Assembly: GCA_037176725.1 (NCBI GenBank)
Contig: JAZBRS010000035.1
Span: 50,354,001-50,418,000 of the forward strand
From: Posidonia oceanica
Lineage: Eukaryota; Streptophyta; Magnoliopsida; Alismatales; Posidoniaceae
Direction of reading: 5' to 3'
DNA: 64,000 nucleotides
Position 1 is the first letter of the stretch. Each line of letters starts with the position of its first letter. Of this stretch, positions 1 through 64,000 are shown in pieces. The notes under the pieces are model-generated. The model had not been told where the DNA came from and searched no databases. It saw only the letters and a list, made by a program, of their open reading frames with translations. Position numbers and translations under genes: made by a program.

Positions 1-357
1 CTGTTGGCAGTCTTGAGTGGAGAGTCCAGTCAGTTGGTTCAGGACTCAGAGATATCCGTCGCGCCTCATGAAAACAGGCGGCCCCAAGATCTTTGAAAAG
101 CCACAGATCCGACGCACCTCTTCCAGTGTAGGTGTCAGCTCAGTCTTGTTGAAACGGAAGACATGATGCGCCGGCTTCCAGAATCTCGCGGCAGCACACA
201 GAAGGTGGCGGCTGACCTTCACATCAGCAGCCTTTAGCAGCTTGGTTGGTATGCCCCACAGGCGCAGCTTCTCACAGTCTACCTGAGTGAGCCTGCCGAT
301 CCATTCTCGTAGGGCTTCCGAGCATTGTGAGGGAGTCAGCAGAGTAGGAAAACCCAT
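1..357 (-). pseudogene. E1 accessory ORF (plant-mobile-domain/DUF7745-like), broken and cut by window edge
   Basis: N-terminal part of the accessory protein that is intact in E3 (41003-42205) and E4 (62208-63410). I place the start at the ATG at 355-357 because MGFPTL is shared by all three copies and matches their common start. An in-frame TGA at 46-48 ends translation after 103 residues. The E4 copy has CGA (Arg) there, so the break is a C-to-T transition at a CpG. The frame continues past the stop to the window edge. The open frame extends upstream of the ATG to 528, as in the other copies. Naming by domain is from memory and only moderately sure. Confidence 0.75.
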
Positions 358-1127
358 TATACTGGTTGCAGAAGACAGGCTGATTACTGCAATGCTTGAG
401 GTACCTGCTATCAATAGACAGTCAGATCTCGCAGGTATATAATCTTTGACAACAAGCAGAAACTGAGACTGGAAATGTAGTTCCAATATGCATTCAGCAG
501 TTGATAACAGAACATAGCAATTAAGCACAAAGAGAATTGGCAGCAGTCCGGTAAATGCGGGGGCGAGGGCCGGCAGGTGATCTGGACCAGCGCAGCTTGA
601 GTGTCGTCAATGTGCCTCTGCTGGGGAGAAATACTGCCTTAGGACCTGAGCGTGTTGCAGAGCGGAGAAATTGGCGAAAGGAAAGAAAGAAGATGCATGA
701 ATGCAAGATGCTAGTGATATGCTTATGAAGATGAGTATTATGCTTAGATGGATGGACATGCTTGGGTGGATGGGTATGCTAGGGTGCCCTCAGCATACAG
801 AGTGCTTTGGTGCCTGCTGCAGAGGAAGGGAGTGGTCCTTGACTCACTGGGTCCTACTCAGACTCTCGGCTTATTGGTGGCGCTCCGGAACAGGTTGTTG
901 GCATTATAGGTGGTGATGTGGTGAGGACAGGCTACTGGCTGCACTCTCAGGACCCACACCTATTCTTTTCAGCTCTCTTTTTTTTGAAGGGTTCCTCCCT
1001 CATAGGTATGCAGTCTTTCTCTGCCCCTAGTTAGGAGAAGGTATGTGTTTGCTCTTGGGAGGATGCGGTAGACCCCTTTTCCAGGCTTGACATGCTGGGG
1101 ATCTCTAGTAAAGCATGGGGGATAACG

Positions 1128-1310
1128 GTGCCTGGTGTTTTTTTGGCTAGCTTTCCCCTTTTCTTCTCTCTCTTTTTTTTTGTTTTGCTTGCTTTTCTCC
1201 TTTTTTTGTTTTTGTTTTTGTTCTATCTCTTTTTTTCTTCTTTCCCTTTCTTTTTTTTTTTTGATCTCTTCTTTTTTTTTTTCAGGCTTTTGCTATCCCC
1301 ATTCTGGCGG
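1128..1310 (-). other. Long homopurine tract on sense strand (candidate internal polypurine tract)
   Basis: The plus strand is almost pure T/C with T runs up to 14, so the element RNA is almost pure A/G here. E3 has an equivalent tract at 42757-43060 in the same place between pol and the accessory ORF, although the sequence is not the same. It could serve as a second start for plus-strand DNA, like a central polypurine tract. The role is inferred. Confidence 0.5.
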
Positions 1311-1674
1311 CAAAAGAAGGGTGCTTGAATTGTAATGGATTTAGGCTTTGGGTTTGCTGTGTGATGGGTAGAAGGAGCAGGGTTAGACTGCACACCCCTA
1401 TCTCTAGGGCCGGCTTCTGTCTTCGTCTTCTGTTCCTTGGATGTGCCCAAACCTAGATGTCTATTCTCACTTTTTTCAAGCTCACAACCTAACATTTTTT
1501 CTCCCTCAGAGGTGTATGTCCTTGTGAGATTGGGCAGTTCGCCTGTCCTTATTGGTGGTGGCTCCCTCACTTGCTAAGACATCTAAGTAGTGCCGGGTGA
1601 GGCAGGGTGACTCTTTCCAGAGCAGGCAAGCACTTCCGGTTGTCATCACCGGGCAAAGGATGCAATGCTTGAGG

Positions 1675-1762
1675 GGATGACGATGATGATTTGAAAAGAA
1701 AGGGTGCAAGGGCTGAAAGGATGACGATGATGATTTGAAAAGAAAGGGTGCAAGAGGACGAG
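1675..1762. repeat. 44-bp direct tandem duplication
   Basis: Two adjacent copies of a 44-bp segment containing GATGACGATGATGATTTG begin at 1675 and 1719. E3 does not have the duplication at the matching place. Confidence 0.85.
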
Positions 1763-1811
1763 AATGCAGGTGCGGGTAGGAGAAGGGCATCTGCAACGGG
1801 GCCGTTTTCAG

Positions 1812-4800
1812 CTACTGATAGTATTTCTTCAGATAGCAGAGGTTGACTGGCTCAGACTGCTCGACCTGGTCCATATCCTCGAGGGTTACAGTGCCTCCTG
1901 AAAAGATCTGCTTGACCACAAAGGGGCCACGCCAATTGGGTCGGAATTTCCCTCGACCATCAGGCAAATGAATGGCGCGCAAGACAAGGTCCCCTGGCTG
2001 GAAGCTTCTGGGCTGGACCTTCTTCAAGAATGCTCTGGCCATCCGCTTCTGATAGCAGTGAGCGTTGTGCATGGCTTGCAATCTGCGCTCATCAATTAAG
2101 TTCAGTTGGACGCAGCGGTCTTCGACCCATTCTGCTTCTTCCAACTCAGCTTCCCGCAGGATCCGCAGGGAGGGGATCTCCACTTCAACAGGTAACACCG
2201 CTTCCATGCCGTACACCAGAGAGTACGGGGTGGCTCCTGTAGAGGTCCGGATTGATGTCTTGTACGCCCAGAGCGCGTACGGGAGCTTATCGTGCCAATC
2301 CTTGTGGATTTCTGCCATTTTCTTTAGAATCTTGACAATGTTCTTGTTTGCAGACTCCACTGCTCCGTTCATCTGAGGCCGATAAGGCGAGGATCGATGG
2401 TGCTTGATCTTGAGACTATGCAGGTATTCTTCGATCCTTTTGGCAATAAAGTTTGAGCCGTTATCAGAGATGACAGAGTGCGGGACCCCATATCGGGCAA
2501 CAATATTGTTTCTGATAAATTTTTCTGTTGCCGCAGCGGTGACTGTCTTGTAAGAAGCTGCTTCCACCCACTTGGTAAAGTAATCGATCGCTACCAGAAT
2601 ATAACGATGACCATTTGAAGCAGCAGGGTGGATGGCGCCGATGACATCGATCCCCCAAGTGGAGAAAGGCCATGGCGAAGACATGTTGTGCAGCTGATGC
2701 GGAGGGGCCTTGATGAAGTTTCCATGGATTTGACAGTTGTGGCATCTACGCACGAACCGGCAGCAGTCGGCTTCCATGTTCTGCCAGAAATAACCTTGCA
2801 GCATGATCTTCTTGGCCAGGAGGACGCCGTTCATGTGCGGGCCACAGGTCCCCGCATGCACTTGAAGCATCAGCGTGTCAGCCTCCGATTTGTTTAGACA
2901 GCGCAGTAGCATCTGATTGTATGACCTTCTGTACAGTTGTCCGGCCCCCAACACATATTTTGACGCCAGACGCGCCAAGGTCCTCTTGTCTATTGCCGTG
3001 GTATCAGGAGGAAAGCTACCAGACTCCAGGAAGGATTTTATGTCTTGATACCAGGGCTGCCCCTTTGCGGGATCCGCTTCCTCTATGCTCAGGCAATATG
3101 CAGGCTGTTCAATGCGAGTGACTGATACATCCATAGTGCTGTCTTCTGAAATGGTGAGCCAGGATGCCAGAGTTGCTAGTGCGTCTGCATACGCGTTCTT
3201 TGCTCTGTTCAGGTACGTGAAGCGGATGCTCTTGAATTTTTCCATCAGCCTCAGCAGGTGTTCGTGATACGGCACAAGTTTGGGATCTTTTGTCTTCCAA
3301 TCGCCGTTCACTTGAGAAATCACCAGCATGGCATCGCCGTGCACATGCAGCTTCTGCGCCTCATGCTCGAGGGCGACTTTCAACCCCAGGATGCACGCTT
3401 CGTATTCTGCTTCGTTGTTCGTGCAGGTGAAAGTCAGCTTCCTTGCGAAAGGAGTCATCTGTCCTTGGGGCGTGGTCAGTACTACGTCTACGCCTCGGCC
3501 CTTCTTGTTGACTGCACCATCAAAGTAGAGCTGCCATTCCTCTACTTCTTCAGGATCTTTCTGCTCAGAGTCCTCCATTGCAAAAAGAATGTCTTCATCA
3601 GGGAACTGCGTCTGGAGGGGTTGGTATTCAGGCAGAGGGAGGTCAGCAAGATGGTCTGCCATTGCTTGACCATTCATGGACTTCTGTGTGACAAAGGTGA
3701 TGTCGTACTGAGACAATAACACCTGCCACTTAGCACATCTGCCCACCATGGCCGGCTTCTGAAAGAGGAACTTGATGGGATCATGCCGGCATAAGAGCTG
3801 CACTGGGTATGCCATCAGGTAGTGCCTCAACTTCTGTGCAGCCCAGACAAGTGACAAGCAAGTCTTCTCTAGTGTTGTGTACCTGGCTTCACATTCATTA
3901 AACTTCTTGCTCAGGTAGTAGATGGCGCGCTCCTTCCTACCAGATTCGTCATGTTGGCCCAAGACGGCGCCCATGGAATGCTGCGTGGTAGAAAGGTAGA
4001 GAAGTAAGGGTCTCCCTGGCGTAGGCGGGACCAGGACAGGAGGCTTGATCAATAGCTGCTTGATCTTGGCAAATGCAGTTTGACACTCCTCGCTCCAGTG
4101 AATCTGCGCATTCTTCCTCAAGAGCTTGAATATGGGTTCACAGATGGGCGTAAGCTGTGCAATGAAGCGACTGATATATTGTAAACGCCCAAGCAGACTT
4201 CTGACTTCCTTTTCAGTCCTGGGGGGTGGCATGTCCACGATGGCTTGTGCTTTCAACGGGTCCACCTCAATCCCCCTTTGGCTAACAATGTAGCCGAGCA
4301 ATTTGCCAGAAGATACCCCGAATACGCACTTCTTGGGATTCAAGCGCAGCTTGTACTTCCGTAGACGGTCAAAGAGCTTTCTGAGACAGGCAAGATGATC
4401 CTCGGGCTCTTTGGTTTTGGCAATCATATCGTCTACATAGACCTCCACTTCTTGGTGCATGAGGTCGTGGAATAGCGCAGTCATGGCCCTCTGATAGGTT
4501 GCACCAGCATTCTTCAGGCCGAACGGCATGACTTGGTAGCAGAAGACTCCCCAAGGGGTAATGAATGAAGTCTTTTCCATGACCTCTTCTGCCATTTTGA
4601 TCTGATTGTATCCAGAGAAGCCGTCCATGAAGGAGAGCATTTTGTGGCCCGCTGTATTGTCGACTAGGACGTCAATGTGAGGCAATGGAAAGTCGTCCTT
4701 GGGACTCGCCTTGTTCAGGTCCCTGTAGTTGATGCAGATTCGGATTCGGCCATCTTTCTTGGGCACAGGTACAATGTTTGCCAGCCATTCAGGGTAAAGA

Positions 4801-5444
4801 ACGACCTTTAGAAAGTTGACTCCAAGCTGCTTCATTATTTCTTCTTTGATCATGAGCAGCCACTGCGGTCGCCATCTTCTTAGCTTCTGCTTTACTGGCT
4901 TGGCATCCGGATTTAAGGGCAGATTGTGCACCACTATCTCTATATCAAGGCCGACCATGTCTTCATAACTCCAGGCGAAGACATCCGCATATTCCCTCAG
5001 GAATGCAATGAATTCTGCTCGAGCCTGGGCGGACAGCTGGGCACTGATGCAAACTTCTCTGACTTCCTCAGCTGTGCCAATGTTAACAACCTCCGTTTCT
5101 TCTTCAACATGGAGGTTGGGGCCTTCTGGGTCGTCGTCATAGGGCCGGAACTTGGGCAAAGGTTCGTCAGTCTCATCTATGCCCGTATCATCCTCTTCTC
5201 CATAAGCAATAAGTTCTGAGAGGATCTCTTTCTCAAAAGAAGGACTTGCAATGTCGAAAGAGTGCATGTGTTCCGCTGCTTGGCCCTGGTGATGCTTCAG
5301 GATGGTCACGCTCACTCGAGTATTCTTGTAGCCTCGGTGCGCGACCTCCGTCCCAGCAACTCCTTCTGCTATTTGCTCTGGCCTGACTGATTCTGCTGAG
5401 TGCTCTGCTGAGGGCTCAACTGATTCTGCTGTTGATACTGCTGA
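1812..5444 (-). CDS. pol: E1 pol: reverse transcriptase, RNase H, archaeal-type RNase H, integrase
   Basis: Open segment of 1,210 codons ending in TAG at 1812-1814, in the same frame as the upstream gag-pro and separated from it by the TAG at 5445-5447. In order: RT with LP-type fingers and the YVDD catalytic motif at about 4450-4426 and MPFGLKNA just before it; the Ty3-type RNase H (about 4015-3635, ending AMADHLADLP); a second RNase H with YFDGA, NNEAEYEA and NAYADALA motifs (about 3535-3150), typical of the Tat lineage; an HHCC zinc-binding integrase N-terminus (about 2870-2725); the DDE core with GIDVIG (about 2660), ISDNG (about 2475) and the glutamate in GAVES (about 2360); and a GPF-containing C-terminus near 1930. 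All catalytic motifs are present, so the segment looks competent except for the stop in front of it. Confidence 0.93.
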   Translation of the reverse strand, partial: SAVSTAESVEPSAEHSAESVRPEQIAEGVAGTEVAHRGYKNTRVSVTILKHHQGQAAEHMHSFDIASPSFEKEILSELIAYGEEDDTGIDETDEPLPKFRPYDDDPEGPNLHVEEETEVVNIGTAEEVREVCISAQLSAQARAEFIAFLREYADVFAWSYEDMVGLDIEIVVHNLPLNPDAKPVKQKLRRWRPQWLLMIKEEIMKQLGVNFLKVVLYPEWLANIVPVPKKDGRIRICINYRDLNKASPKDDFPLPHIDVLVDNTAGHKMLSFMDGFSGYNQIKMAEEVMEKTSFITPWGVFCYQVMPFGLKNAGATYQRAMTALFHDLMHQEVEVYVDDMIAKTKEPEDHLACLRKLFDRLRKYKLRLNPKKCVFGVSSGKLLGYIVSQRGIEVDPLKAQAIVDMPPPRTEKEVRSLLGRLQYISRFIAQLTPICEPIFKLLRKNAQIHWSEECQTAFAKIKQLLIKPPVLVPPTPGRPLLLYLSTTQHSMGAVLGQHDESGRKERAIYYLSKKFNECEARYTTLEKTCLSLVWAAQKLRHYLMAYPVQLLCRHDPIKFLFQKPAMVGRCAKWQVLLSQYDITFVTQKSMNGQAMADHLADLPLPEYQPLQTQFPDEDILFAMEDSEQKDPEEVEEWQLYFDGAVNKKGRGVDVVLTTPQGQMTPFARKLTFTCTNNEAEYEACILGLKVALEHEAQKLHVHGDAMLVISQVNGDWKTKDPKLVPYHEHLLRLMEKFKSIRFTYLNRAKNAYADALATLASWLTISEDSTMDVSVTRIEQPAYCLSIEEADPAKGQPWYQDIKSFLESGSFPPDTTAIDKRTLARLASKYVLGAGQLYRRSYNQMLLRCLNKSEADTLMLQVHAGTCGPHMNGVLLAKKIMLQGYFWQNMEADCCRFVRRCHNCQIHGNFIKAPPHQLHNMSSPWPFSTWGIDVIGAIHPAASNGHRYILVAIDYFTKWVEAASYKTVTAAATEKFIRNNIVARYGVPHSVISDNGSNFIAKRIEEYLHSLKIKHHRSSPYRPQMNGAVESANKNIVKILKKMAEIHKDWHDKLPYALWAYKTSIRTSTGATPYSLVYGMEAVLPVEVEIPSLRILREAELEEAEWVEDRCVQLNLIDERRLQAMHNAHCYQKRMARAFLKKVQPRSFQPGDLVLRAIHLPDGRGKFRPNWRGPFVVKQIFSGGTVTLEDMDQVEQSEPVNLCYLKKYYQ

Positions 5445-8400
5445 CTACTCTGCTGACTGTGCTGCTGAGGCTGCTGAGGCATTCTGTTCTGCTGCTGCTG
5501 TATTTACTGCTGATGCTCCCCCCTCTGGGTCCCCTAGGGTGCTTGTGGAGGATGTGCCGGACTGGTGGCTGATCTGGTCACTGCCGCTTGATGCATTGCT
5601 CAGGTGAGGCATGGGTTGCACAAACCACCTAGACCCGCCTTCAGGTTGAAGAGTGATGAGCTCATCTGGTCTAGGGGAGTCCGGCGCTGCTGAGTCTTCT
5701 AGAACCATGATAGAAGCATGGTCCTCTTGCAGAGGAGGATCCGTGACTACGGCTTTTCCTTTCCTTTCTGCAGTTTGGTGATCTGCCAGGTCTTCTGTTA
5801 TTGACTGGAGTTGTTCTTGATAGAGCAACTCTAAGTCGGACATCCAAGAATCGACCTGGGCTTCTATCGCCGCTCCTTCTTCCTCGTCCGAGGGGGAGTC
5901 GACGTAGTAGGCGCCGGGGGCCTGCGGCACTGGCCCGACTGCAAGATGGATCGCCGCCCTTGGAGTCTGCATGATCTGGTTCACGGGCGCGTCCGCTAAC
6001 GGCAGTTCAGATGTAGAAGGCCCAAATGGACAAGTCAGCGGTGCTACTGATGGATAAGCTTCCAGGGTCACTGCTGGAGCATAAACAGGGGTGCTCTTCA
6101 GAGGGCTCAAGGGCCTGGAGAATGTAGTGCTCAGTTGGCCTTTTGTATCGGGCCGTGACTGAGAGAGTGCAGCCTCTGACGCCATAGGGCCTTGCCATGA
6201 GAGCTGCTGCAGGTCGTCAGGAGAATGCGGAGCGGACTGCGCCAGCTGCATTCCTGAAGATGATGTTGAGGGAGCAGGCTGGGCCTCGCTGCTGACTGAG
6301 TTGATGGACTGCCCCTCCAGAGATAGGGGCAGTGGCACTGATGTTGTTGTGACCGCTGGTAGCATACTTGGTTCTGCCAAAGGGAGTGTCTCTGACTCCT
6401 GCACTGCTGCTGACTGATCTTGAGAAGCTGATGTGGCTGCTAAAAGATGAGAACTTGAATCTGCCACAGGGCCTGCTGAACTGCCTGCTGTTTCTGCCAG
6501 AGGGGGAGCTGAATAAACTGACTGTGGGGCCTCTGCTCTGGCCACTGTTTCTGCTGAGTTGATTGGGACTGCCTCTGTTGCATCAGACTGCTCCTCATCC
6601 GAGTAGTAGTCCTCAATACACACCCAATCCTCTGCCGGCGCTGTGGCTTGGTGGTCGGTTGATCCCAGAATTCCTGCGCTGGTAAAGTTAGTGAGGTCTC
6701 TGGGAATGGCTGGCGCACGATCTTTGAGCTGGAAGCAGTGATCTTCGTTGAGCTTTGGTTCGTAGCCGAGGCCTTCAGATTTCCTTCGCTCCACTGCTAC
6801 GATCGGCTCCGCGATCCCTTGGCCGTGACGCCCGAGCGGCGTACCCTTTATGTAACCCCACCTGTGACATACATTCTCGACCATTCGAAAGGGGTTATTG
6901 TGAACGGTCAAGGAGTTGACACGTTCAAGATCAGGAACGAAGTTAACTGGCTCGCACCGGTTAACGCGATATAGGGCTTCAGAAGTCTCGGGGTCAAATG
7001 GGATAGATTGCGAAGATACGGGAGAGACTGCTTCGATCCGCTCCTTCTCAAAGTTCTCCGCCATGACGACGATGACATCATCGCCACGACGGTACTTTAT
7101 CATTCGATGGAGGGTCGAAGGAAGGACCTGATGCTTGTGGAGCCAAGGGCGCCCAAGCAGAAGATTGAAGTTAGGCTTTAAGTCGACGACATAGAATTCT
7201 ACGTCGAAGACGACCGGACCGATAGCCAGAGGGATAATCAGGATCCCTAGAGCGTCATGGTGAGTGTTGTCAAAAGCAGTCATTCCCTTCACGGCTGGCG
7301 TGATATCCTCGGCTTTGAATCCGAGCTTGGTTGCTGTACGCAAGGGGCAGACATTAAGGCCTGACCCGTTATCAACCAGTGTTAGGGGAATGCGAAAGTT
7401 TTTGAACTGCACCGTGACGAACAGGGGCTGGTTGTGATTAATCCCTGCCGGAGGCAGCTCATCACTCGTGAAAGAGATGACCTGGGGCTCCGCGATTAAC
7501 CCAACCATGCTCTCCAAGGCAGAAGGCTCAATGGACTGGGACACACGAGCAGCTTGGAACACGCGAAGAAAAGCCTCGCGGTGCTCGGCAGAAGTGTGGA
7601 TCAAATCCCAGATGGAGATGTCGGCTTTAACCTTCTTAAGCTGGGAAGTTAGGTCTGCTTTAGGTTGGCTTCTCCTAGGAGTTGGAGGGGTGATTCTAGC
7701 CGGTTCTAAAGGGGTAGTGGCAGGAAGCTGGGTTACTGCAGGTTGGCCAGGGGCTTGGCTAGTTACAGGCTGATCCGGGGTCGGATCTGCTAAGGGTTGG
7801 CCCGAGGGTGGGGGTATAACAGGTCCAGGGTGAGTTGGCCTAGTTGCCGGTGCTGGGGGCCTGTAAACCCTCCCCGATCGTGTTACTTCTGCGCACATTT
7901 TTGTGGCGTAGCTGTAAGGGACGCGATGGGTGTCCAGGGTCAAATTAATGACGACTGGAGCATGTGCTGCGAGCACAGGAGGGGTTACAAGGGGACCTAC
8001 AGGATGTTGAGGTCTAATTAGGGGATATGGTTGTTGGGGTGGGAAAGCTGGGGCAGGTTGAGGTCTGCCTAGAAGGTGTGGCTGAGGTCGCCCTAAAAGG
8101 TGGATGGGAGAACTAGGCTGGGCTCTAGCTAAGAGGTGTACAGGAGATTGAGCCTGAGGGAGCATGGTGGGGGGCGCGAGAGGGCGCTCTGGCCTGGCAC
8201 GCGGTCGGATCAAATGGATTCCCGACTCGGAGCCGGCAACTGCCGCCAAATAGAGACTGACTGGAAAAGGCTCAGAGATGTCAGAGATAAGATCAGAGGG
8301 GTCTACTACAGGAGTAGCAGGCCTAGAAGGAAAGACAGAGTGGACGCCTGAGGTTCCCGCCCCTCCCGGATAAGAGTGCTCCGGTAAAGGTTGGCGGACG

Positions 8401-9119
8401 ATGCCAGAATGCGGGGGAACAGCTGGAGATGCAGATGCATGAGTGCGTGCTTGAGTGGGTGCCTCGTGCGTGTCGATCACAATCGTTCCCGATTCGATCA
8501 AGTCCTGAATTGCATTCCGCAGGGAAAAGCAGTTATCCGTCGAATGCCCGACGCTTCGATGGAAATTGCAGAAGAGGTCCAGCCTAAACCAATGCGGCAG
8601 AGGGCTTGGCGGCGGACGAACCTCCGGGAACTTCAGGAGCGATGCCACCTTCGGCAAGATGTCCGTGAGTGGTTCCACCAGTGGGGTGAAATTCCTCCTT
8701 TCAGCGGGTGGTCTTCTTTGCCTTGGGTGCGAGCCTTGCTGAACCGGTGCGGCAGGATAGACCGGTCTAGCGGTGGTAGTGATGTGCGGTGTGTGCGGGT
8801 TCCTAGGTGCAGGAGCGTACACCATCTGAGCTGGGGCAGGCCGGGACGGCAAGCGAACAGGCGCAGCAGGAGAATCGACGAATGCAACAGCAGGTTTCGG
8901 CGAATCCTTCCTCTTCGGGCGGTTGTTGTTGCTGCCGCTGTTGTTGTTGTTGAAGGCGCTGCTGTTGACACTGTTGCTGCTGATCACTGCCTGCTTAGCG
9001 AACGCAGAGAGAGCTGGGAAGTTGCCACTCCACAAAGAACTCTCCACGCGCGCTCCAGCTCTGATGAGCGCCGCAAAAGTAGTGACTGGTTGGATGCTAA
9101 GCAGAGCTCCGAGAGACGG
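5445..9119 (-). CDS. E1 gag C-terminus, zinc knuckle, aspartic protease, G-patch and linker
   Basis: Open segment of 1,224 codons between two in-frame TAG codons (9120-9122 before it, 5445-5447 at its end). It carries a retroviral-type zinc knuckle of CHHC form (C-x2-H-x4-H-x4-C, 8570-8529), long Pro/Ala-rich stretches, a conserved block at about 7670-7500, the protease active site LVDNGSG at 7381-7361 with a later LLGRPWLH (about 7160-7137), and a G-patch (about 6890-6760, ending GLGYEP). From about 6750 to 5450 it is a Ser/Ala/Pro/Gln-rich low-complexity linker leading to RT. E3 reads straight through the position of the terminal TAG, so the stop is a mutation and not a designed gag/pol boundary. 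Confidence 0.88.
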   Translation of the reverse strand, partial: PSLGALLSIQPVTTFAALIRAGARVESSLWSGNFPALSAFAKQAVISSNSVNSSAFNNNNSGSNNNRPKRKDSPKPAVAFVDSPAAPVRLPSRPAPAQMVYAPAPRNPHTPHITTTARPVYPAAPVQQGSHPRQRRPPAERRNFTPLVEPLTDILPKVASLLKFPEVRPPPSPLPHWFRLDLFCNFHRSVGHSTDNCFSLRNAIQDLIESGTIVIDTHEAPTQARTHASASPAVPPHSGIVRQPLPEHSYPGGAGTSGVHSVFPSRPATPVVDPSDLISDISEPFPVSLYLAAVAGSESGIHLIRPRARPERPLAPPTMLPQAQSPVHLLARAQPSSPIHLLGRPQPHLLGRPQPAPAFPPQQPYPLIRPQHPVGPLVTPPVLAAHAPVVINLTLDTHRVPYSYATKMCAEVTRSGRVYRPPAPATRPTHPGPVIPPPSGQPLADPTPDQPVTSQAPGQPAVTQLPATTPLEPARITPPTPRRSQPKADLTSQLKKVKADISIWDLIHTSAEHREAFLRVFQAARVSQSIEPSALESMVGLIAEPQVISFTSDELPPAGINHNQPLFVTVQFKNFRIPLTLVDNGSGLNVCPLRTATKLGFKAEDITPAVKGMTAFDNTHHDALGILIIPLAIGPVVFDVEFYVVDLKPNFNLLLGRPWLHKHQVLPSTLHRMIKYRRGDDVIVVMAENFEKERIEAVSPVSSQSIPFDPETSEALYRVNRCEPVNFVPDLERVNSLTVHNNPFRMVENVCHRWGYIKGTPLGRHGQGIAEPIVAVERRKSEGLGYEPKLNEDHCFQLKDRAPAIPRDLTNFTSAGILGSTDHQATAPAEDWVCIEDYYSDEEQSDATEAVPINSAETVARAEAPQSVYSAPPLAETAGSSAGPVADSSSHLLAATSASQDQSAAVQESETLPLAEPSMLPAVTTTSVPLPLSLEGQSINSVSSEAQPAPSTSSSGMQLAQSAPHSPDDLQQLSWQGPMASEAALSQSRPDTKGQLSTTFSRPLSPLKSTPVYAPAVTLEAYPSVAPLTCPFGPSTSELPLADAPVNQIMQTPRAAIHLAVGPVPQAPGAYYVDSPSDEEEGAAIEAQVDSWMSDLELLYQEQLQSITEDLADHQTAERKGKAVVTDPPLQEDHASIMVLEDSAAPDSPRPDELITLQPEGGSRWFVQPMPHLSNASSGSDQISHQSGTSSTSTLGDPEGGASAVNTAAAEQNASAASAAQSAE

Positions 9120-10583
9120 CTACGCCCCTTTGATGACGATCTCGATAGATTCCTCGTCAGAGGGTCTATCTCGAACCTGGGAGGCAAGGGCGCGCCAGCG
9201 GCCGACGTACTCCCCGAACGGCTCGCCAGAGTTCTGCTTGATGGCGATCAAGTCCGCCCTCTTTGGGACAAGATCGAGGTTGAAGGAGTATTGCTCCAGG
9301 AACGCCTGACTGAGGTCGTTCCAAGTCTTGATGGCTGACATATCGAGTGATGTGAACCACTTGAGTGCCGGCCCGGTCAAACTCTTCTGGAACAAGCGGA
9401 TCAGCAACCTCTCGTCAGCCTGAAGCTGAGCGAGATCACCGCAATACGCCTTCAGGTGTGCTACAGGGCAGCCCCTACCATTATACTTCTCGAAGTCCGG
9501 GATTTTGAACTTCGGAGGGAGTACCGCCTCTGGAAAGCAACAGAGGTCTCGGAATTGGTAGGTCTGGTGCTCAGTACCCTGCACTAGTCGCAGTGCCTTC
9601 TCCAAGACGTCCATCCGGTTATTGATGGGGTCTGGGATTGCTGCTGTAGGAGAGGGATCAGCAGGAGTAGTGAGCACATACGCCGAATGGGTCGCACCTA
9701 AGTGCTCCTCCGGATCTACCATAGCGTCGCCTGGTGGAGCAACGGGATGGCCGGCGTATCCGTGCTGGGGGACAGTGTATGCAGGAGTGTATGCAGGATG
9801 CTGGACTTGGTGGAGAGGAGAAGAATAAATGCCATGCTGTGCTGGGATAGGGGGAGGATGACGGAGCACCAGTTGCTGTACAGGCGGAGTGCCAGACAGT
9901 GAGCCAGTGAGGTACTGGGCTCCAGCCGATCCAAAGGATTGACCACCAGGAGGAAGTGGAGCATGCTGTGCCAAGTGTTGTGCAGGGGGAGGCGGTAAAC
10001 GAGCTCCCATCGTCGGAACCGTGAGCAGTTGCGACGATGGTCGAGGCGGAGGTGCAGAGGTTGATGCAAGGAATGCAGGAACTGGCCTCGGAGGAACCTC
10101 AGGGACGACAGAGACAGAAGGAGGACGAACTGATAGAGCCATGCCCTGCAGTCTCTGGGCAAGCTCCATCAGGTGCTGGTACTGCGCTTCGGGCGTCTCG
10201 GCAGTGGGAACGCTGAAGTGCAGCGCCGGCGAGGATTGAGAAGCAAGTGGCACGGACACAGACTGTCCGGGAGGGAAGGATTCTACAGGAAAGGTCGCAG
10301 CAGCAGTGGAAGGGATGTCGAAAGCGACGTATCCCTGGGACGGAGGGGGCAGTGGCGTCTCCGGAACGCGAGTAACGGCCGTCAAGATAGACTCAGCGAC
10401 CGGATCCGGAGGAAGGGAGGCTTGCCACTGTCCCGGGGTGTACTGAGAACCTAGAGACGTCAGAGGAGGAAACCCTGGCGTCGGAGGGGGAACAAGAGGG
10501 ACAGAAGGAGCAACCGGAGGGGCCAGAACGGAAACACCCTCCGTGACAGGAGTAAAAGAGGACTCACTAACGTACTGGGCCAT
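9120..10583 (-). CDS. gag: E1 gag N-terminal part (capsid domain), ends at premature TAG
   Basis: 487 codons from the ATG at 10581-10583 to a TAG at 9120-9122. I chose this ATG because the SAMAQ context is shared with E3 (52193) and B (26336); the frame is open a little further, but without an ATG. The first 330 residues are Pro/Ala/Gln-rich and poorly conserved. The retrotransposon gag (capsid) domain lies near the end (about 9440-9180), with the family's LKWFTSLD, FLEQYSFN and FGEYVGRW motifs. E3 has CAG and B has CAA where E1 has TAG, so translation here would stop just after the capsid domain and lose the zinc knuckle, protease and pol. Confidence 0.9.
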   Translation of the reverse strand: MAQYVSESSFTPVTEGVSVLAPPVAPSVPLVPPPTPGFPPLTSLGSQYTPGQWQASLPPDPVAESILTAVTRVPETPLPPPSQGYVAFDIPSTAAATFPVESFPPGQSVSVPLASQSSPALHFSVPTAETPEAQYQHLMELAQRLQGMALSVRPPSVSVVPEVPPRPVPAFLASTSAPPPRPSSQLLTVPTMGARLPPPPAQHLAQHAPLPPGGQSFGSAGAQYLTGSLSGTPPVQQLVLRHPPPIPAQHGIYSSPLHQVQHPAYTPAYTVPQHGYAGHPVAPPGDAMVDPEEHLGATHSAYVLTTPADPSPTAAIPDPINNRMDVLEKALRLVQGTEHQTYQFRDLCCFPEAVLPPKFKIPDFEKYNGRGCPVAHLKAYCGDLAQLQADERLLIRLFQKSLTGPALKWFTSLDMSAIKTWNDLSQAFLEQYSFNLDLVPKRADLIAIKQNSGEPFGEYVGRWRALASQVRDRPSDEESIEIVIKGA

Positions 10584-11896
10584 CGCTGACCTAGAGCGTG
10601 TGAGAACAGGGCTGCGATGAGTATTCAAGCGGTGCTTCCTAAGAGGAGCTATCGTCGCAAGTGCGGATAGCTCAGAGGGGGAATGGTCGTGAACTAAGTC
10701 GCAAAAGGGCGTCAACGAGGGTCGATACTCGAGCTCTGGCAAAGGGAAACTCGCTTACCGATCACGCTGACACAACAGAAGGAAATTAGGGTTAGAAACT
10801 AAAAGATGAATGCAAATGAGTTAGTTAAGTGGCGTGGATGATATGCATGCTCTCTAGAATGCCCCCCTTACCTAACTAGTGTTTCCTAGCAAGGCTGTCT
10901 ACTTCGGGTATCCCTGGATTTACGGGTCACCGACTCAGGTCAGAAAAAGTAGGTCCCCTGTCTAACTCCCGGCCCAAAGCTCAGGTAATGACAGGGTGGT
11001 GCGTTAGTGGCCTCTACCCCGCCTAAGCGTGGGTGGTACCCTCTACTAACACCGACACGGCCCCCGGACAAGGAGGGGACGGACCGACCAACTTATGCCA
11101 CGCCCAAAGCAGTGGAACAAGAGGCCGGAACCGTCCTTCGCAGACTAGTAGGTGGACTCAGAGGAGAAGAATGCATGCCCTATATGATGCTTATGCAAAA
11201 TGATTAGAGTTTTTTATCTTGCACATTTTATTAACCAAAGGGGGTGAAGGATTGTTTGTAGTCTCTAGTTACCCCTAGAAGTTCTTTTTACTTGCATTTT
11301 TTAGTTAACCATGGGGGGAGCAGACAAGTCTCTACTATCCTAAGCATGGCAAGTGCGAAAGGAAAGAAAATCAGTCAAAATGGCAAGCAACTATCATACA
11401 GCACAACAAAAGGCATGTTCATGGCATGTGCGAGTGTTTGTGAATATGATGGTGAGAAAGAAACATTCATCAAGTCAAAAGGCATGTAAGCATAGTATGT
11501 GCGTGTGTAGTGACATAGCAAGGGTGTAAAAGAAGCATTCAACATCCAAAAAGCATGTATTTTAGCCAGACAAAGTATGTAGACATGTAATGCGCAAGAA
11601 TTAAAGCAATACTAAGCAAATAAGGTAAAGCAAGGTAAAAGTAAGCAGACTGTAAAGGAAATAAAGGCACAAGCAGGGCAGTAAGTAAATAAACAGGCGA
11701 AGGAGCAAAGCCAGGCAAAGGAAAGCGCGAATCGAGACAAAAGAGGTGCAAAACCTAAGCAAAGTAGCCAGAAAGCGACTCGCTAGCAGTTTGCACAGAA
11801 AAGCGAACAAAACAGGCGAAGAAGGCACACAAGGCAGACAAAGCTGCAAAAACAAGCGAGCGAAAAGCCGGGAACGAAAGCCGGAGTCTAGTCTCA
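10584..11896 (-). other. E1 leader between primer site and gag
   Basis: About 1.3 kb of untranslated leader. The part at 10860-11215 is well conserved with B (26620-26960) and E3 (52460-52815). A GTAAGC donor-like hexamer on the sense strand at about 10757-10752 is matched by GTAAGC in E3 (near 52370) and GTGAGC in B (near 26512). No upstream ORF is conserved among the copies. Packaging or dimer signals would be expected here but cannot be recognised by eye. Confidence 0.6.
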
Positions 11897-11914
11897 TCCC
11901 CAGCGGAGTCGCCA
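11897..11914 (-). other. Primer-binding site for tRNA-Arg (E1)
   Basis: The plus strand reads TCCCCAGCGGAGTCGCCA, which is the 3' end of a plant tRNA-Arg acceptor/T arm plus CCA, as I recall it. The element RNA is therefore complementary to the tRNA over 18 nt, one base from the LTR end. Arg-tRNA priming is known for Ogre/Tat elements. Confidence 0.88.
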
Positions 11915-12035
11915 CTGTAGCGATCCCGATCGGAATCAGGCTCGCTATATCCCAGCGGCGATTGAGATCCGAGGAAGAGGCTCAACTCGAAAACACTTGG
12001 AAATCGAGGAGGAAAAGGAAAGATAAGACAAATCA

Positions 12036-12046
12036 GAGTCGCCACC
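12036..12046 (-). other. Conserved internal copy of primer-site core (GAGTCGCCACC)
   Basis: Eleven bases repeating the junction of primer site and LTR occur 120 bp inside this LTR. The same motif is found at 27621-27631 (B), 32720-32730 (F), 33123-33133 (E3) and 53103-53113 (E4), each followed by a conserved GTCTATT. Confidence 0.7.
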
Positions 12047-12178
12047 ATGTCTATTAACGGGAGATAAGGAAAACCGGGGAAATGAGTGGGTTAACACGCA
12101 AAACCGAGCAAGAAATGCAAAGCAAAGCAATGCAGAGGAAAACAAATGCAAACAAATGCAAATGAGATGACTCTTGCC

Positions 12179-12303
12179 TAGGATAAAGGTAGTATGGTCA
12201 TTGCGGGCCAAAAGACAGGGTAAGGACTCCTGTTACGTGCAGGGAAGGTGTTAGGCACCCCCGACACGCCCGAGAATCGGTCTTTCTAGGCTTACGCTCG
12301 CAT
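12179..12303 (-). promoter_or_regulatory. Strongly conserved R/U5 block in LTR (E1)
   Basis: About 125 bp containing GGTAAGGACTCCTGTTACG and GGTGTTAGGCACCCCCGACA on the plus strand. It recurs almost unchanged at 27741-27870 (B), 32820-32950 (F), 33267-33392 (E3) and 53246-53370 (E4), while the flanks have diverged, so it is probably a functional RNA or DNA element near the start of the transcript. Function unknown. Confidence 0.6.
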
Positions 12304-15300
12304 ACGCAGGGAAATACAGGATTGAATGCCTATGCGCCTATAAATGCCTGAATGAATGCTCAAGGTGTGCTCTAAGTGAGAAGAAACAAAGCAAGGAAGT
12401 AAACGTGCTCTCTAAGTGCTCAGCTACGCTGTCTGTGTTCCGAATTAGGCGAAACCTAGCTCGTGAGAACTCCAGACAGTAAGCATCACAGCCCTATATG
12501 CCAATGCAGGCGAGAAAACAAAACAGCGAGAAAACCATGCAATGTGATCGGCATGCAAAGGAAAACAGCGCAAAACACGCAAACCGAGGCGAGAAATGAG
12601 CAACGCGCGCAAAACGATGCAAAAAAGCGAAAGCAACGCACAAAACAAGACGAGAAAACAGAATGGCCCGCAAAATGGTGCAAAAGAATAAAACCGTCAC
12701 GCAAAACGAGCGGGAAAGCAAGACAGCACGCAAAACAAGGCGAGAAAACAAGAGGGCACGCAAAACGGTGCCAAAACGAGAGCAGGCACGCGAAACGGTG
12801 CCAAAACAGCGAAGCAGAACCTCGAAAAAGCCATGCAAATGCAAGAGTGTAGAAAGAGATTAGAAAAGGCCAAAGGGGAGTCAGAACAACGTGTGTGTAA
12901 GAACAGACGTTGTTCGGGACCACTCAGAGTAGGTGTGAAGACCTACAGAGGGGAGAGCGTGCAAACAGAGGGATTACCACCTCTTTGCGACTGTTTCCAC
13001 AAAACCGTTCCACGGTGTGTCTCGCATGCTGCCCAAAGCTCGCGATGCGATCGGATCGTGGAAAAGGGGGAAGAAAGTTACATTAAGTGGCAAATCCAAG
13101 GAAAACTCAACACAAAACACACGGAGAAACGCGAAGCGAGGATTTGAGGATAGAAGCAGAAAGGGGAGGCCCTATTCTACATGCTCAAAGAGACAGAAAG
13201 CGAAAGCAAGGAAAACTGTGCAAATGGCATGCAAATGAATGTGATGCAGGGGTTCAGGAGGACATACCTAGAAATCCGGGAGCCTGATCTGAAATCTGTC
13301 TGGTCCATGCTGAAGAGCGCCTCGCTGCGGTCACCTGGGCAGCTTACTTGAGAAGATCCAACGGCCGGATCGGAAGATGTCGCAGCTCCAAGACAGAAAG
13401 GCCAGAACAGGGGAGAAGAGCAGATCTAGGTGTTCAGGAAGTCCTAGGGTGTGCAAAAGGGTCCTCCCAGGTGAAGGGGAGCTAGAAGTGCTCAGTGTGT
13501 GCAAGAAGATGCTAGAATGCAAGGCTAGATGAATGCAGGATGCATGCAAAAGCAAGAAAAAGCAATGATTAGAAACCGGGAAAGACTAGGATTTCAGGAG
13601 GCATTTTGAAAAAGAAAGGGGCTAAAAATGTAAATTTCCCAGAAAACAGGGTTCCATGTAAAGGGATTTCGAAAACAAGAGGGGGCAAGACTTTATTTGG
13701 CAAAAAACTAGGCTCAGAAAGCTGTTTTGAAAAGAAGGTATGCTTTAAAAGAGGTTTTTAAAAGTAGAAATGGGTCAGAAAGTAATTTTAAGAAAACTAG
13801 GGTCTAAAATGCAAATTTTCCAGAAAACAAGGTTCCAGGGAGTCTGGGAATGCTAGTGGAAGGTCTGCATGTAATTTGGTAGGCATTGGAGCTAAAGTGC
13901 AACCTAGGGGTAAAATGGTCTTTTCACATGACTTTTTAAAAGATGCAGGGACCTATGTGTGATTTTGAAATCATGCAGGGGTTAAAAATGCAATTTAGTA
14001 TGGAAAACATGCTCTGAAAATTAAATAACAGGACCACAGTATGATTTTTGGAAAACATGGGGTTAAAAATGCAATACAATAAGCTAAAATGCATGCAGCA
14101 CAGTAACTGTCCATTTAAAATGGACCTAAATGCAAAAATGATAAAGCAGAGGGGCAAATATGCAATGTAATAAGCTAAAGTGCATGCAGCACAGTTACTG
14201 TCCATTTAAAATGGACCTAAGTGCAAATGTGCAAAAACAGAGGGTAAAATGTGCAATGCAGTATGCAAAAATAAAAAATAAATCCTAAGTTGCTACAGTG
14301 CAATGGATCTACATGCAAAAACAGTAAATTACAGGGACTCAGACTGCAATATTATATGGTAAAAACGATGCATTTAAATGATCTGATTTAATGCAGGACC
14401 TATGTGCAAAAATCGAAAACTGAGGGACTAAAATGCAAAATATTATAACAGCACAGCACAGTAAATGGACCACATTGCAAATACTGAAAAACATAAACAG
14501 ATCATGCAATTTAGCAAAGTATTTAATTAAAAACCAAACAGAATAAATGAAATAAGGACTGGAATGTAAAAATGAAAAAACTTAGGACAGATATGCAATA
14601 TTTACTTAAAACTTTAGCCAGAAAAAAATAAGAGCACAGTAACTGGTCGACGGCGACAAGTACTGTAGCGGAACGCCGGCAGTACTCGTCACCGCCGACA
14701 GGGGAGGCTGAGGATGCGCGGGAGGGCGGAGAACGACGTCGGCGATCGTCCGGAGCTCTGGGAATGGCCCGGAGCTCGCTCTGTTGATCGGAGCGTCCGG
14801 AGGAAGAACAGCCGGCGCCGGAGAAGGAGAGCTGTCCGGCGAACTGCAACTGCGTCTGGAACGCTCGGAACTCGGTTCTGACTGGCGGAGAAGCAGCAGG
14901 AGGGGGAGAGAGAGAGGGGGGAAGCAAGTGGTACCTGTGTTCGTGTCTGGAAGGCGCTCCCGACCTCGGCAGTGTCGGAGGTGGCCGGGGCTCGTCGTCC
15001 GGTTGCTGCAGAGGATGCTGGTGGCTCGCGGTGGTCCGGACGTCCTCAGGAGGTGCTTCTGGTGCTTCCTGAACGATCGGACGTGAGCTTCGAAGCTCGG
15101 AGAGGAATCCGGCGTTTTTGGGTTGTCAGATTGCCGCCGGAGACGGGGGGAGAGTGTTGCTGCTCGTCCGGTGGAGTGGAGCCCTCCGGGAGGAAGCTGG
15201 AGGTCTGAGGAGCGAAGCTGGATGATTGGATTGTGGTTCCGGAGAGTGTGGAGTGAGTTTGATGGCTGGGTCGACTTCTGGTCCGAAGGTGACACAGGTG

Positions 15301-17809
15301 TTTGGAGTGAGGTTTAAGGTCTGTGGTGGATGGTTTGGTTCGAGGCCGGGGGCTTTGGAAAGGTGGAGGCCTGGTGAGTAGCTGGGTGAAGTTTGGGAGG
15401 AGGCTACGGGCTGTGGTGAAGGGAATTGCCGGAGGGAAGGAGTTGGGTTACAGGTGGGGTGTCGGGTGATCAGGGGTAGTTTTATGCGGTGAAAAGGCAG
15501 TGGAAGATCGAGGGATGAAGGCTGGCTGTTGGGTGAAGTTGGGGGAGTAACCGGAAGGTAGATGGAGGCTGGGAAAGGGCCTGGCTTACTGGAAAAGAGA
15601 GGGGAGGTTTTGCTAAAGTTTCTGGCAGAGGAAGGGAAGGGAATTGGGTGGAGGAGGCTGGGGGATTTGGACTCTCTCTCCGGGATACAGAGGTGACTCC
15701 CAAACCACTCTTTCTGGCCACTCTCTCCTCTGGAAGTGGAAGAAAATGCCAAGGAGAAGGAAGATGTCACAGGTGGAAGAAGTTGGGAATTCTGGTTTCT
15801 CTCAGGTTGGGTTCTCTCTGATTGCCCTCTCTGGATCGCTCTCTCTCTCGGATGGCAAAAGGCGATCGAAGGAGGGGAATTCTGGATGCTTAAATCAGGC
15901 CGAGGGCCGCCAGTGCGCGCGCTGGAGACTTTTGAATTCCTCCGGCACGAGTACTGCAGTAGAAAAGAGACGGACGCCGGTGAGACGACAGGCAATTAAA
16001 GCCTCCCGGAATCGGTGCTGAGAGATGAGAGAGCGACGGGCGCTGTAGATGAAAGGACGGAGCTTCGAATTCAAATGGATGGAGGGAGATCTGTAGCAGC
16101 GAGCTCGCGGGAAGGAAATCCGGTGGAAGCGCGAGGAAGAAGAAGGAAGAAGAAGGAGAAAACGGGCCGGACTGCTGCGGGCCGAGAAAAAGCAGAGAAA
16201 ATAGAAAAAAAGGAAACGGGCTGGATTGAGCCCAGTAAGGAAAAGAAAGAAAGAAAGAAAGAAGGAAGAAAGAAAGAGAGGGTAGAATGGGGAAAATAAA
16301 ATAGGTAAAAATAAACTAAAAATAAGTAAAAATATTAAGGTGCTTGTGCTGTGAATCAGGATCTTAACCAGATTTTTTAATGACTTCTTTTGGTTAATTA
16401 GTGTGGTTTAAATGGGTTTTGGGCTTGATTAGGATTTTAGGGTTTTGGTTTTGCTTTTAATTAGTTTTCACTTGATTAAATGTTTGTTAAACCTTTTTTA
16501 AATTGTTTTAAAAATGTGTTTCCCTTGTTGGACACTTAGGATATTAATTAGGATTTTTTAGGATTTAATTTCCCATTAATCAGGATGTTTTTTAGATTTT
16601 TAAGTTGTAGTCTTGTTAAGGTTTTCCTTTCTTAAGTCTTTTAAGTTATGTTTTGATTTTTATTTTGTTGATTTTTCTTGAAGTTTTTAGTTGGATTTTT
16701 CTGGTTTGATAGGGTGTTTTTTAGGCTTTTCAGATGTGTTTTTCTTTTCTTTTTTTAATTAAGTTTTTAACTTTTTTTTCTTATGTTTATTAGGTTAAGT
16801 CTTTTGCCTTTTTTAATTACTTGTTTTAGTGTTTGATTTTTTAATTCTTCTTTTTGGGTTTGTCTTTTAATTCCTCTGATGGGTTTTTACTTTTGGTGAG
16901 TTTTGATTTTATTTTAGCTTTTTCCTTGATTTTTCAGCGTTTTCTTTTGATTTGTTTTGCATTTTTTAGTTTGCATGCTTGGTTTTCTTTTTAGCTTGCT
17001 TAAGTTAAGTTTAAGTTGTTAATTGCTTGTTTAACATTTTTTAATTGTTTTTCTTAGGGTTCTGATTTGCTTCTTTTGTGTTTTGAGATTTTACAGATTT
17101 TTAGGGGTTTTTGTGGATTTTTGCAAGAGAGAAAAAGGAAAAGAGGAGGAGGAAAGGAATGGAAGAAAGAGGGAGATAAAAGGAAAAAAAGATAGGTTGG
17201 AGGAAAAAGATTTTTAAAATTCAGAAAAAGGGTTAAAAATAAAGTAAAAATAGGGATAAGATAGAGGAGGGATAAAAGCACAGAGGGGGCCCACAGCCAG
17301 ACCAGAAAAAGGATAAGAAAGGGATGAAAGGAGAGATGATAATCAGGAGAGAGAGAGGAGAGAGAAAATGATAATCCCGGAGAGAGAAAAGGATAATTTG
17401 GGTGAAAGAGGGTCTTAATGGTCCTGGAATGGGGTGAGAATTGGTGAGTGGGTAGTCTAGGGTTTGAAGTCTTGGTTCTGAAGTTTTGGTTTGATTCTAA
17501 GGTGGTTTTGGAGGGGTTTCAAGGTGTAGAAAAAGAGTAGTTTTACCTAAGTTTTCTAGGGTTTTTGGGAATGAGTTAGGTTTGAAAATTCCTAGGTCTT
17601 TGGGTAGGTTTGTTGAGTGGATAGTGGTGGGTTTTCCTATGGATTTTGGTTGGGTTTTGAGGTCGGGAAGGGGGGTAAAGGTTTAGGTTAAAATAGGCTA
17701 TTTTTGAAGGGTAGAGAGGAGGATTAGGGTTAGGGTTTGGTTGGGGTTTGATCCAGCAATCACCAAGAGGGCTCCAAGGGTCCAAGCCTGCCAAGATGGG
17801 GTGTCAACA

Positions 17810-20800
17810 AGTACTGAGCATGATGTATGGCTTGCAACCTATGCTCATCAATCAAGTTTAGCTGGATGTGGCGGTCTTCGACCCATTCTGCTTCTTCCAG
17901 CTCAGCTTCTCATAGGATCCATAGTGAGGGGATCTCTACCTCAACAGGCAGCACTGCCTCCACGCCATATACTAGAGAATACGGGGTGGCCCCTGTTGAG
18001 GTCCGGACTGATGTCTTGTACGCCCAGAGCGCGTACGGAAGCTTGTCATGCCAGTCCTTGTGAGTCTCTGTCATCTTTTTCAAGATTTTGACAAGTTTCT
18101 TGTTGGGAGACTCTACCGCGCCATTCATCTGTGGCCGATAAGGCGAGGATCGGTGATGCTTGATGTGGAAGCCTTGCAGGTAGTCTTCGATCCTCTTGGC
18201 GATGAAGTTTGTGCCATTATCAGAGATGAGCGCATGTGGGACCCCATATCTGGCTATGATATTGTTTCTGATAAACTTTTCGGTAGCCACGGCAGTTACT
18301 GTCTTGTAGGAGGCTGCTTCCACCCACTTAGTAAAGTAGTCAATCACCACCAGGATGTAGCGATGACCGTTGGAAGCTGGTGGGTGTATGGCGCCAATGA
18401 CGTCGATCCCCCAAGTAGAGAAGGGCCATGGCGAAGACATGCTGTGCAGTTCTTGTGGGGGCGTGTGTATGAAGTTCCCATGGATCTGGCAGCTATGGCA
18501 CTTACGCACAAATTGGCAGCAGTCTACCTCCATGGTTGACCAGAAGTAGCCTTGGAGCATGATCTTCTTTGTTAGCAGCACACCATTCATGTGAGGGCTA
18601 TAGGTCCCTGCATGGACTTGGAGCATTAGTGTGTCAGCCTCCTTCTTGTTTACGCAGCGTAGGAGCATCTGGTTGTAGGATCTTCTGTACAGATGTCCCG
18701 CCCCTATCACATACTTTGATGCCAGATGCGCCAGAATCTTCCTGTCTGTTGCTGAGGCGTCAGGTGGGGGGTTGCCAGATTCCAGGAAGACCTTAATGTC
18801 GTGGTACTAGGGAAGCTCCTCTGCTGGATCCGCCTCCTCGATAGTCATGCAGTGTGCGGGCTGTTCCACACGAGAGACTGATACGTCCACTACACGGCCT
18901 TCAGGTATGGATAGCCAAGATGCAAGGGTTGCTAGGGCATCCGCGTAGGCGTTCTTGGCTCTATTCATGTAAGTGAAGCGGATGTCCTCAAATTCTCCTA
19001 TCAGCTTCAGCAGGCATTCATGATATGGTACCAGCTTAGGGTCTTTGGTCTTCCAGTCGCCATTAACTTGGGAGATGACCAACATCGCATCTCCGTGCAC
19101 ATGTAGCGTGTGCACATCATGCTTAAGCACGACTTGCAATCCCAGCAGGCAGGCTTCATACTCCGCTTCATTGTTGGTGCAAGGGAATATCATCTTCCTT
19201 GCAAAGGGGGTTAGAACTCCTTGCGGCGTTGATAGGACAGCGCCGATGCCTCTGCCCCTTCTATTAACTGTGCCATCGAAGTACAGATGCCACTGTAATT
19301 CGTCTTCAGGATTTTTCTACTCTGAATCCTCCATGGCGAATAGAATGTCTTCATCGGGGAATTGTGTTTGCAAAGGCTGATATTCAGGTAAGGGGAAGTC
19401 GGCCAGATGATCTGCCATGGCTTGCCCCTTCATTGACTTCTGTGTGACGAAGGTGATGTCGTACTGAGACAATAACACCTGCCACTTAATGCATCTGCCC
19501 ACTATAGCTGGCTTCTGAAAAAGGTACTTGATTGGATCATGTCGGTATAAGAGCTGAACTGGGTGCGCCATCATGTAATGCCTTAGCTTTTGTGTGGCCC
19601 AGACTAAAGATAGGCAGGTCTTCTCTATGATGCTATACCTGGCTTCTCAATCAGTAAACTTCTTGCTCAGGTAGTAGATGGCACGCTCCTTTCTACCGAT
19701 TTCATCATGCTGGCCCAGGACGGCGCCCATGGAATGCTGTGTGGTGGAAAGATAGAGAATCAAAGGCCTCCCTGGCACGAGAGAGACTAGGACAGGAGGC
19801 TTGATCAGGAGCTGCTTGATCTTTTCAAATGCAGCTTGGCACTCCTCACTCCAGTTGATCCGTGCATTCTTCTTCAGGAGCTTAAAGATTGGTTCACAGA
19901 TAGGGGTAAGTTGCACAATGAACCGGTTGATGAACTGCAGGCACCCCAGTAGGCCTCTGACTTCTTTCTCAGTCTTGGGGGGTGGCATGTCTATGATGGC
20001 TTTAGCCTTACTTGGGTCTACTTCAATCCCCCTCTGGCTGATGATATAGCCCAACAACTTGCTGGATGATACCCCGAACACGCATTTACTGGGGTTAAGG
20101 CGAAGCTTGTACTTCCTCAGGCAATCAAAAAGCTTCTTGAGGCAGATAAGATAATCCTCAGGCTCCCTAGACTTAGCAATGATGTCGTCCACGTGGACCT
20201 CAACTTCTTGGTGCATGAGGTCGTAGAATAATGCTGTCATCGCCCTCTAGTATGTTGCTCCAGCATTCTTGAGCCCAAATGGCATGACCCGATAGCAGAA
20301 GACTCCCTAGGGGGTGATAAATGAAGTCTTCTCCATGTCTTCTTCTGCCATTCTGATCTAATTGTAGCCGGAGAAGCCGTCCATGAAAGATAGCATCTTG
20401 TGGCCTGCAGTGTTGTCGACTAGGACGTCGATGTGAGGTAATGGGAAATCGTCCTTGGGACTCGCCTTGTTCAGGTCCCTGTAGTCGATACAGATCCGGA
20501 CTCGGCCGTCCTTCTTGGGCACCGGCACGATGTTTGCAAGCCACTTCGGATAGAGAACGACCTTGAGAAAACCAATGCTGTACTGCTTCATGATTTCCTC
20601 TTTGATTTTGAGCAGCCATTGTGGTCGCCACTTTTGGGGCTTCTGCTTTACTGGCTTCACGTCTAGATCCAAAGCCAAGTTGTGCACCATGATCTTGACA
20701 TAAGGCCGACCATGTCTTCGTAGCTCCAAGCGAAGACATCTGCATAATCCATAAGGAATGCGATAAACTCTGCTCTTGCATGGGGCGGCAATAGGGCGCT

Positions 20801-21070
20801 GATGCGAATCTCCCTGACATCTTCAGCTGTGCCAACATTGATAACCTCCGTCTCCTCCTCGACGTGGAGGTTGGGCCCTTCTGGGTCGTCATCATATGGC
20901 TGGAACTCGGGCGACGATTCATCATTCTCATCTACACCTAAATCTCCCTCCTCCTTACATGCAATAAGTTCTGAGAGGATCTCCTTCTCAAATGTAGGAT
21001 CTGTAATGTCGAAGGAGTAGACAGGTTCCGCCTCTTGATCCAGATGATGCCTTAGGATAGTCACACTCAC
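17810..21070 (-). pseudogene. pol: B pol pseudogene: RT, RNase H, archaeal RNase H, truncated integrase
   Basis: Homologous to E1 1812-5315 throughout. The integrase C-terminus is missing because E1 inserted at 17810. Stops relative to E1 include TAG for Trp near 18808, TAG for Gln near 19319, 20248 and 20354, and TAG for Trp near 20307, plus a 1-nt deletion near 20698 that shifts the frame just before RT. The RT metal-binding motif is HVDD in place of YVDD (near 20190). The integrase core keeps GIDVIG (near 18405) and ISDNG (near 18225). Not functional. Confidence 0.9.
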
Positions 21071-23500
21071 TCAAGTATTTTTGTGGGTTCGGTGTGTGAC
21101 GCCTGCTTCAGTGGCCCCTGGTCCCGCTGACTGATCTGGCTGCTCTGTCTGTTCTGACTGCTCTGTCTGTTCTGACTGCTCTGGCACTATTGTCACTGCT
21201 GGGATTGTCTGGAATACTGGGACTACACTATCTGCTACTACTGCTGTCCGTACTGTCTCATACTCTGCATTTTCAGGTGTGCTTGCGGGGAGTGCTGGAG
21301 ATGGACAACCGTTCCCTAGGCGACGAGTCTGTGTACTGTCGCCAGCTGTGCCGCTTGTGCAGGGCATGTGCTGCACGAACCACCTAGACCCATCTTCAGG
21401 CTATGAAGTGATTAATTCATTTGGTCTAGTGGATGCTGCCTCTAGTTCTTCTTCTAAGACCATGATTGGGGAATGGTCCTGCGGCAAGGAGGGATCAGTG
21501 GCCACGGCTTTCCCTTTCTTCAGTGCGTGCTGCTTGGCAATGTCTTCAGCGAACACCGCAAGTTGCTCCTGGAAGAGCAATTCCAAGTCTTCAAGCTTGT
21601 TAGCCACCAGGGCTTCTGCAGTCGCACCTTCCTCGTCCTCGGTGGGTGTGTCGACGTAATAGGCACAAGCAACCTCTTCAGAGTCCTGCCCGATGATTCC
21701 TGCGCCTACAGGGCCTGCTCTGGCTTCTAAGCATATAATTGGCCTGGGTATCTACTTTGTTACTAGCTGGTTGGCTGGCTGACCTCCTGGCGTGACTGGT
21801 TGCGGCGCTGGAGGGATCAGAGATGTAAACAGGCTGGTCAGAGATGCCACTGACAGGGGCGTTGACAGGGACAGTGCTGTGGCTGGAGGGGAGGCAAAGG
21901 TGCTCTTCTGATGGTCCAATAGCTGGACGGTTGCTCTGAGGGATGAAGCACTGGCAGCCATGTGTGATGGTGGTTGTTTCTCTATAGTAGCGGTGGGGGT
22001 CTTCTACAACATTAGATCTGCTAAAGCTGACGACGGTATGGCTGATGGTGCTGCCTGCTTTGCTTGTGGAGCTACTGATAAGGCGGTTGAGTCACGCCGT
22101 CGCCTGAATTGACTGATTGCACCCCCGAAAAAAGTAACCTCAGTACTGGTGCGGCTGCGTCCACGGGTGGACAAGCGACTGGTGCCTGCGGAGGTACTCC
22201 TGATCCTGGAGCTGCTGAAATGACTGTCATAGGCACTAGTGAAGCTGTAGAAGAAGGAACCATCATCTCTGACACAGACCTTACTGAATCTGCCACTGTA
22301 TCAGGACAAGGGAGGGCCAGGCAGACTGACTGGGAGATTGTAGGGCTGATCTGAGCTTCTTCCTTAGACTGTGCTGGGATAACCGTGCCGGGTTGCTCTT
22401 CATCAGAATAACAATCCTCTATGCAGACCCACTCCTCCGTCGGCAGTGGGGGGCTCTGGCATGGTGCCGGCTGGGCTGTAGTTGGGCTCGTGTTCGGGTC
22501 GAGAATACCTGCACTGACGAAGTTAGTGAGGTCCCGAGGGATCACGAGCTTCTGCTTTCCTGAATGCTGGCGCTCACCGTCGCGGGGTTGCCATTCATAT
22601 CCCAGGCCTTGGAACTTCTCGCGCTCCTCAGTAGTAACCGGCTCGGCGATCCCTTGCCCGTGACGCCCAAGTGGCATTCCTTTCTCATAGCCCCACCTGC
22701 GGCAAATGTTCTCGACCATCCTGGAAGGGTTGCAATGAACGGCCAGAGAGCTGACACGCTCAAGAAGAGGAATAAAGTTAACCGGCTCAAACCGGTTAAC
22801 ACAGTTTAAAGTATCCGACGTCTTAGGATCAAATTGGACAGTTGGCCGGGATACAGAAAAGACCGCCTCGACCGGTTCCTTGTCAAAGCTTTCCGCCATT
22901 ACAACGATAACATCGTCGTTGTAGTGAAACTTGATCATTCGGTGGAGGGTCGAGGGGATCACCTGATGCTTGTGCAGCCAAGGGCGCCCAAGCAGGAGAT
23001 TAAAAGAAGGCTCCAAGTCGACGACATAAAACTCAACGTCGAATTTGACCGGGCCAATGTTAAGAGGAATAACCAGGATCCCTAGAGAATCATGGTGCGT
23101 GTTGTCAAAAGAGGTCATTCCCTTCACGGCAAGCGTGATATCCTCGGCTTTGAATCTGAGCTTCAATGCTGTGCGCAGGGGACAGACGTTAAGGCCTGAC
23201 CCATTATCAACCAGCAAGAGGGGAATGCGGAACCTTTTGAACTGCACTGTGATGAACAAGGGTTGATTATGGTTAGTCCCCGCCAGGGGTAGTTCATCGC
23301 TCGAGAAAAAAATGACCTGCGGCTCCGTGATCATGCCTACCATATTCTCCAGAGTTGAAAGCTCAATGGTTTGGGACACATGGGCGGCCTGGAACACACG
23401 GAGAAAAGCCTCTCGGTGTTCGCGGGAAGAATGGATCAGGTCCCAGATGGATATGTCAGCCTTGACTTTTTCTCAACTGGGCCGTTATGTCAGCTGAAGG
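21071..23500 (-). pseudogene. B protease, G-patch and linker pseudogene
   Basis: The best-preserved stretch is a 441-codon open frame (22072-23397) that holds the protease active site VDNGSG (near 23208), LLGRPWLH (near 22985) and the G-patch (about 22720-22600, ending GLGYEW). Downstream, the low-complexity linker is shorter than in E1 and shifts frame near 22000. A further break near 23475 separates it from gag. The linker has a short repeated Glu-Gln-Ser/Thr run from a TCTGACTGCTCTG-type microrepeat at 21140-21185. Confidence 0.82.
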
Positions 23501-26336
23501 CTAGTCTTTTTTGGTGGTAGGTTCGGTAGAAGGAAGATCGGGGGATTGGCCCAGTGGAGGCTGGCTCACATGCAGGGAGGGGCTTGTCGGTGGTTGGCTT
23601 GCAGGTGGAGCAGGTTCAGGGGGGTTAGGCCTGGCTATAGGGCTACAGGTTTGGTCGCTGGGGTGGCGGGTCTGTACACCCTCCCTGACTGCGTGACATC
23701 TGCACACATCTCTGCGGCATAGTCATAATGAACGTGGTGGGTATCCCAGGTTAGGTTGATAACTAGGGGAGCATGAGCTGCAAGCTCGAGAGGGGTTGCC
23801 GAAGGGTTAGCCAATTGGCGGGTAGGTAAAGGTTGTAGCTGGGGAGGCTGTGCTAGTTCTGGCTGGGGTCTGGCCTGTAGGCAAATAGGGGGTTGAGCCT
23901 CTGGTTATATGGCGGGCCTCGCGGTAGCACGCTCTGGCTTGGCGTCCAGTCAGATCATGTGAATCTCCGACTCAGAGCTGGCAAGCGCTGCAAGATAAAG
24001 AGAAGAAGAGACAAGCACAGAAAGATCCTAAATTAGATCAGAAGGGTCCACCACAGACGTAGCGGGCCCAAAGGGGAAGAGAGAGTGCACACCTGAAGTC
24101 CCCGTGCCTCCTAGGCCAGAATGCTTAGGCAGGGGCTGGTGGACGATGCTTGGATTATGAGGAGCTACTCCTAATGCAGAGGGGGATGCTAGTGGAGCGG
24201 TGGAAGAAGATGCTGCCTCCCGAGTGTTGATACTGATGACCTTCCGGTCAATCAGGTCCTGCACGGCTCCCCGCAGAGTGAAGCAATTATTCGTCAAGTG
24301 CCCGACTACTTGATGAAAATCTTAGAAGTGATCCATCCTATACCACCTTGGAAGAGGATTCGGTGGTGGGCAGATTTCGGGGAGCGTGAGGAGTGACGCG
24401 ACCTTGGGAAGAACGGCGCTCAACGGCTCTACCAACTGAGTGTAGTTGTGTTGAGGGTGGGGCCGTCTCTACCCTTGGTTTTGTCCTTGCCGAACCGGTG
24501 GGGCTGAGTAGACCGGTCGGGCGGTGGTGGTGATTTGTGGTGTGTGAGGTGCACTAGGTGTAGGTGCATACAAAACTTGATTCGGGCTGGGCGGAGCTAC
24601 CATGTGAACAGGAGCGGTAGGAGAGTCGACGTAAGCAACTGCAGGCCGCGGGGGATCCCTCCTCCTGGGGTTGTTGTTGTTGCCGCCGCCATTGTTGTTA
24701 GTGTTGCTGCTGCTACCGCCACCGCTAGGGGATGTGGCTTGCTTTGCGAAGACGGAGAGTGCTGGAAATTGCCGCTCCGAAGAATGCTTTCCACGCGTGT
24801 GCCGACCCGAATCAGAGATGTAAAACTAGTGACAGCCTGAATGGCAAGCAGAGTGCCAGTGGATGGTTGCGCACCCCTAATGATAATCTCGATAGACTCC
24901 TCGTCAAAGGGCCTATCACGAACCTATGCAGCTAGGGCGTGCCAACGGCTGACGTACTCCCCGAATGGCTTGTTGTTCCTCTGCTTGAGAGCAACGAGGT
25001 CCTCGCACTTATAGACCAGGTCAAGATTGAAGGAATACTGTTCCAGGAACGCCCTGCCTAGGTCGTTCCAAGTCTTAATGGTGGCCATATCAAGTGACGT
25101 GAACCACTTGAGGGCCGGACAAGTCAGACTCTTTTGAAACAGGTGGATCAATAACCTGTCATCAGCCTGAAGCTGAGCCAAGTCTCCGTAATATGCCTTC
25201 AAATGGGCGATGGGGCAACCCCTACCATTTTATTTGTCAAATGCCGGGATCTTGAATTTCGGTGGGAGTACCGCCTCTTGAAAGTAGCAGAGGTCCCAGA
25301 ATTAGTAGGAGTGGAAGTCCACACCCTGCACTTGTCGAAGTGCCTTCTCTAGGACGGCGAACCTGTCGTCGTTAGATCCTGGAGTTGCTGCCAATGGAGA
25401 TGGGACAACAGGGGTAGGGACTACATATGCCGTATGGGTCGCACCGAGGTGCTCCTCCGGATCCACCATCGCGTCGCCTGGTGAAGCAACGGGATGGCCG
25501 GTGTATCCATGCAAATGTGTAGTGGGTGCTGTGGGTGGTGTGAGACATGCAGGGGGAGGGAATTGCTGATGCACTGGATGGGGATATGTAGGATGCAGTG
25601 TAGTGAATCGTGGAGATTGTGGGAGCAACAGCTGCTGTAGTGGCATGGTGCCAGACAGCGGGCCAGAGAAGTGCTGTGCTCAAACCAGCCCAAGGGGCTG
25701 GCCACCAGGTGGGGGAGGTGCATGCTGTACGGTGAATGAAGTGTGTGCAGCGAGGGGAGGCTACGCCCCCATCACCGGAGCAGTGAGCAGCTGGGGTGAT
25801 GGCTGGGGCGGCAGGGCAGTAGGGAATGCCTAGAGAGTAGGAACAGAGTGCAGAGGGAGCTCAGGTGCAGAGGGAGCCAGAGCAGGGCGGGCAGACAGAG
25901 CTAGGCCCTGAAAGATCTGGGCAAGCTCCACCAAGCACTGGTACTGCTCTTCAGGGGTCCCGTCAGTGGGAATACTGAATTGCAGTGTCGGCGAGGGACC
26001 AGATGGGGAGGACTCAAACTGTCCAGGAAGATAAGATCCTAAGGCGGAAGTTGCCGCAGTAGGGTGGGCGTCAGAAGTGACAAAACCCAGGGAAGGAGGG
26101 GGCAGAGGTGCCTCAGGAGCGCGGGCATGGGTCACCAAGACAGGATTGGTGACCGGGTCCTGAGTAGTGTGAGTCTGCCACTGCCCCACAGGATGCTGGG
26201 GTGCCCTAGGTGATAGAGGGGGAAACCCCAGAGTCACTGAAGGCACAGGAGGAATGGAAACAAGGGTCGGAGGGACCGAAACAGAACCCTCCAGAACAAC
26301 AGGAGTGAGCAAAGGCTCAAGAGTGCGCTAAGCCAT
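23501..26336 (-). pseudogene. gag: B gag pseudogene
   Basis: The ATG at 26334-26336 matches the E1 and E3 starts, but the third codon is already TAG (CAG in E1). Open pieces at 26312-25830, 25646-25302, 25202-24924, 24794-24597 and 24297-24028 match E1 gag in order. The capsid domain is in the 25202-24924 piece (LKWFTSLD, FLEQYSFN, FGEYVSRW). A frameshift lies between 24597 and 24297. The zinc-knuckle region starts the last piece, near 24330-24290. Confidence 0.82.
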
Positions 26337-27494
26337 GGCTGGCCGAGAGCAGGTAAGAACAGGGCTGCGACGAAAGGGTGAAGAAAGACGCCTAGGAGGA
26401 GCTATATTCGCAAAGATGAATAGCTCCGGGAAAGGAAGGTCGAGAACAGAAAACGCAGCAGAGGCATCAGTGAAGCGAAACACTCAAGCCCCGACAAGGG
26501 AACTTGCTCACTGATCTCTGTTGCAAACAAACAAATAGGTGTTAGAACCTGAAAGAAAAAGCAAATGTTTAGTTGGTGGTATGAATGCAATCATGCAGAT
26601 GGAATGCTATCTAGCATGCTCTCTCTCACCAATCTAGTGTGTCATAGTAGGTTGTCTACTTTGGACTCACAAGTGTGCAGGTCACCGACTCAGTCATAAA
26701 ATAAGGCTCCCGTCTAGACCCTGGCCCAGAGCTCAGGTACGACGAGTGGTGCAGTAGTGGCATTGACCCTGCCTAAGCATGGGCTGTACCCGCTAGCAAC
26801 ACCGACACGACCCCTGACAAGGGGGGACAGACCGATCGACTCGTCCTATGCCAAAGCAACTGAACAAGAGACCGGGACAGTCCTTCTCAAACTAATAGGT
26901 AGACTCAGGGATGAGAAGATGCATGTCCTATATGATGCTTTATGCAAAATGATTAAAGTTTTTTAATCTTGCGTGTTTTATTAACCCAAGGGGTGGAGGT
27001 GTGTTGAGGCCTCTAGTAGATCCTAGATGTGATTTTTACTTGTTGTTTTTACTTGCCAAGGGAAGGGGAGCAACATGTCTCTAGTTGTTCCTAATCCTAA
27101 AGCGAAAGGGGAAGAAAACACCCAATCATGGCAAGCAATCAACACACAACACTTCAAAAAGCATGGTCATGTTATGTGCTAAGTGTATGTGGACATGATA
27201 GTGGAAAGAAACACTTAGCATGTCAAAAGGCATAGTATGCATGGCATGTGCATGTGTAGTGGCATAGCATTTGTGCAAAACAAAACACTTATCACACAAA
27301 AAGCATGCATAGTGTGCCAAGCAAGTATTTAGACGCGTAATGCGGGAAAATAAAGCAGCGCAAGCAATCATGGCATAAAGCAAGTAAATAAACAAGCGAA
27401 TAGGTAAGCAAGCAAGGCATGCAAAAGCATAAGGCAAGCGAAAGTGCAAAAAGCAAGCGGCGAGAAAACCAAAAACGAAAGCCGGAGTCTAGAT
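26337..27494 (-). other. B leader between primer site and gag
   Basis: Diverged homologue of the E1 leader, including the conserved stretch at 26620-26960. No conserved ORF. Confidence 0.6.
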
Positions 27495-27511
27495 TCCCAG
27501 CGGAGTCGCCA
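27495..27511 (-). other. Primer-binding site for tRNA-Arg (B)
   Basis: The plus strand reads TCCCAGCGGAGTCGCCA, the same tRNA-Arg 3' end as in E1 with one mismatch just upstream. Five bases separate it from the likely LTR end (TGAATG at 27517). Confidence 0.8.
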
Positions 27512-28184
27512 GCCTATGAATGCGCCTTTTCTCTTTTTAGGCTCGGACCGGAGGGGGGATCCAAAAGAGAGAGGTTTTCATGAATGGAGCGACGCAGAGA
27601 GGGGAAAGATAAAGAAAAGGGAGTCGCCACCTAGTCTATTCAATCGGGAGACGAGGAAAACCGGGGAAATGCATGAAGAACATGCAAAACTACACAAGAA
27701 GATGCAGTTCATTGCAAATGCTATGCAAAGAGGATATCTCGTACCAAGGACGAGGGCAAAAGGGTCATTGTGGGCCAGAGAAAGGGTAAGGACTCCTGTT
27801 ACGCGCGGGGAAGGTGTTAGGCACCCCCGACGTGCCCGAGAAGTGGTCTTTCTAGGCTTATGCTCGCTTTCGAGGGGAAATGCATGCTTCGAATGCCTAA
27901 ATGCCATGAATGCCTAATTGGATGCTCAAATGTGTGCTCTAAGTGTTGGAAGGCGTGCAAGGAATTAAACGTGCTATCTAAGTGCTCAGCAGCGCTGTCT
28001 GTGTTCCAAACTGGGCGAACCCTGGTTCGTGAGAACTCCAGGCAGTAAGCATCACTGCCCTATATGCAAATGCAGGCGACAAAACAAAACACCGATAAAA
28101 CAAGACAATGCAAGCGGCATGCAAGAGAAAACATTGTTAAACACACGAAACAGTGCGAGAGACAAGCGAAACAAAACATCGGAA

Positions 28185-28600
28185 AAGCGACGCAATGCAG
28201 GGGTAAGACAAGCAAAGGCGAAAGCAAAACTGGGCAAAAGACAAGCGATGCAATCGTAAAAGCAAGACAGCGGAAAAGCCATGCAATGCAGGGGTACGAC
28301 AAGTAAAGATGAAAGCAAATTCGGCCAGAAAACAAGCGATGCAAACGTAAAAGCAAGATAGCGGAAAAGCCACGCAATGCAGGGGTATGACAAGCAAAGA
28401 CGAAAGCAAATTCGGGTGGAAAACAAGCAATGCAAATGTAAAAGCAAAACATCGGAAAAGGCCACGCAATGCAGGGGTATGACAAGCAAAGGGGAAAGCA
28501 AATTCGGGCGGAAAACAAGCGATGCAAACGTAAAAGCGAAACATCGGAAAAGGCCACGCAATGCAGGGGTATGACAAGCAAAGGGGAAGATTAGACGACA
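28185..28600. repeat. About 92-bp tandem repeat in B LTR
   Basis: The CACGCAATGCAGGGGTATGA-type core recurs near 28190, 28277, 28369, 28462 and 28554, a period of 92-93 bp. Each period is itself about three related 30-31-bp units. It occupies the same position in the LTR as the 89-bp array in E3 and the 30-bp units in E1 and E4. Confidence 0.85.
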
Positions 28601-29486
28601 TGAGGGCGTCAACCGGGCAGTTAGGGCTGCCAGCCTGGATGCAAAGGAGAGATAAGCGATGTGAGTATAAGAACAAACACTAGAAGAACCACACAATGCA
28701 GGTGTGAAGACCTGCAAAGGGGGAAGGAAGCAAGTGGAGGGATCACCACTATTCTATGACTGTTTCCCACTAAACCGTCCCACGATGTGTCTCGCACACT
28801 GCCCAAAGCTCGCTGCGCAATCGGATCGTGAAAAAGGGGGAAGAAGGTCGCAATCAGTAGTGAATCCGAGGGGGAACTCAACCCAAAAACACTAAGAAGA
28901 TGTGAAAGGAGGAAGCAGAGTAGATGGGCAAAGGGGGAGGCCCTAATCTATATGCACGGAAAACAAGACGCAAAAACAGTGCATGCAAATGTGATAAATG
29001 ATATGCAATGGTTCAGAAGGATTTACCTTGGAGGTCTGAAGCCTGATCTGGAAAGTGCTTGGTCTGCATTGAAGTGTGCTCCACCGGGGTTGTTCAGGTA
29101 GCTTGGTTGCAAAGATCTGGCGGTCCGATCAGAAGGTGTGCAGGCTTCAAGGCAGAAGGGTCAAGAACAGGGGAGGAGAATGGATCTAAGTGCAAAAAGG
29201 TCCTAGGGGTGTGTAGGACGGGGCCTCCCATATGCATGGGAGCTAATAGTGCTCAAAAGTGTCCTAAGATACTAGGTGCAATGATAAGGGTGCAATGCAT
29301 GCAAGAATGCAAAGAGAAGGACCTAGGTGCAAAGAGGAAAAAAGTGCGGGGTGAGGCGCAAAATCAAAACAGGGTCCTGACAACATGCATGGGTGTTGCA
29401 AACATGCACCGGGACCAACAAAATGCAAAGGGGTGGCGATCGAAACGGATTCGGCATTTAAAATGGGATGCAGCTTACAGCAAGTG

Positions 29487-31878
29487 TTGGATGCAACTAG
29501 CAGCAGCGTCCAATGTTGGACGTTGGAATAGCTCACGTCCTACACAGGCAGAAACCAAATTGCAGAAAACATGCAATGCAAACTTGGAAAACGAGGATTT
29601 GATGCAATGTAAAAAATCCAAGGCCAGATGGAACATGCTGGGAAATCAAAACACATGGCCCAGAAATCAGAAGCAAGATCAAGGTGATTCTTGAAAAAAG
29701 AAAAGAAGGAAAAAAAAGGGGCAGAGGGTGTTGGACGCTCTGATTGACAGCGTCCAATGTTGGACGCTGACATCTGGACGTCCAACAACCAAGCCATGCT
29801 TTTGAGAAAAACGAATGCATGCAGGCTATATGGATGCAATGCAGATGCAGAAATGCAGTGCAAGAGGTGCATGAGATGCAGGACTAACTTAACAGAGGAT
29901 TAGGAGGGGATTAGAGCAAAGGGGCAGGCCAGGATTAAGGGTCAGAACAAATAGGTTGTTGGACGCCAGTAGGCCTGGCGTCCAACGTTAGACGCCATAG
30001 TGGCAAACGTCTAACACAGGCCAGAAGACAGAGAGAAGGGGAAGCAAACAAAAAACAAACTAAAAGAAAAATAAAATAAAATAAAAAGGGTGGGAGCATG
30101 CATTTGGGCTACTAGATGTGCATAGGACAAACAAGCAAACAAGGGGAGCATAAAAGACGCAATCAGACCCTACCTGTAGCTCATGCCAGATCAGAGACAC
30201 AACCAGGGTGTTGGATGCGAGCTAGGCTAGCGTCCAACGTTGGATGCCAGCACTAGCAGTGTACCACGCTATGGGAGGCACAACACACAAAAAGCATGCA
30301 CAAGATAGCCAAAATAATTCAAGGAAGTTAAAGAACAGTTGCTAAAGAGGCTAAGCATGCATAAGAACATAGGAGACATGCAAAGAACCAGATCAGAAAG
30401 ACATGCAAGCTTTGAACAAAAGATGGGGAGGTCAGGACGTTGGACGCTAGAGCCAGCAGCGTCCAACGTTGGACGCTGAAGGCTCTGGCGTCCAATGACC
30501 CAAACATGCAGACTCACTTGTTCTAAAGGGGGAGCTCAGCTTAGACCCCACCTACATGCATGCAAACACTTTAAAGGCATGTAAGCAACTAACAGGAGCA
30601 TGCATAGCAATCATTTGAGCTAAGGAAAGCAAGAAAGGAAGAACATGCATGAGAGAAGAAAGCTTTAAACTTTGCAAAAGAAGTAAACAACTTAGAAAAA
30701 TCCTAGCAAACCTAAGCATGGTTGCCATAGGGGCTAGGCATCTCTAAGTAGGCATGGATCACAAAATAATACTAAAAATTTGCATGATGGAGGCATGGCA
30801 GCAAAGTAAAGCAAGCAGAGGTGTTGGACGCTAGGTGAACCAGCGTCCAACGTTGGACATGGCTCACGCTAGTGTCCAATGCAGGCAGGAGACAGATGGA
30901 TCATTAAGCATGCAAAAAGGCTTCTAATAAGCATGGGATAAACTAATAAGCATGGTATAACATCAGGGAGCACTAAAGGAAACATATGGCATATATTTAC
31001 AGAGAAGCAAGCAAAGATAAAGCATGGAAAGCATTCAAACAAGGACAAAGCTAAGTAAAGTGTTGGACGTTGCTACAGCAAGCGTCCAACGTTGGACGCA
31101 CTTGCTGGTGCGTCCAACACACTGAACTTCCTCTTGGCCTCGAATCTCGACCAAAAGAGTTCAAAAAATTGTAAAAACGCATGGGAGCGTAACACTAGAC
31201 ATGCAAGACTAAAGGGGATGAAGTGCTTACGTTTGGCGGCTCGGAATAGTGGCTCCACCTCGCTCGCTGGCGTTGCGGGTGTATCTACAGTTGCAACTTC
31301 GGCGAGGGCGTCTTAGCAGCTTGGTGCTCCAGAGGAGGTCGCGAAGGATCGAGGACGGAGAGGGGAGTGCGCTCTGTGCTCTGGAGGTGGCGAATTCTCT
31401 TTGGTCTCGGTGTGGTGAATGCTGCAACGGCATGAAGGAGGCTGTTTTGTTGGGTTCGGAGGCTTAAGTTCAATAGTGGTAGGGATTTTGGCAAGCAATG
31501 GCAGGCGGTGGCAGGCGTGGCAGGCCAAAGCAAGAGTGGGAAGTCTTCGAGGGATGTCAGGTAGTTAGTGCTGGAGGTGCGGATGGTCGCCGAAGTCGTC
31601 GGGGTGGCAGGGATAGGCTGGCAAAGTGGTGACTCCGGAGGAGAGCGGCAAATAGGCGGGAGCGCGAAATTGGCTGGTGGCAGGCTGTCACGCGGCCTTG
31701 GCGGCTAGTGGGTGGCGTGGAGTGGTGAGGGGATGGCTAGTAAGTGGTGTACGGGCGGTGGAATGGACGGGAGGTGAGCCAAGGGGCGAAGCAACCGCTG
31801 CTGCACTCGAGCCGTTGGACGCCAGACCAGAGGACGTCCAACGTTGGACGCTGCCTGTTCCAAAGTCCAACACACTCA
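29487..31878. repeat. Eight dispersed double-hairpin modules around GCGTCCAACGTTGGACGC
   Basis: The palindromic core GCGTCCAACGTTGGACGC occurs near 29510, 29750, 29980, 30230, 30460, 30842, 31081 and 31836, mostly about 225-255 bp apart. Each side of the core has a further inverted partner (TTGGACGC to the left, GCGTCCAA to the right), so each module is two back-to-back hairpins of about 30 bp. Arms co-vary in modules 3 (GTTAGACG 29987-29994 with CGTCTAAC 30008-30015) and 6 (TTGGACA 30853-30859 with TGTCCAA 30873-30879). Confidence 0.85.
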
Positions 31879-32091
31879 GGTGGCACAAGCTGCAAATGGG
31901 CTTGGGCTTTGGCCTAGATGTGTTGTAAAAGTTGCAAATAACTTGGTAAAGGCTTCTAGGACTTTGGGCAGGGTTTTGGGTTTGGTTTGGGCTAGAAGAA
32001 AAGGGTTAGAAAAGGGATGCCATTCCAGAGTCCATACGAGCCTGCAGGAGAAAACAACCAACTTCCGGGTTCTCAGAACGGGGTGTCTACA

Positions 32092-32469
32092 GTACCCCTA
32101 ACTACTCGTTTGGCAAACACGTCAATTTTGTCTCCACCCTTCGTATTTTGATGGCAAGGGCGCTTCAGTTGCCCCCTGGTATCCTTTCTGATACCAAGGG
32201 TTTTTTTTCTACTGTCCTGTGGTATCACTCCCCAGTTTTCCTTTGCGGTCGATGAGTCCGAAACTCATCCTTTCTAGTCGATAAGTCCGAAACTTGTCAC
32301 TTTTCTTTTGCTTTTCCGGTCGATGAGTCTAAAACTCATCCTTACCGGTCGATAAGTCTGAAACTTATCACTTTTCTTTTGTTTTTCCGGTTGATGAGTT
32401 CGAAACTCATCCTTTCCGGTCGATAAGTCCAAAACTTATCACTTTTCTTTTGTTTTTCCAGTCGATGAG
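32092..32469 (+). mobile_element. Fragment O: plus-strand relic of a Tat 3' repeat region
   Basis: The first 120 bp match the reverse complement of E3 40570-40710 (the region 3' of the accessory ORF). Then follow six complete repeat units in a 71-72-bp dimer, alternating a GATGAG arm and a GATAAG arm (dimer starts 32247, 32319, 32390, 32461). It is the only piece in the window whose sense direction is plus. It is flanked by the ends of B and F, so both inserted into an older opposite-strand element. Confidence 0.72.
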
Positions 32470-32956
32470 TGTAGCGGTCCCGAAATTCGAATCGTCCATG
32501 CACGATGCCAAAGCTCGCGTGCACCAATCGGAACTAGGTTCACTATATGCGGGTGTGACCTCTTCCCGGGAGCCCACGACAGGCCTTACATGCTGCCATA
32601 GCTCGCGATGCGATCGTGCCGTGAGAGGGGGGAGAAGCCGCTGCCGGTAGTGAATTCAAGGAGAAACTCGACTCGAAAATACTAGGAAAACGCGAAGATA
32701 AAAGAGATAAGACAAAAGGGAGTCGCCACCTAGTCTATTAAATCGAGAGACGAGGAAAACCGAGGAAATACATGAAAACATGCAGATAGATGTAATGTTA
32801 TGCAAAATGAATGACTCATGCCAAGGATTAAGGTAAAACGGTCATTGCGTGTCCAGAGAAAGGGTAAGGACTCCTGTTACGCATGGGGAAGGTGTTAGGC
32901 ACCCCCGACATGCCCGGAATCGGTCTTTCTTGACTATTCTCGCTCGCATTTACAGG
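32470..32956 (-). mobile_element. Fragment F: end of an LTR, interrupted by E3
   Basis: Starts with TGTAGCGG and carries the R/U5 features in order (primer-core motif 32720-32730, conserved block 32820-32950), then stops mid-LTR at 32956, where the E3 LTR begins with TGTAG. Left of it (32469) there is no primer site, so it is the outer end of a 3' LTR. The remainder should lie right of the whole E3/E4 nest. ATGAG (32465-32469) is the candidate target duplication. Confidence 0.65.
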
Positions 32957-35900
32957 TGTAGTAATCCCGGTGTTCGGATCGTCCATGCACGATGCCAAAG
33001 CTCGCGTGCACCGATCGGAATCAGGCTCACTATAAGCGGCTATGTCCGAGAAGGAAAACCTAACTCGAAAACATTTAAAAGAGAGAAAAAGGGAAAGGAA
33101 AGAAGAAGATAAGACAAAATCGGAGTCGCCACCAAGTCTATTAGATCGGGAGACAAGGAAAACCAGGGAAATGCGTGAATAATCACGCAAAACCAAGCAA
33201 AAGATGCAATGCAAGGCAATGCAGAAGAAATGAGATGCAAATGAATGCAAATGATGTGACTCGTGCCTAGGATAAGGGCAATATGGTCATTGCGGGCCAA
33301 GAGAGGGTAAGGACTCCTGTTACGTGCGGAGAAGGTGTTAGGCACCCCCGACACGCCCGAGAATCGGTCTTTCTAGGCTTACGCTCGCATATGCAGGGAA
33401 ATGTAGACTCTGAATGCCTAAGTGCCAATGAATGCCTATCTAAATGCTCAAAGGTGTGCTCTAAGTGATGAAAGACGATGCAAGGAAGTAAACGTGCAAT
33501 CTAAGCGCTCAGCAACGCTGTCTGTGTTCCGAACCGGACGAGACCTGGCTCGTGAGAACTCCGGACAGTAAGCATCACCGCCCTATATGCAAATGCAGGT
33601 GAAAAAAACGAAACAGCGAGAACACAATGCAATGCAATCGACAAGCAAAGGAAAGCGGCGTAAAACACGCAAAACAAGGCGAGAAACAAGAAAGGCACGC
33701 GGAACTGGGCAAAAGAACAGAACCGGCACGCAAAACAGGCGGGAAAGCAAGACTGCACGCAAAACGAGGCGAAAAAACTAAAGGGCACGCTAAACGGTGC
33801 AAGACAAAGAAGCGGCATGCAAAACGGTGCGAGAAAACAAGACAGCACTTAAAACGAGGCGAAAAACTAAAGGGCACGCAAAACGGTGCAAGACAAAGAA
33901 GCAGCACACAAAACGGTGCAAGAAAACAAGACTACACACAAAACGAGGCGAGAAAACTAAAGGGCACGCAAAACGGTGCAAGACAAAGAAGCGGCACGCA
34001 AAACGGTGCAAGAAAACAAGACTACACACAAAATGAGGCGAAAAACTAAAGGGCACGCAAAACGGTGCAAGACAAAGAAGCGGCACGCAAAACGGTGCAA
34101 GAAAACAAGACTACACACAAAACGAGGCGAAAAACTAAAGGGCACGCAAAACGGTGCAAGACAAAGAAGCGGCACGCAAAACGGTGCGAGAAAACAAGAC
34201 TACATACAAAACGAGGCGAAAAACTAAAGGGCACGCAAAACGGTGCAAGACAAAGAAGCGGCACGCAAAACGGTGCAAGAAAACAAGGCTGCATGCAAAA
34301 CGAGGCGAGAAAACTAAAGGGCACGCGAAACGGTGCAAGACAAAGAAGCGGCACGCAGAACGTTACAAGAAAACAAGGCTGCACGCAAAACGAGGCGAGA
34401 AAACTAAAGGGCACGCAAATCGATGCAAATGGCATGCAAATGAATGCAGTGCAAGGGTTCAGGAGGACATACCTGGAGATCCGGGAGTCTGATCGGAGAT
34501 CTGCTTGGTCCATGCTGAAGAGCACTTCGCTGCGGTCGCCTGGGCAGCTTACTTGTGGAGATCCGACGGTCGGATTGGAAGATGTCGCAGCTTCGGAGCA
34601 GAAGGGCCAGAACAGGGGAGAAGAACAGATCTAAGTGTTCAGGAGGCCCTAGGGGTGTGCTGAAGGTCCTCTCAAGTGAAGGGGAGTTAAAAGTGCTTAG
34701 TGTATGCAAAGGGGAGCTTAAATGCAAGATTAAATGGACGCAGAATGCATGCAAAAGCAAGAAAAGACAAGGAAAGGCAATTTGGAAAGAACGGGGGTTC
34801 GAAAGCATTTTTGAAAAAGAAAGGGGCTAAAATGCAAATTTTCCAGAAAACAGGGGTCCCGGGGAGTCCGGGAATGCAAGTGGAGGGCCTACATGCGATT
34901 TTGCAAGCATAGGTGTTAAAGTGCAACTTAGGGGGCAAAATGGTCCTTTTACATGATTTTTGAAAGATGCGAGGATCTATGTGTGATTTTCAAATCATGC
35001 AGGGTCTGAAAATACAATTTAGTATGGAAAACATGCTCTGGAATCATGGTCTGGGGACTGATATGCAATTTTTAAAAGATGCAGGGTTGAAAATGCAATG
35101 CAATAAGCTAAAATGCATGCAAAATGATTACTGTGCATTTAAAAAGGACCTATATGCAAAAATGAAGAAACAGGGGAATAAATATGCAATGCAGTATGCA
35201 AAAATCAGAAATAAAACCTAAGTTACTACAGTTCAGAGGGTCAGACAGTAAATATAAAAAACTAGAGGGGCCCAGAATGCAATTTTATATGGTAAAATAC
35301 ATGCAATTAAATTAGCTGATTTAAGACAGGATCTATACGCAAAAATCGAAAACAGGGGGGCTAAAGCATAAAACATTACAACTGAAACACACAATGACAG
35401 GACTAAAAAGCAAATACTGAAAAATATAAATAAAAACAGCAATTTAGCATGGTATTTAATTTAAAACTAAGCATAATAAATGGCAGAAGGACTGGAATGC
35501 AAAAATTGGAAAACTTAAGCTAAACATGCAATATTTACATTTAAACTATATAAGTAAGAAAATAAGTGAACAGTGGATCGCCGGCGGTCGACGAGCACTG
35601 TGGCAGAACGCCGGCAGTGCTCGTGACCGCCGACAGGGGAGGTTGGGGAGGCGCAGACCGGTGGAGCTTGGTGCTGGTGTTCGTCCGGAGCTCTGGAGAC
35701 CGCCGGGGCGGTGTTCCGCTGGCTGGAATGCCCCAGAAGACAAGCGGCCGGCGCCGGAGAAGACAGGAAGGTCGGCGAGTCACGGGCGGCACTGGAGGTC
35801 CGGAAATGCGGTTCTGGAGGGTCGAACAGCAGCAGGGGGAAGAGAGAGAGCGGGGGAGGCCAGGAGATACCTGCGGCTGTGTCCGGTGCGTCCTCCCGAC

Positions 35901-38508
35901 CTCAGCAGTGCCGGAGACGGCCGGCGGACGTCGTCTGATCGCTGCGGTGGACTCCGGGGGCTCGCGACGGTTGGAACGTCTTCAGGACGTTGCTCCGGTG
36001 CTTCTCGGTCGATCAGGCGGGAGTTCCGCAGCTTGACAAGAGATCCGGCGCTTGTGGGTCGACTGTGAGCTGCCGGAGGCCGGGGGAGTTGTCTGCTGCT
36101 CTCTGGCTTGGATGGAGTCTTCCGGAGGGCTGCTGGAGGTCCGGCGAAGGGATCTGGATGGTTGGCTGAGGGTTCTGGAGCGTGTGGCGCGAGTTTGAAG
36201 ATGGAGTGAAGCTTGGTCAGAAATGGCCGCAGGTGTTTGTTGTGGAAGGTTTCGCCTGTGGTGGGGGAGAAGGCTGAAGGTCGGGTGGCTTAGGGAGGTG
36301 GAGTCGCGGCGAGTGTCTGGGCAAAGTTTGGGAGGATGTGGTAGACTGTAGTGCGGGGAATTCCAGAAGGGAAGAGAGTTGGGTTCCGGTTGGGTTTCAG
36401 GTGGATTCAGGCGAAATGTGGGTTGCTTCCGGTGTAGAAAGGAGGGGAAGAGTTGCAGGGGGCTTCGGCGAGGTTGGGGGGTGAATTCTGAAGGATTCTC
36501 GGGGGGTCTCGGGTCTGGGTTTGCTGTGGAAGGAAGAGGCGGAAGGTCGGGTTTTCTGGGTGGATTTCAGAGGAAATTCTGCCCTCTCTCTCGCTGGGGA
36601 TTGCTTCGGAATGCTCCGTCCTCTCCCCGGGTGAACTCCCTCTTCTTCTCCTCTCCTTTTCTCCTGAAATTCACTCTGATCTCCCCTCCTTTTCCCCTCT
36701 GAATCCTGACCACTCCTCCCTTAGCTTTGCAGGTCTGCGACCAATGAATGCTGCGGAGAGGCGATGGCAGGAGCAAGGACGACGCTTCGGCGCACGCCAG
36801 TCCGGCTCGAGCAAGAGGTGACAGGTCGGGCAGAGCTGCAGGCCGGCGGACACTGTAGCACTGCAAACGCGGGAGGAGGGAAGGAGGAAGAAGGCGCTGT
36901 AGCTGTGGGCTGAGGTAAAAAAAAGGAAAAATAGGGTAATGGGCTGATGAGCCCAGTAAAGAAGAAAAGAAAGGATAAAAAGAAGAAAGAAAGAAAGATG
37001 GAAAGAAGGAGGGAAATAAAATAGGGAAAAAAAGATAAAAATAAACAAAAATATTAGATGAGTTGGGTTGTAGGTTAGGTGTTTAATTGGATTTTTTAAT
37101 GACTGTTTTTAGGTTGATTAGTGTGTTTTAGGCTTGATTAGGGTTTTAGGGCTTTCCTTTGTTGTTAATTCATTTTACACTTGATTAAGTGTCGGTTAAA
37201 TCTTTTAAAATTATTTTTTAAATTGTGTTTTTCTTGTTAAGCATTTAGGATATTAATTAGGATTTTTTAGGATTTATTTTTAGGTTAATTAGAGTGGGTT
37301 TTGGGCTTTTTAGCTTTAGTCTTTTAGGATTTTCTTTCTCAAGTCTTTTGAATTATGTTTTTGATTTTTATTTGTTGATTGTTTTTTAGTTGGGTTTTTC
37401 TGGTTTGATTAGGTGTTCTTAAGTCTTTCAACTGTATTTTCTTTTTCTTTTTTTTTAATTAAGTTTTATGTTATTTTTCCTATGTTCATTAGGTTAAGTC
37501 TTTTGCCTCCTTTAATTACTTGTTTTAGTATTTGATTTTTAATTCTTCTCTTTAGGGTTTGTTTTTTAATTCTTTTAGTGGGGTTTTTATTTTTGGTAGG
37601 TTCTGACTTTATTTCAGTTTTTTACTTGATTTTACAGTATTTTCTTTTAGTTTATTTTGCATGTTTTAGTTTGCATGCTTGATTTTCTTTTTAGCTTGAT
37701 TTAGTTAAGTTTGAGTTTTTAATCATTTATTTAATGTTTTTTAGTTGCTTTTCTTGGAATTCTGATTTGTTTCTTTTATGTTTTGGGGTTTTACAGATTT
37801 TTAAGGATTTTTATGGTTTTTTGCAAAGGAGAGAAGAAAGAAAAGGAAAAGAAGAAGAAAAGGGGAAAAAGGAAAATAAAAGGCAAAGAGATAGGTTTGA
37901 GGGAAAAGATTTTTTAAAATTCAGGGAAAATGTTAAAAATAAAATAAAAATAGGAATAAGATAGAGAAGGGATAGGAGTGCAAAGGGGGCCCACAGCCAA
38001 GCCAGAAAAAGGGCAAGAAGGGGATGAAAAGAGAGACGATAATCAGGAGAGAGAGAGGAGAGAGAAAACGATAATCCCGGAGAGAGAAAACGATAATTCC
38101 AGCAAATGGGGGTCTTAGAAGTCTCGGAAAGGGGTGAAACTTGGCGGGTGTGTAGTCTAGGGTCTCTAGTTTTGCTCCCAAAGTTTTGGTTTGGTTTTGA
38201 GGAAGTTTTGGAGGGGTTTTGAGCTGTAGAAAAAGGGTATTTTTGCCTAAGTTTCCTAGGGTTTTTGGGAGGGGTCCGGTTTGAGATTTTGCAGGCTTTT
38301 TGGTGGGTTTGCTAAGTCATCAGGGGTGAGTTTTCCTATGGATTTTGGTTGATTTCTGGGTTCGGGAAAGGGGGGTAATCCTAGGTTGAGTTTGGGCTTG
38401 CTTTGAGGGGGAAGAAGGAGAGGGAGGTGTGGATTTGGGTCTAGATTCGGGTCCAGCAGCCACCGGAAGGCTCCAAACGATCCAGCCTGTCAAAATGGGG
38501 TGTCTACA
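32957..38508 (-). repeat. E3 3' LTR (5,552 bp)
   Basis: From TGTAGTAATCCC to GTGTCTACA on the plus strand. It belongs to a different LTR subfamily from E1 and E4: it has an extra ACGATGCCAAAGCTCGCGTG-type segment near its end (shared with F), an 89-bp tandem array, and a diverged GC-rich middle (35560-36860). The T-rich sense-5' part (37050-37800) is recognisably the same as in E1 and E4. No gene seen. Confidence 0.85.
33780..34420. repeat. 89-90-bp tandem array in E3 LTR (about 7 copies)
   Basis: AGGGCACGCAAAACGGTGCA-type starts fall at 33961, 34050, 34139, 34228, 34318 and 34408, spacing 89-90 bp. Each unit is three about 30-bp subunits. Because 89 is not a multiple of 3 and stops are rare, several Lys/Arg- or Phe/Cys-rich open frames cross the array on both strands; they are by-products. 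Confidence 0.9.
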
Positions 38509-38524
38509 GATGCCCCTCCCTGAG
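38509..38524 (-). other. 3' polypurine tract of E3
   Basis: On the sense strand CTCAGGGAGGGGCATC abuts the LTR start TGTAGAC. E4 has the near-identical tract at 58845-58860. This is the standard plus-strand primer position. Confidence 0.82.
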
Positions 38525-38960
38525 TGAGGCCGAGCGAAGCGAGGCCGCTGCTCAGGGTTGACGGGACACCCCATTTGACCAGCGAGAGCAGAGGGTTGCT
38601 ATCGGCGTGAGCCACTTATTCGGCGGATGCGCCGAACATCGTGGATCGTTGCCGCAATGCAATGTGCGGGTGCAAATGGATGAGATGCAATGTATGCGAT
38701 GCATGCTAATGCGGATGCAATGCAAAAGTTAGCGCTAGAGTTAGTACCGATGGGGGGACCGAAACGACGCAGGTGACGCTGGCGATGCCAACGACGCTGA
38801 AGGGGGACGTTGCGGTGCACCGCGGAGCTTGACGGGAGGTCCAGACCTGCCACGAAAAGAAGGATAGCCAAAGCCACGAAGGCGTGACGGGAGAGGCGGA
38901 CCTTTTCCCGGACGTAGAAGGATGCGGGGCTCCGTCTTTTGGGACGAAGTCACGCGGGGA

Positions 38961-40080
38961 GGTGATAAGTTGTCGGACTTATCGACCGGATGAGTTTCGG
39001 ATCATCAGCCGAGGGCGATAGTTTACGGTCCTATCAACCGGAACGATAGTTTACGGTCCTATCAACCGGAAGGCGCAGTTGTGAGTGATAGTTACTGGGT
39101 ATCAGCCGTATAACATGGTTGCCATAGATAGTTTAGGATATCAGCCTAGATCGATAGTTTAGGTTATCAGCCTAGCGATAGTTTAGGTTATCAGCCTAGA
39201 TAGATAGTTTACAGTCCTATCAACTGGAAGGGGCAAACCATGAGTGATAGTTACTGGATATCAGCCGTATAACGCAAGTGCCGGATAGTTTAGGATATCA
39301 GCCTAGATAGATAGTTTAGGATATCAGCCTAGATAGTTTAGGTTATCAGCCTAGATCAATAGTTTAGGTTATCAGCCTGGCGGCATTGCGAGGGACAGTT
39401 ACTGGATGTCAGCCGTATAATGCAATTGCGATAGATAGTTTAGGATATCAGCCTAGATCGATAGTTTAGGGTATCAGCCTGGATCGATAGTTTAGGATAT
39501 CAGCCTAGATAGATAGTTTACAGTCCTATCAACTGGAAAGAGCAATTGCAAGGGATAGTTACTGGATATCAGCCGTATAACGTAATTGCCATAGATAGTT
39601 TAGGATATCAGCCTAGATCGATAGTTTAGGTTATCAGCCTAGATCGATAGTTTAGGATATCAGCCTAGATAGATAGTTTAGGATATCAGCCTAGATCGAT
39701 AGTTTACAGTCCTATCAACTGGAAAGGGCAATTACGAGGGACAGTTACTGGATGTCAGCCGTATAACGCAGATGCCGGATAGTTTAGGATATCAGCCTAG
39801 ATAGATAGTTTAGGATATCAGCCTAGCGATAGTTTAGGTTATCAGCCTAGATCGATAGTTTAGGTTATCAGCCTGGCGGCATTGCGAGGGACAGTTACTG
39901 GATGTCAGCCGTATAACACAATTGCGGGCCAACCATGGATCGGCCAGAAGATAGATAGTTTAGGAATATCAGCCTGAGAATAGATAGTTTAGGATATCAG
40001 CCTGAGAATAGATAGTTTAGGAATATCAGCCTGAGAGTGCTTGATTGTTGATAGTTTAGGATATCAGCCTAGGAGTGCTT
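38961..40080 (-). repeat. E3 array of short units with two interleaved inverted repeats (pseudoknot-like)
   Basis: About 1.1 kb made almost wholly of 20-27-bp units with the frame [arm 1]-GTTT-[arm 2]-N-[arm 1 complement]-(C)AG/A-[arm 2 complement]. Examples: 39017-39041 (GATAG/CTATC with CGGT/ACCG), 39127-39148 (GATA/TATC with TAGG/CCTA), 38989-39012 (GATGA/TCATC with TCGG/CCGA). A longer class (GAYAGTTACTGGAYRTCAGCCGTATAA) recurs every 150-190 bp and is often closed by CAATTGC...GCAATTG arms. It lies 3' of the accessory ORF in the untranslated region. Role unknown. Confidence 0.82.
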
Positions 40081-40189
40081 GATTGATGAATGATCGAGTG
40101 ATGAGTGATTGGTTGATGAGTGATTGAATGCTGAATGATTGATTGCTGAATGATTGATTGATGAGGGCTTGATTGCTTGATAAGAGGGG

Positions 40190-40440
40190 ATGAGATCATG
40201 ATGAGAGGCTACTTCTAAAGAGGGAGATGAGGTAATGATGAGAGTTATTGCTAAAGAAGGGGGGTGAGGTAATGATGAGAACTAATGCTAAAGAAGGGGG
40301 ATGAGGTAATGATGAGAACTAATGCTAAAGAAGGGGGGTGAGGTAATAATGAGAACTAATGCTAAAGAAGGGGGGTGAGGTAATGATGAGAACTAATGCT
40401 AAAGAAGGGGGTGAGATAATGATGAGAGCTTGATTGAAAA
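40190..40440. repeat. 37-bp tandem repeats in E3 3' region
   Basis: AATGCTAAAG recurs at 40284, 40321 and 40358, period 37 bp, about six copies with GGGGTGAGGTAATGATGAGA between. Two units of the GATAAG...CTTATC class follow at about 40443 and 40516. The E4 equivalent has a 35-bp period. Confidence 0.85.
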
Positions 40441-40562
40441 AGGTGATAAGATATCGGACTTATCGGCCGGCAAAGAGGAGATGAGATAATGATGAGATTG
40501 ATTGATTGGGAAAGGTGATAAGATATCGGACTTATCGGCCGGCAAAGAGGAGATGAGATAAG

Positions 40563-41002
40563 GGGTGAGATACCGCGGGGCCTCTGAAAAGATGCCCCTG
40601 GTATCAGGATGATGCCAGGGGATGGTCGAAACGTCCCTGGTATCGAGAAAAGCGAAGGGTGGACAAAACTGACGTGTCTGTCAGACGAGTAGTTTGGGGT
40701 ACCAGCCCAAAGGAGACTCAGCCGGGGATGTCCGGTGGCAGGTCGGACGGCGCGGGTTCGCGGAGGTCCTGGAGCCTGGGTCGTTTGCTGAGGACTTTCC
40801 TACGTCATGCGAGCAATCAGTCGGGCCAAGGGGCCTCCGGATGTGAGCGACGAGGAGCATAGAATGCATGATCAGCTTTGAAATGTGAACAGCCAGCACA
40901 ACACAGTTTTGCATTGATAGAATTGTTGGTTACATGCCCGTGACAGGCCAAAAAGTACAGCACAACTTGAAAGGAAGACAGAATGACAGCTGCATGATGG
41001 CT
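40563..41002 (-). other. E3 region between repeat arrays and accessory ORF
   Basis: Holds a long hairpin (GATACC...GGTATC, 40563 onward, with GGGGC/GCCCC inside) and a unit at 40689-40711 with GTA/TAC and TTTGGG/CCCAAA arms. It also contains the segment copied in reverse in fragment O. No coding frame is conserved. Confidence 0.55.
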
Positions 41003-42205
41003 CTAGCCGGTTCGGGCCTTCTTTGATTTTCCAAAGTCAGGGAATAAGGGACCGCTCGGCGGGACTTCGTCAATGGGCCAGAGGTCCTGTACTTCAGTGA
41101 TGTACTCAGGGGTACACCCTACACCTCTTATTGCAGCGATGTCTGTTGATCGCACCCCATGCTGCATCAGGTTGGCCAGCTCCTTCGTGGGGGCAATTGT
41201 ACTGAGGGGATATTCTTGAAGGAGCCTAGGCGCTGTGCTGTCGACAAAGGCGTCCTGCTGGAAGCCGAACTGACGCATGACTCTGATAGGGTGATATTCT
41301 ACACCCGCAGTAAATCCTGGTAGCACAGCCAAACGCATGTCGCGTGTATTGAAGAAGACAGTGAACGCTTCGGCTGCAGAAGGAATGATGCGCCAAGTGA
41401 CTGTGTCGTCTGTCAGTCCCGATAGCCTTTCATATTCTTCCTTGACGCTCTTGACTGCCTTGGCGTGGCCGCTGCTGCAGTAGGCCTCGAAAGCATGCAC
41501 TTGGGGGCGCAGAAGGTCTATCTCAGTGTGCGCCGCTAGCCAGACCTGAACGAATGATCCGCAACCATGAAAGTGGCGGCAGCGATGCGAGATGCGGTCG
41601 AGACCGCGGTAGGTTTCTGCCAAGACAACCGGTGCTAGGTCTATCTTGCGAGTCACCACGGCGAGTGCTATTTCAGCGATCTCGACGGCCACTGTTACCT
41701 TGCCATGAGTAAAGGCCAGCTCGCCTAGGAAACGGGTGACAAACCCTCGGAGCCACAGCTCATCTCCGAGTTCAGTGCGCTTTTCCACAATATCATCAAA
41801 GTACACTAGGCGAAGCAGGGGCATGGGCCCGCTAGTACAAATCAGCTTCTGCTGGCAACTTTGGGTAGAGAGGCCGGTCAGCTGTTTCAGGAATGCCATG
41901 TATCCGTCACGCCTCATGAAGATGGGCGGCCCCAAGATCTTGGAAAAGCCGCAGATCCGGCGCACTTCTTCCAGTGTAGGTGTCAGTTCAATTCTGCCGA
42001 AACGGAAGACATGGTGTGCTGGTTTCCAGAATCGCGCAGCAGCACACAGAAGATGGCGGCTTACTTCTACATCAGCAGCCTTGAGCAGTTTGGTCGGAAT
42101 GCCCCACAGGCGCAACTTCTCACAATCATCTTTTGTAAGCCTGCCGATCCATTCTCGCAGGATCTCGGAGCAGTGTGTGGGGGTTACCAAGGTGGGGAAA
42201 CCCAT
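41003..42205 (-). CDS. E3 accessory protein, plant-mobile-domain/DUF7745-like, 400 aa, intact
   Basis: 400 codons from the conserved ATG (MGFPTL, 42203-42205) to the stop at 41003. The same length and roughly three-quarters identity to the E4 copy show a real protein kept through divergence. The N-terminal half (CSE.LREWI, KLRLWGIPTKLLKAADVEVSRHLL, FWKPAHHVFRF, LTPTLEEVRRICGFSKILG) reads like the plant mobile domain/DUF7745 group, known from transposons and from MAIN/MAIL-type host proteins. The middle has GDELWLRGFV and a Cys/His cluster (HRCRHFHGCG). The C-terminus is basic (KSKKAR). It has no signal peptide or membrane segment. It follows pol on the same strand, where retroviruses place env, but does not look like one. 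The open frame reaches 42352, allowing an N-terminal extension by splicing. Confidence 0.85.
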   Translation of the reverse strand: MGFPTLVTPTHCSEILREWIGRLTKDDCEKLRLWGIPTKLLKAADVEVSRHLLCAAARFWKPAHHVFRFGRIELTPTLEEVRRICGFSKILGPPIFMRRDGYMAFLKQLTGLSTQSCQQKLICTSGPMPLLRLVYFDDIVEKRTELGDELWLRGFVTRFLGELAFTHGKVTVAVEIAEIALAVVTRKIDLAPVVLAETYRGLDRISHRCRHFHGCGSFVQVWLAAHTEIDLLRPQVHAFEAYCSSGHAKAVKSVKEEYERLSGLTDDTVTWRIIPSAAEAFTVFFNTRDMRLAVLPGFTAGVEYHPIRVMRQFGFQQDAFVDSTAPRLLQEYPLSTIAPTKELANLMQHGVRSTDIAAIRGVGCTPEYITEVQDLWPIDEVPPSGPLFPDFGKSKKARTG

Positions 42206-43544
42206 TGCACAAATTGCAGGACTTGGGCAGACGGCCGTTACAAGAGTCTTCAGATACCTGTTGCCAAGACTGTGAATTATCAGAGCTCGTATAGGCACAA
42301 AACCATCATAGGAAAGCAGATTCTGAAACTGGCAGAAATAGGTGCAACACATTTAGCAGTAAACACTCAGACTATGGCAATTGAACATGTATAAGCATAA
42401 GGGCATTCTGTTGATGTGGCGGGGACTGTCGGGAACCCCGGGTTGTCGCAGCCTGACGGTGCCAACGCATGCTAGGTAGAGGTACTGTCTCAACGCTGGA
42501 GTAAGCCTTTGCGGAGTGGGATGGTCCGAGAGGGTGGAGATGACTGGAAAATGCAGATGCGTGTGATTTGGTGTAGTTTGCCCTCAGTATCGGAGTGCTT
42601 TGGTGCCTGCTGTATGGAAAGGGAGCGGTCCTTAACTCATCGGACTCTACTCGGACTCCTGACTTGTTGGTGGCACTCTAGGGAAAGGTATGGGTGATGT
42701 TTGGTGGTGGTGTAGAGAGGACGGGCTCCATGCCAAACTCTCAAGGACTTACACTCACTCCTACCTCTTTCTTCTCTCTTTTTTCTTTTAATGTGTCGGT
42801 GTGCAGAGCTCTCCTCATTCCCATTTTGGAAGCAAGGAGGACCTGACCCGGGCTTTGACTCTTTTCTGGGGTAGGTGAGAGGTGCGGGGTTACCCTGCTT
42901 GCCTTTATTCTCTTCTTTTTCTTCTTTTTTCTTTTTTTTTTTTTTTTTTTTTGCGGGAATGGGGCCTTTCCCCCTTCTCCCTTTTCTTTTCTATCATTCT
43001 CTTTTGTTTTTTTGTTCCTTTTTCCTTCTTTTTTTTTCCTTTCTTTTTTGGCTTGCAGGTTTCCGCTGTTCCCTCCCCCAGGGGAGATGGGCGTTAGGGT
43101 CTTTCGGGTACAGACTTTTAGCTCTCTCTCTTTCTCTCTCTTTTTCCGCACATCTAGGCTGGGATATATACTGCTTTCTGACTAACACCTAGCACTCTTC
43201 TAAAGGGCGTAAGTCCTTAGGGGTTTGGGCATTTCGCCCGCTCTCATTGAGTGGTGGCTCCCTCACTAGTCAAGACATCTAAGTAGTATCAGGTGAGGTC
43301 GGGAGACTCCTTTCGCAGCAGGCAGGCACCTCTGGTTTTCATCACCGGGCAACTATGCAATGCATGATTTGATGAAGAATGTGAACGGGATGAGCGGGGA
43401 TGCACAGGAGTGCTGCAACGTCAGGAAATGTAGGAAACGGGACGAAGTGAAGTATGGAGGAGATAGAGCGAAAAGAGATACAAAGACATGCGAGTGGCGA
43501 GAACACGACAAATGGGAGGAAGAATTCGCAATGGCTACTCCCAG
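42206..43544 (-). other. E3 spacer between pol and accessory ORF
   Basis: Contains a homopurine tract on the sense strand (about 42757-43060, with a 24-nt T run on the plus strand near 42930) and a block near 43245-43350 shared with E1. A CAG/GTA acceptor-like site lies at 42260-42258, 52 nt before the accessory ATG; E4 has the same at 63460-63458. No gene. Confidence 0.55.
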
Positions 43545-46500
43545 CTACTGATAGTACTTCTTGAGGTAGCACATGTTGACCGGCTCGGACTGCTCGACCT
43601 GGTCTATGTCCTCAAGAGTTACTGCGCCGCCTGAGAAGATCTGCTTAACTACAAAGGGTCCGCGCCAGTTAGGTCGAAATTTGCCTCGACCGTCCGGTAG
43701 ATGAATGGCACGCAGAACAAGATCTCCGGGCTGGAAGCTTCTGGGCCGGACTTTCTTCAAGAATGCTCTAGCCATTCGCTTCTGATAACAATGGGCATTG
43801 TGCATGGCTTGTAGTCTGTGCTCATCAATCAGGTTCAGTTGGACGCAGCGGTCTTCGACCCATTCTGCCTCTTCCAACTCAGCTTCTCGCAAGATCCGCA
43901 GTGAGGGGATCTCCACTTCAACAGGCAATACTGCTTCCATGCCGTACACCAGCGAGTACGGGGTGGCTCCTGTCGAGGTCCGGATTGATGTCCTGTACGC
44001 CCAGAGTGCGTACGGGAGCTTGTCGTGCCAATCCTTGTGGGTTTCTGCCATCTTCTTCATGATCTTGATGATGTTCTTGTTGGCAGACTCCACTGCTCCA
44101 TTCATCTGAGGCCGATATGGTGAGGAGCGGTGATGCTTGATCCTGAAATTCTGTAGGAACTCCTCAGTTCTTTTGGCAATGAAGTTCGTGCCATTATCAG
44201 AGATGATGGAGTGAGGGACCCCGTACCGGGCAACGATGTTGTTCCTGATGAACTTTTCAGTCGCCACTGCGGTGACCGTCCTGTAAGAAGCTGCTTCTAC
44301 CCACTTAGTTAAGTAGTCTATTGCCACCATGATGAAGCGATGGCCGTTTGAAGCAGCGGGGTGTATCGCGCCAATGACGTCGATCCCCCAGGTGGAGAAA
44401 GGCCATGGCGAGGACATGTTGTGCAGCTGATGAGGGGGAGCCTTGATGAAATTGCCGTGGATCTGACAGTTGTGGCATTTACGCACGAAATGGCAACAGT
44501 CCGCTTCCATGGTTTGCCAGAAATACCCTTGGAGCATGATCTTCTTAGCTAAAAGGACACCGTTCATGTGCGGGCCACAGGTCCCAGCATGCACTTGAAG
44601 CATTAAGGTGTTAGCCTCTGGTTTGTCCAGGCAGCGTAATAGCATCTGGTTGTACGATCTTCTGTATAACTGCCCAGCCCCCAGTACATACTTTGACGCC
44701 AGACGCGCCAAAGTTCTCTTATCTTCTGCAGTGGTGCCAGATGGGACGCTACCGGACTCCAAGAATGCTTTGATATCATGATACCATGGCTGCTCCGCTG
44801 TCGGATCTGCTTCCTCTATATTCATGCAATGGGCAGGCTCCTCAATGCAGGTGACTGACACATCCACCATGCTGTTCTCTGGTATGCTGAGCCAAGAAGC
44901 CAAGGTCGCTAATGCGTCTGCATACGCATTCTTTGCCCTGTTCATGTATGTGAAATCAATGCTCTTGAACTCTTCTATTAGCCTCAGCAGACATTCGTGA
45001 TATGGCACGAGCTTGGGGTCTTTTGTCTTCCAGTCGCCATTCACCTGAGAGATTACCAACATGGCGTCACCGTGCACGTGCAACTTCTGTGCTTTGTGCT
45101 CGAGGGCGACTTTCAAACCCAGGATGCATGCTTCGTATTCTGCTTCATTGTTCGTGCATGCGAAAGTCAGCTTCCTCGCAAAAGGAATCATCTGTCCGTG
45201 AGGTGTGGTCAGCACTGCGCCCTATGCCCCGACCCTTCTTATTGACGGCGCCGTCGAAGTACAGCCGCCACTGCTCTTGCTCTTCAGGGTCTTTCTCTTC
45301 TGAGTCCTCCGTCGCAAAAAGAATGTCCTCGTCAGGGAACTGCGTCTGGAGGGGTTGATATTCAGGCAGAGGGAAATCCGCGAGGTGATCCGCCATAGCC
45401 TGGCCCTTCATAGATCTCTGTGTGACAAAAGTGATGTCATATTGGGACAACAACACCTGCCACTTGACACATCTGCCCACCAGAGCCGGCTTTTGGAAGA
45501 GGAACTTGATGGGGTCATGACGGCACAAAAGCTGAACTGGGTACGCCATCATATAGTGTCTCAATTTCTGTGCAGCCCAGACAAGGGATAAACAGGTTTT
45601 CTCCATCACGCTGTACCTGGCTTCACATTCATTGAACTTTTTGCTCAGGTAGTAGATGGCGCGCTCCTTCCTGCCAGATTCGTCGTGTTGGCCCAGGACG
45701 GCACCCATGGAATGCTGTGTGGTTGAGAGATAGAGGAGCAGAGGTCTTCCTGGTGTGGGAGGGACCAAGACAGGGGGTTTGACCAGCAGCTGCTTGATCT
45801 TCTCAAATGCGGCTTGACATTCTTCATTCCAGTCGATTTGCGCATTCTTCCTCAGGAGTTTGAAGATGGGCTCGCAGATGGGCGTAAGCTGTGCAATGAA
45901 GTGGCTGATGTACTGTAAACGCCCAAGCAGGCCTCGAACCTCCTTCTCGGTTCTAGGGGGTGGCATCTCCACGATGGCTTTAGCTTTCATCGGGTCCACT
46001 TCAATCCCCCTTTGGCTAACAATATAGCCGAGCAGTTTGCCAGATGAAACCCCAAATACGCACTTATTGGGGTTAAGCTTCAGTCTGTATTTCCTCAGGC
46101 GGTCAAAGAGCTTCTTTAGGCAAGCAAGGTGATCCTCAGGCTCTTTGGTCTTTGCGATCATGTCATCCACATAGACCTCCACTTCTTGGTGCATGAGGTC
46201 GTGGAAAAGTGTGGTCATGGCCCTCTGATATGTTGCGCCAGCATTCTTCAGCCCAAACGGCATAACCTGATAACAGAAGACCCCCAGGGGGTGATGAACG
46301 AAGTTTTTTCCATGTCTTCTTCTGCCATCCTGATCTGATTATAGCCGGAGAAGCCGTCCATAAAGGATAGCATCTTGTGGCCTGCGGTATTGTCGACTAA
46401 GACGTCAATGTGAGGCAATGGGAAGTCGTCCTTGGGACTCGCCTTGTTCAGGTCCCTGTAGTCGATACATACCCGGATCCGGCCGTCCTTCTTGGGCACT

Positions 46501-49190
46501 GGCACGATGTTTGCAAGCCATTCAGGGTAAAGGACGACCTTTAAAAAGTTAACATCAAGCTGCTTCATTATTTCTTCCTTGATCATGAGCAGCCACTGTG
46601 GTCGCCATCTTCTCAGTTTCTGCTTTACTGGCTTGGCATCTGGCTTCAAGGGCAAGTTATGGACCACTATTTCGACATCCAGGCCGACCATGTCTTCGTA
46701 AGTCCAGGCGAAGACATCCGCATACTCCCTCAGGAATGCGATGAACTCTATCCTGACTTGTGGTGATAGCAGGGCACTGATACGAACTTCTTTGGTTTCT
46801 TCGGCTGTGCCGAGGTTAATAGTCTCCGTTTCTTCCTCAACATGCAGATTGGGACCTTCTGGGTCGTCATCATAGGGCCGGAACTCAGGCGATGGGTCAC
46901 CATTCTCATCGTCGCTTGTATTATCTTCCTCTCCGTACGCAACAAGTTCCGAGAGAATCTCCTTTTCGAAAGTGGGGTTTGTCACCTCGAAGGAGTGTAG
47001 AAGTTCTGCTTCTTGGCCCTGGTGACGCCTTAGGATGGTCACGCCTACCCGAGTGTTTCTGTATCTTCGGTGTGCGACTTCTGCCTTGATGGCTTCCCCT
47101 GTCTGCTCTGCTGCTGATGATACTGCTGCATGTTCTGCCGACACTGCTGAAGGCCTTGCTGGCTCTGGGACTGATGCTGCCGATGACTCTGCCACTGAAA
47201 CTTCCGACAACTCTGTCACTGATTCTGCTCTTTGCCCTGTTACTGCTGCTGTGCAACCCACCAGTGTCTCTTCTTCTGAATCTGCTAATGTACTGGTGGA
47301 AGGCATATGCTGAACAAGCCAACTGGACCCACCCTCGGCTTGAAGAGTAATGAGCTCGTCGAGTCTGAGAGAATTCGACACCATTGAGTTCTCTCCTAAG
47401 ACCATGATGGAGGGGGAGTCCTCTCGCAGAGGAGGATCCGTAACTACGGCTTTTCCTTTTCTTTCTGCGGCTTGGTGCTGTGTCAAGTCTTCTGCTATGG
47501 ATTCGAGCTGTTCCTGGTAAAGCAGCTCCAAATCAGACATCCATGAATCGACCTGGGCTTCTATCGCCCCTTCTTCTTCCTCATCTGAGGGTGAATCGAC
47601 ATAGTAGGCGCCGAGGGCCTGAGGCACTGGCTCGGCTGCGAGATGGATTACTGCCTCTGGTACTTGTATCCTCTGACTCACAGGCGCGCCTGATTGCGAC
47701 TGTCTCGGCAAGGGAGACCCAGATGGTCTAGTCAGAGGGATTGCAGGTGGATAGGCTGCCAGAGTGACTGCTGCTGTCAGAGGATGGGCAGAGGTGCTCT
47801 CTTGAAGGCCTGAGGGCCAGGAGACCGCGATGCTCAGCTGGTTCTCCGTGACTGATGCTGACGACGAGAGCTCGGCCTCCGATGCCATAGGATCTGGCCA
47901 TGAAAGTTGCCGGTCTGCGGCAAGGGGGTGCATGACTGATTGAGCTGGCTGTATTGCCTGTGATGCGGCTTCTGAAAAGGGCTGAGCTGTGCTGCTGACT
48001 GAACTCAACGATTGACCTTTCTGCGAAGGTGGTAATTGCACTGATGCGACAATGGTTGCATGCGAACTGACTGACTGTGCTTGGATTGGTGCTGGTACTG
48101 CTGATATGACTGCAGGAGAATCAAAGACTACCAAATCTGCCAAGGGTTCTGTCAAGTCTGCTACTTCATGATCTGTGGAAGGAGTGGCCAGATAAATCGA
48201 CTGATGTGCTGTTGCATTGGGCTGGCTTTTGCTGCAAGTCTGAACTGCCCCTGTTGTGCCCGACTGTTCCTCGTCCGAGTAGTAGTCCTCAACGCAGACC
48301 CAGTCCTCCTCCGGTGGCGGAGGGCTTTGACACGGCTCTGATTGCGCTACGGCTTGAACTGTGCTTGAGTCCAGGATACCTGCGCTTGTGAAGTTAGCCA
48401 AGCTCCGAGGTATGACCATTCTCTGATTCTTTGCTTGCGGGCGCTTGCCTTTATCGGAGCGAGGGTCGTAACCTAGACCCTCGTTGTCTCTTCGTTCTTC
48501 CGCCAGGATTGGTTCAGCGATTCCTTGGCCATGTCGCCCGAGCGGTGTCCCTTTGACGTAGCCCCATCTGTGACAAACGTTCTCGACCATCCGAAAGGGG
48601 TTGTTGTGAACGGCCAAGGAGTTGACACGCTCAAGATCTGGTAAAAAGTTAACCGGCTCGCACCGATTAACGCGATACAAAGCGTTCGAGAGATCAGGAT
48701 CAAAGGGGACAGTCCGCGAAGAGATAGAAGAAATCGCCTTGATCCGTTCCTTCTCAAAATTCTCCGCCATGACAACGATAACATCGTCGCCTCGGCAGAA
48801 CTTGATCATGCGATGGAGGGTCGAGGGGATAACCTGATGCTTGTGGAGCCAAGGGCGCCCAAGCAGAAAGTTGAAGTTAGGTTCCAAGTCGACGACGTAG
48901 AATTCCACATCGAATGTGACCGGGCCAATGGTAAGAGGGATAACCAAAATCCCTAGAGCGTCATGGTGAGTATTATCAAAAGCTGTCATTCCCTTTACAG
49001 CTGGAGTAATGTCCTCGGCCTTGAATCCGAGCTTGGTTGCTGTTCGCAAGGGACAGACGTTAAGGCCTGACCCATTATCGACCAGTGCAAGGGGAATGCG
49101 AAAGTTCTTGAATTGTACCGTGACGAATAAGGGTTGATTGTGATTAATCCCCGCCGAAGGCAGCTCATCACTCGTGAAAGTGATGACCTA
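43545..49190 (-). pseudogene. pol: E3 protease, G-patch, RT, RNase H, integrase pseudogene
   Basis: Same domain order as E1. Protease VDNGSG near 49080, G-patch about 48590-48460, then a long Ser/Ala/Gln-rich linker that runs into RT with no stop. A 1-nt deletion at about 46281-46291, inside RT just after ITPWG, shifts the frame, and a 1-nt insertion at about 45218-45224, inside the second RNase H, restores it. YVDD is at about 46180. The integrase HHCC, GIDVIG, ISDNG and GAVES motifs are all present, ending at the stop at 43545. A TAG (CAG in E1) at 49188-49190 cuts it off from gag. Confidence 0.9.
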
Positions 49191-52100
49191 AGGCTCCGCG
49201 ATCATCCCGACCATGCTTTCCAAGGTGGCAGGTTCTATGGCTTGGGACACACGGGCGGCTTGGAACACGCGAAGGAAAGCTTCGCGGTGCTCGGCCGAAG
49301 TGTGTATCAGGTCCCAGATAGATATGTCGGCCTTAACCTTCTTGAGCTGGGATGTGATGTCGGCTTTAGGCTGGCATTTCTTGGTAGTAGGTGGTGCAGT
49401 TGTAGGGACAGGTTCAGCTATGGTGGATTCAAGAGGCTGGCCTGAAGGTAGTGGGACTGTAGGCTGGACTAAAGGCAATGGTATTGCAGGTTGTGGATGA
49501 CTAGGTCTGGTTACTGGTGCCGGAGGTCTGTAGACCCTCCCCGATCGCGTCACTTCTGCACACATTTCTGTGGCGTAGCTGTAGGGTACGCGATGGGTAT
49601 CCCGGGTTAGGCTGATAACCACGGGAGCGCGTGCAGCGAGCACGAGAGGGGCTACAGGCTGAGGAGGGCATGGGTAGGTGGGTAGTTGGGAAGGCAAGCT
49701 AGGTGAGGACTGAGGTCTTGCTAGTAAGTGCACGGGAAGCTCTGGCTGAGGTCTGACTAGGAGATGTATTGGGGCTTGGGCCCGGGAAAGCATGGCGGCC
49801 GATGCAGGAGAACGCTCAGGCTTGGCACGCGGTCGGATCATATGGACGCCCGACTCGGAACCGGCGATAGCTGCAAGATAGAGAGAGACTGGAAAGGGAG
49901 TAGAAACATCATGGATAAGCTCGGAAGGATCCACCACAGATGTGAGAGACCCAGAAGGAAACAAGGAGTGAATTCCTGAGGTCCTTGCGCCTCCTGAATA
50001 GGAGTGCTCCAGCAGGGGGCGGCGGACAACATTAGCTGGGGTAGATGCTGATGCAGGTGCATGAGATGGTGCAGAAGTGGATGCCTCGTGCGTGTCGATC
50101 ACAATCGTTCCCGATTCGATCAAGTCCTGGATAGCATTCCGGAGAGTGAAACAACTATCAGTCGAATGCCCGACGCTTCGATGAAAGTCGCAGAAAAGGT
50201 TCGCCTTAAACCAATGCGGTAGTGGGTTTGGTGGCGGGCGAACCTCCGGAAATCTCAGGAGTGACGCAACCTTCGGGAGGACGGCAGTGAGCGGTTCCAC
50301 CAGTAGGGCGAACTTCCGCTTCTCCATGGGTGGCCGTCTCGGCCTCTGGAATTGTCCTTGCTGAACCGGTGCGGCAGGATAGACCGGTCGAGCGGTGGTA
50401 GTGATTTGTGGTGTAGGGTGTGCCCTAGGTGCAGGTGCGTAATAGATCTGAGGAGGAGCAGGCCGGGACGCCAGACGGACGGGCGCAGCAGGGGAGTCGA
50501 CGTATGCGACAACGGGCTTCGGCGGATCCTTCCTCTTGGGACGATTGTTGTTGAGACTGCTGTTGTTGTTGATGGCGCAGCTGCTACTACCGTCGTTGCT
50601 GGCGGGGGCCTGCCTGGCAAGCACAGAGAGTGCGGGGAAGTTGCCACTCCGCAACGAACTCTCTACGCGAGTGCCAGCTCGGATCAAAGCAGTGAAGGTT
50701 GTGACGGGTTGGATGCTAAGCAAAGCTCCGGTAGACGGCTGTGCCCCCTTTATGATGATCTCGATAGACTCCTCGTCGGAGGGCCTATCTCGAACTTGCG
50801 AGGCAAGGGCACGCTAGCGGCCGACGTACTCCCCGAACGGCTCGCCCGGATTCTGCTTGGTTGCGATCAAGTCCGCGCGCTTTGGGACCAGATCGAGGTT
50901 GAAGGAGTACTGTTCCAAGAACGCCTGGCTTAGGTCGTTCCAAGTCTTGATTGTAGCCATGTCAAGCGAGGTGAACCACTTGAGGGCCAGACCAGACAAA
51001 CTCTTTTGGAACAGGCGGATCAGTAACCTCTCGTCCGCCTGGAGTTGGGCGAGATCACCACAGTACGCCTTCAGATGGGCTATGGGGCAGCCCCTACCAT
51101 CATACTTCTCGAAGTCCGGTATTTTGAACTTCGGGGGGAGTACCGCCTCTGGGAAACAGCAGAGGTCTCGGAACTAGTAGGTCTGGTGGTCCGTGCCCTG
51201 CACTAGACGCAGTGCCTTCTCCAGAACGTCCATCCTGTTGTTGATGGGGTTTGGAATAGCTGCTACAAGTGATGGGGCAGCGGGGGCAGGGACCACGTAT
51301 GCCGATTGGGTCGCACCGAGGTGCTCCTCCGGATCCACCATCACGTCGTCTGGTGACGCAAGGTGATGGCCGGCATACCCGTGCTGTGGTGGAGTGCAAG
51401 GAGGGATGCATGTGGAAGTCTGAGCCTGATGCAAAAGGGGAGGATAGATGGTATGCTGTGCGGTGGGTGCAGGATGCTGGAGCATCAGCGGCCGTACCGG
51501 GGCGGCGCCGGGGGACGGGCCTGCGAGATACTGTGCTCCCACCAGTCCGAACGACTGGCCACCAGGTGGCGGAGGTGCATGCTGTGTGAGGTGTGGTGCA
51601 GATGCAAGAGGCGGAACACGTGCCCCCATCGTCGGAACCGTGAGCAGTTGGGACGATGGTCTAGGCGGAAATGCAGAGTGCAATGCAAGATGTGCGAGAG
51701 CAGGCCGCACAGGAACCTCAGGAACGACAGGAGGGGAAGGAGAGCGGACTGATAGAGCTATACCCTGCAGCCGCTGGATAGTGTCCATCAGTTGCTGGTA
51801 CTGCTCTTCAGGTGTCCCGTCAGTGGGAACACTGAATTGCAGTGCCGGGGAGGAACCAGAACCAAGAGATCCGGACTGTCCAGGAGATTGGAATCCTAGG
51901 GCAAGAGTCGCTGCAGCAGAAGGGGGGTCAAAAGTGACAAAACCCTAAGAAGGTGGGGTCAGTGGTGCCTCCAGAACACGTGAAGTGGCCATCAAGATGG
52001 ACTCGGCGACCGGATCAGGAGGAGCGAGCGTCTGCCACTGTCCCACAGCAAACTGGGGTGCCCCAGACGACCGAGGGGAAAAGCCTGGCGTCATAGAGGG

Positions 52101-52193
52101 CACAGAGGGGTTAGAAACGGGAGCCGGAGGGGCCGGAGCGGGAACCACCTCCGAGGCAAGGGTGAGGGAGGTCTCGACAGTGCGCTGGGCCAT
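49191..52193 (-). pseudogene. gag: E3 gag pseudogene
   Basis: Starts at the conserved ATG 52191-52193. Three in-frame TAG codons interrupt it: 51945-51947 and 51174-51176 (Gln codons in E1) and 50814-50816 (Trp in E1); the frame is otherwise unbroken. The capsid domain motifs LKWFTSLD, FLEQYSFN and FGEYVGRW lie at about 50985-50815, and the CHHC zinc knuckle at about 50195-50150. E3 has CAG where E1 carries its own gag stop. Confidence 0.9.
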
Positions 52194-52984
52194 TGCTGAC
52201 CGAGAGCGAGTCAAAACGGGGCTGCGACGAGGGAAAAGGGGACGGGCTCTACGAGGAGCTATGCTCGCAAAGACGAGTAGCTCAGAAAAGGATGGTCGAG
52301 CGCAGGTGTCTCAGCAGAGATGTCAGCAAGGGAGAGACCCGAGCTCCAGCTAAGGAGATCGCTTACTGAACTCTGTTAAAGACGCAACAGAAAACTAGGG
52401 TTAGAAAAAAAGAGATGCAAAATGCACTAAGTTATGGCATGGATGTCATGTATGCTTTCTAGTATGCCCCCCTCACCTAACTAGTGTTTCCTAGCAAGGT
52501 TGTCTACTCCGGGTATCCCTGGGTGTACGGGTCACCGACTCGAGTCAGAAAAGTAGGCTCCCTGTCTAACTCCCGGCCCAAAGCTCAGGTAATGACAGGG
52601 TGGTGCGTTGGTGGCCTCTACCCTGCCAAAGCGTGGGTGGTACCCTCCACTAACACCGACACGACCCCGGACAAGGGGGGACAGACCGACTGACTCACAC
52701 CATGCCAAAGCATCGGGGTGAGAAGTCGGAATTGTCCTTCGCAGACTAGTAGGTGGACTCAGAGGAGAAGAATGCATGCCCTATATGATGCTCATGCAAA
52801 TGATTAAAGTCTTTTATCTTGCGCATTTTATTAACCAAAAGGGAGTGAAGGATTGTTCAGAGTCTCTAGTTGCCCCTAGGAGTTCTTTTACTTGCATTTT
52901 TTAGTTAACCATGGGGAGAACAGACAAGTTTCTACTATCCTAAGCATGGCAAGTGCGAAAGGGAAGAAAATCAGTCAAGCATGG
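52194..52984 (-). other. E3 leader, truncated by E4 insertion
   Basis: Homologous to E1 10590-11390, then ends at CATGG. No primer-binding site is present next to the LTR at 52985. Confidence 0.75.
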
Positions 52985-53689
52985 TGTAGCGATCCCGATC
53001 GGAACCAGGCTCGCTATTTAGCGGCGATTGAGATCCGAGGAAGAGGCTCAACTCGAAAAACACTTAAAATCGAGGAGAAAAAGGAAAAGATAAGACAAAT
53101 CAGAGTCGCCACCACGTCTATTAACGGAAGACGAGGAAAACCGAGGTAATGCGTGAATTAACGTGCAAAACCGAGCAATAAATGCAAAGCAAAGCAATGC
53201 AAAGGGAAACAAATGCAAACAAATGCAAATGAGATGACTCTAGCCTAGGATAAGGGCGGTACGGTCATTGCGGGCCAAAAGACAGGGTAAGGACTCCTGT
53301 TACGTGCGGGGAAGGTATTAGGCACCCCCGACACGCCCGAAAATCGGTCTTTCTAGGCTTACGCTCGCATACGCAGAAAGATGCAGGATTGAATGCCTAT
53401 GTGCCTATGAATGCCTAAATGAATGCTCAAGGAGTGCTCTAAGTGGGAAGAAACAATGCAAGGAAGTAAGCGTGCTCTCTAAGTGCTCAGCTGCGCTGTC
53501 TGTGTTCCGAACTAGGCGAAACCTAGCTCGTGAGAACTCCAGGCAGTAAGCATCACAGCCCTATATGCAAATGCAAGCGAGAAAACAAAACAGCGTGAAA
53601 ACCATGCAATGGGATCGACATGCAAGAGAAAATGGCGCGAAACACGCAAAACGAGGCGGGAAGCGAACAACGCACGCAAAACGATGCAA

Positions 53690-53935
53690 AAGAGCGAAAC
53701 CGTCACGCAAAACGAGCGGAAAACAAGGCAGCGCGCAAAACGAGACAAGAGAGCAGGAAGGTACGCAAAACAGGACGAGAAAACAGAATGGTACGCAAAA
53801 CGGGGCGAAAGAATAAAACTGGCACGCAAAACGAACGAGAAGGCAAGACAGTGCGCAAAACGAGACAAGAAAACAGATGGGCACGCAAAACGGAGCGAAA
53901 ACGAGGGCGGGCACGCGAAACGGCGCCAAAACGGT
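53690..53935. repeat. About 30-bp degenerate tandem repeats in E4 LTR
   Basis: The CACGCAAAAC-type core recurs about every 30 bp (near 53704, 53731, 53762, 53793, 53823, 53853, 53882, 53914). E1 has the same field at about 12540-12800. In E3 and B the same unit has become a trimer of 89-93 bp. Confidence 0.75.
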
Positions 53936-56900
53936 GAAGCAAAAATCTCGAAAAAGCCATGCAAATGCAAGAATGCAGAAAGAGATTAAAAGGGGGTCAA
54001 AGGGGAGGCAAAACAACGTGTGTATAAGAACAAACGCTGTTTAGGACCACTCAGAGTAGGTGTGAAGACCTACTGAGGGGAGAAGGGGCAAATGGAGGGA
54101 TTACCACCTCTTTGCGACTGTTTCCCACTAAACCGTTCCACGGTGTGTCTCGCATGCTGCCCAAAGCTCGCGATGCGATCGGATCGTGGAAAAAGGGGAA
54201 GAAAGTCACATAAAGTGGCAAATCCAGGGAGAACGCAACACGAAACACACAGGGAAACGCGAAACGAGGATTTGAATAGACAAGCAGAAAGGGGAAGTCC
54301 TATTCTACATGCTCAAAGAGACAGAAAGCGAAAACAAGGAAAACTGTGCAAATGCCATGCAAATGAATGCAATGCAGGGGTTCAGGAGGACATACCAGGA
54401 AATCCGGGAGCCTGATCTGAAATCTGTCTGGTCTATGCTGAAGAGCGCTTCGCTGCGGTCGCTTGGGCAGCTCACTTGAGAAGATCCAACGGCCGGATTG
54501 GAAGATATCGCAGCTCCAAGGCAGAAGTGCCAGAACAGGGGAGAAGAACAGATCTAGGTGTTCAGGAGGTCCTAGGGATGTGCAAAAGGGTCCTCCCAAG
54601 TGAAAGGGAGCTTAGTGTGTGCAAAGGGGATGCTGAAATGCAAGACTAAGTGGATGCAGAATGCATGCAAAAGCAAGAAAAAGTAAAGAAAAGAAGCTGG
54701 GAAAAAACTAGGATTTCAGAAAGTATTTTGAAAAAGAAGAGGGGCTAAAAAATGCAAATTTCCCAGAAAACAGGGTTCCACAGGAGAGGATTTTGAAAAC
54801 AGGGGAAGACAAGGGTCTATTTGGCAAAAAACTAGGCTCAGAAAGGTGTTTTGAAAAGAAGGTATGCTTTGAAAGAGATTTTGAAACCAAAAGGGGTCAG
54901 AGTGCAATTTTGAAAAAATCTAGGGTCTAAGATGCAAATTTTCCAGAAAACAAGGTCCTGGGGAGTCTGGGGGTACTAGTGGAAGGTCTGTATGAAATTT
55001 GGTAGGCATAGGGGCTAAAATGCAACCTAGGGGCAAAATGGTCTTTTCGCATGATTTTTAAAGCATGCAGGGACCTAAGTGTGGTTTTGCAATCATGCAG
55101 GGGTTGAAAATGCAATTTAGTATGGAAAATATGCTCTGAAAATCAAATGACAGGACCACAGTGCAATTTCTGGAAAATATGGGGTTAAAAATGCAATGCA
55201 GTAAGTTAAAATGCATGCAGCACAGTTACTGTCCATTTAAAATGGACCTAACTGCAAATATGATAAAGCAGAGGGGCAAATATGCAATGCATCAACCAAA
55301 AATAAAAATCAGAACCTAAGTTTCTACAGTGCATGGGACTTAAATGCAAAAATAAAAACATGCAAGGGGCCAGGATGCAATGCAGTATGGTAAAATATAA
55401 GTAAATAAATGAACTGACTTGGTGCAGGACTTAAGTGCAAAAAAAGAAAACAGGTGGACTAAACTACAAAATATCGTAACAGCACAGCACAGTAAATGGA
55501 TCTACTTGCAAATATTGAAAACTATAAATAGATTATGCAATTTAGCATAGTATTTAATTAAAAACCAAGCAGAATAAATGAAATAAGGACTGGAATGCAA
55601 AAATGAGGAAACTTAGGACAGACATGCAATATTTACCCTAAAACTATATAAACTGAAAAATAAGTAAACAGTGTTGATCGTCGATGGCGGCGAGCACTGT
55701 AGCACGAAGCTTCCAGAGCTCGTGCCGTCGACAGGGGAGGCTGAGGATGCGCGGGAAGGCGGAGAGCAACGTCGGCGATCGTCCGGAGCTCCGGGGGTCG
55801 ACTGGAACTCGCTCTGCTGGTCGGAGTGTCCGGAGGAAAAGCAGCCGGCGCCGGAGAAGGAGGACTGTCCGGCGAGCTGATGACGGAGCAGGAGGACCGG
55901 AAAGCCTATTCTAAAGGCTGGGGAAGCAAGAGAAGAAGGAGAGGAAGCTAGGGGAAGCAGTGATTACCTTTTCCCGCGCCTGAGTCGTTCCCCCGACGTC
56001 AGTGACTTCAGCTGTCGCCGGTGGAGGCCATCTGGTTGCTGCAGACGTTGCCGGCTGCTCGCGGAGGTTGGAATCACTTCAGAACATCCCTCCGGTGCTT
56101 CCTGATCGACCGGACCGAAGTTCTACAGCTCAGGTAACGTCTCGGCTTTTCTGGGTTCAGAGGATGCTGCCGGAGGTCGAGGGAGGTGTCCGCTGCTCGT
56201 CGGCTTGGATGGAGCGCTCCGGGGAGTTGCTGGAAGTCTGGGGAAGGCTTCTGGGCGGTCGAATTGGGTTTCTGGAAGATGTGGAGTGGTCTTGGAGCTG
56301 GGTCGGTTTTCTGGGCTGAAGATGGTCTAGGTGTTTGTAGTGGAGTTTAAGGTCTACGATGGGTGGCTGGGTTTGATGGTTGGTGTTTTGAGAAGGTGGA
56401 GGTCCAGTGAGTCTCTGGACAAAGTTTGGGAGAGGGTGGTGAGTTGGAGTGGAGGGAATTGCTGAAGGAGCTGGGTTGGGTTGCAGGTCTGGTGTTCAGG
56501 GTGTTTCTGGGAGGTTTCAGGTAGTTTCGTGGGGTGGAATGGCTGGGAAATGCTGGAGGAAGAAGGCCAAGTGTTGGGTGAGATTGGGGAAGCAATGGGG
56601 AGAAGTGTGGAGGCTTGGAGTGGTATTGGGGGATTGGAAAAGAAAGAAGGATGCTTTGCTGATATTTTCAGAGAAGAAAAGAAGAGGACTGGATGGGGGG
56701 ATCGGGCTCTGATGAGGGCTTCTCTCCGGGATGCCCAGAACTAACAAACACTCTCTTTTCCTCTCTCTTTTCACTCCGGAATTGGAAGAAGATCAGGGGA
56801 GAAGGAAGATCGCACAGAAAGGAAGGAAAATTCGGATTTTGGTCTCTGGTTTGCTCTCCACTCTCTGGTTTGCTGGTGGTCTCTCGTTGCTTGCTTGCTC

Positions 56901-56947
56901 ACTGATGGATTTCTGATGATGATCCAGTTGAAGGAATGGACGGGAGG

Positions 56948-56955
56948 CTTATATC
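56948..56955 (-). promoter_or_regulatory. Candidate LTR TATA box (E4)
   Basis: The sense strand reads AGATATAAGCCTCCC at the boundary between a purine/pyrimidine-rich upstream part and the GC-rich part of the LTR, a sensible U3/R position about 1.9 kb into the LTR. E1 has only TTTAAGC at the matching place (about 15889-15896), so support is weak. Confidence 0.35.
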
Positions 56956-58844
56956 TGGGGAGGGGAGGCTGCTGGTGCGCTGGGAGTTTTTGAAATCCAC
57001 CGGCGGCCACTGCAGCAGAGAAGACCGGTGTCGGCCGACTCCGGAAAAACCGCTGAGACGAGGGAGAGGCGGCGAGCTGCTGTAGATTGACACGATGGAG
57101 GACTCAAATTCGAATGGAGGAGGGAATCCTGTTGCCACAGCTTCGCGGGAGAATCGGCCGGAGAAAAAACACAGAGGAAGATTGAGGAAGAAGAAGGGTG
57201 GGGAAGGCCGGACTGTGGGCCGAGGGAAAAAACGAAGAAATAAAAGAAAAAGGAAACGGGCTGGATTGAGCCCAGTAAAGAAAAGAAAGAATAAAAAAGA
57301 AAGGTAAGAAAGAAGGAGAGGGTAGAATGGGGAAATAAGATAGGTAAAAATAAACTAAAAATAAATAAAAATATTAGAAGAGTTGTGCTGTAGATTAGGA
57401 TTTTAATTAAGATTTTTAATGGTTATTTTGAGTTGATTAATGTGTTTTGGGCTTGATTAGGGTTTTAGAGCTTTGGTTTTGTTCTTAATTGGTTTTCACT
57501 TGATTAAATGTTTGTTAAACCTTTTTTAAATTGTTTTAAAAATTGTATTTCCCTTGTTGGACACTTAGGATATTAATTAGGATTTTTTTAGGATTTAATT
57601 TCGTATTAATCAGGGTTGGTTTTAGGTTTTTAAGTTTTGGTCTTCTTAGGTTTTTTTTTTTTCTTTTCTAAGTCTTTTAAGTTATGTTTTGATTTTTATT
57701 TATTGGTTTTTTCTTGAAGTTTTTAGTTGGATTTTTCTGGTTTGATAGGATGTTTTTTAAGTCTTTCAGATGTGTTTTTCTCTTCTTTTTTAATTAAGTT
57801 TTTAACTTGTTTTTCTTATGTTTGTTAGGTTAAGTCTTTTGCCTTTCTTAATTACTTGTTCTAGTATTTGATTTTTTAATTTTTCTTTTTGGGTTTGTTT
57901 TTTAATTCCTCTGATGGGTTTTTACCTTTGGTGGATTTGGATTTTATTTTAGCTTTTTCCTTGATTTTTCAGTGTTTTCTTTTGATTTGTTTTGCATTTT
58001 TTAGTTTGCATGCTTGGTTTTCTTTTTAGCTTGCTTAAGTTAAGTTTAAGTTGTTAATTGCTTGTTTAACATTTTTAATTGTTTTTCTTAGTGCACTGAT
58101 CTGTTTGTTTTATGTTTTGAGATTTTACAGATTTTTATGGGTTTTTGTGGATTTTTGCAAAAGGGAGAAAAGGAAAAGAGAAGGAGGGAAGAAATGGAAT
58201 AAAAAGGGGAATAAAAGGAAAAAGGATAGATTGGAGGAAAACGATTTTTAAAAATTCAGAAAAAGTGTTAGAAATAAAGTAAAAACCAGGATAAGATAGA
58301 GGAAGGGTAGAAGCACAGAGGGGGCCCACAGCCAGACCCAAAAAAGGATGAGAAGGGGGGAAAAAGGGAGATGATAATCAGGAGAGAGAGAGGAGAGAGA
58401 AAACGATAATCCCGGAGAGAGAAAAGGATAATTTGAGTGGATGGAGGTCTTAATGGTCTTGGAATGGGGTGAAAATTGGTGGGTGGGTAGTCTAGGTTTT
58501 GAAGTCTTGGGTCTGAAATTTTGGTTTGATTTTAAGGAGGTTTTGGGGGGGTTTCAAGGTGTAGAAAAAGGACAGTTTCACCTAAGTTTTCTAGGGTTTT
58601 TGGGAATGGGTCAGGCTTGGAAATTCCTAGGTTTTTGGGTAGGTTTGTTGAGTGGATAGTGGTGGGTTTTCCTATGAATTTTGGTTAGGTTTTGAGGTTG
58701 GGAAGGGGGGTAGAGGTTTAGGCCAAAATGGGCTGATTTTGAAGGGTTGAGAGGAGGGTTAGGGTTAGGGTTTGGTTGGGGTTTGATCCAGCAACCAACA
58801 AGAGGGCTCCAAGGGTCTAGGCCTGCCAAGATGGGGTGTCAACA

Positions 58845-58860
58845 GATGCCCCTCCTTGAG
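58845..58860 (-). other. 3' polypurine tract of E4
   Basis: The sense strand reads CTCAAGGAGGGGCATC directly before the LTR start TGTTGAC; it matches the E3 tract with small differences. Confidence 0.82.
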
Positions 58861-59385
58861 CGAGGGCAAGCGGAGCGTGGCCGCTGCTCAGGGTTGACAA
58901 GACACCCCATCTGACCGGCGGGAGCAGCGGGTTGCTATGGGCGTGAGCTACTTATTCGGCGGATGCACCGAAGATCGTAGCCCGTTGCCGCATTGCAAAA
59001 TGCCAGTGCAGATGGATGCTGTGCTGTGTGTGATATGCTAAATGCAATGCAAGAGTTAGTATAAAAGTTAGTGCAGCTATAAGAAAATGCTGATGCTGTG
59101 CAAGTGATACTGATGATGCTAAAATGACATGCAGTGCTAGCTAAGAAAGTGCAGAGATGATGCAAGAAAATGGTAAAAAGGCGCGATGTGGTGCAAATGT
59201 CTGGTAGGGAGGGCAGACTTGCACGACAAAGCGAAGGAAAACAGGGTGCAGCTGGTCCCCGCCCGGGGAGCAAGCTAGCAGGAAAGAAGGGCGCGAGGGG
59301 AGAGAGGCCAACTCTCCCATCGCAGAAAGGGGGTGCGTGATCTCGTCTTCCTGGGACAAGGTCACGCCGAAAAGGAGAAAAAAAA
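58861..59385 (-). other. E4 noncoding region between polypurine tract and repeat array
   Basis: The first 110 bp are well conserved with E3 38525-38640; the rest is diverged and rich in GATGC/CTGATG words. No gene seen. Confidence 0.5.
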
Positions 59386-60440
59386 CGATAAGGTGACGGG
59401 CTTATCGTCCGGATAGTTTACGGTCCTATCAACCGGGAGTGACAGTTTACGGTCCTGTCAACCGGAGCAGTTGTGAGTGATAGTTACTGGATATCAGCCA
59501 TATAACATGGTTGTGGGTGATAGTTTAGGAGTATCATCCTAACGACAGTTTACGGTCCTGTCAACCGGTGGATAGTTTACAGACCTATCAACTGGAGGAT
59601 AGTTTACAGACCTATCAACTGGAACCCACAAACCATGAGTGATAGTTACTGAATATCAGCCGTATAACGCAATGCCGGATAGTTTACAGTCTATCATCTG
59701 GAACGACAGTTTACGGTCCTGTCAACCGGCGGATAGTTTACAGTCCTATCAACTGGTGGATAGTTTACAGTCCTATCAACTGGAAACAGCATTGCGAGGG
59801 ACAGTTACTGGATGTCAGCCGTATAACATCATTGCGCGTGGTAGTTTACAGTCCTACCAACTGGTGGATAGTTTACAGACCTATCAACTGGAGCGACAGT
59901 TTACGGTCCTGTCAACCGGCGGATAGTTTACAGACCTATCAACTGGAAACGCGCAATGATGAGGGATAGTTACTGGATATCAGCCGTATAATGCAATTGC
60001 GGGTGATAGTTTAGGAGTATCAGCCTAACGACAGTTTACGGTCCTGTCAACCGGTGGATAGTTTACAGACCTATCAACTGGAGGATAGTTTACAGTCCTA
60101 TCAACTGGAAACCGCAATTGCAAGGGACAGTTACTGGATGTCAGCCGTATAACGTAATTGCACGCGGTAGTTTACAGTCCTACCAACTAGAGCGACAGTT
60201 TACGGTCCTGTCAACCGGTGGATAGTTTACAGACCTATCAACTGGAAAAGTGCAATTACGAGGGACAGTTACTGGATGTCAGCCGTATAACACAACTGCG
60301 GGCCAACCATGGATCGGCCAGAAGATAGTTTAGGTTATCAGCCTGAGAGTGATTGATTGTTGTTAGTTTCGGATATCAGCCTAGCACGAGTTTGATAGAT
60401 TGATAGTTTCGGATATCAGCCTAGCACGAGTGGTTGATTG
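59386..60440 (-). repeat. E4 array of short units with two interleaved inverted repeats (pseudoknot-like)
   Basis: Same architecture as E3 38961-40080, but dominated by different unit classes. Examples: 59412-59436 (GATAG/CTATC with CGGT/ACCG), 59441-59465 (GACAG/CTGTC with CGGT/ACCG), 59840-59864 (GGTAG/CTACC with CAGT/ACTG). Arm 1 and arm 2 each change together with their partner. The longer GTTACTGGAYRTCAGCC class punctuates the array. Confidence 0.82.
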
Positions 60441-61165
60441 ATTGATAAGAGGGGGCAAGATCATGATGAGAATGATAAGATATCGGACTTATCGGCCGGC
60501 AAAGAGGGGATGAGGTAATGATGAGAAGTTGATCTAAAGAGGGGGGTGAGATCATGATGAGAAATTAATCTAAAGAGGGGATGAGATAATGATGAGAAAT
60601 TAAGCTAAAGAGGGGATGAGATAATGATGAGAAATTAAGCTAAAGAGGGGATGAGATCATGATGAGAAATTAATCTAAAGAGGGGATGAGATCATGATGA
60701 GAAATTAATCTAAAGAGGGAGATGAGATCATGATGAGAAATTAAGCTAAAGAGGGGGGGAGATCATGATGAGAAATTAAGCTAAAGAGGGGATGAGATCA
60801 TGATGAGAAATTAATCTAAAGAGGGAGGTGAGATCATGATGAGAAATTAAGCTAAAGAGGGGGGTGAGATCATGATGAGAAATTAAGCTAAAGAGGGGAC
60901 GAGATCATGATGAGAAATTAAGCTAAAGAGGGAGATGAGATCATGATGAGAAATTAAGCTAAAGAGGGGGGTGAGATCATGATGAGAAATTAAGCTAAAG
61001 AGGGGGGTGAGATCATGATGAGAAATTAAGCTAAAGAGGGGATGAGATCATGATGAGAAATTAAGCTAAAGAGGGGACGAGATCATGATGAGAAATTAAG
61101 CTAAAGAGGGGATGAGATCATGATGAGAAGTTAAGCTAAAGAGGGGATGAGATCATGATAAGAAT
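60441..61165. repeat. 35-bp tandem array in E4 3' region (about 19 copies)
   Basis: GATGAGAAATTAAGCTAAAG followed by AGGGGATGAGATCAT, period 35 bp (for example 60602 to 60637), very regular. GATAAG...CTTATC units bracket it at 60474-60500, 61166-61192 and about 61219. The E3 counterpart has only about six copies with a 37-bp period. Confidence 0.88.
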
Positions 61166-62207
61166 GATAAGATATCGGACTTATCGGCCGGCAAAGAAGG
61201 GGTAAGGGAATGATGAGAATGATAAGATATCGGACTTATCGGCCGGCAAAGAAGGGGTAAGGGAATGATGAGAAGAAACCATCCCTATGACGCCAGGAAC
61301 GTCATAGGGGAAAGGGGGAGAGAATGATACCGTGGGGCGATCAAAAGATGCCCTTGGTGTCGGGATGACACCAGGGGTTGGCCAGCGCGTCCATGGCATC
61401 GAAAGCAGAGAGTGATGACAAGAGTGTCGTGCTTGTCAGACGAGTAGTTTGGGGTACCAGTCCGCAAGGGATTCAGCTGAGGGCGATCAGCTGGGGACTC
61501 AGCTGGGGTGACCAGCCGAGAAGAGTGTTAGGTTGACGGACCTTTCGCCGAGCAGTTTGGGGTGCCAGCTCGTAGAGGATGGTGGTCCAGCTGGGGGCGA
61601 CCAACTGGGGATGACCAACCGAGAAGAGGACTCAGCTGGGGATGATCAGCTGGGGATGATACCACCGGGCGACCAAAAGATGCCCCTGGTATCAGGATGA
61701 TACCAGGGGATGGTCGGTACGCCCCTGGCATCAGGATGCAAGGACAGATAGGCGAGTGGATGGATGATAGGTTGACGGACCCATCGCCGAGCAGTTTGGG
61801 GTGCCAGCCCACGAGGGACTCAGCTGAGGATGAACAGCTGAGGAGGATAACAGGTTGACGGACCTTTCGCCGGGCAGTTTGGGGTGCCAGCCCGTAGAGG
61901 ATGGTGGTCCAGCTGGGGGCGACCAACTGGGGATGCCGGACAGCGGAGCTGAGTGTCGCGGGCCTGCAGATGCTCTGGGCTCCGGATTGGGTGCTGAAGA
62001 CTTCGCCGCGCTGGGATGTCTGCAAGTCTGATTAGAGGGCCCAAGATAATGATGATGATGATATGCAATGCAGCAAAGAGTCTTGATGTGCAAGCAGAAA
62101 GCAGAAACAGTTTTTATTGATATGATCTTGATAAGTACAATGCCTGAGGCAGGCCAGAAAAGCACAGCACAAATTGAAAGAAGACCACATGATGGTCGCA
62201 CAAGGGC
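61166..62207 (-). other. E4 region between repeat arrays and accessory ORF
   Basis: Two GATAAG units, then hairpins around CCCCTGGTATC and GATACCAGGGG (61680-61715), then four units of the GxA-GTTT-GGGG-TxC class (near 61447, 61552, 61791, 61876) with GTA/TAC or GCA/TGC arms. No ORF is shared with E3. Confidence 0.55.
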
Positions 62208-63410
62208 CTAGTCAACCCGGGCCTTCTTCGGCTGCCTGGAGTCGGGGAACAAGGGGCCGCCTGGCGGGACTTCAGTGATTGGCCAGAGCTGTCGGACTTC
62301 CGCTTCATAATCAGAAGTGCATCCAGTACCTCTCACGGCTGCAACGTCTGTAGATTGGACCCCATGCTGCATCAGACTAGCAAGCTTCTTGGTTGGGGCA
62401 GTGGTGCTGAGAGGATAAGTCTGTAGAAGCTCGGGCGCTGTACTGTCGATGAAGGCGCCCTGCTGGAAGCTGAACTGGCGCATGACCCTGATTGGATGGT
62501 ACTCTACGCCTGCTGTGAAGCCTGGAAGAATGATCAACCGCGTGTCACGCGCGCTGAAGAAGATTGTGAATGGCTCTGCTGCAGAGGGAATGATGCGCCA
62601 GATCACAGCGTCGTCAGTCAATGCTGACAGCCTCTCGTATTCGTCTTTGACGCTCTTGTCTGTTCTGGTACGGGCGCTACTGCAGTAGGCTTCAAAAGCA
62701 TGCACTTGAGGGCGCAGGAAGTCCATTTCTAAGTGCGCGATCAGCCAGACTTGTATAAGTGCTCCGCAACCGTGGAAGTGGCGGCAGCGATGAGAAATGC
62801 GGTCCAGCCCGCGATAAGTCTCTGCCAAGACAACTGGTGCCAGGTCTATATGCTGGGTCACCACAGCTAGTGCAATCTCTGCAACCTCGATGGCCACTGT
62901 CAATCGGCCATGAGTAAAGATTAGTTCGCCCAGAAAGCGGATGACGAATCCTCGGAGCCACAGCTCATCTCCGAGGTCAGCACGCTTGTTCAAGATTTCA
63001 TCAAAGTGTGCAAGGCGAAGCATAGGCTCTTGTCCATTGGTGCAGATTAGCTTTTGTTGGCAGGCTTGAGTGGAGAGTCCAGTCAGTTGGTTCAGGACTC
63101 GGAGATATCCGTCGCGCCTCATGAAGACAGGCGGCCCCAAGATCTTTGAAAAGCCGCAGATCCGACGCACCTCTTCCAGTGTAGGTGTCAGCTCAGTCTT
63201 GTTGAAACGGAAGACATGATGCGCCGGCTTCCAGAATCTCGCGGCGGCACACAGAAGGTGGCGGCTGACCTCCACATCAGCAGCCTTTAGCAGCTTAGTT
63301 GGTATGCCCCACAGGCGCAACTTTTCACAGTCTTGTAGAGTGAGCCTGCTGATCCATTCTCGCAGGGTTTCCGAGCAGTGTGCGGGAGTCAACAGAGTAG
63401 GAAAACCCAT
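62208..63410 (-). CDS. E4 accessory protein, plant-mobile-domain/DUF7745-like, 400 aa, intact
   Basis: 400 codons from the conserved ATG (63408-63410) to the stop at 62208, exactly the length of the E3 protein. Conserved blocks: KLRLWGIPTKLLKAADVEVSRHLL, FWKPAHHVFRF, TLEEVRRICGFSKILGPP, MRRDGY, GDELWLRGFV, a Cys/His cluster (HRCRHFHGCG), PQVHAFEAYCSS, WRIIPSAAE, PGFTAGVEYHPIRVMRQF, MQHGVQSTD and a basic tail (QPKKAR). No enzyme motif is evident. Substitutions against E3 cluster outside these blocks. The frame is open upstream to 63545, and a CAG/GTA acceptor-like site lies at 63460-63458, so a spliced form with extra N-terminal residues is possible. Domain naming is from memory. Confidence 0.87.
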   Translation of the reverse strand: MGFPTLLTPAHCSETLREWISRLTLQDCEKLRLWGIPTKLLKAADVEVSRHLLCAAARFWKPAHHVFRFNKTELTPTLEEVRRICGFSKILGPPVFMRRDGYLRVLNQLTGLSTQACQQKLICTNGQEPMLRLAHFDEILNKRADLGDELWLRGFVIRFLGELIFTHGRLTVAIEVAEIALAVVTQHIDLAPVVLAETYRGLDRISHRCRHFHGCGALIQVWLIAHLEMDFLRPQVHAFEAYCSSARTRTDKSVKDEYERLSALTDDAVIWRIIPSAAEPFTIFFSARDTRLIILPGFTAGVEYHPIRVMRQFSFQQGAFIDSTAPELLQTYPLSTTAPTKKLASLMQHGVQSTDVAAVRGTGCTSDYEAEVRQLWPITEVPPGGPLFPDSRQPKKARVD

Positions 63411-64000
63411 TGCACTGGTTGCAAAAGACAGGCTGATTGCTGCAAGGCTTGAGGTACCTGCTATCAATAAATAGTCAGATCTCGCAGGCATATAATCTTT
63501 GACAACAAGCAGAAGCTGAGACTGAAAGTGTAGTTCCATATGCATTCAGCAGTTGATAACAGAACATAGCAGTTAAGCACAAGTGAATAAAGGGAATTGG
63601 CAGCAGTCCGGTGAAAAGCGGGGGCGAGGGCCGGCAGGGGATGTGGACTGGCGCAGCTTGAGTGTCGCCGATGTGCCTCTGCTGGGGAAGAGTACTGTCT
63701 CAGGGCCTGAGCGTGTTGCAGAGCGGAGGGATTGGCGGAAGGGGAAAGGAAAGAAGGAAGATGCATGAATGCAAGATGCTAGTGATATGCTTATGTGGAT
63801 GAATATTATTGGATGACTAAGTATGTTTGAATGGATGGATATGCTTGGGTGGATGCTTGAATGCCCTCAGCGTACGGAGTGCTTTGGTGCCTGCTGCAGA
63901 GGAAGGGAGTGGTCCTTGACTCACTGGGCCCTACTCAGACTCTCGGCTTATTGGTGGCGCTCCGGAACAGGTCGTTGGCGTTATACAGGTGGTGATGTGG
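63411..64000 (-). other. E4 spacer upstream of accessory ORF, cut by window edge
   Basis: Nearly identical to E1 358-983; the purine tract and pol are expected beyond 64000. No gene. Confidence 0.7.

What the first reader, a model, noticed from the sequence alone, without database searches (positions are those of the whole stretch)
38961..40080. Array of covarying, interleaved inverted repeats: dozens of predicted H-type RNA pseudoknots in the element's 3' UTR (E3)
Seen: each 20-27-bp unit has arm 1, then arm 2, then the complement of arm 1, then the complement of arm 2. The arms change in step: GATAG/CTATC, GATGA/TCATC, GATAAG/CTTATC and GTA/TAC for arm 1; CGGT/ACCG, CAGT/ACTG, TAGG/CCTA, TCGG/CCGA and TTTGGG/CCCAAA (40689-40711) for arm 2, while GTTT and CAG between them stay fixed. 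Known: this interleaved order is the topology of an H-type pseudoknot, and the linkers in the sense RNA (about 1-3 nt, 1 nt, and 3-4 nt) fit a compact one. Inference: the 3' UTR folds as a string of pseudoknots, perhaps for RNA stability, translation or packaging. I know of no such array described in LTR retrotransposons.
Basis: partly seen in the sequence, partly recalled or inferred. Interest (0 to 1): 0.88.

Follow-up and report, generated by a model that had tools for sequence, protein, structure and literature searches.

The report
Six-way pseudoknot RNA in retrotransposon
The tail of a jumping gene, present in roughly twenty thousand copies in one (likely plant) genome, carries six copies of a short sequence and six matching pairs of arms that are predicted to fold its RNA into a six-way hub hung with knots, which would likely serve to gather proteins on the element's RNA; no match to it turned up in the RNA-family and paper searches made here.

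Summary
Interleaved inverted repeats fill 38964-40711 (33 sense units; shuffles mean 5.1, max 11), a second element's 3' UTR (59386-61245), and the genome (124,093 exact hits of one unit). Both stems covary. Loop lengths come close to an H-type pseudoknot's steric limits on the sense strand and miss them on the antisense strand. The new finding is an overall plan. Inside the array a 27-nt unit, D, recurs exactly six times in 29 of the 32 fetched arrays that contain it. The flanks between successive D units form five complementary arm pairs, and the outermost flanks form a sixth. True partners average -13.5 kcal/mol against -6.5 for other combinations. Plain RNAfold finds 165 of 174 of these helices. 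The pseudoknot content of the arms differs widely between arrays, yet the six-D, six-helix plan stays, about 0.8 kb long. I read this as a cis-acting RNA scaffold, predicted to fold as a six-way junction with pseudoknot arms, and likely a multivalent protein-docking element of the genomic RNA, like a Rev-response element. The structure is well supported by sequence; the function is inferred. No RNA was probed; one genome only.

The parts
39071..39929 (-). six-D junction domain ('ring') of element E3, 859 nt, between the PMD ORF and the 3' LTR
39890..39916 (-). D0 unit (GACA/TGTC type)
39740..39766 (-). D1 unit
39554..39580 (-). D2 unit
39394..39420 (-). D3 unit
39246..39272 (-). D4 unit
39087..39113 (-). 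D5 unit
39917..39929 (-). P0 5' arm (outer helix); pairs with 39071-39084
   Evidence: one mismatch in E3, 9 bp without mismatch in E4
39071..39084 (-). P0 3' arm
39874..39887 (-). P1 5' arm; pairs with 39767-39779
39767..39779 (-). P1 3' arm
39724..39737 (-). P2 5' arm; pairs with 39581-39593
39581..39593 (-). P2 3' arm
39538..39551 (-). P3 5' arm; pairs with 39421-39433
39421..39433 (-). P3 3' arm
39378..39391 (-). P4 5' arm (same letters as the P1 5' arm in E3); pairs with 39273-39285
   Evidence: in E3 the MFE does not show P1 and P4 as drawn
39273..39285 (-). P4 3' arm
39230..39243 (-). P5 5' arm; pairs with 39114-39126
39114..39126 (-). P5 3' arm
38964..39068 (-). pseudoknot units 3' of the junction: C type 38964-38988, GATGA type 38989-39012, B type 39017-39040 and 39045-39068
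39127..39875 (-). A and B pseudoknot units inside the five arms (AAAA, BAAAA, BAAA, AAAA, BAAA)
39954..40071 (-). A-type units 5' of the junction
40445..40541 (-). two C-type pseudoknot units (CGG/CCG, GATAAG/CTTATC)
40662..40711 (-). two units near the ORF: GACAGA/TTTGTC unit 40662-40687 and TGGG/CCCA unit 40688-40711
41003..42352 (-). plant mobile domain (PF10536) ORF 3' of pol, same strand
   Evidence: PMD 72.8 bits (cut-off 34.9)
38509..38520 (-). purine-rich stretch, taken as the polypurine tract before the 3' LTR start (TGTAGACACC from 38508); read from sequence, inferred
59463..60303 (-). homologous six-D junction domain of element E4, 841 nt, arms BBB, BBBA, BBBB, BBB, BBBA
59386..59464 (-). 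pseudoknot units 3' of the E4 junction
60474..61245 (-). E4 C-type units (60474-60498, 61166-61190, 61221-61245) flanking a 35-bp tandem repeat
62208..63545 (-). PMD ORF of E4
   Evidence: 71.9 bits
32246..32446 (+). fragment with six C-like units (GATGAG/CTCATC, GATAAG/CTTATC), several with stem-1 mismatches, in the opposite orientation

Best explanation
The 3' untranslated region of this likely Tat/Ogre-type plant LTR retrotransposon carries six copies of a 27-nt unit (D) and six complementary arm pairs, mostly partner-specific, which are predicted to fold the sense RNA into a six-way junction whose arms are strings of H-type pseudoknots, and which would likely work as a multivalent protein-docking element, in the manner of a Rev-response element, that takes unspliced genomic RNA out of the nucleus towards translation and packaging. 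Shown here by sequence: the interleaved arms; their covariation; the six D units in 29 of 32 fetched arrays; the partner preference of the six arm pairs; the persistence of this plan while the unit content of the arms differs. Calculated: loop lengths near the steric limits on the sense strand and short of them on the antisense strand. Predicted: the three-dimensional fold. Inferred: that a protein binds the D units (the most uniform units seen) cooperatively, that the element's own 3' ORF protein (PMD) or Gag is that protein, and that export and packaging are the steps served. My split: RNA structure under selection about 0.85; sense strand about 0.7 (lowered from 0.75 on re-reading); docking platform about 0.5; export as the main step about 0.3.
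For: Units. Covariation of both pseudoknot stems; genome-wide 47,428 compensated against 924 with one arm changed. D units: 189 in 32 arrays, 160 of them exact to the 27-nt pattern; at stem-2 pair 3 there are 106 T-A, 82 C-G, 1 other and no half-change. Six D units in 29 of 32 arrays. Arm pairs: adjacent mean -13.4 kcal/mol (157), outer -14.1 (32), other combinations -6.5 (930); the ring pairing ranks 1st among all permutations in 15 of 32 arrays and 2nd in the other 17. In E3 the equal-scoring rival merely swaps P1 and P4, whose 5' arms have the same letters. Over 174 helices in 29 arrays, 13 of 870 cells in the first five arm positions are unpaired although every position has at least two pair types; the first seven pairs all form in 129 of 174 partners against 110 of 870 non-partners; partners are 88.4% paired against 73.7% (max 75.9) shuffled within an array and 83.1% (max 84.4) within a slot. 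Unconstrained MFE has 165 of 174 helices, all six in 23 of 29 arrays, with 6 non-partner helices. Four kinds of arm content, one plan. Genome counts of exact matches: D 113,987, first D with outer arm 21,283, last D with outer arm (shorter pattern) 25,945. Of the first 60 listed first-D sites, all on one contig, 49 have a listed last-D partner, span 460-875 bp, median 820. Geometry. Functional analogy: the 3' ORF protein CERV of the Ty3/gypsy element Cer1 is needed for gRNA export (PMC10309623, passages); Rev multimerizes on the RRE (PMC4829213, passages); Ogre transcripts of pea and Medicago are partially spliced and PMD occurs in 57% of Ogre elements (PMC6317226, passages).
Against: No RNA data. 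One genome; 20 of the 31 fetched loci were chosen next to PMD ORFs 94-96% identical to E3's, so they are not independent. By at 6.5 A per nucleotide, and ignoring the 1-nt L2, only C units meet both loop limits on the sense strand; A and B units are one nucleotide short unless an end pair opens. Half-changed pairs do not favour the sense strand: in sense terms A-C outnumber G-U (recurrent 15 to 6, private 50 to 21). Some recurrent units break a pair: C x A at the outermost stem-1 pair in 129 of 609 A units, T x T at the innermost in 19 of 217 B units. Of the 100 first-D sites listed, 3 are half-changed. In both alignments the number of pairs with changes on both sides is not above shuffles (351 of 500; 73 of 500). 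With a +9.6 kcal/mol pseudoknot penalty the pseudoknot beats a single hairpin in 4 of 10 unit types, with +7.0 in 10 of 10 (recalled parameters). The antisense strand also folds 140 of 174 helices, its whole-domain z-scores are similar, and its duplex energies are no worse. Three arrays have five D units and one PMD-linked locus (L068) has none. Three PMD-bearing loci of another kind show no array in the 2.8 kb fetched from each, which weakens PMD as the ligand.
Confidence: 0.45

Rival explanations
1. The domain is a 3' translation and stability element, a larger relative in function of the tobamovirus upstream pseudoknot domain: pseudoknots bind elongation factor and stand in for or help the poly(A) tail.
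For: Consecutive pseudoknots in the 3' UTR of a plant RNA virus do this: the TMV UPD has three pseudoknots, binds eEF1A/GTP and can replace a poly(A) tail (PMC4683447, passages). Position in a 3' UTR.
Against: The TMV UPD is a short string without a ring of long arm pairs; LTR transcripts are normally polyadenylated (recalled). A fixed six-fold plan is not needed for this role.
Confidence: 0.2
2. The domain is a packaging or Gag-assembly signal: six D sites are presented to Gag, which forms hexamers.
For: Six D units in 29 of 32 arrays; retroviral CA forms hexamers and Cer1 GAG is predicted to (PMC10309623, passages); Ty1 RNA carries a functional pseudoknot (PMC11381356, passages).
Against: The Ty1 packaging sequences described lie at the 5' end (PMC5454406, abstract start in the listing); retroviral ones too (recalled). 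No binding data.
Confidence: 0.2
3. Only single hairpins form: in each unit either stem 1 or stem 2 pairs, and the interleaved order reflects a switch or chance, not a pseudoknot.
For: One hairpin is at least as stable as the pseudoknot in 6 of 10 unit types under the harsher penalty; several units break one end pair; A and B loops are tight.
Against: Both stems covary and intact two-stem units occur in tens of thousands of exact copies.
Confidence: 0.13
4. A DNA-level by-product: tandem duplication plus arm-to-arm templated repair makes and keeps the inverted repeats; there is no RNA function.
For: Retand elements often carry tandem repeats between pol and the 3' LTR with no known function (PMC11963269, abstract and passages); P1 and P4 share their 5' arm letters in E3.
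Against: Duplication would give every module the same arms, but partners pair far better than non-partners (first seven pairs in 129 of 174 against 110 of 870). D number and span vary little while unit content differs.
Confidence: 0.1
5. An antisense transcript, not the genomic RNA, is the functional strand.
For: Antisense also folds 140 of 174 helices; half-changes are more often G-U in antisense.
Against: On that strand a 1-2 nt loop would have to cross 4-6 bp of shallow groove, which needs 4-5 nt; the domain lies in the sense 3' UTR.
Confidence: 0.07

Closest known systems
Upstream pseudoknot domain (UPD) of tobamovirus 3' UTRs
   Same: consecutive pseudoknots in the 3' UTR of a plant RNA (PMC4683447, passages)
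   Different: three pseudoknots before a tRNA-like end; no six-way junction, no D units, no arm pairs enclosing pseudoknot clusters (as far as the passages and recall go)
Retroviral Rev-response element / constitutive transport element
   Same: structured RNA in retroelement gRNA that recruits export proteins, Rev in many copies; accessory 3' ORF as possible partner (PMC4829213, PMC10309623, passages)
   Different: not built of pseudoknot arrays (recalled); here no ligand is known and the export role is untested
3' tandem repeats of Tat-lineage (Retand, Ogre) elements
   Same: same place between pol and the 3' LTR; repeats in about half of recent Retand elements (PMC11963269, abstract and passages)
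   Different: there described as tandem arrays of unknown function, with 0 occurrences of 'secondary structure' or 'pseudoknot'; here the array has a fixed plan
Pseudoknots of Ty1/Ty3 genomic RNA
   Same: pseudoknots in LTR-retrotransposon RNA (PMC11381356, passages)
   Different: those named there are single ones, at the 5' end (Ty1) or in GAG and POL (Ty3), not arrays in the 3' UTR

Membership tests
H-type RNA pseudoknot (unit level) | interleaved order S1a-S2a-S1b-S2b | tested here: met
   33 and 29 sense units in E3 and E4, a few of them likely chance
H-type RNA pseudoknot (unit level) | both stems covary | tested here: met
   42 and 56 genome-wide for one pair; but pairs changed on both sides are not above shuffles in number
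H-type RNA pseudoknot (unit level) | L1 long enough for the deep groove of S2 and L3 for the shallow groove of S1 | tested here: inconclusive
   (ideal coaxial helix, no L2): sense C units meet both limits, A and B are one nt short unless an end pair opens; antisense is two to three nt short
H-type RNA pseudoknot (unit level) | both stems formed in RNA | not testable with these tools
   needs chemical probing or NMR
Tat/Ogre-type Ty3/gypsy LTR retrotransposon | RT, RNase H, extra RNase H, then integrase | tested here: met
   RVT_1, RT_RNaseH, RVT_3, rve in that order in the first element and, over several ORFs, in E3; reading RVT_3 as the extra RNase H is inferred
Tat/Ogre-type Ty3/gypsy LTR retrotransposon | gag | tested here: inconclusive
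   Retrotrans_gag in the first element; no gag match in the E3 ORF scanned, 49188-50720
Tat/Ogre-type Ty3/gypsy LTR retrotransposon | plant mobile domain extra ORF, reported in 57% of Ogre elements | tested here: met
   PF10536 in 41003-42352 and 62208-63545; percentage from PMC6317226 (passages)
Tat/Ogre-type Ty3/gypsy LTR retrotransposon | phylogenetic position of RT within Ogre | not tested
   no tree was built; Ogre is a lead from the PMD domain
Tobamovirus-type upstream pseudoknot domain | short string of pseudoknots directly before a tRNA-like 3' end | tested here: not met
   arrays of dozens of units grouped by six helices; no tRNA by ARAGORN (which may miss viral tRNA-like ends) and no Rfam match
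Tobamovirus-type upstream pseudoknot domain | binds eEF1A and supports translation | not testable with these tools
   needs binding and reporter assays
RRE/CTE-type export element | multi-helix RNA between the coding region and the 3' LTR | tested here: met
   (predicted helices)
RRE/CTE-type export element | promotes export of unspliced RNA through a viral or host receptor | not testable with these tools
   inferred by analogy only
Any Rfam family | score over gathering threshold | tested here: not met
   0 matches on the window; best in 38900-40760 is E 0.23, below gathering

The most novel reading that the evidence does not exclude
A new class of giant cis-acting RNA in LTR retrotransposons: a hexavalent ring in which six near-identical pseudoknot modules (D) alternate with six partner-coded helices and present six sites to a hexameric or cooperatively assembling protein (Gag or the PMD protein). 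The pseudoknot-studded arms act as replaceable armour or spacers. It would be a plant counterpart of Rev/RRE built from pseudoknots.
Probability: 0.33. Interest if true: 0.95.

Novelty: categorically new. Interest (0 to 1): 0.85.

Why it matters
Tandem repeats between pol and the 3' LTR of large plant retrotransposons have been known for years without a function; a 2025 survey still calls their origin and function unknown (PMC11963269, passages). If at least some of these arrays are precisely organised RNA machines, that question becomes testable, and some 20,000 genomic copies supply natural compensatory mutations for structure work. It would also be, as far as the searches named in the full report reach, the first six-fold, pseudoknot-armed RNA junction in a retroelement.

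Tried and rejected
Ribozyme reading (hammerhead- or twister-like cores in GATGAGTCCGAAAC and CTGATA): no Rfam match on the window at gathering, best in 38900-40760 E 0.23 and unrelated. Chance: rejected by shuffles and by reversed-pattern controls of 0 in every genome pattern search that answered. Free tandem expansion: rejected by the six-D count and narrow span. Helix energy, z-scores or G-U half-changes as proof of the sense strand: they do not discriminate. My first groove calculation had the strand direction wrong, so the grooves were swapped; one search replaces it. Relatives outside this genome: pattern and protein scans of viral contigs gave nothing relevant; one 20-mer pattern hit three viral contigs, taken as chance or convergence; one genome-contig scan gave 0. 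PMD-bearing loci of another kind (L074-L076) show no array in the stretches fetched. One of the 49 A rows (from L012:3817-3838) is likely a chance match and was left in. Not obtained: counts of the other half-change (GATAG..CTGTC) and of the base type, because the tool stayed busy.

Full report
SETTING. The window holds several LTR retrotransposons, the main ones read on the minus strand. In the first element Pfam finds gag, an aspartic protease below its cut-off, RT, RNase H, a second RNase H (RVT_3) and integrase; in the element called E3 it finds RT, RNase H, RVT_3 and integrase over several ORFs, and no gag in the ORF scanned. After pol on the same strand lies an ORF with the plant mobile domain, PMD (41003-42352 and 62208-63545). 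PMD is reported in 57% of Ogre elements (PMC6317226, passages), so Tat/Ogre is the likely lineage; no tree was built. The finding lies between the PMD ORF and the 3' LTR of E3. A second complete 3' UTR (E4) lies at 59386-61245; the longest alignment of the two arrays is 73% identical. The window's own genome is held: 2.96 Gb, 80 contigs, unnamed.

OBSERVATION. With G-U allowed, 33 sense units lie in E3 and 29 in E4, against shuffle means of 5.1 and 6.1 and maxima of 11 and 9; a few of these are not family members. One 20-nt unit pattern occurs 124,093 times in the genome, its reversed control 0 times.

UNIT LEVEL. I fetched 31 further loci from the genome: 11 from the first pattern listing and 20 downstream of PMD matches 94-96% identical to E3's (20 of 94 scored). 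With E3 and E4 this gives 33 sequences. Units fall into families A, A with a 2-nt L2 (A4x), A with 5-bp stem 2 (A5), B and C: 609, 92, 51, 217 and 102 units. Stem-1 position 2 shows AT and GC in A, CG and TA in A5, AT and GC in B. Stem-2 position 2 shows AT 569 and GC 36 in A. Stem-2 position 3 shows TA 198 and CG 19 in B with no half-change. Genome-wide, GACAG..CTGTC occurs 47,428 times and the half-changed GACAG..CTATC 924 times; the opposite half-change could not be counted. On distinct haplotypes, cells paired and covariation score exceed shuffles (A: 88.8 against 87.0%, 1 of 500; 0.115 against 0.087, 0 of 500; B: 92.6 against 88.9%, 0 of 500; 0.215 against 0.136, 0 of 500), while the number of pairs changed on both sides does not (351 and 73 of 500). 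Exceptions recur: C x A at the outer stem-1 pair in 129 of 609 A units, T x T at the inner stem-1 pair in 19 of 217 B units.

STRAND. In sense, stem 1 is 3-4 bp with a 3-4 nt L3 and stem 2 is 4-6 bp with a 1-2 nt L1. A-form geometry (constants recalled, ideal stacking, no L2) gives a deep-groove span of 15.2, 12.7 and 10.4 A for 4, 5 and 6 bp and a shallow-groove span of 18.8 to 29.7 A for 3 to 6 bp. At 6.5 A per nucleotide, C units meet both limits; A and B units are one nucleotide short unless an end pair opens. The antisense strand would need 4-5 nt where it has 1-2. So sense is near-feasible and antisense is not. Against this, half-changes do not favour sense: A-C exceeds G-U 15 to 6 among recurrent cells and 50 to 21 among private ones. 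That may reflect cytosine methylation contexts (inference). Rough energies are marginal: the pseudoknot beats one hairpin in 4 of 10 unit types with a +9.6 penalty and in 10 of 10 with +7.0 (recalled parameters).

THE HIGHER ORDER. One unit, D (TTATACGGCTGAYATCCAGTAACTRTC), differs from the rest. Allowing three substitutions it occurs exactly six times in 29 of the 32 arrays that contain it, five times in three (L021, L022, L056), and not at all in L068. Of 189 D units 160 are exact; its stem-2 pair 3 is T-A in 106 and C-G in 82, with 1 other and no half-change; in the 100 first-D sites listed, 3 are half-changed. It is the most uniform unit: 85% exact, against 66% for the two commonest A haplotypes and 71% for the two commonest B haplotypes. 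Exact genome counts are 113,987 for D, 21,283 for the first D with its outer arm and 25,945 for the last D with its outer arm by a shorter pattern. The ratio of all exact D to first D is 5.4, where six equal and equally conserved copies would give about 6. Of the first 60 listed first-D sites, 49 have a listed last-D partner, 460-875 bp apart, median 820.

The flank after each D pairs with the flank before the next, and the flank before the first D with the flank after the last. Mean duplex energies are -13.4 kcal/mol (157 adjacent), -14.1 (32 outer) and -6.5 (930 other combinations in the same arrays). Over all 720 (or 120) assignments the ring order ranks first in 15 of 32 arrays (E4, L012-L022, L056, L057, L073) and second in 17. 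In E3, the one of the 17 that I took apart, the rival ties exactly because P1 and P4 5' arms share letters; in E4, L013, L015 and L017 the ring order wins by 5 kcal/mol or more. In the first five positions of 174 helices 13 of 870 cells are unpaired, although pairs 1-5 show CG/TA, GC/AT, CG/TA, AT/GC/CG and AT/GC. The first seven pairs all form in 129 of 174 partners and 110 of 870 non-partners. Shuffling arms within arrays lowers pairing from 88.4 to 73.7% (max 75.9), and within slots across arrays to 83.1% (max 84.4). RNAfold without constraints puts 165 of 174 of these helices in the MFE, all six in 23 of 29 arrays (4 of 6 in E3), with 6 non-partner helices; antisense 140 of 174. Four arrays tested against 20 shuffles each have sense z-scores from -2.8 to -3.5 and antisense ones from -0.2 to -4.2.

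The arms carry 2-7 pseudoknot units each. By eye four kinds of content occur: E3-like (20 arrays), E4-like (3), L013-like (4), L017-like (2); for example AAAA/BAAAA/BAAA/AAAA/BAAA against BBB/BBBA/BBBB/BBB/BBBA. The hub is thus kept while its decorations differ. Tandem duplication alone would give all modules the same arms; instead most arms prefer their partner. I take this as strong evidence for selection on RNA folding.

FUNCTION (inferred). The position between the last ORF and the 3' LTR, a fixed multi-helix plan and six near-invariant modules suggest a docking platform. Retroviral RREs and CTEs export intron-containing gRNA (PMC4829213, abstract and passages). [quoted passage not shown] Ogre transcripts of pea and Medicago are partially spliced (PMC6317226, passages). 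Export with Gag or PMD as ligand is my lead; translation (UPD-like; PMC4683447, passages) and packaging are close rivals. Three other PMD-bearing loci show no array in the 2.8 kb fetched from each, which counts against PMD alone.

NOVELTY. Rfam gives no match at gathering on the window. Paper searches on pseudoknot plus LTR retrotransposon plus tandem repeats, Tat/Ogre 3' repeats, the unit letters themselves, retrotransposon RNA structure and packaging, PMD with retrotransposons and Ogre with RNA structure terms listed no title or abstract start describing such an array; most listed papers were not opened. These cover open-licence papers only; Macas 2009, a key paper on these repeats, was seen only as a citation.

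Noticed in passing
window 32075-32470 (+): A fragment with the LTR-end motif GGGGTGTCTACAG, a GGCAAA/TTTGTC unit and six GATGAG/GATAAG units lies in the opposite orientation to the neighbouring elements; it looks like a chimeric remnant of another element's 3' UTR.
   Followed up: partly
window 17809-17815: The first element's LTR similarity ends where the pol similarity of a second element resumes, so the first looks nested in the second.
   Followed up: no
window 36903-38508 and 57213-58844: Only one LTR-like block seems to lie between successive head-to-tail elements, as if they shared an LTR.
   Followed up: no
window 12576-12801, 33665-34428, 53643-53926: A 30/89-bp tandem repeat (CACGCAAAACGG..) recurs in the leader regions of three elements; a 91-bp repeat lies at 28172-28588.
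   Followed up: no
window 40186-40427 and 60501-61164: A 35-37-bp purine-rich tandem repeat (AAAGAGGGGATGAGATCATGATGAGAA..) sits beside or between C-type pseudoknot units in both 3' UTRs.
   Followed up: no
G000:C62:0.36-1.86 Mb: Listed PMD matches are often spaced about 25.5 kb apart over a long stretch, all on one strand, suggesting a tandem array of a large PMD-bearing unit.
   Followed up: no
L001:4568-4587 and L002:482-501: Two viral contigs with the same flanking sequence carry the exact A-type 20-mer just upstream of what looks like a gene start, a possible phage pseudoknot leader.
   Followed up: partly
L003:1004-1103: A third viral contig has the 20-mer inside a near-threshold Twister-P5 ribozyme match (36.6 bits, gathering 37.6).
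   Followed up: partly
window 40662-40687, 32 kb fragment, other loci: A unit near the ORF keeps stem 2 as GACAAA/TTTGTC, GACAGA/TTTGTC, GACGAA/TTTGTC, GGCAAA/TTTGTC or GACAAG/CTTGTC; the one-sided changes are G-U in the sense strand except one copy with a C x A.
   Followed up: partly
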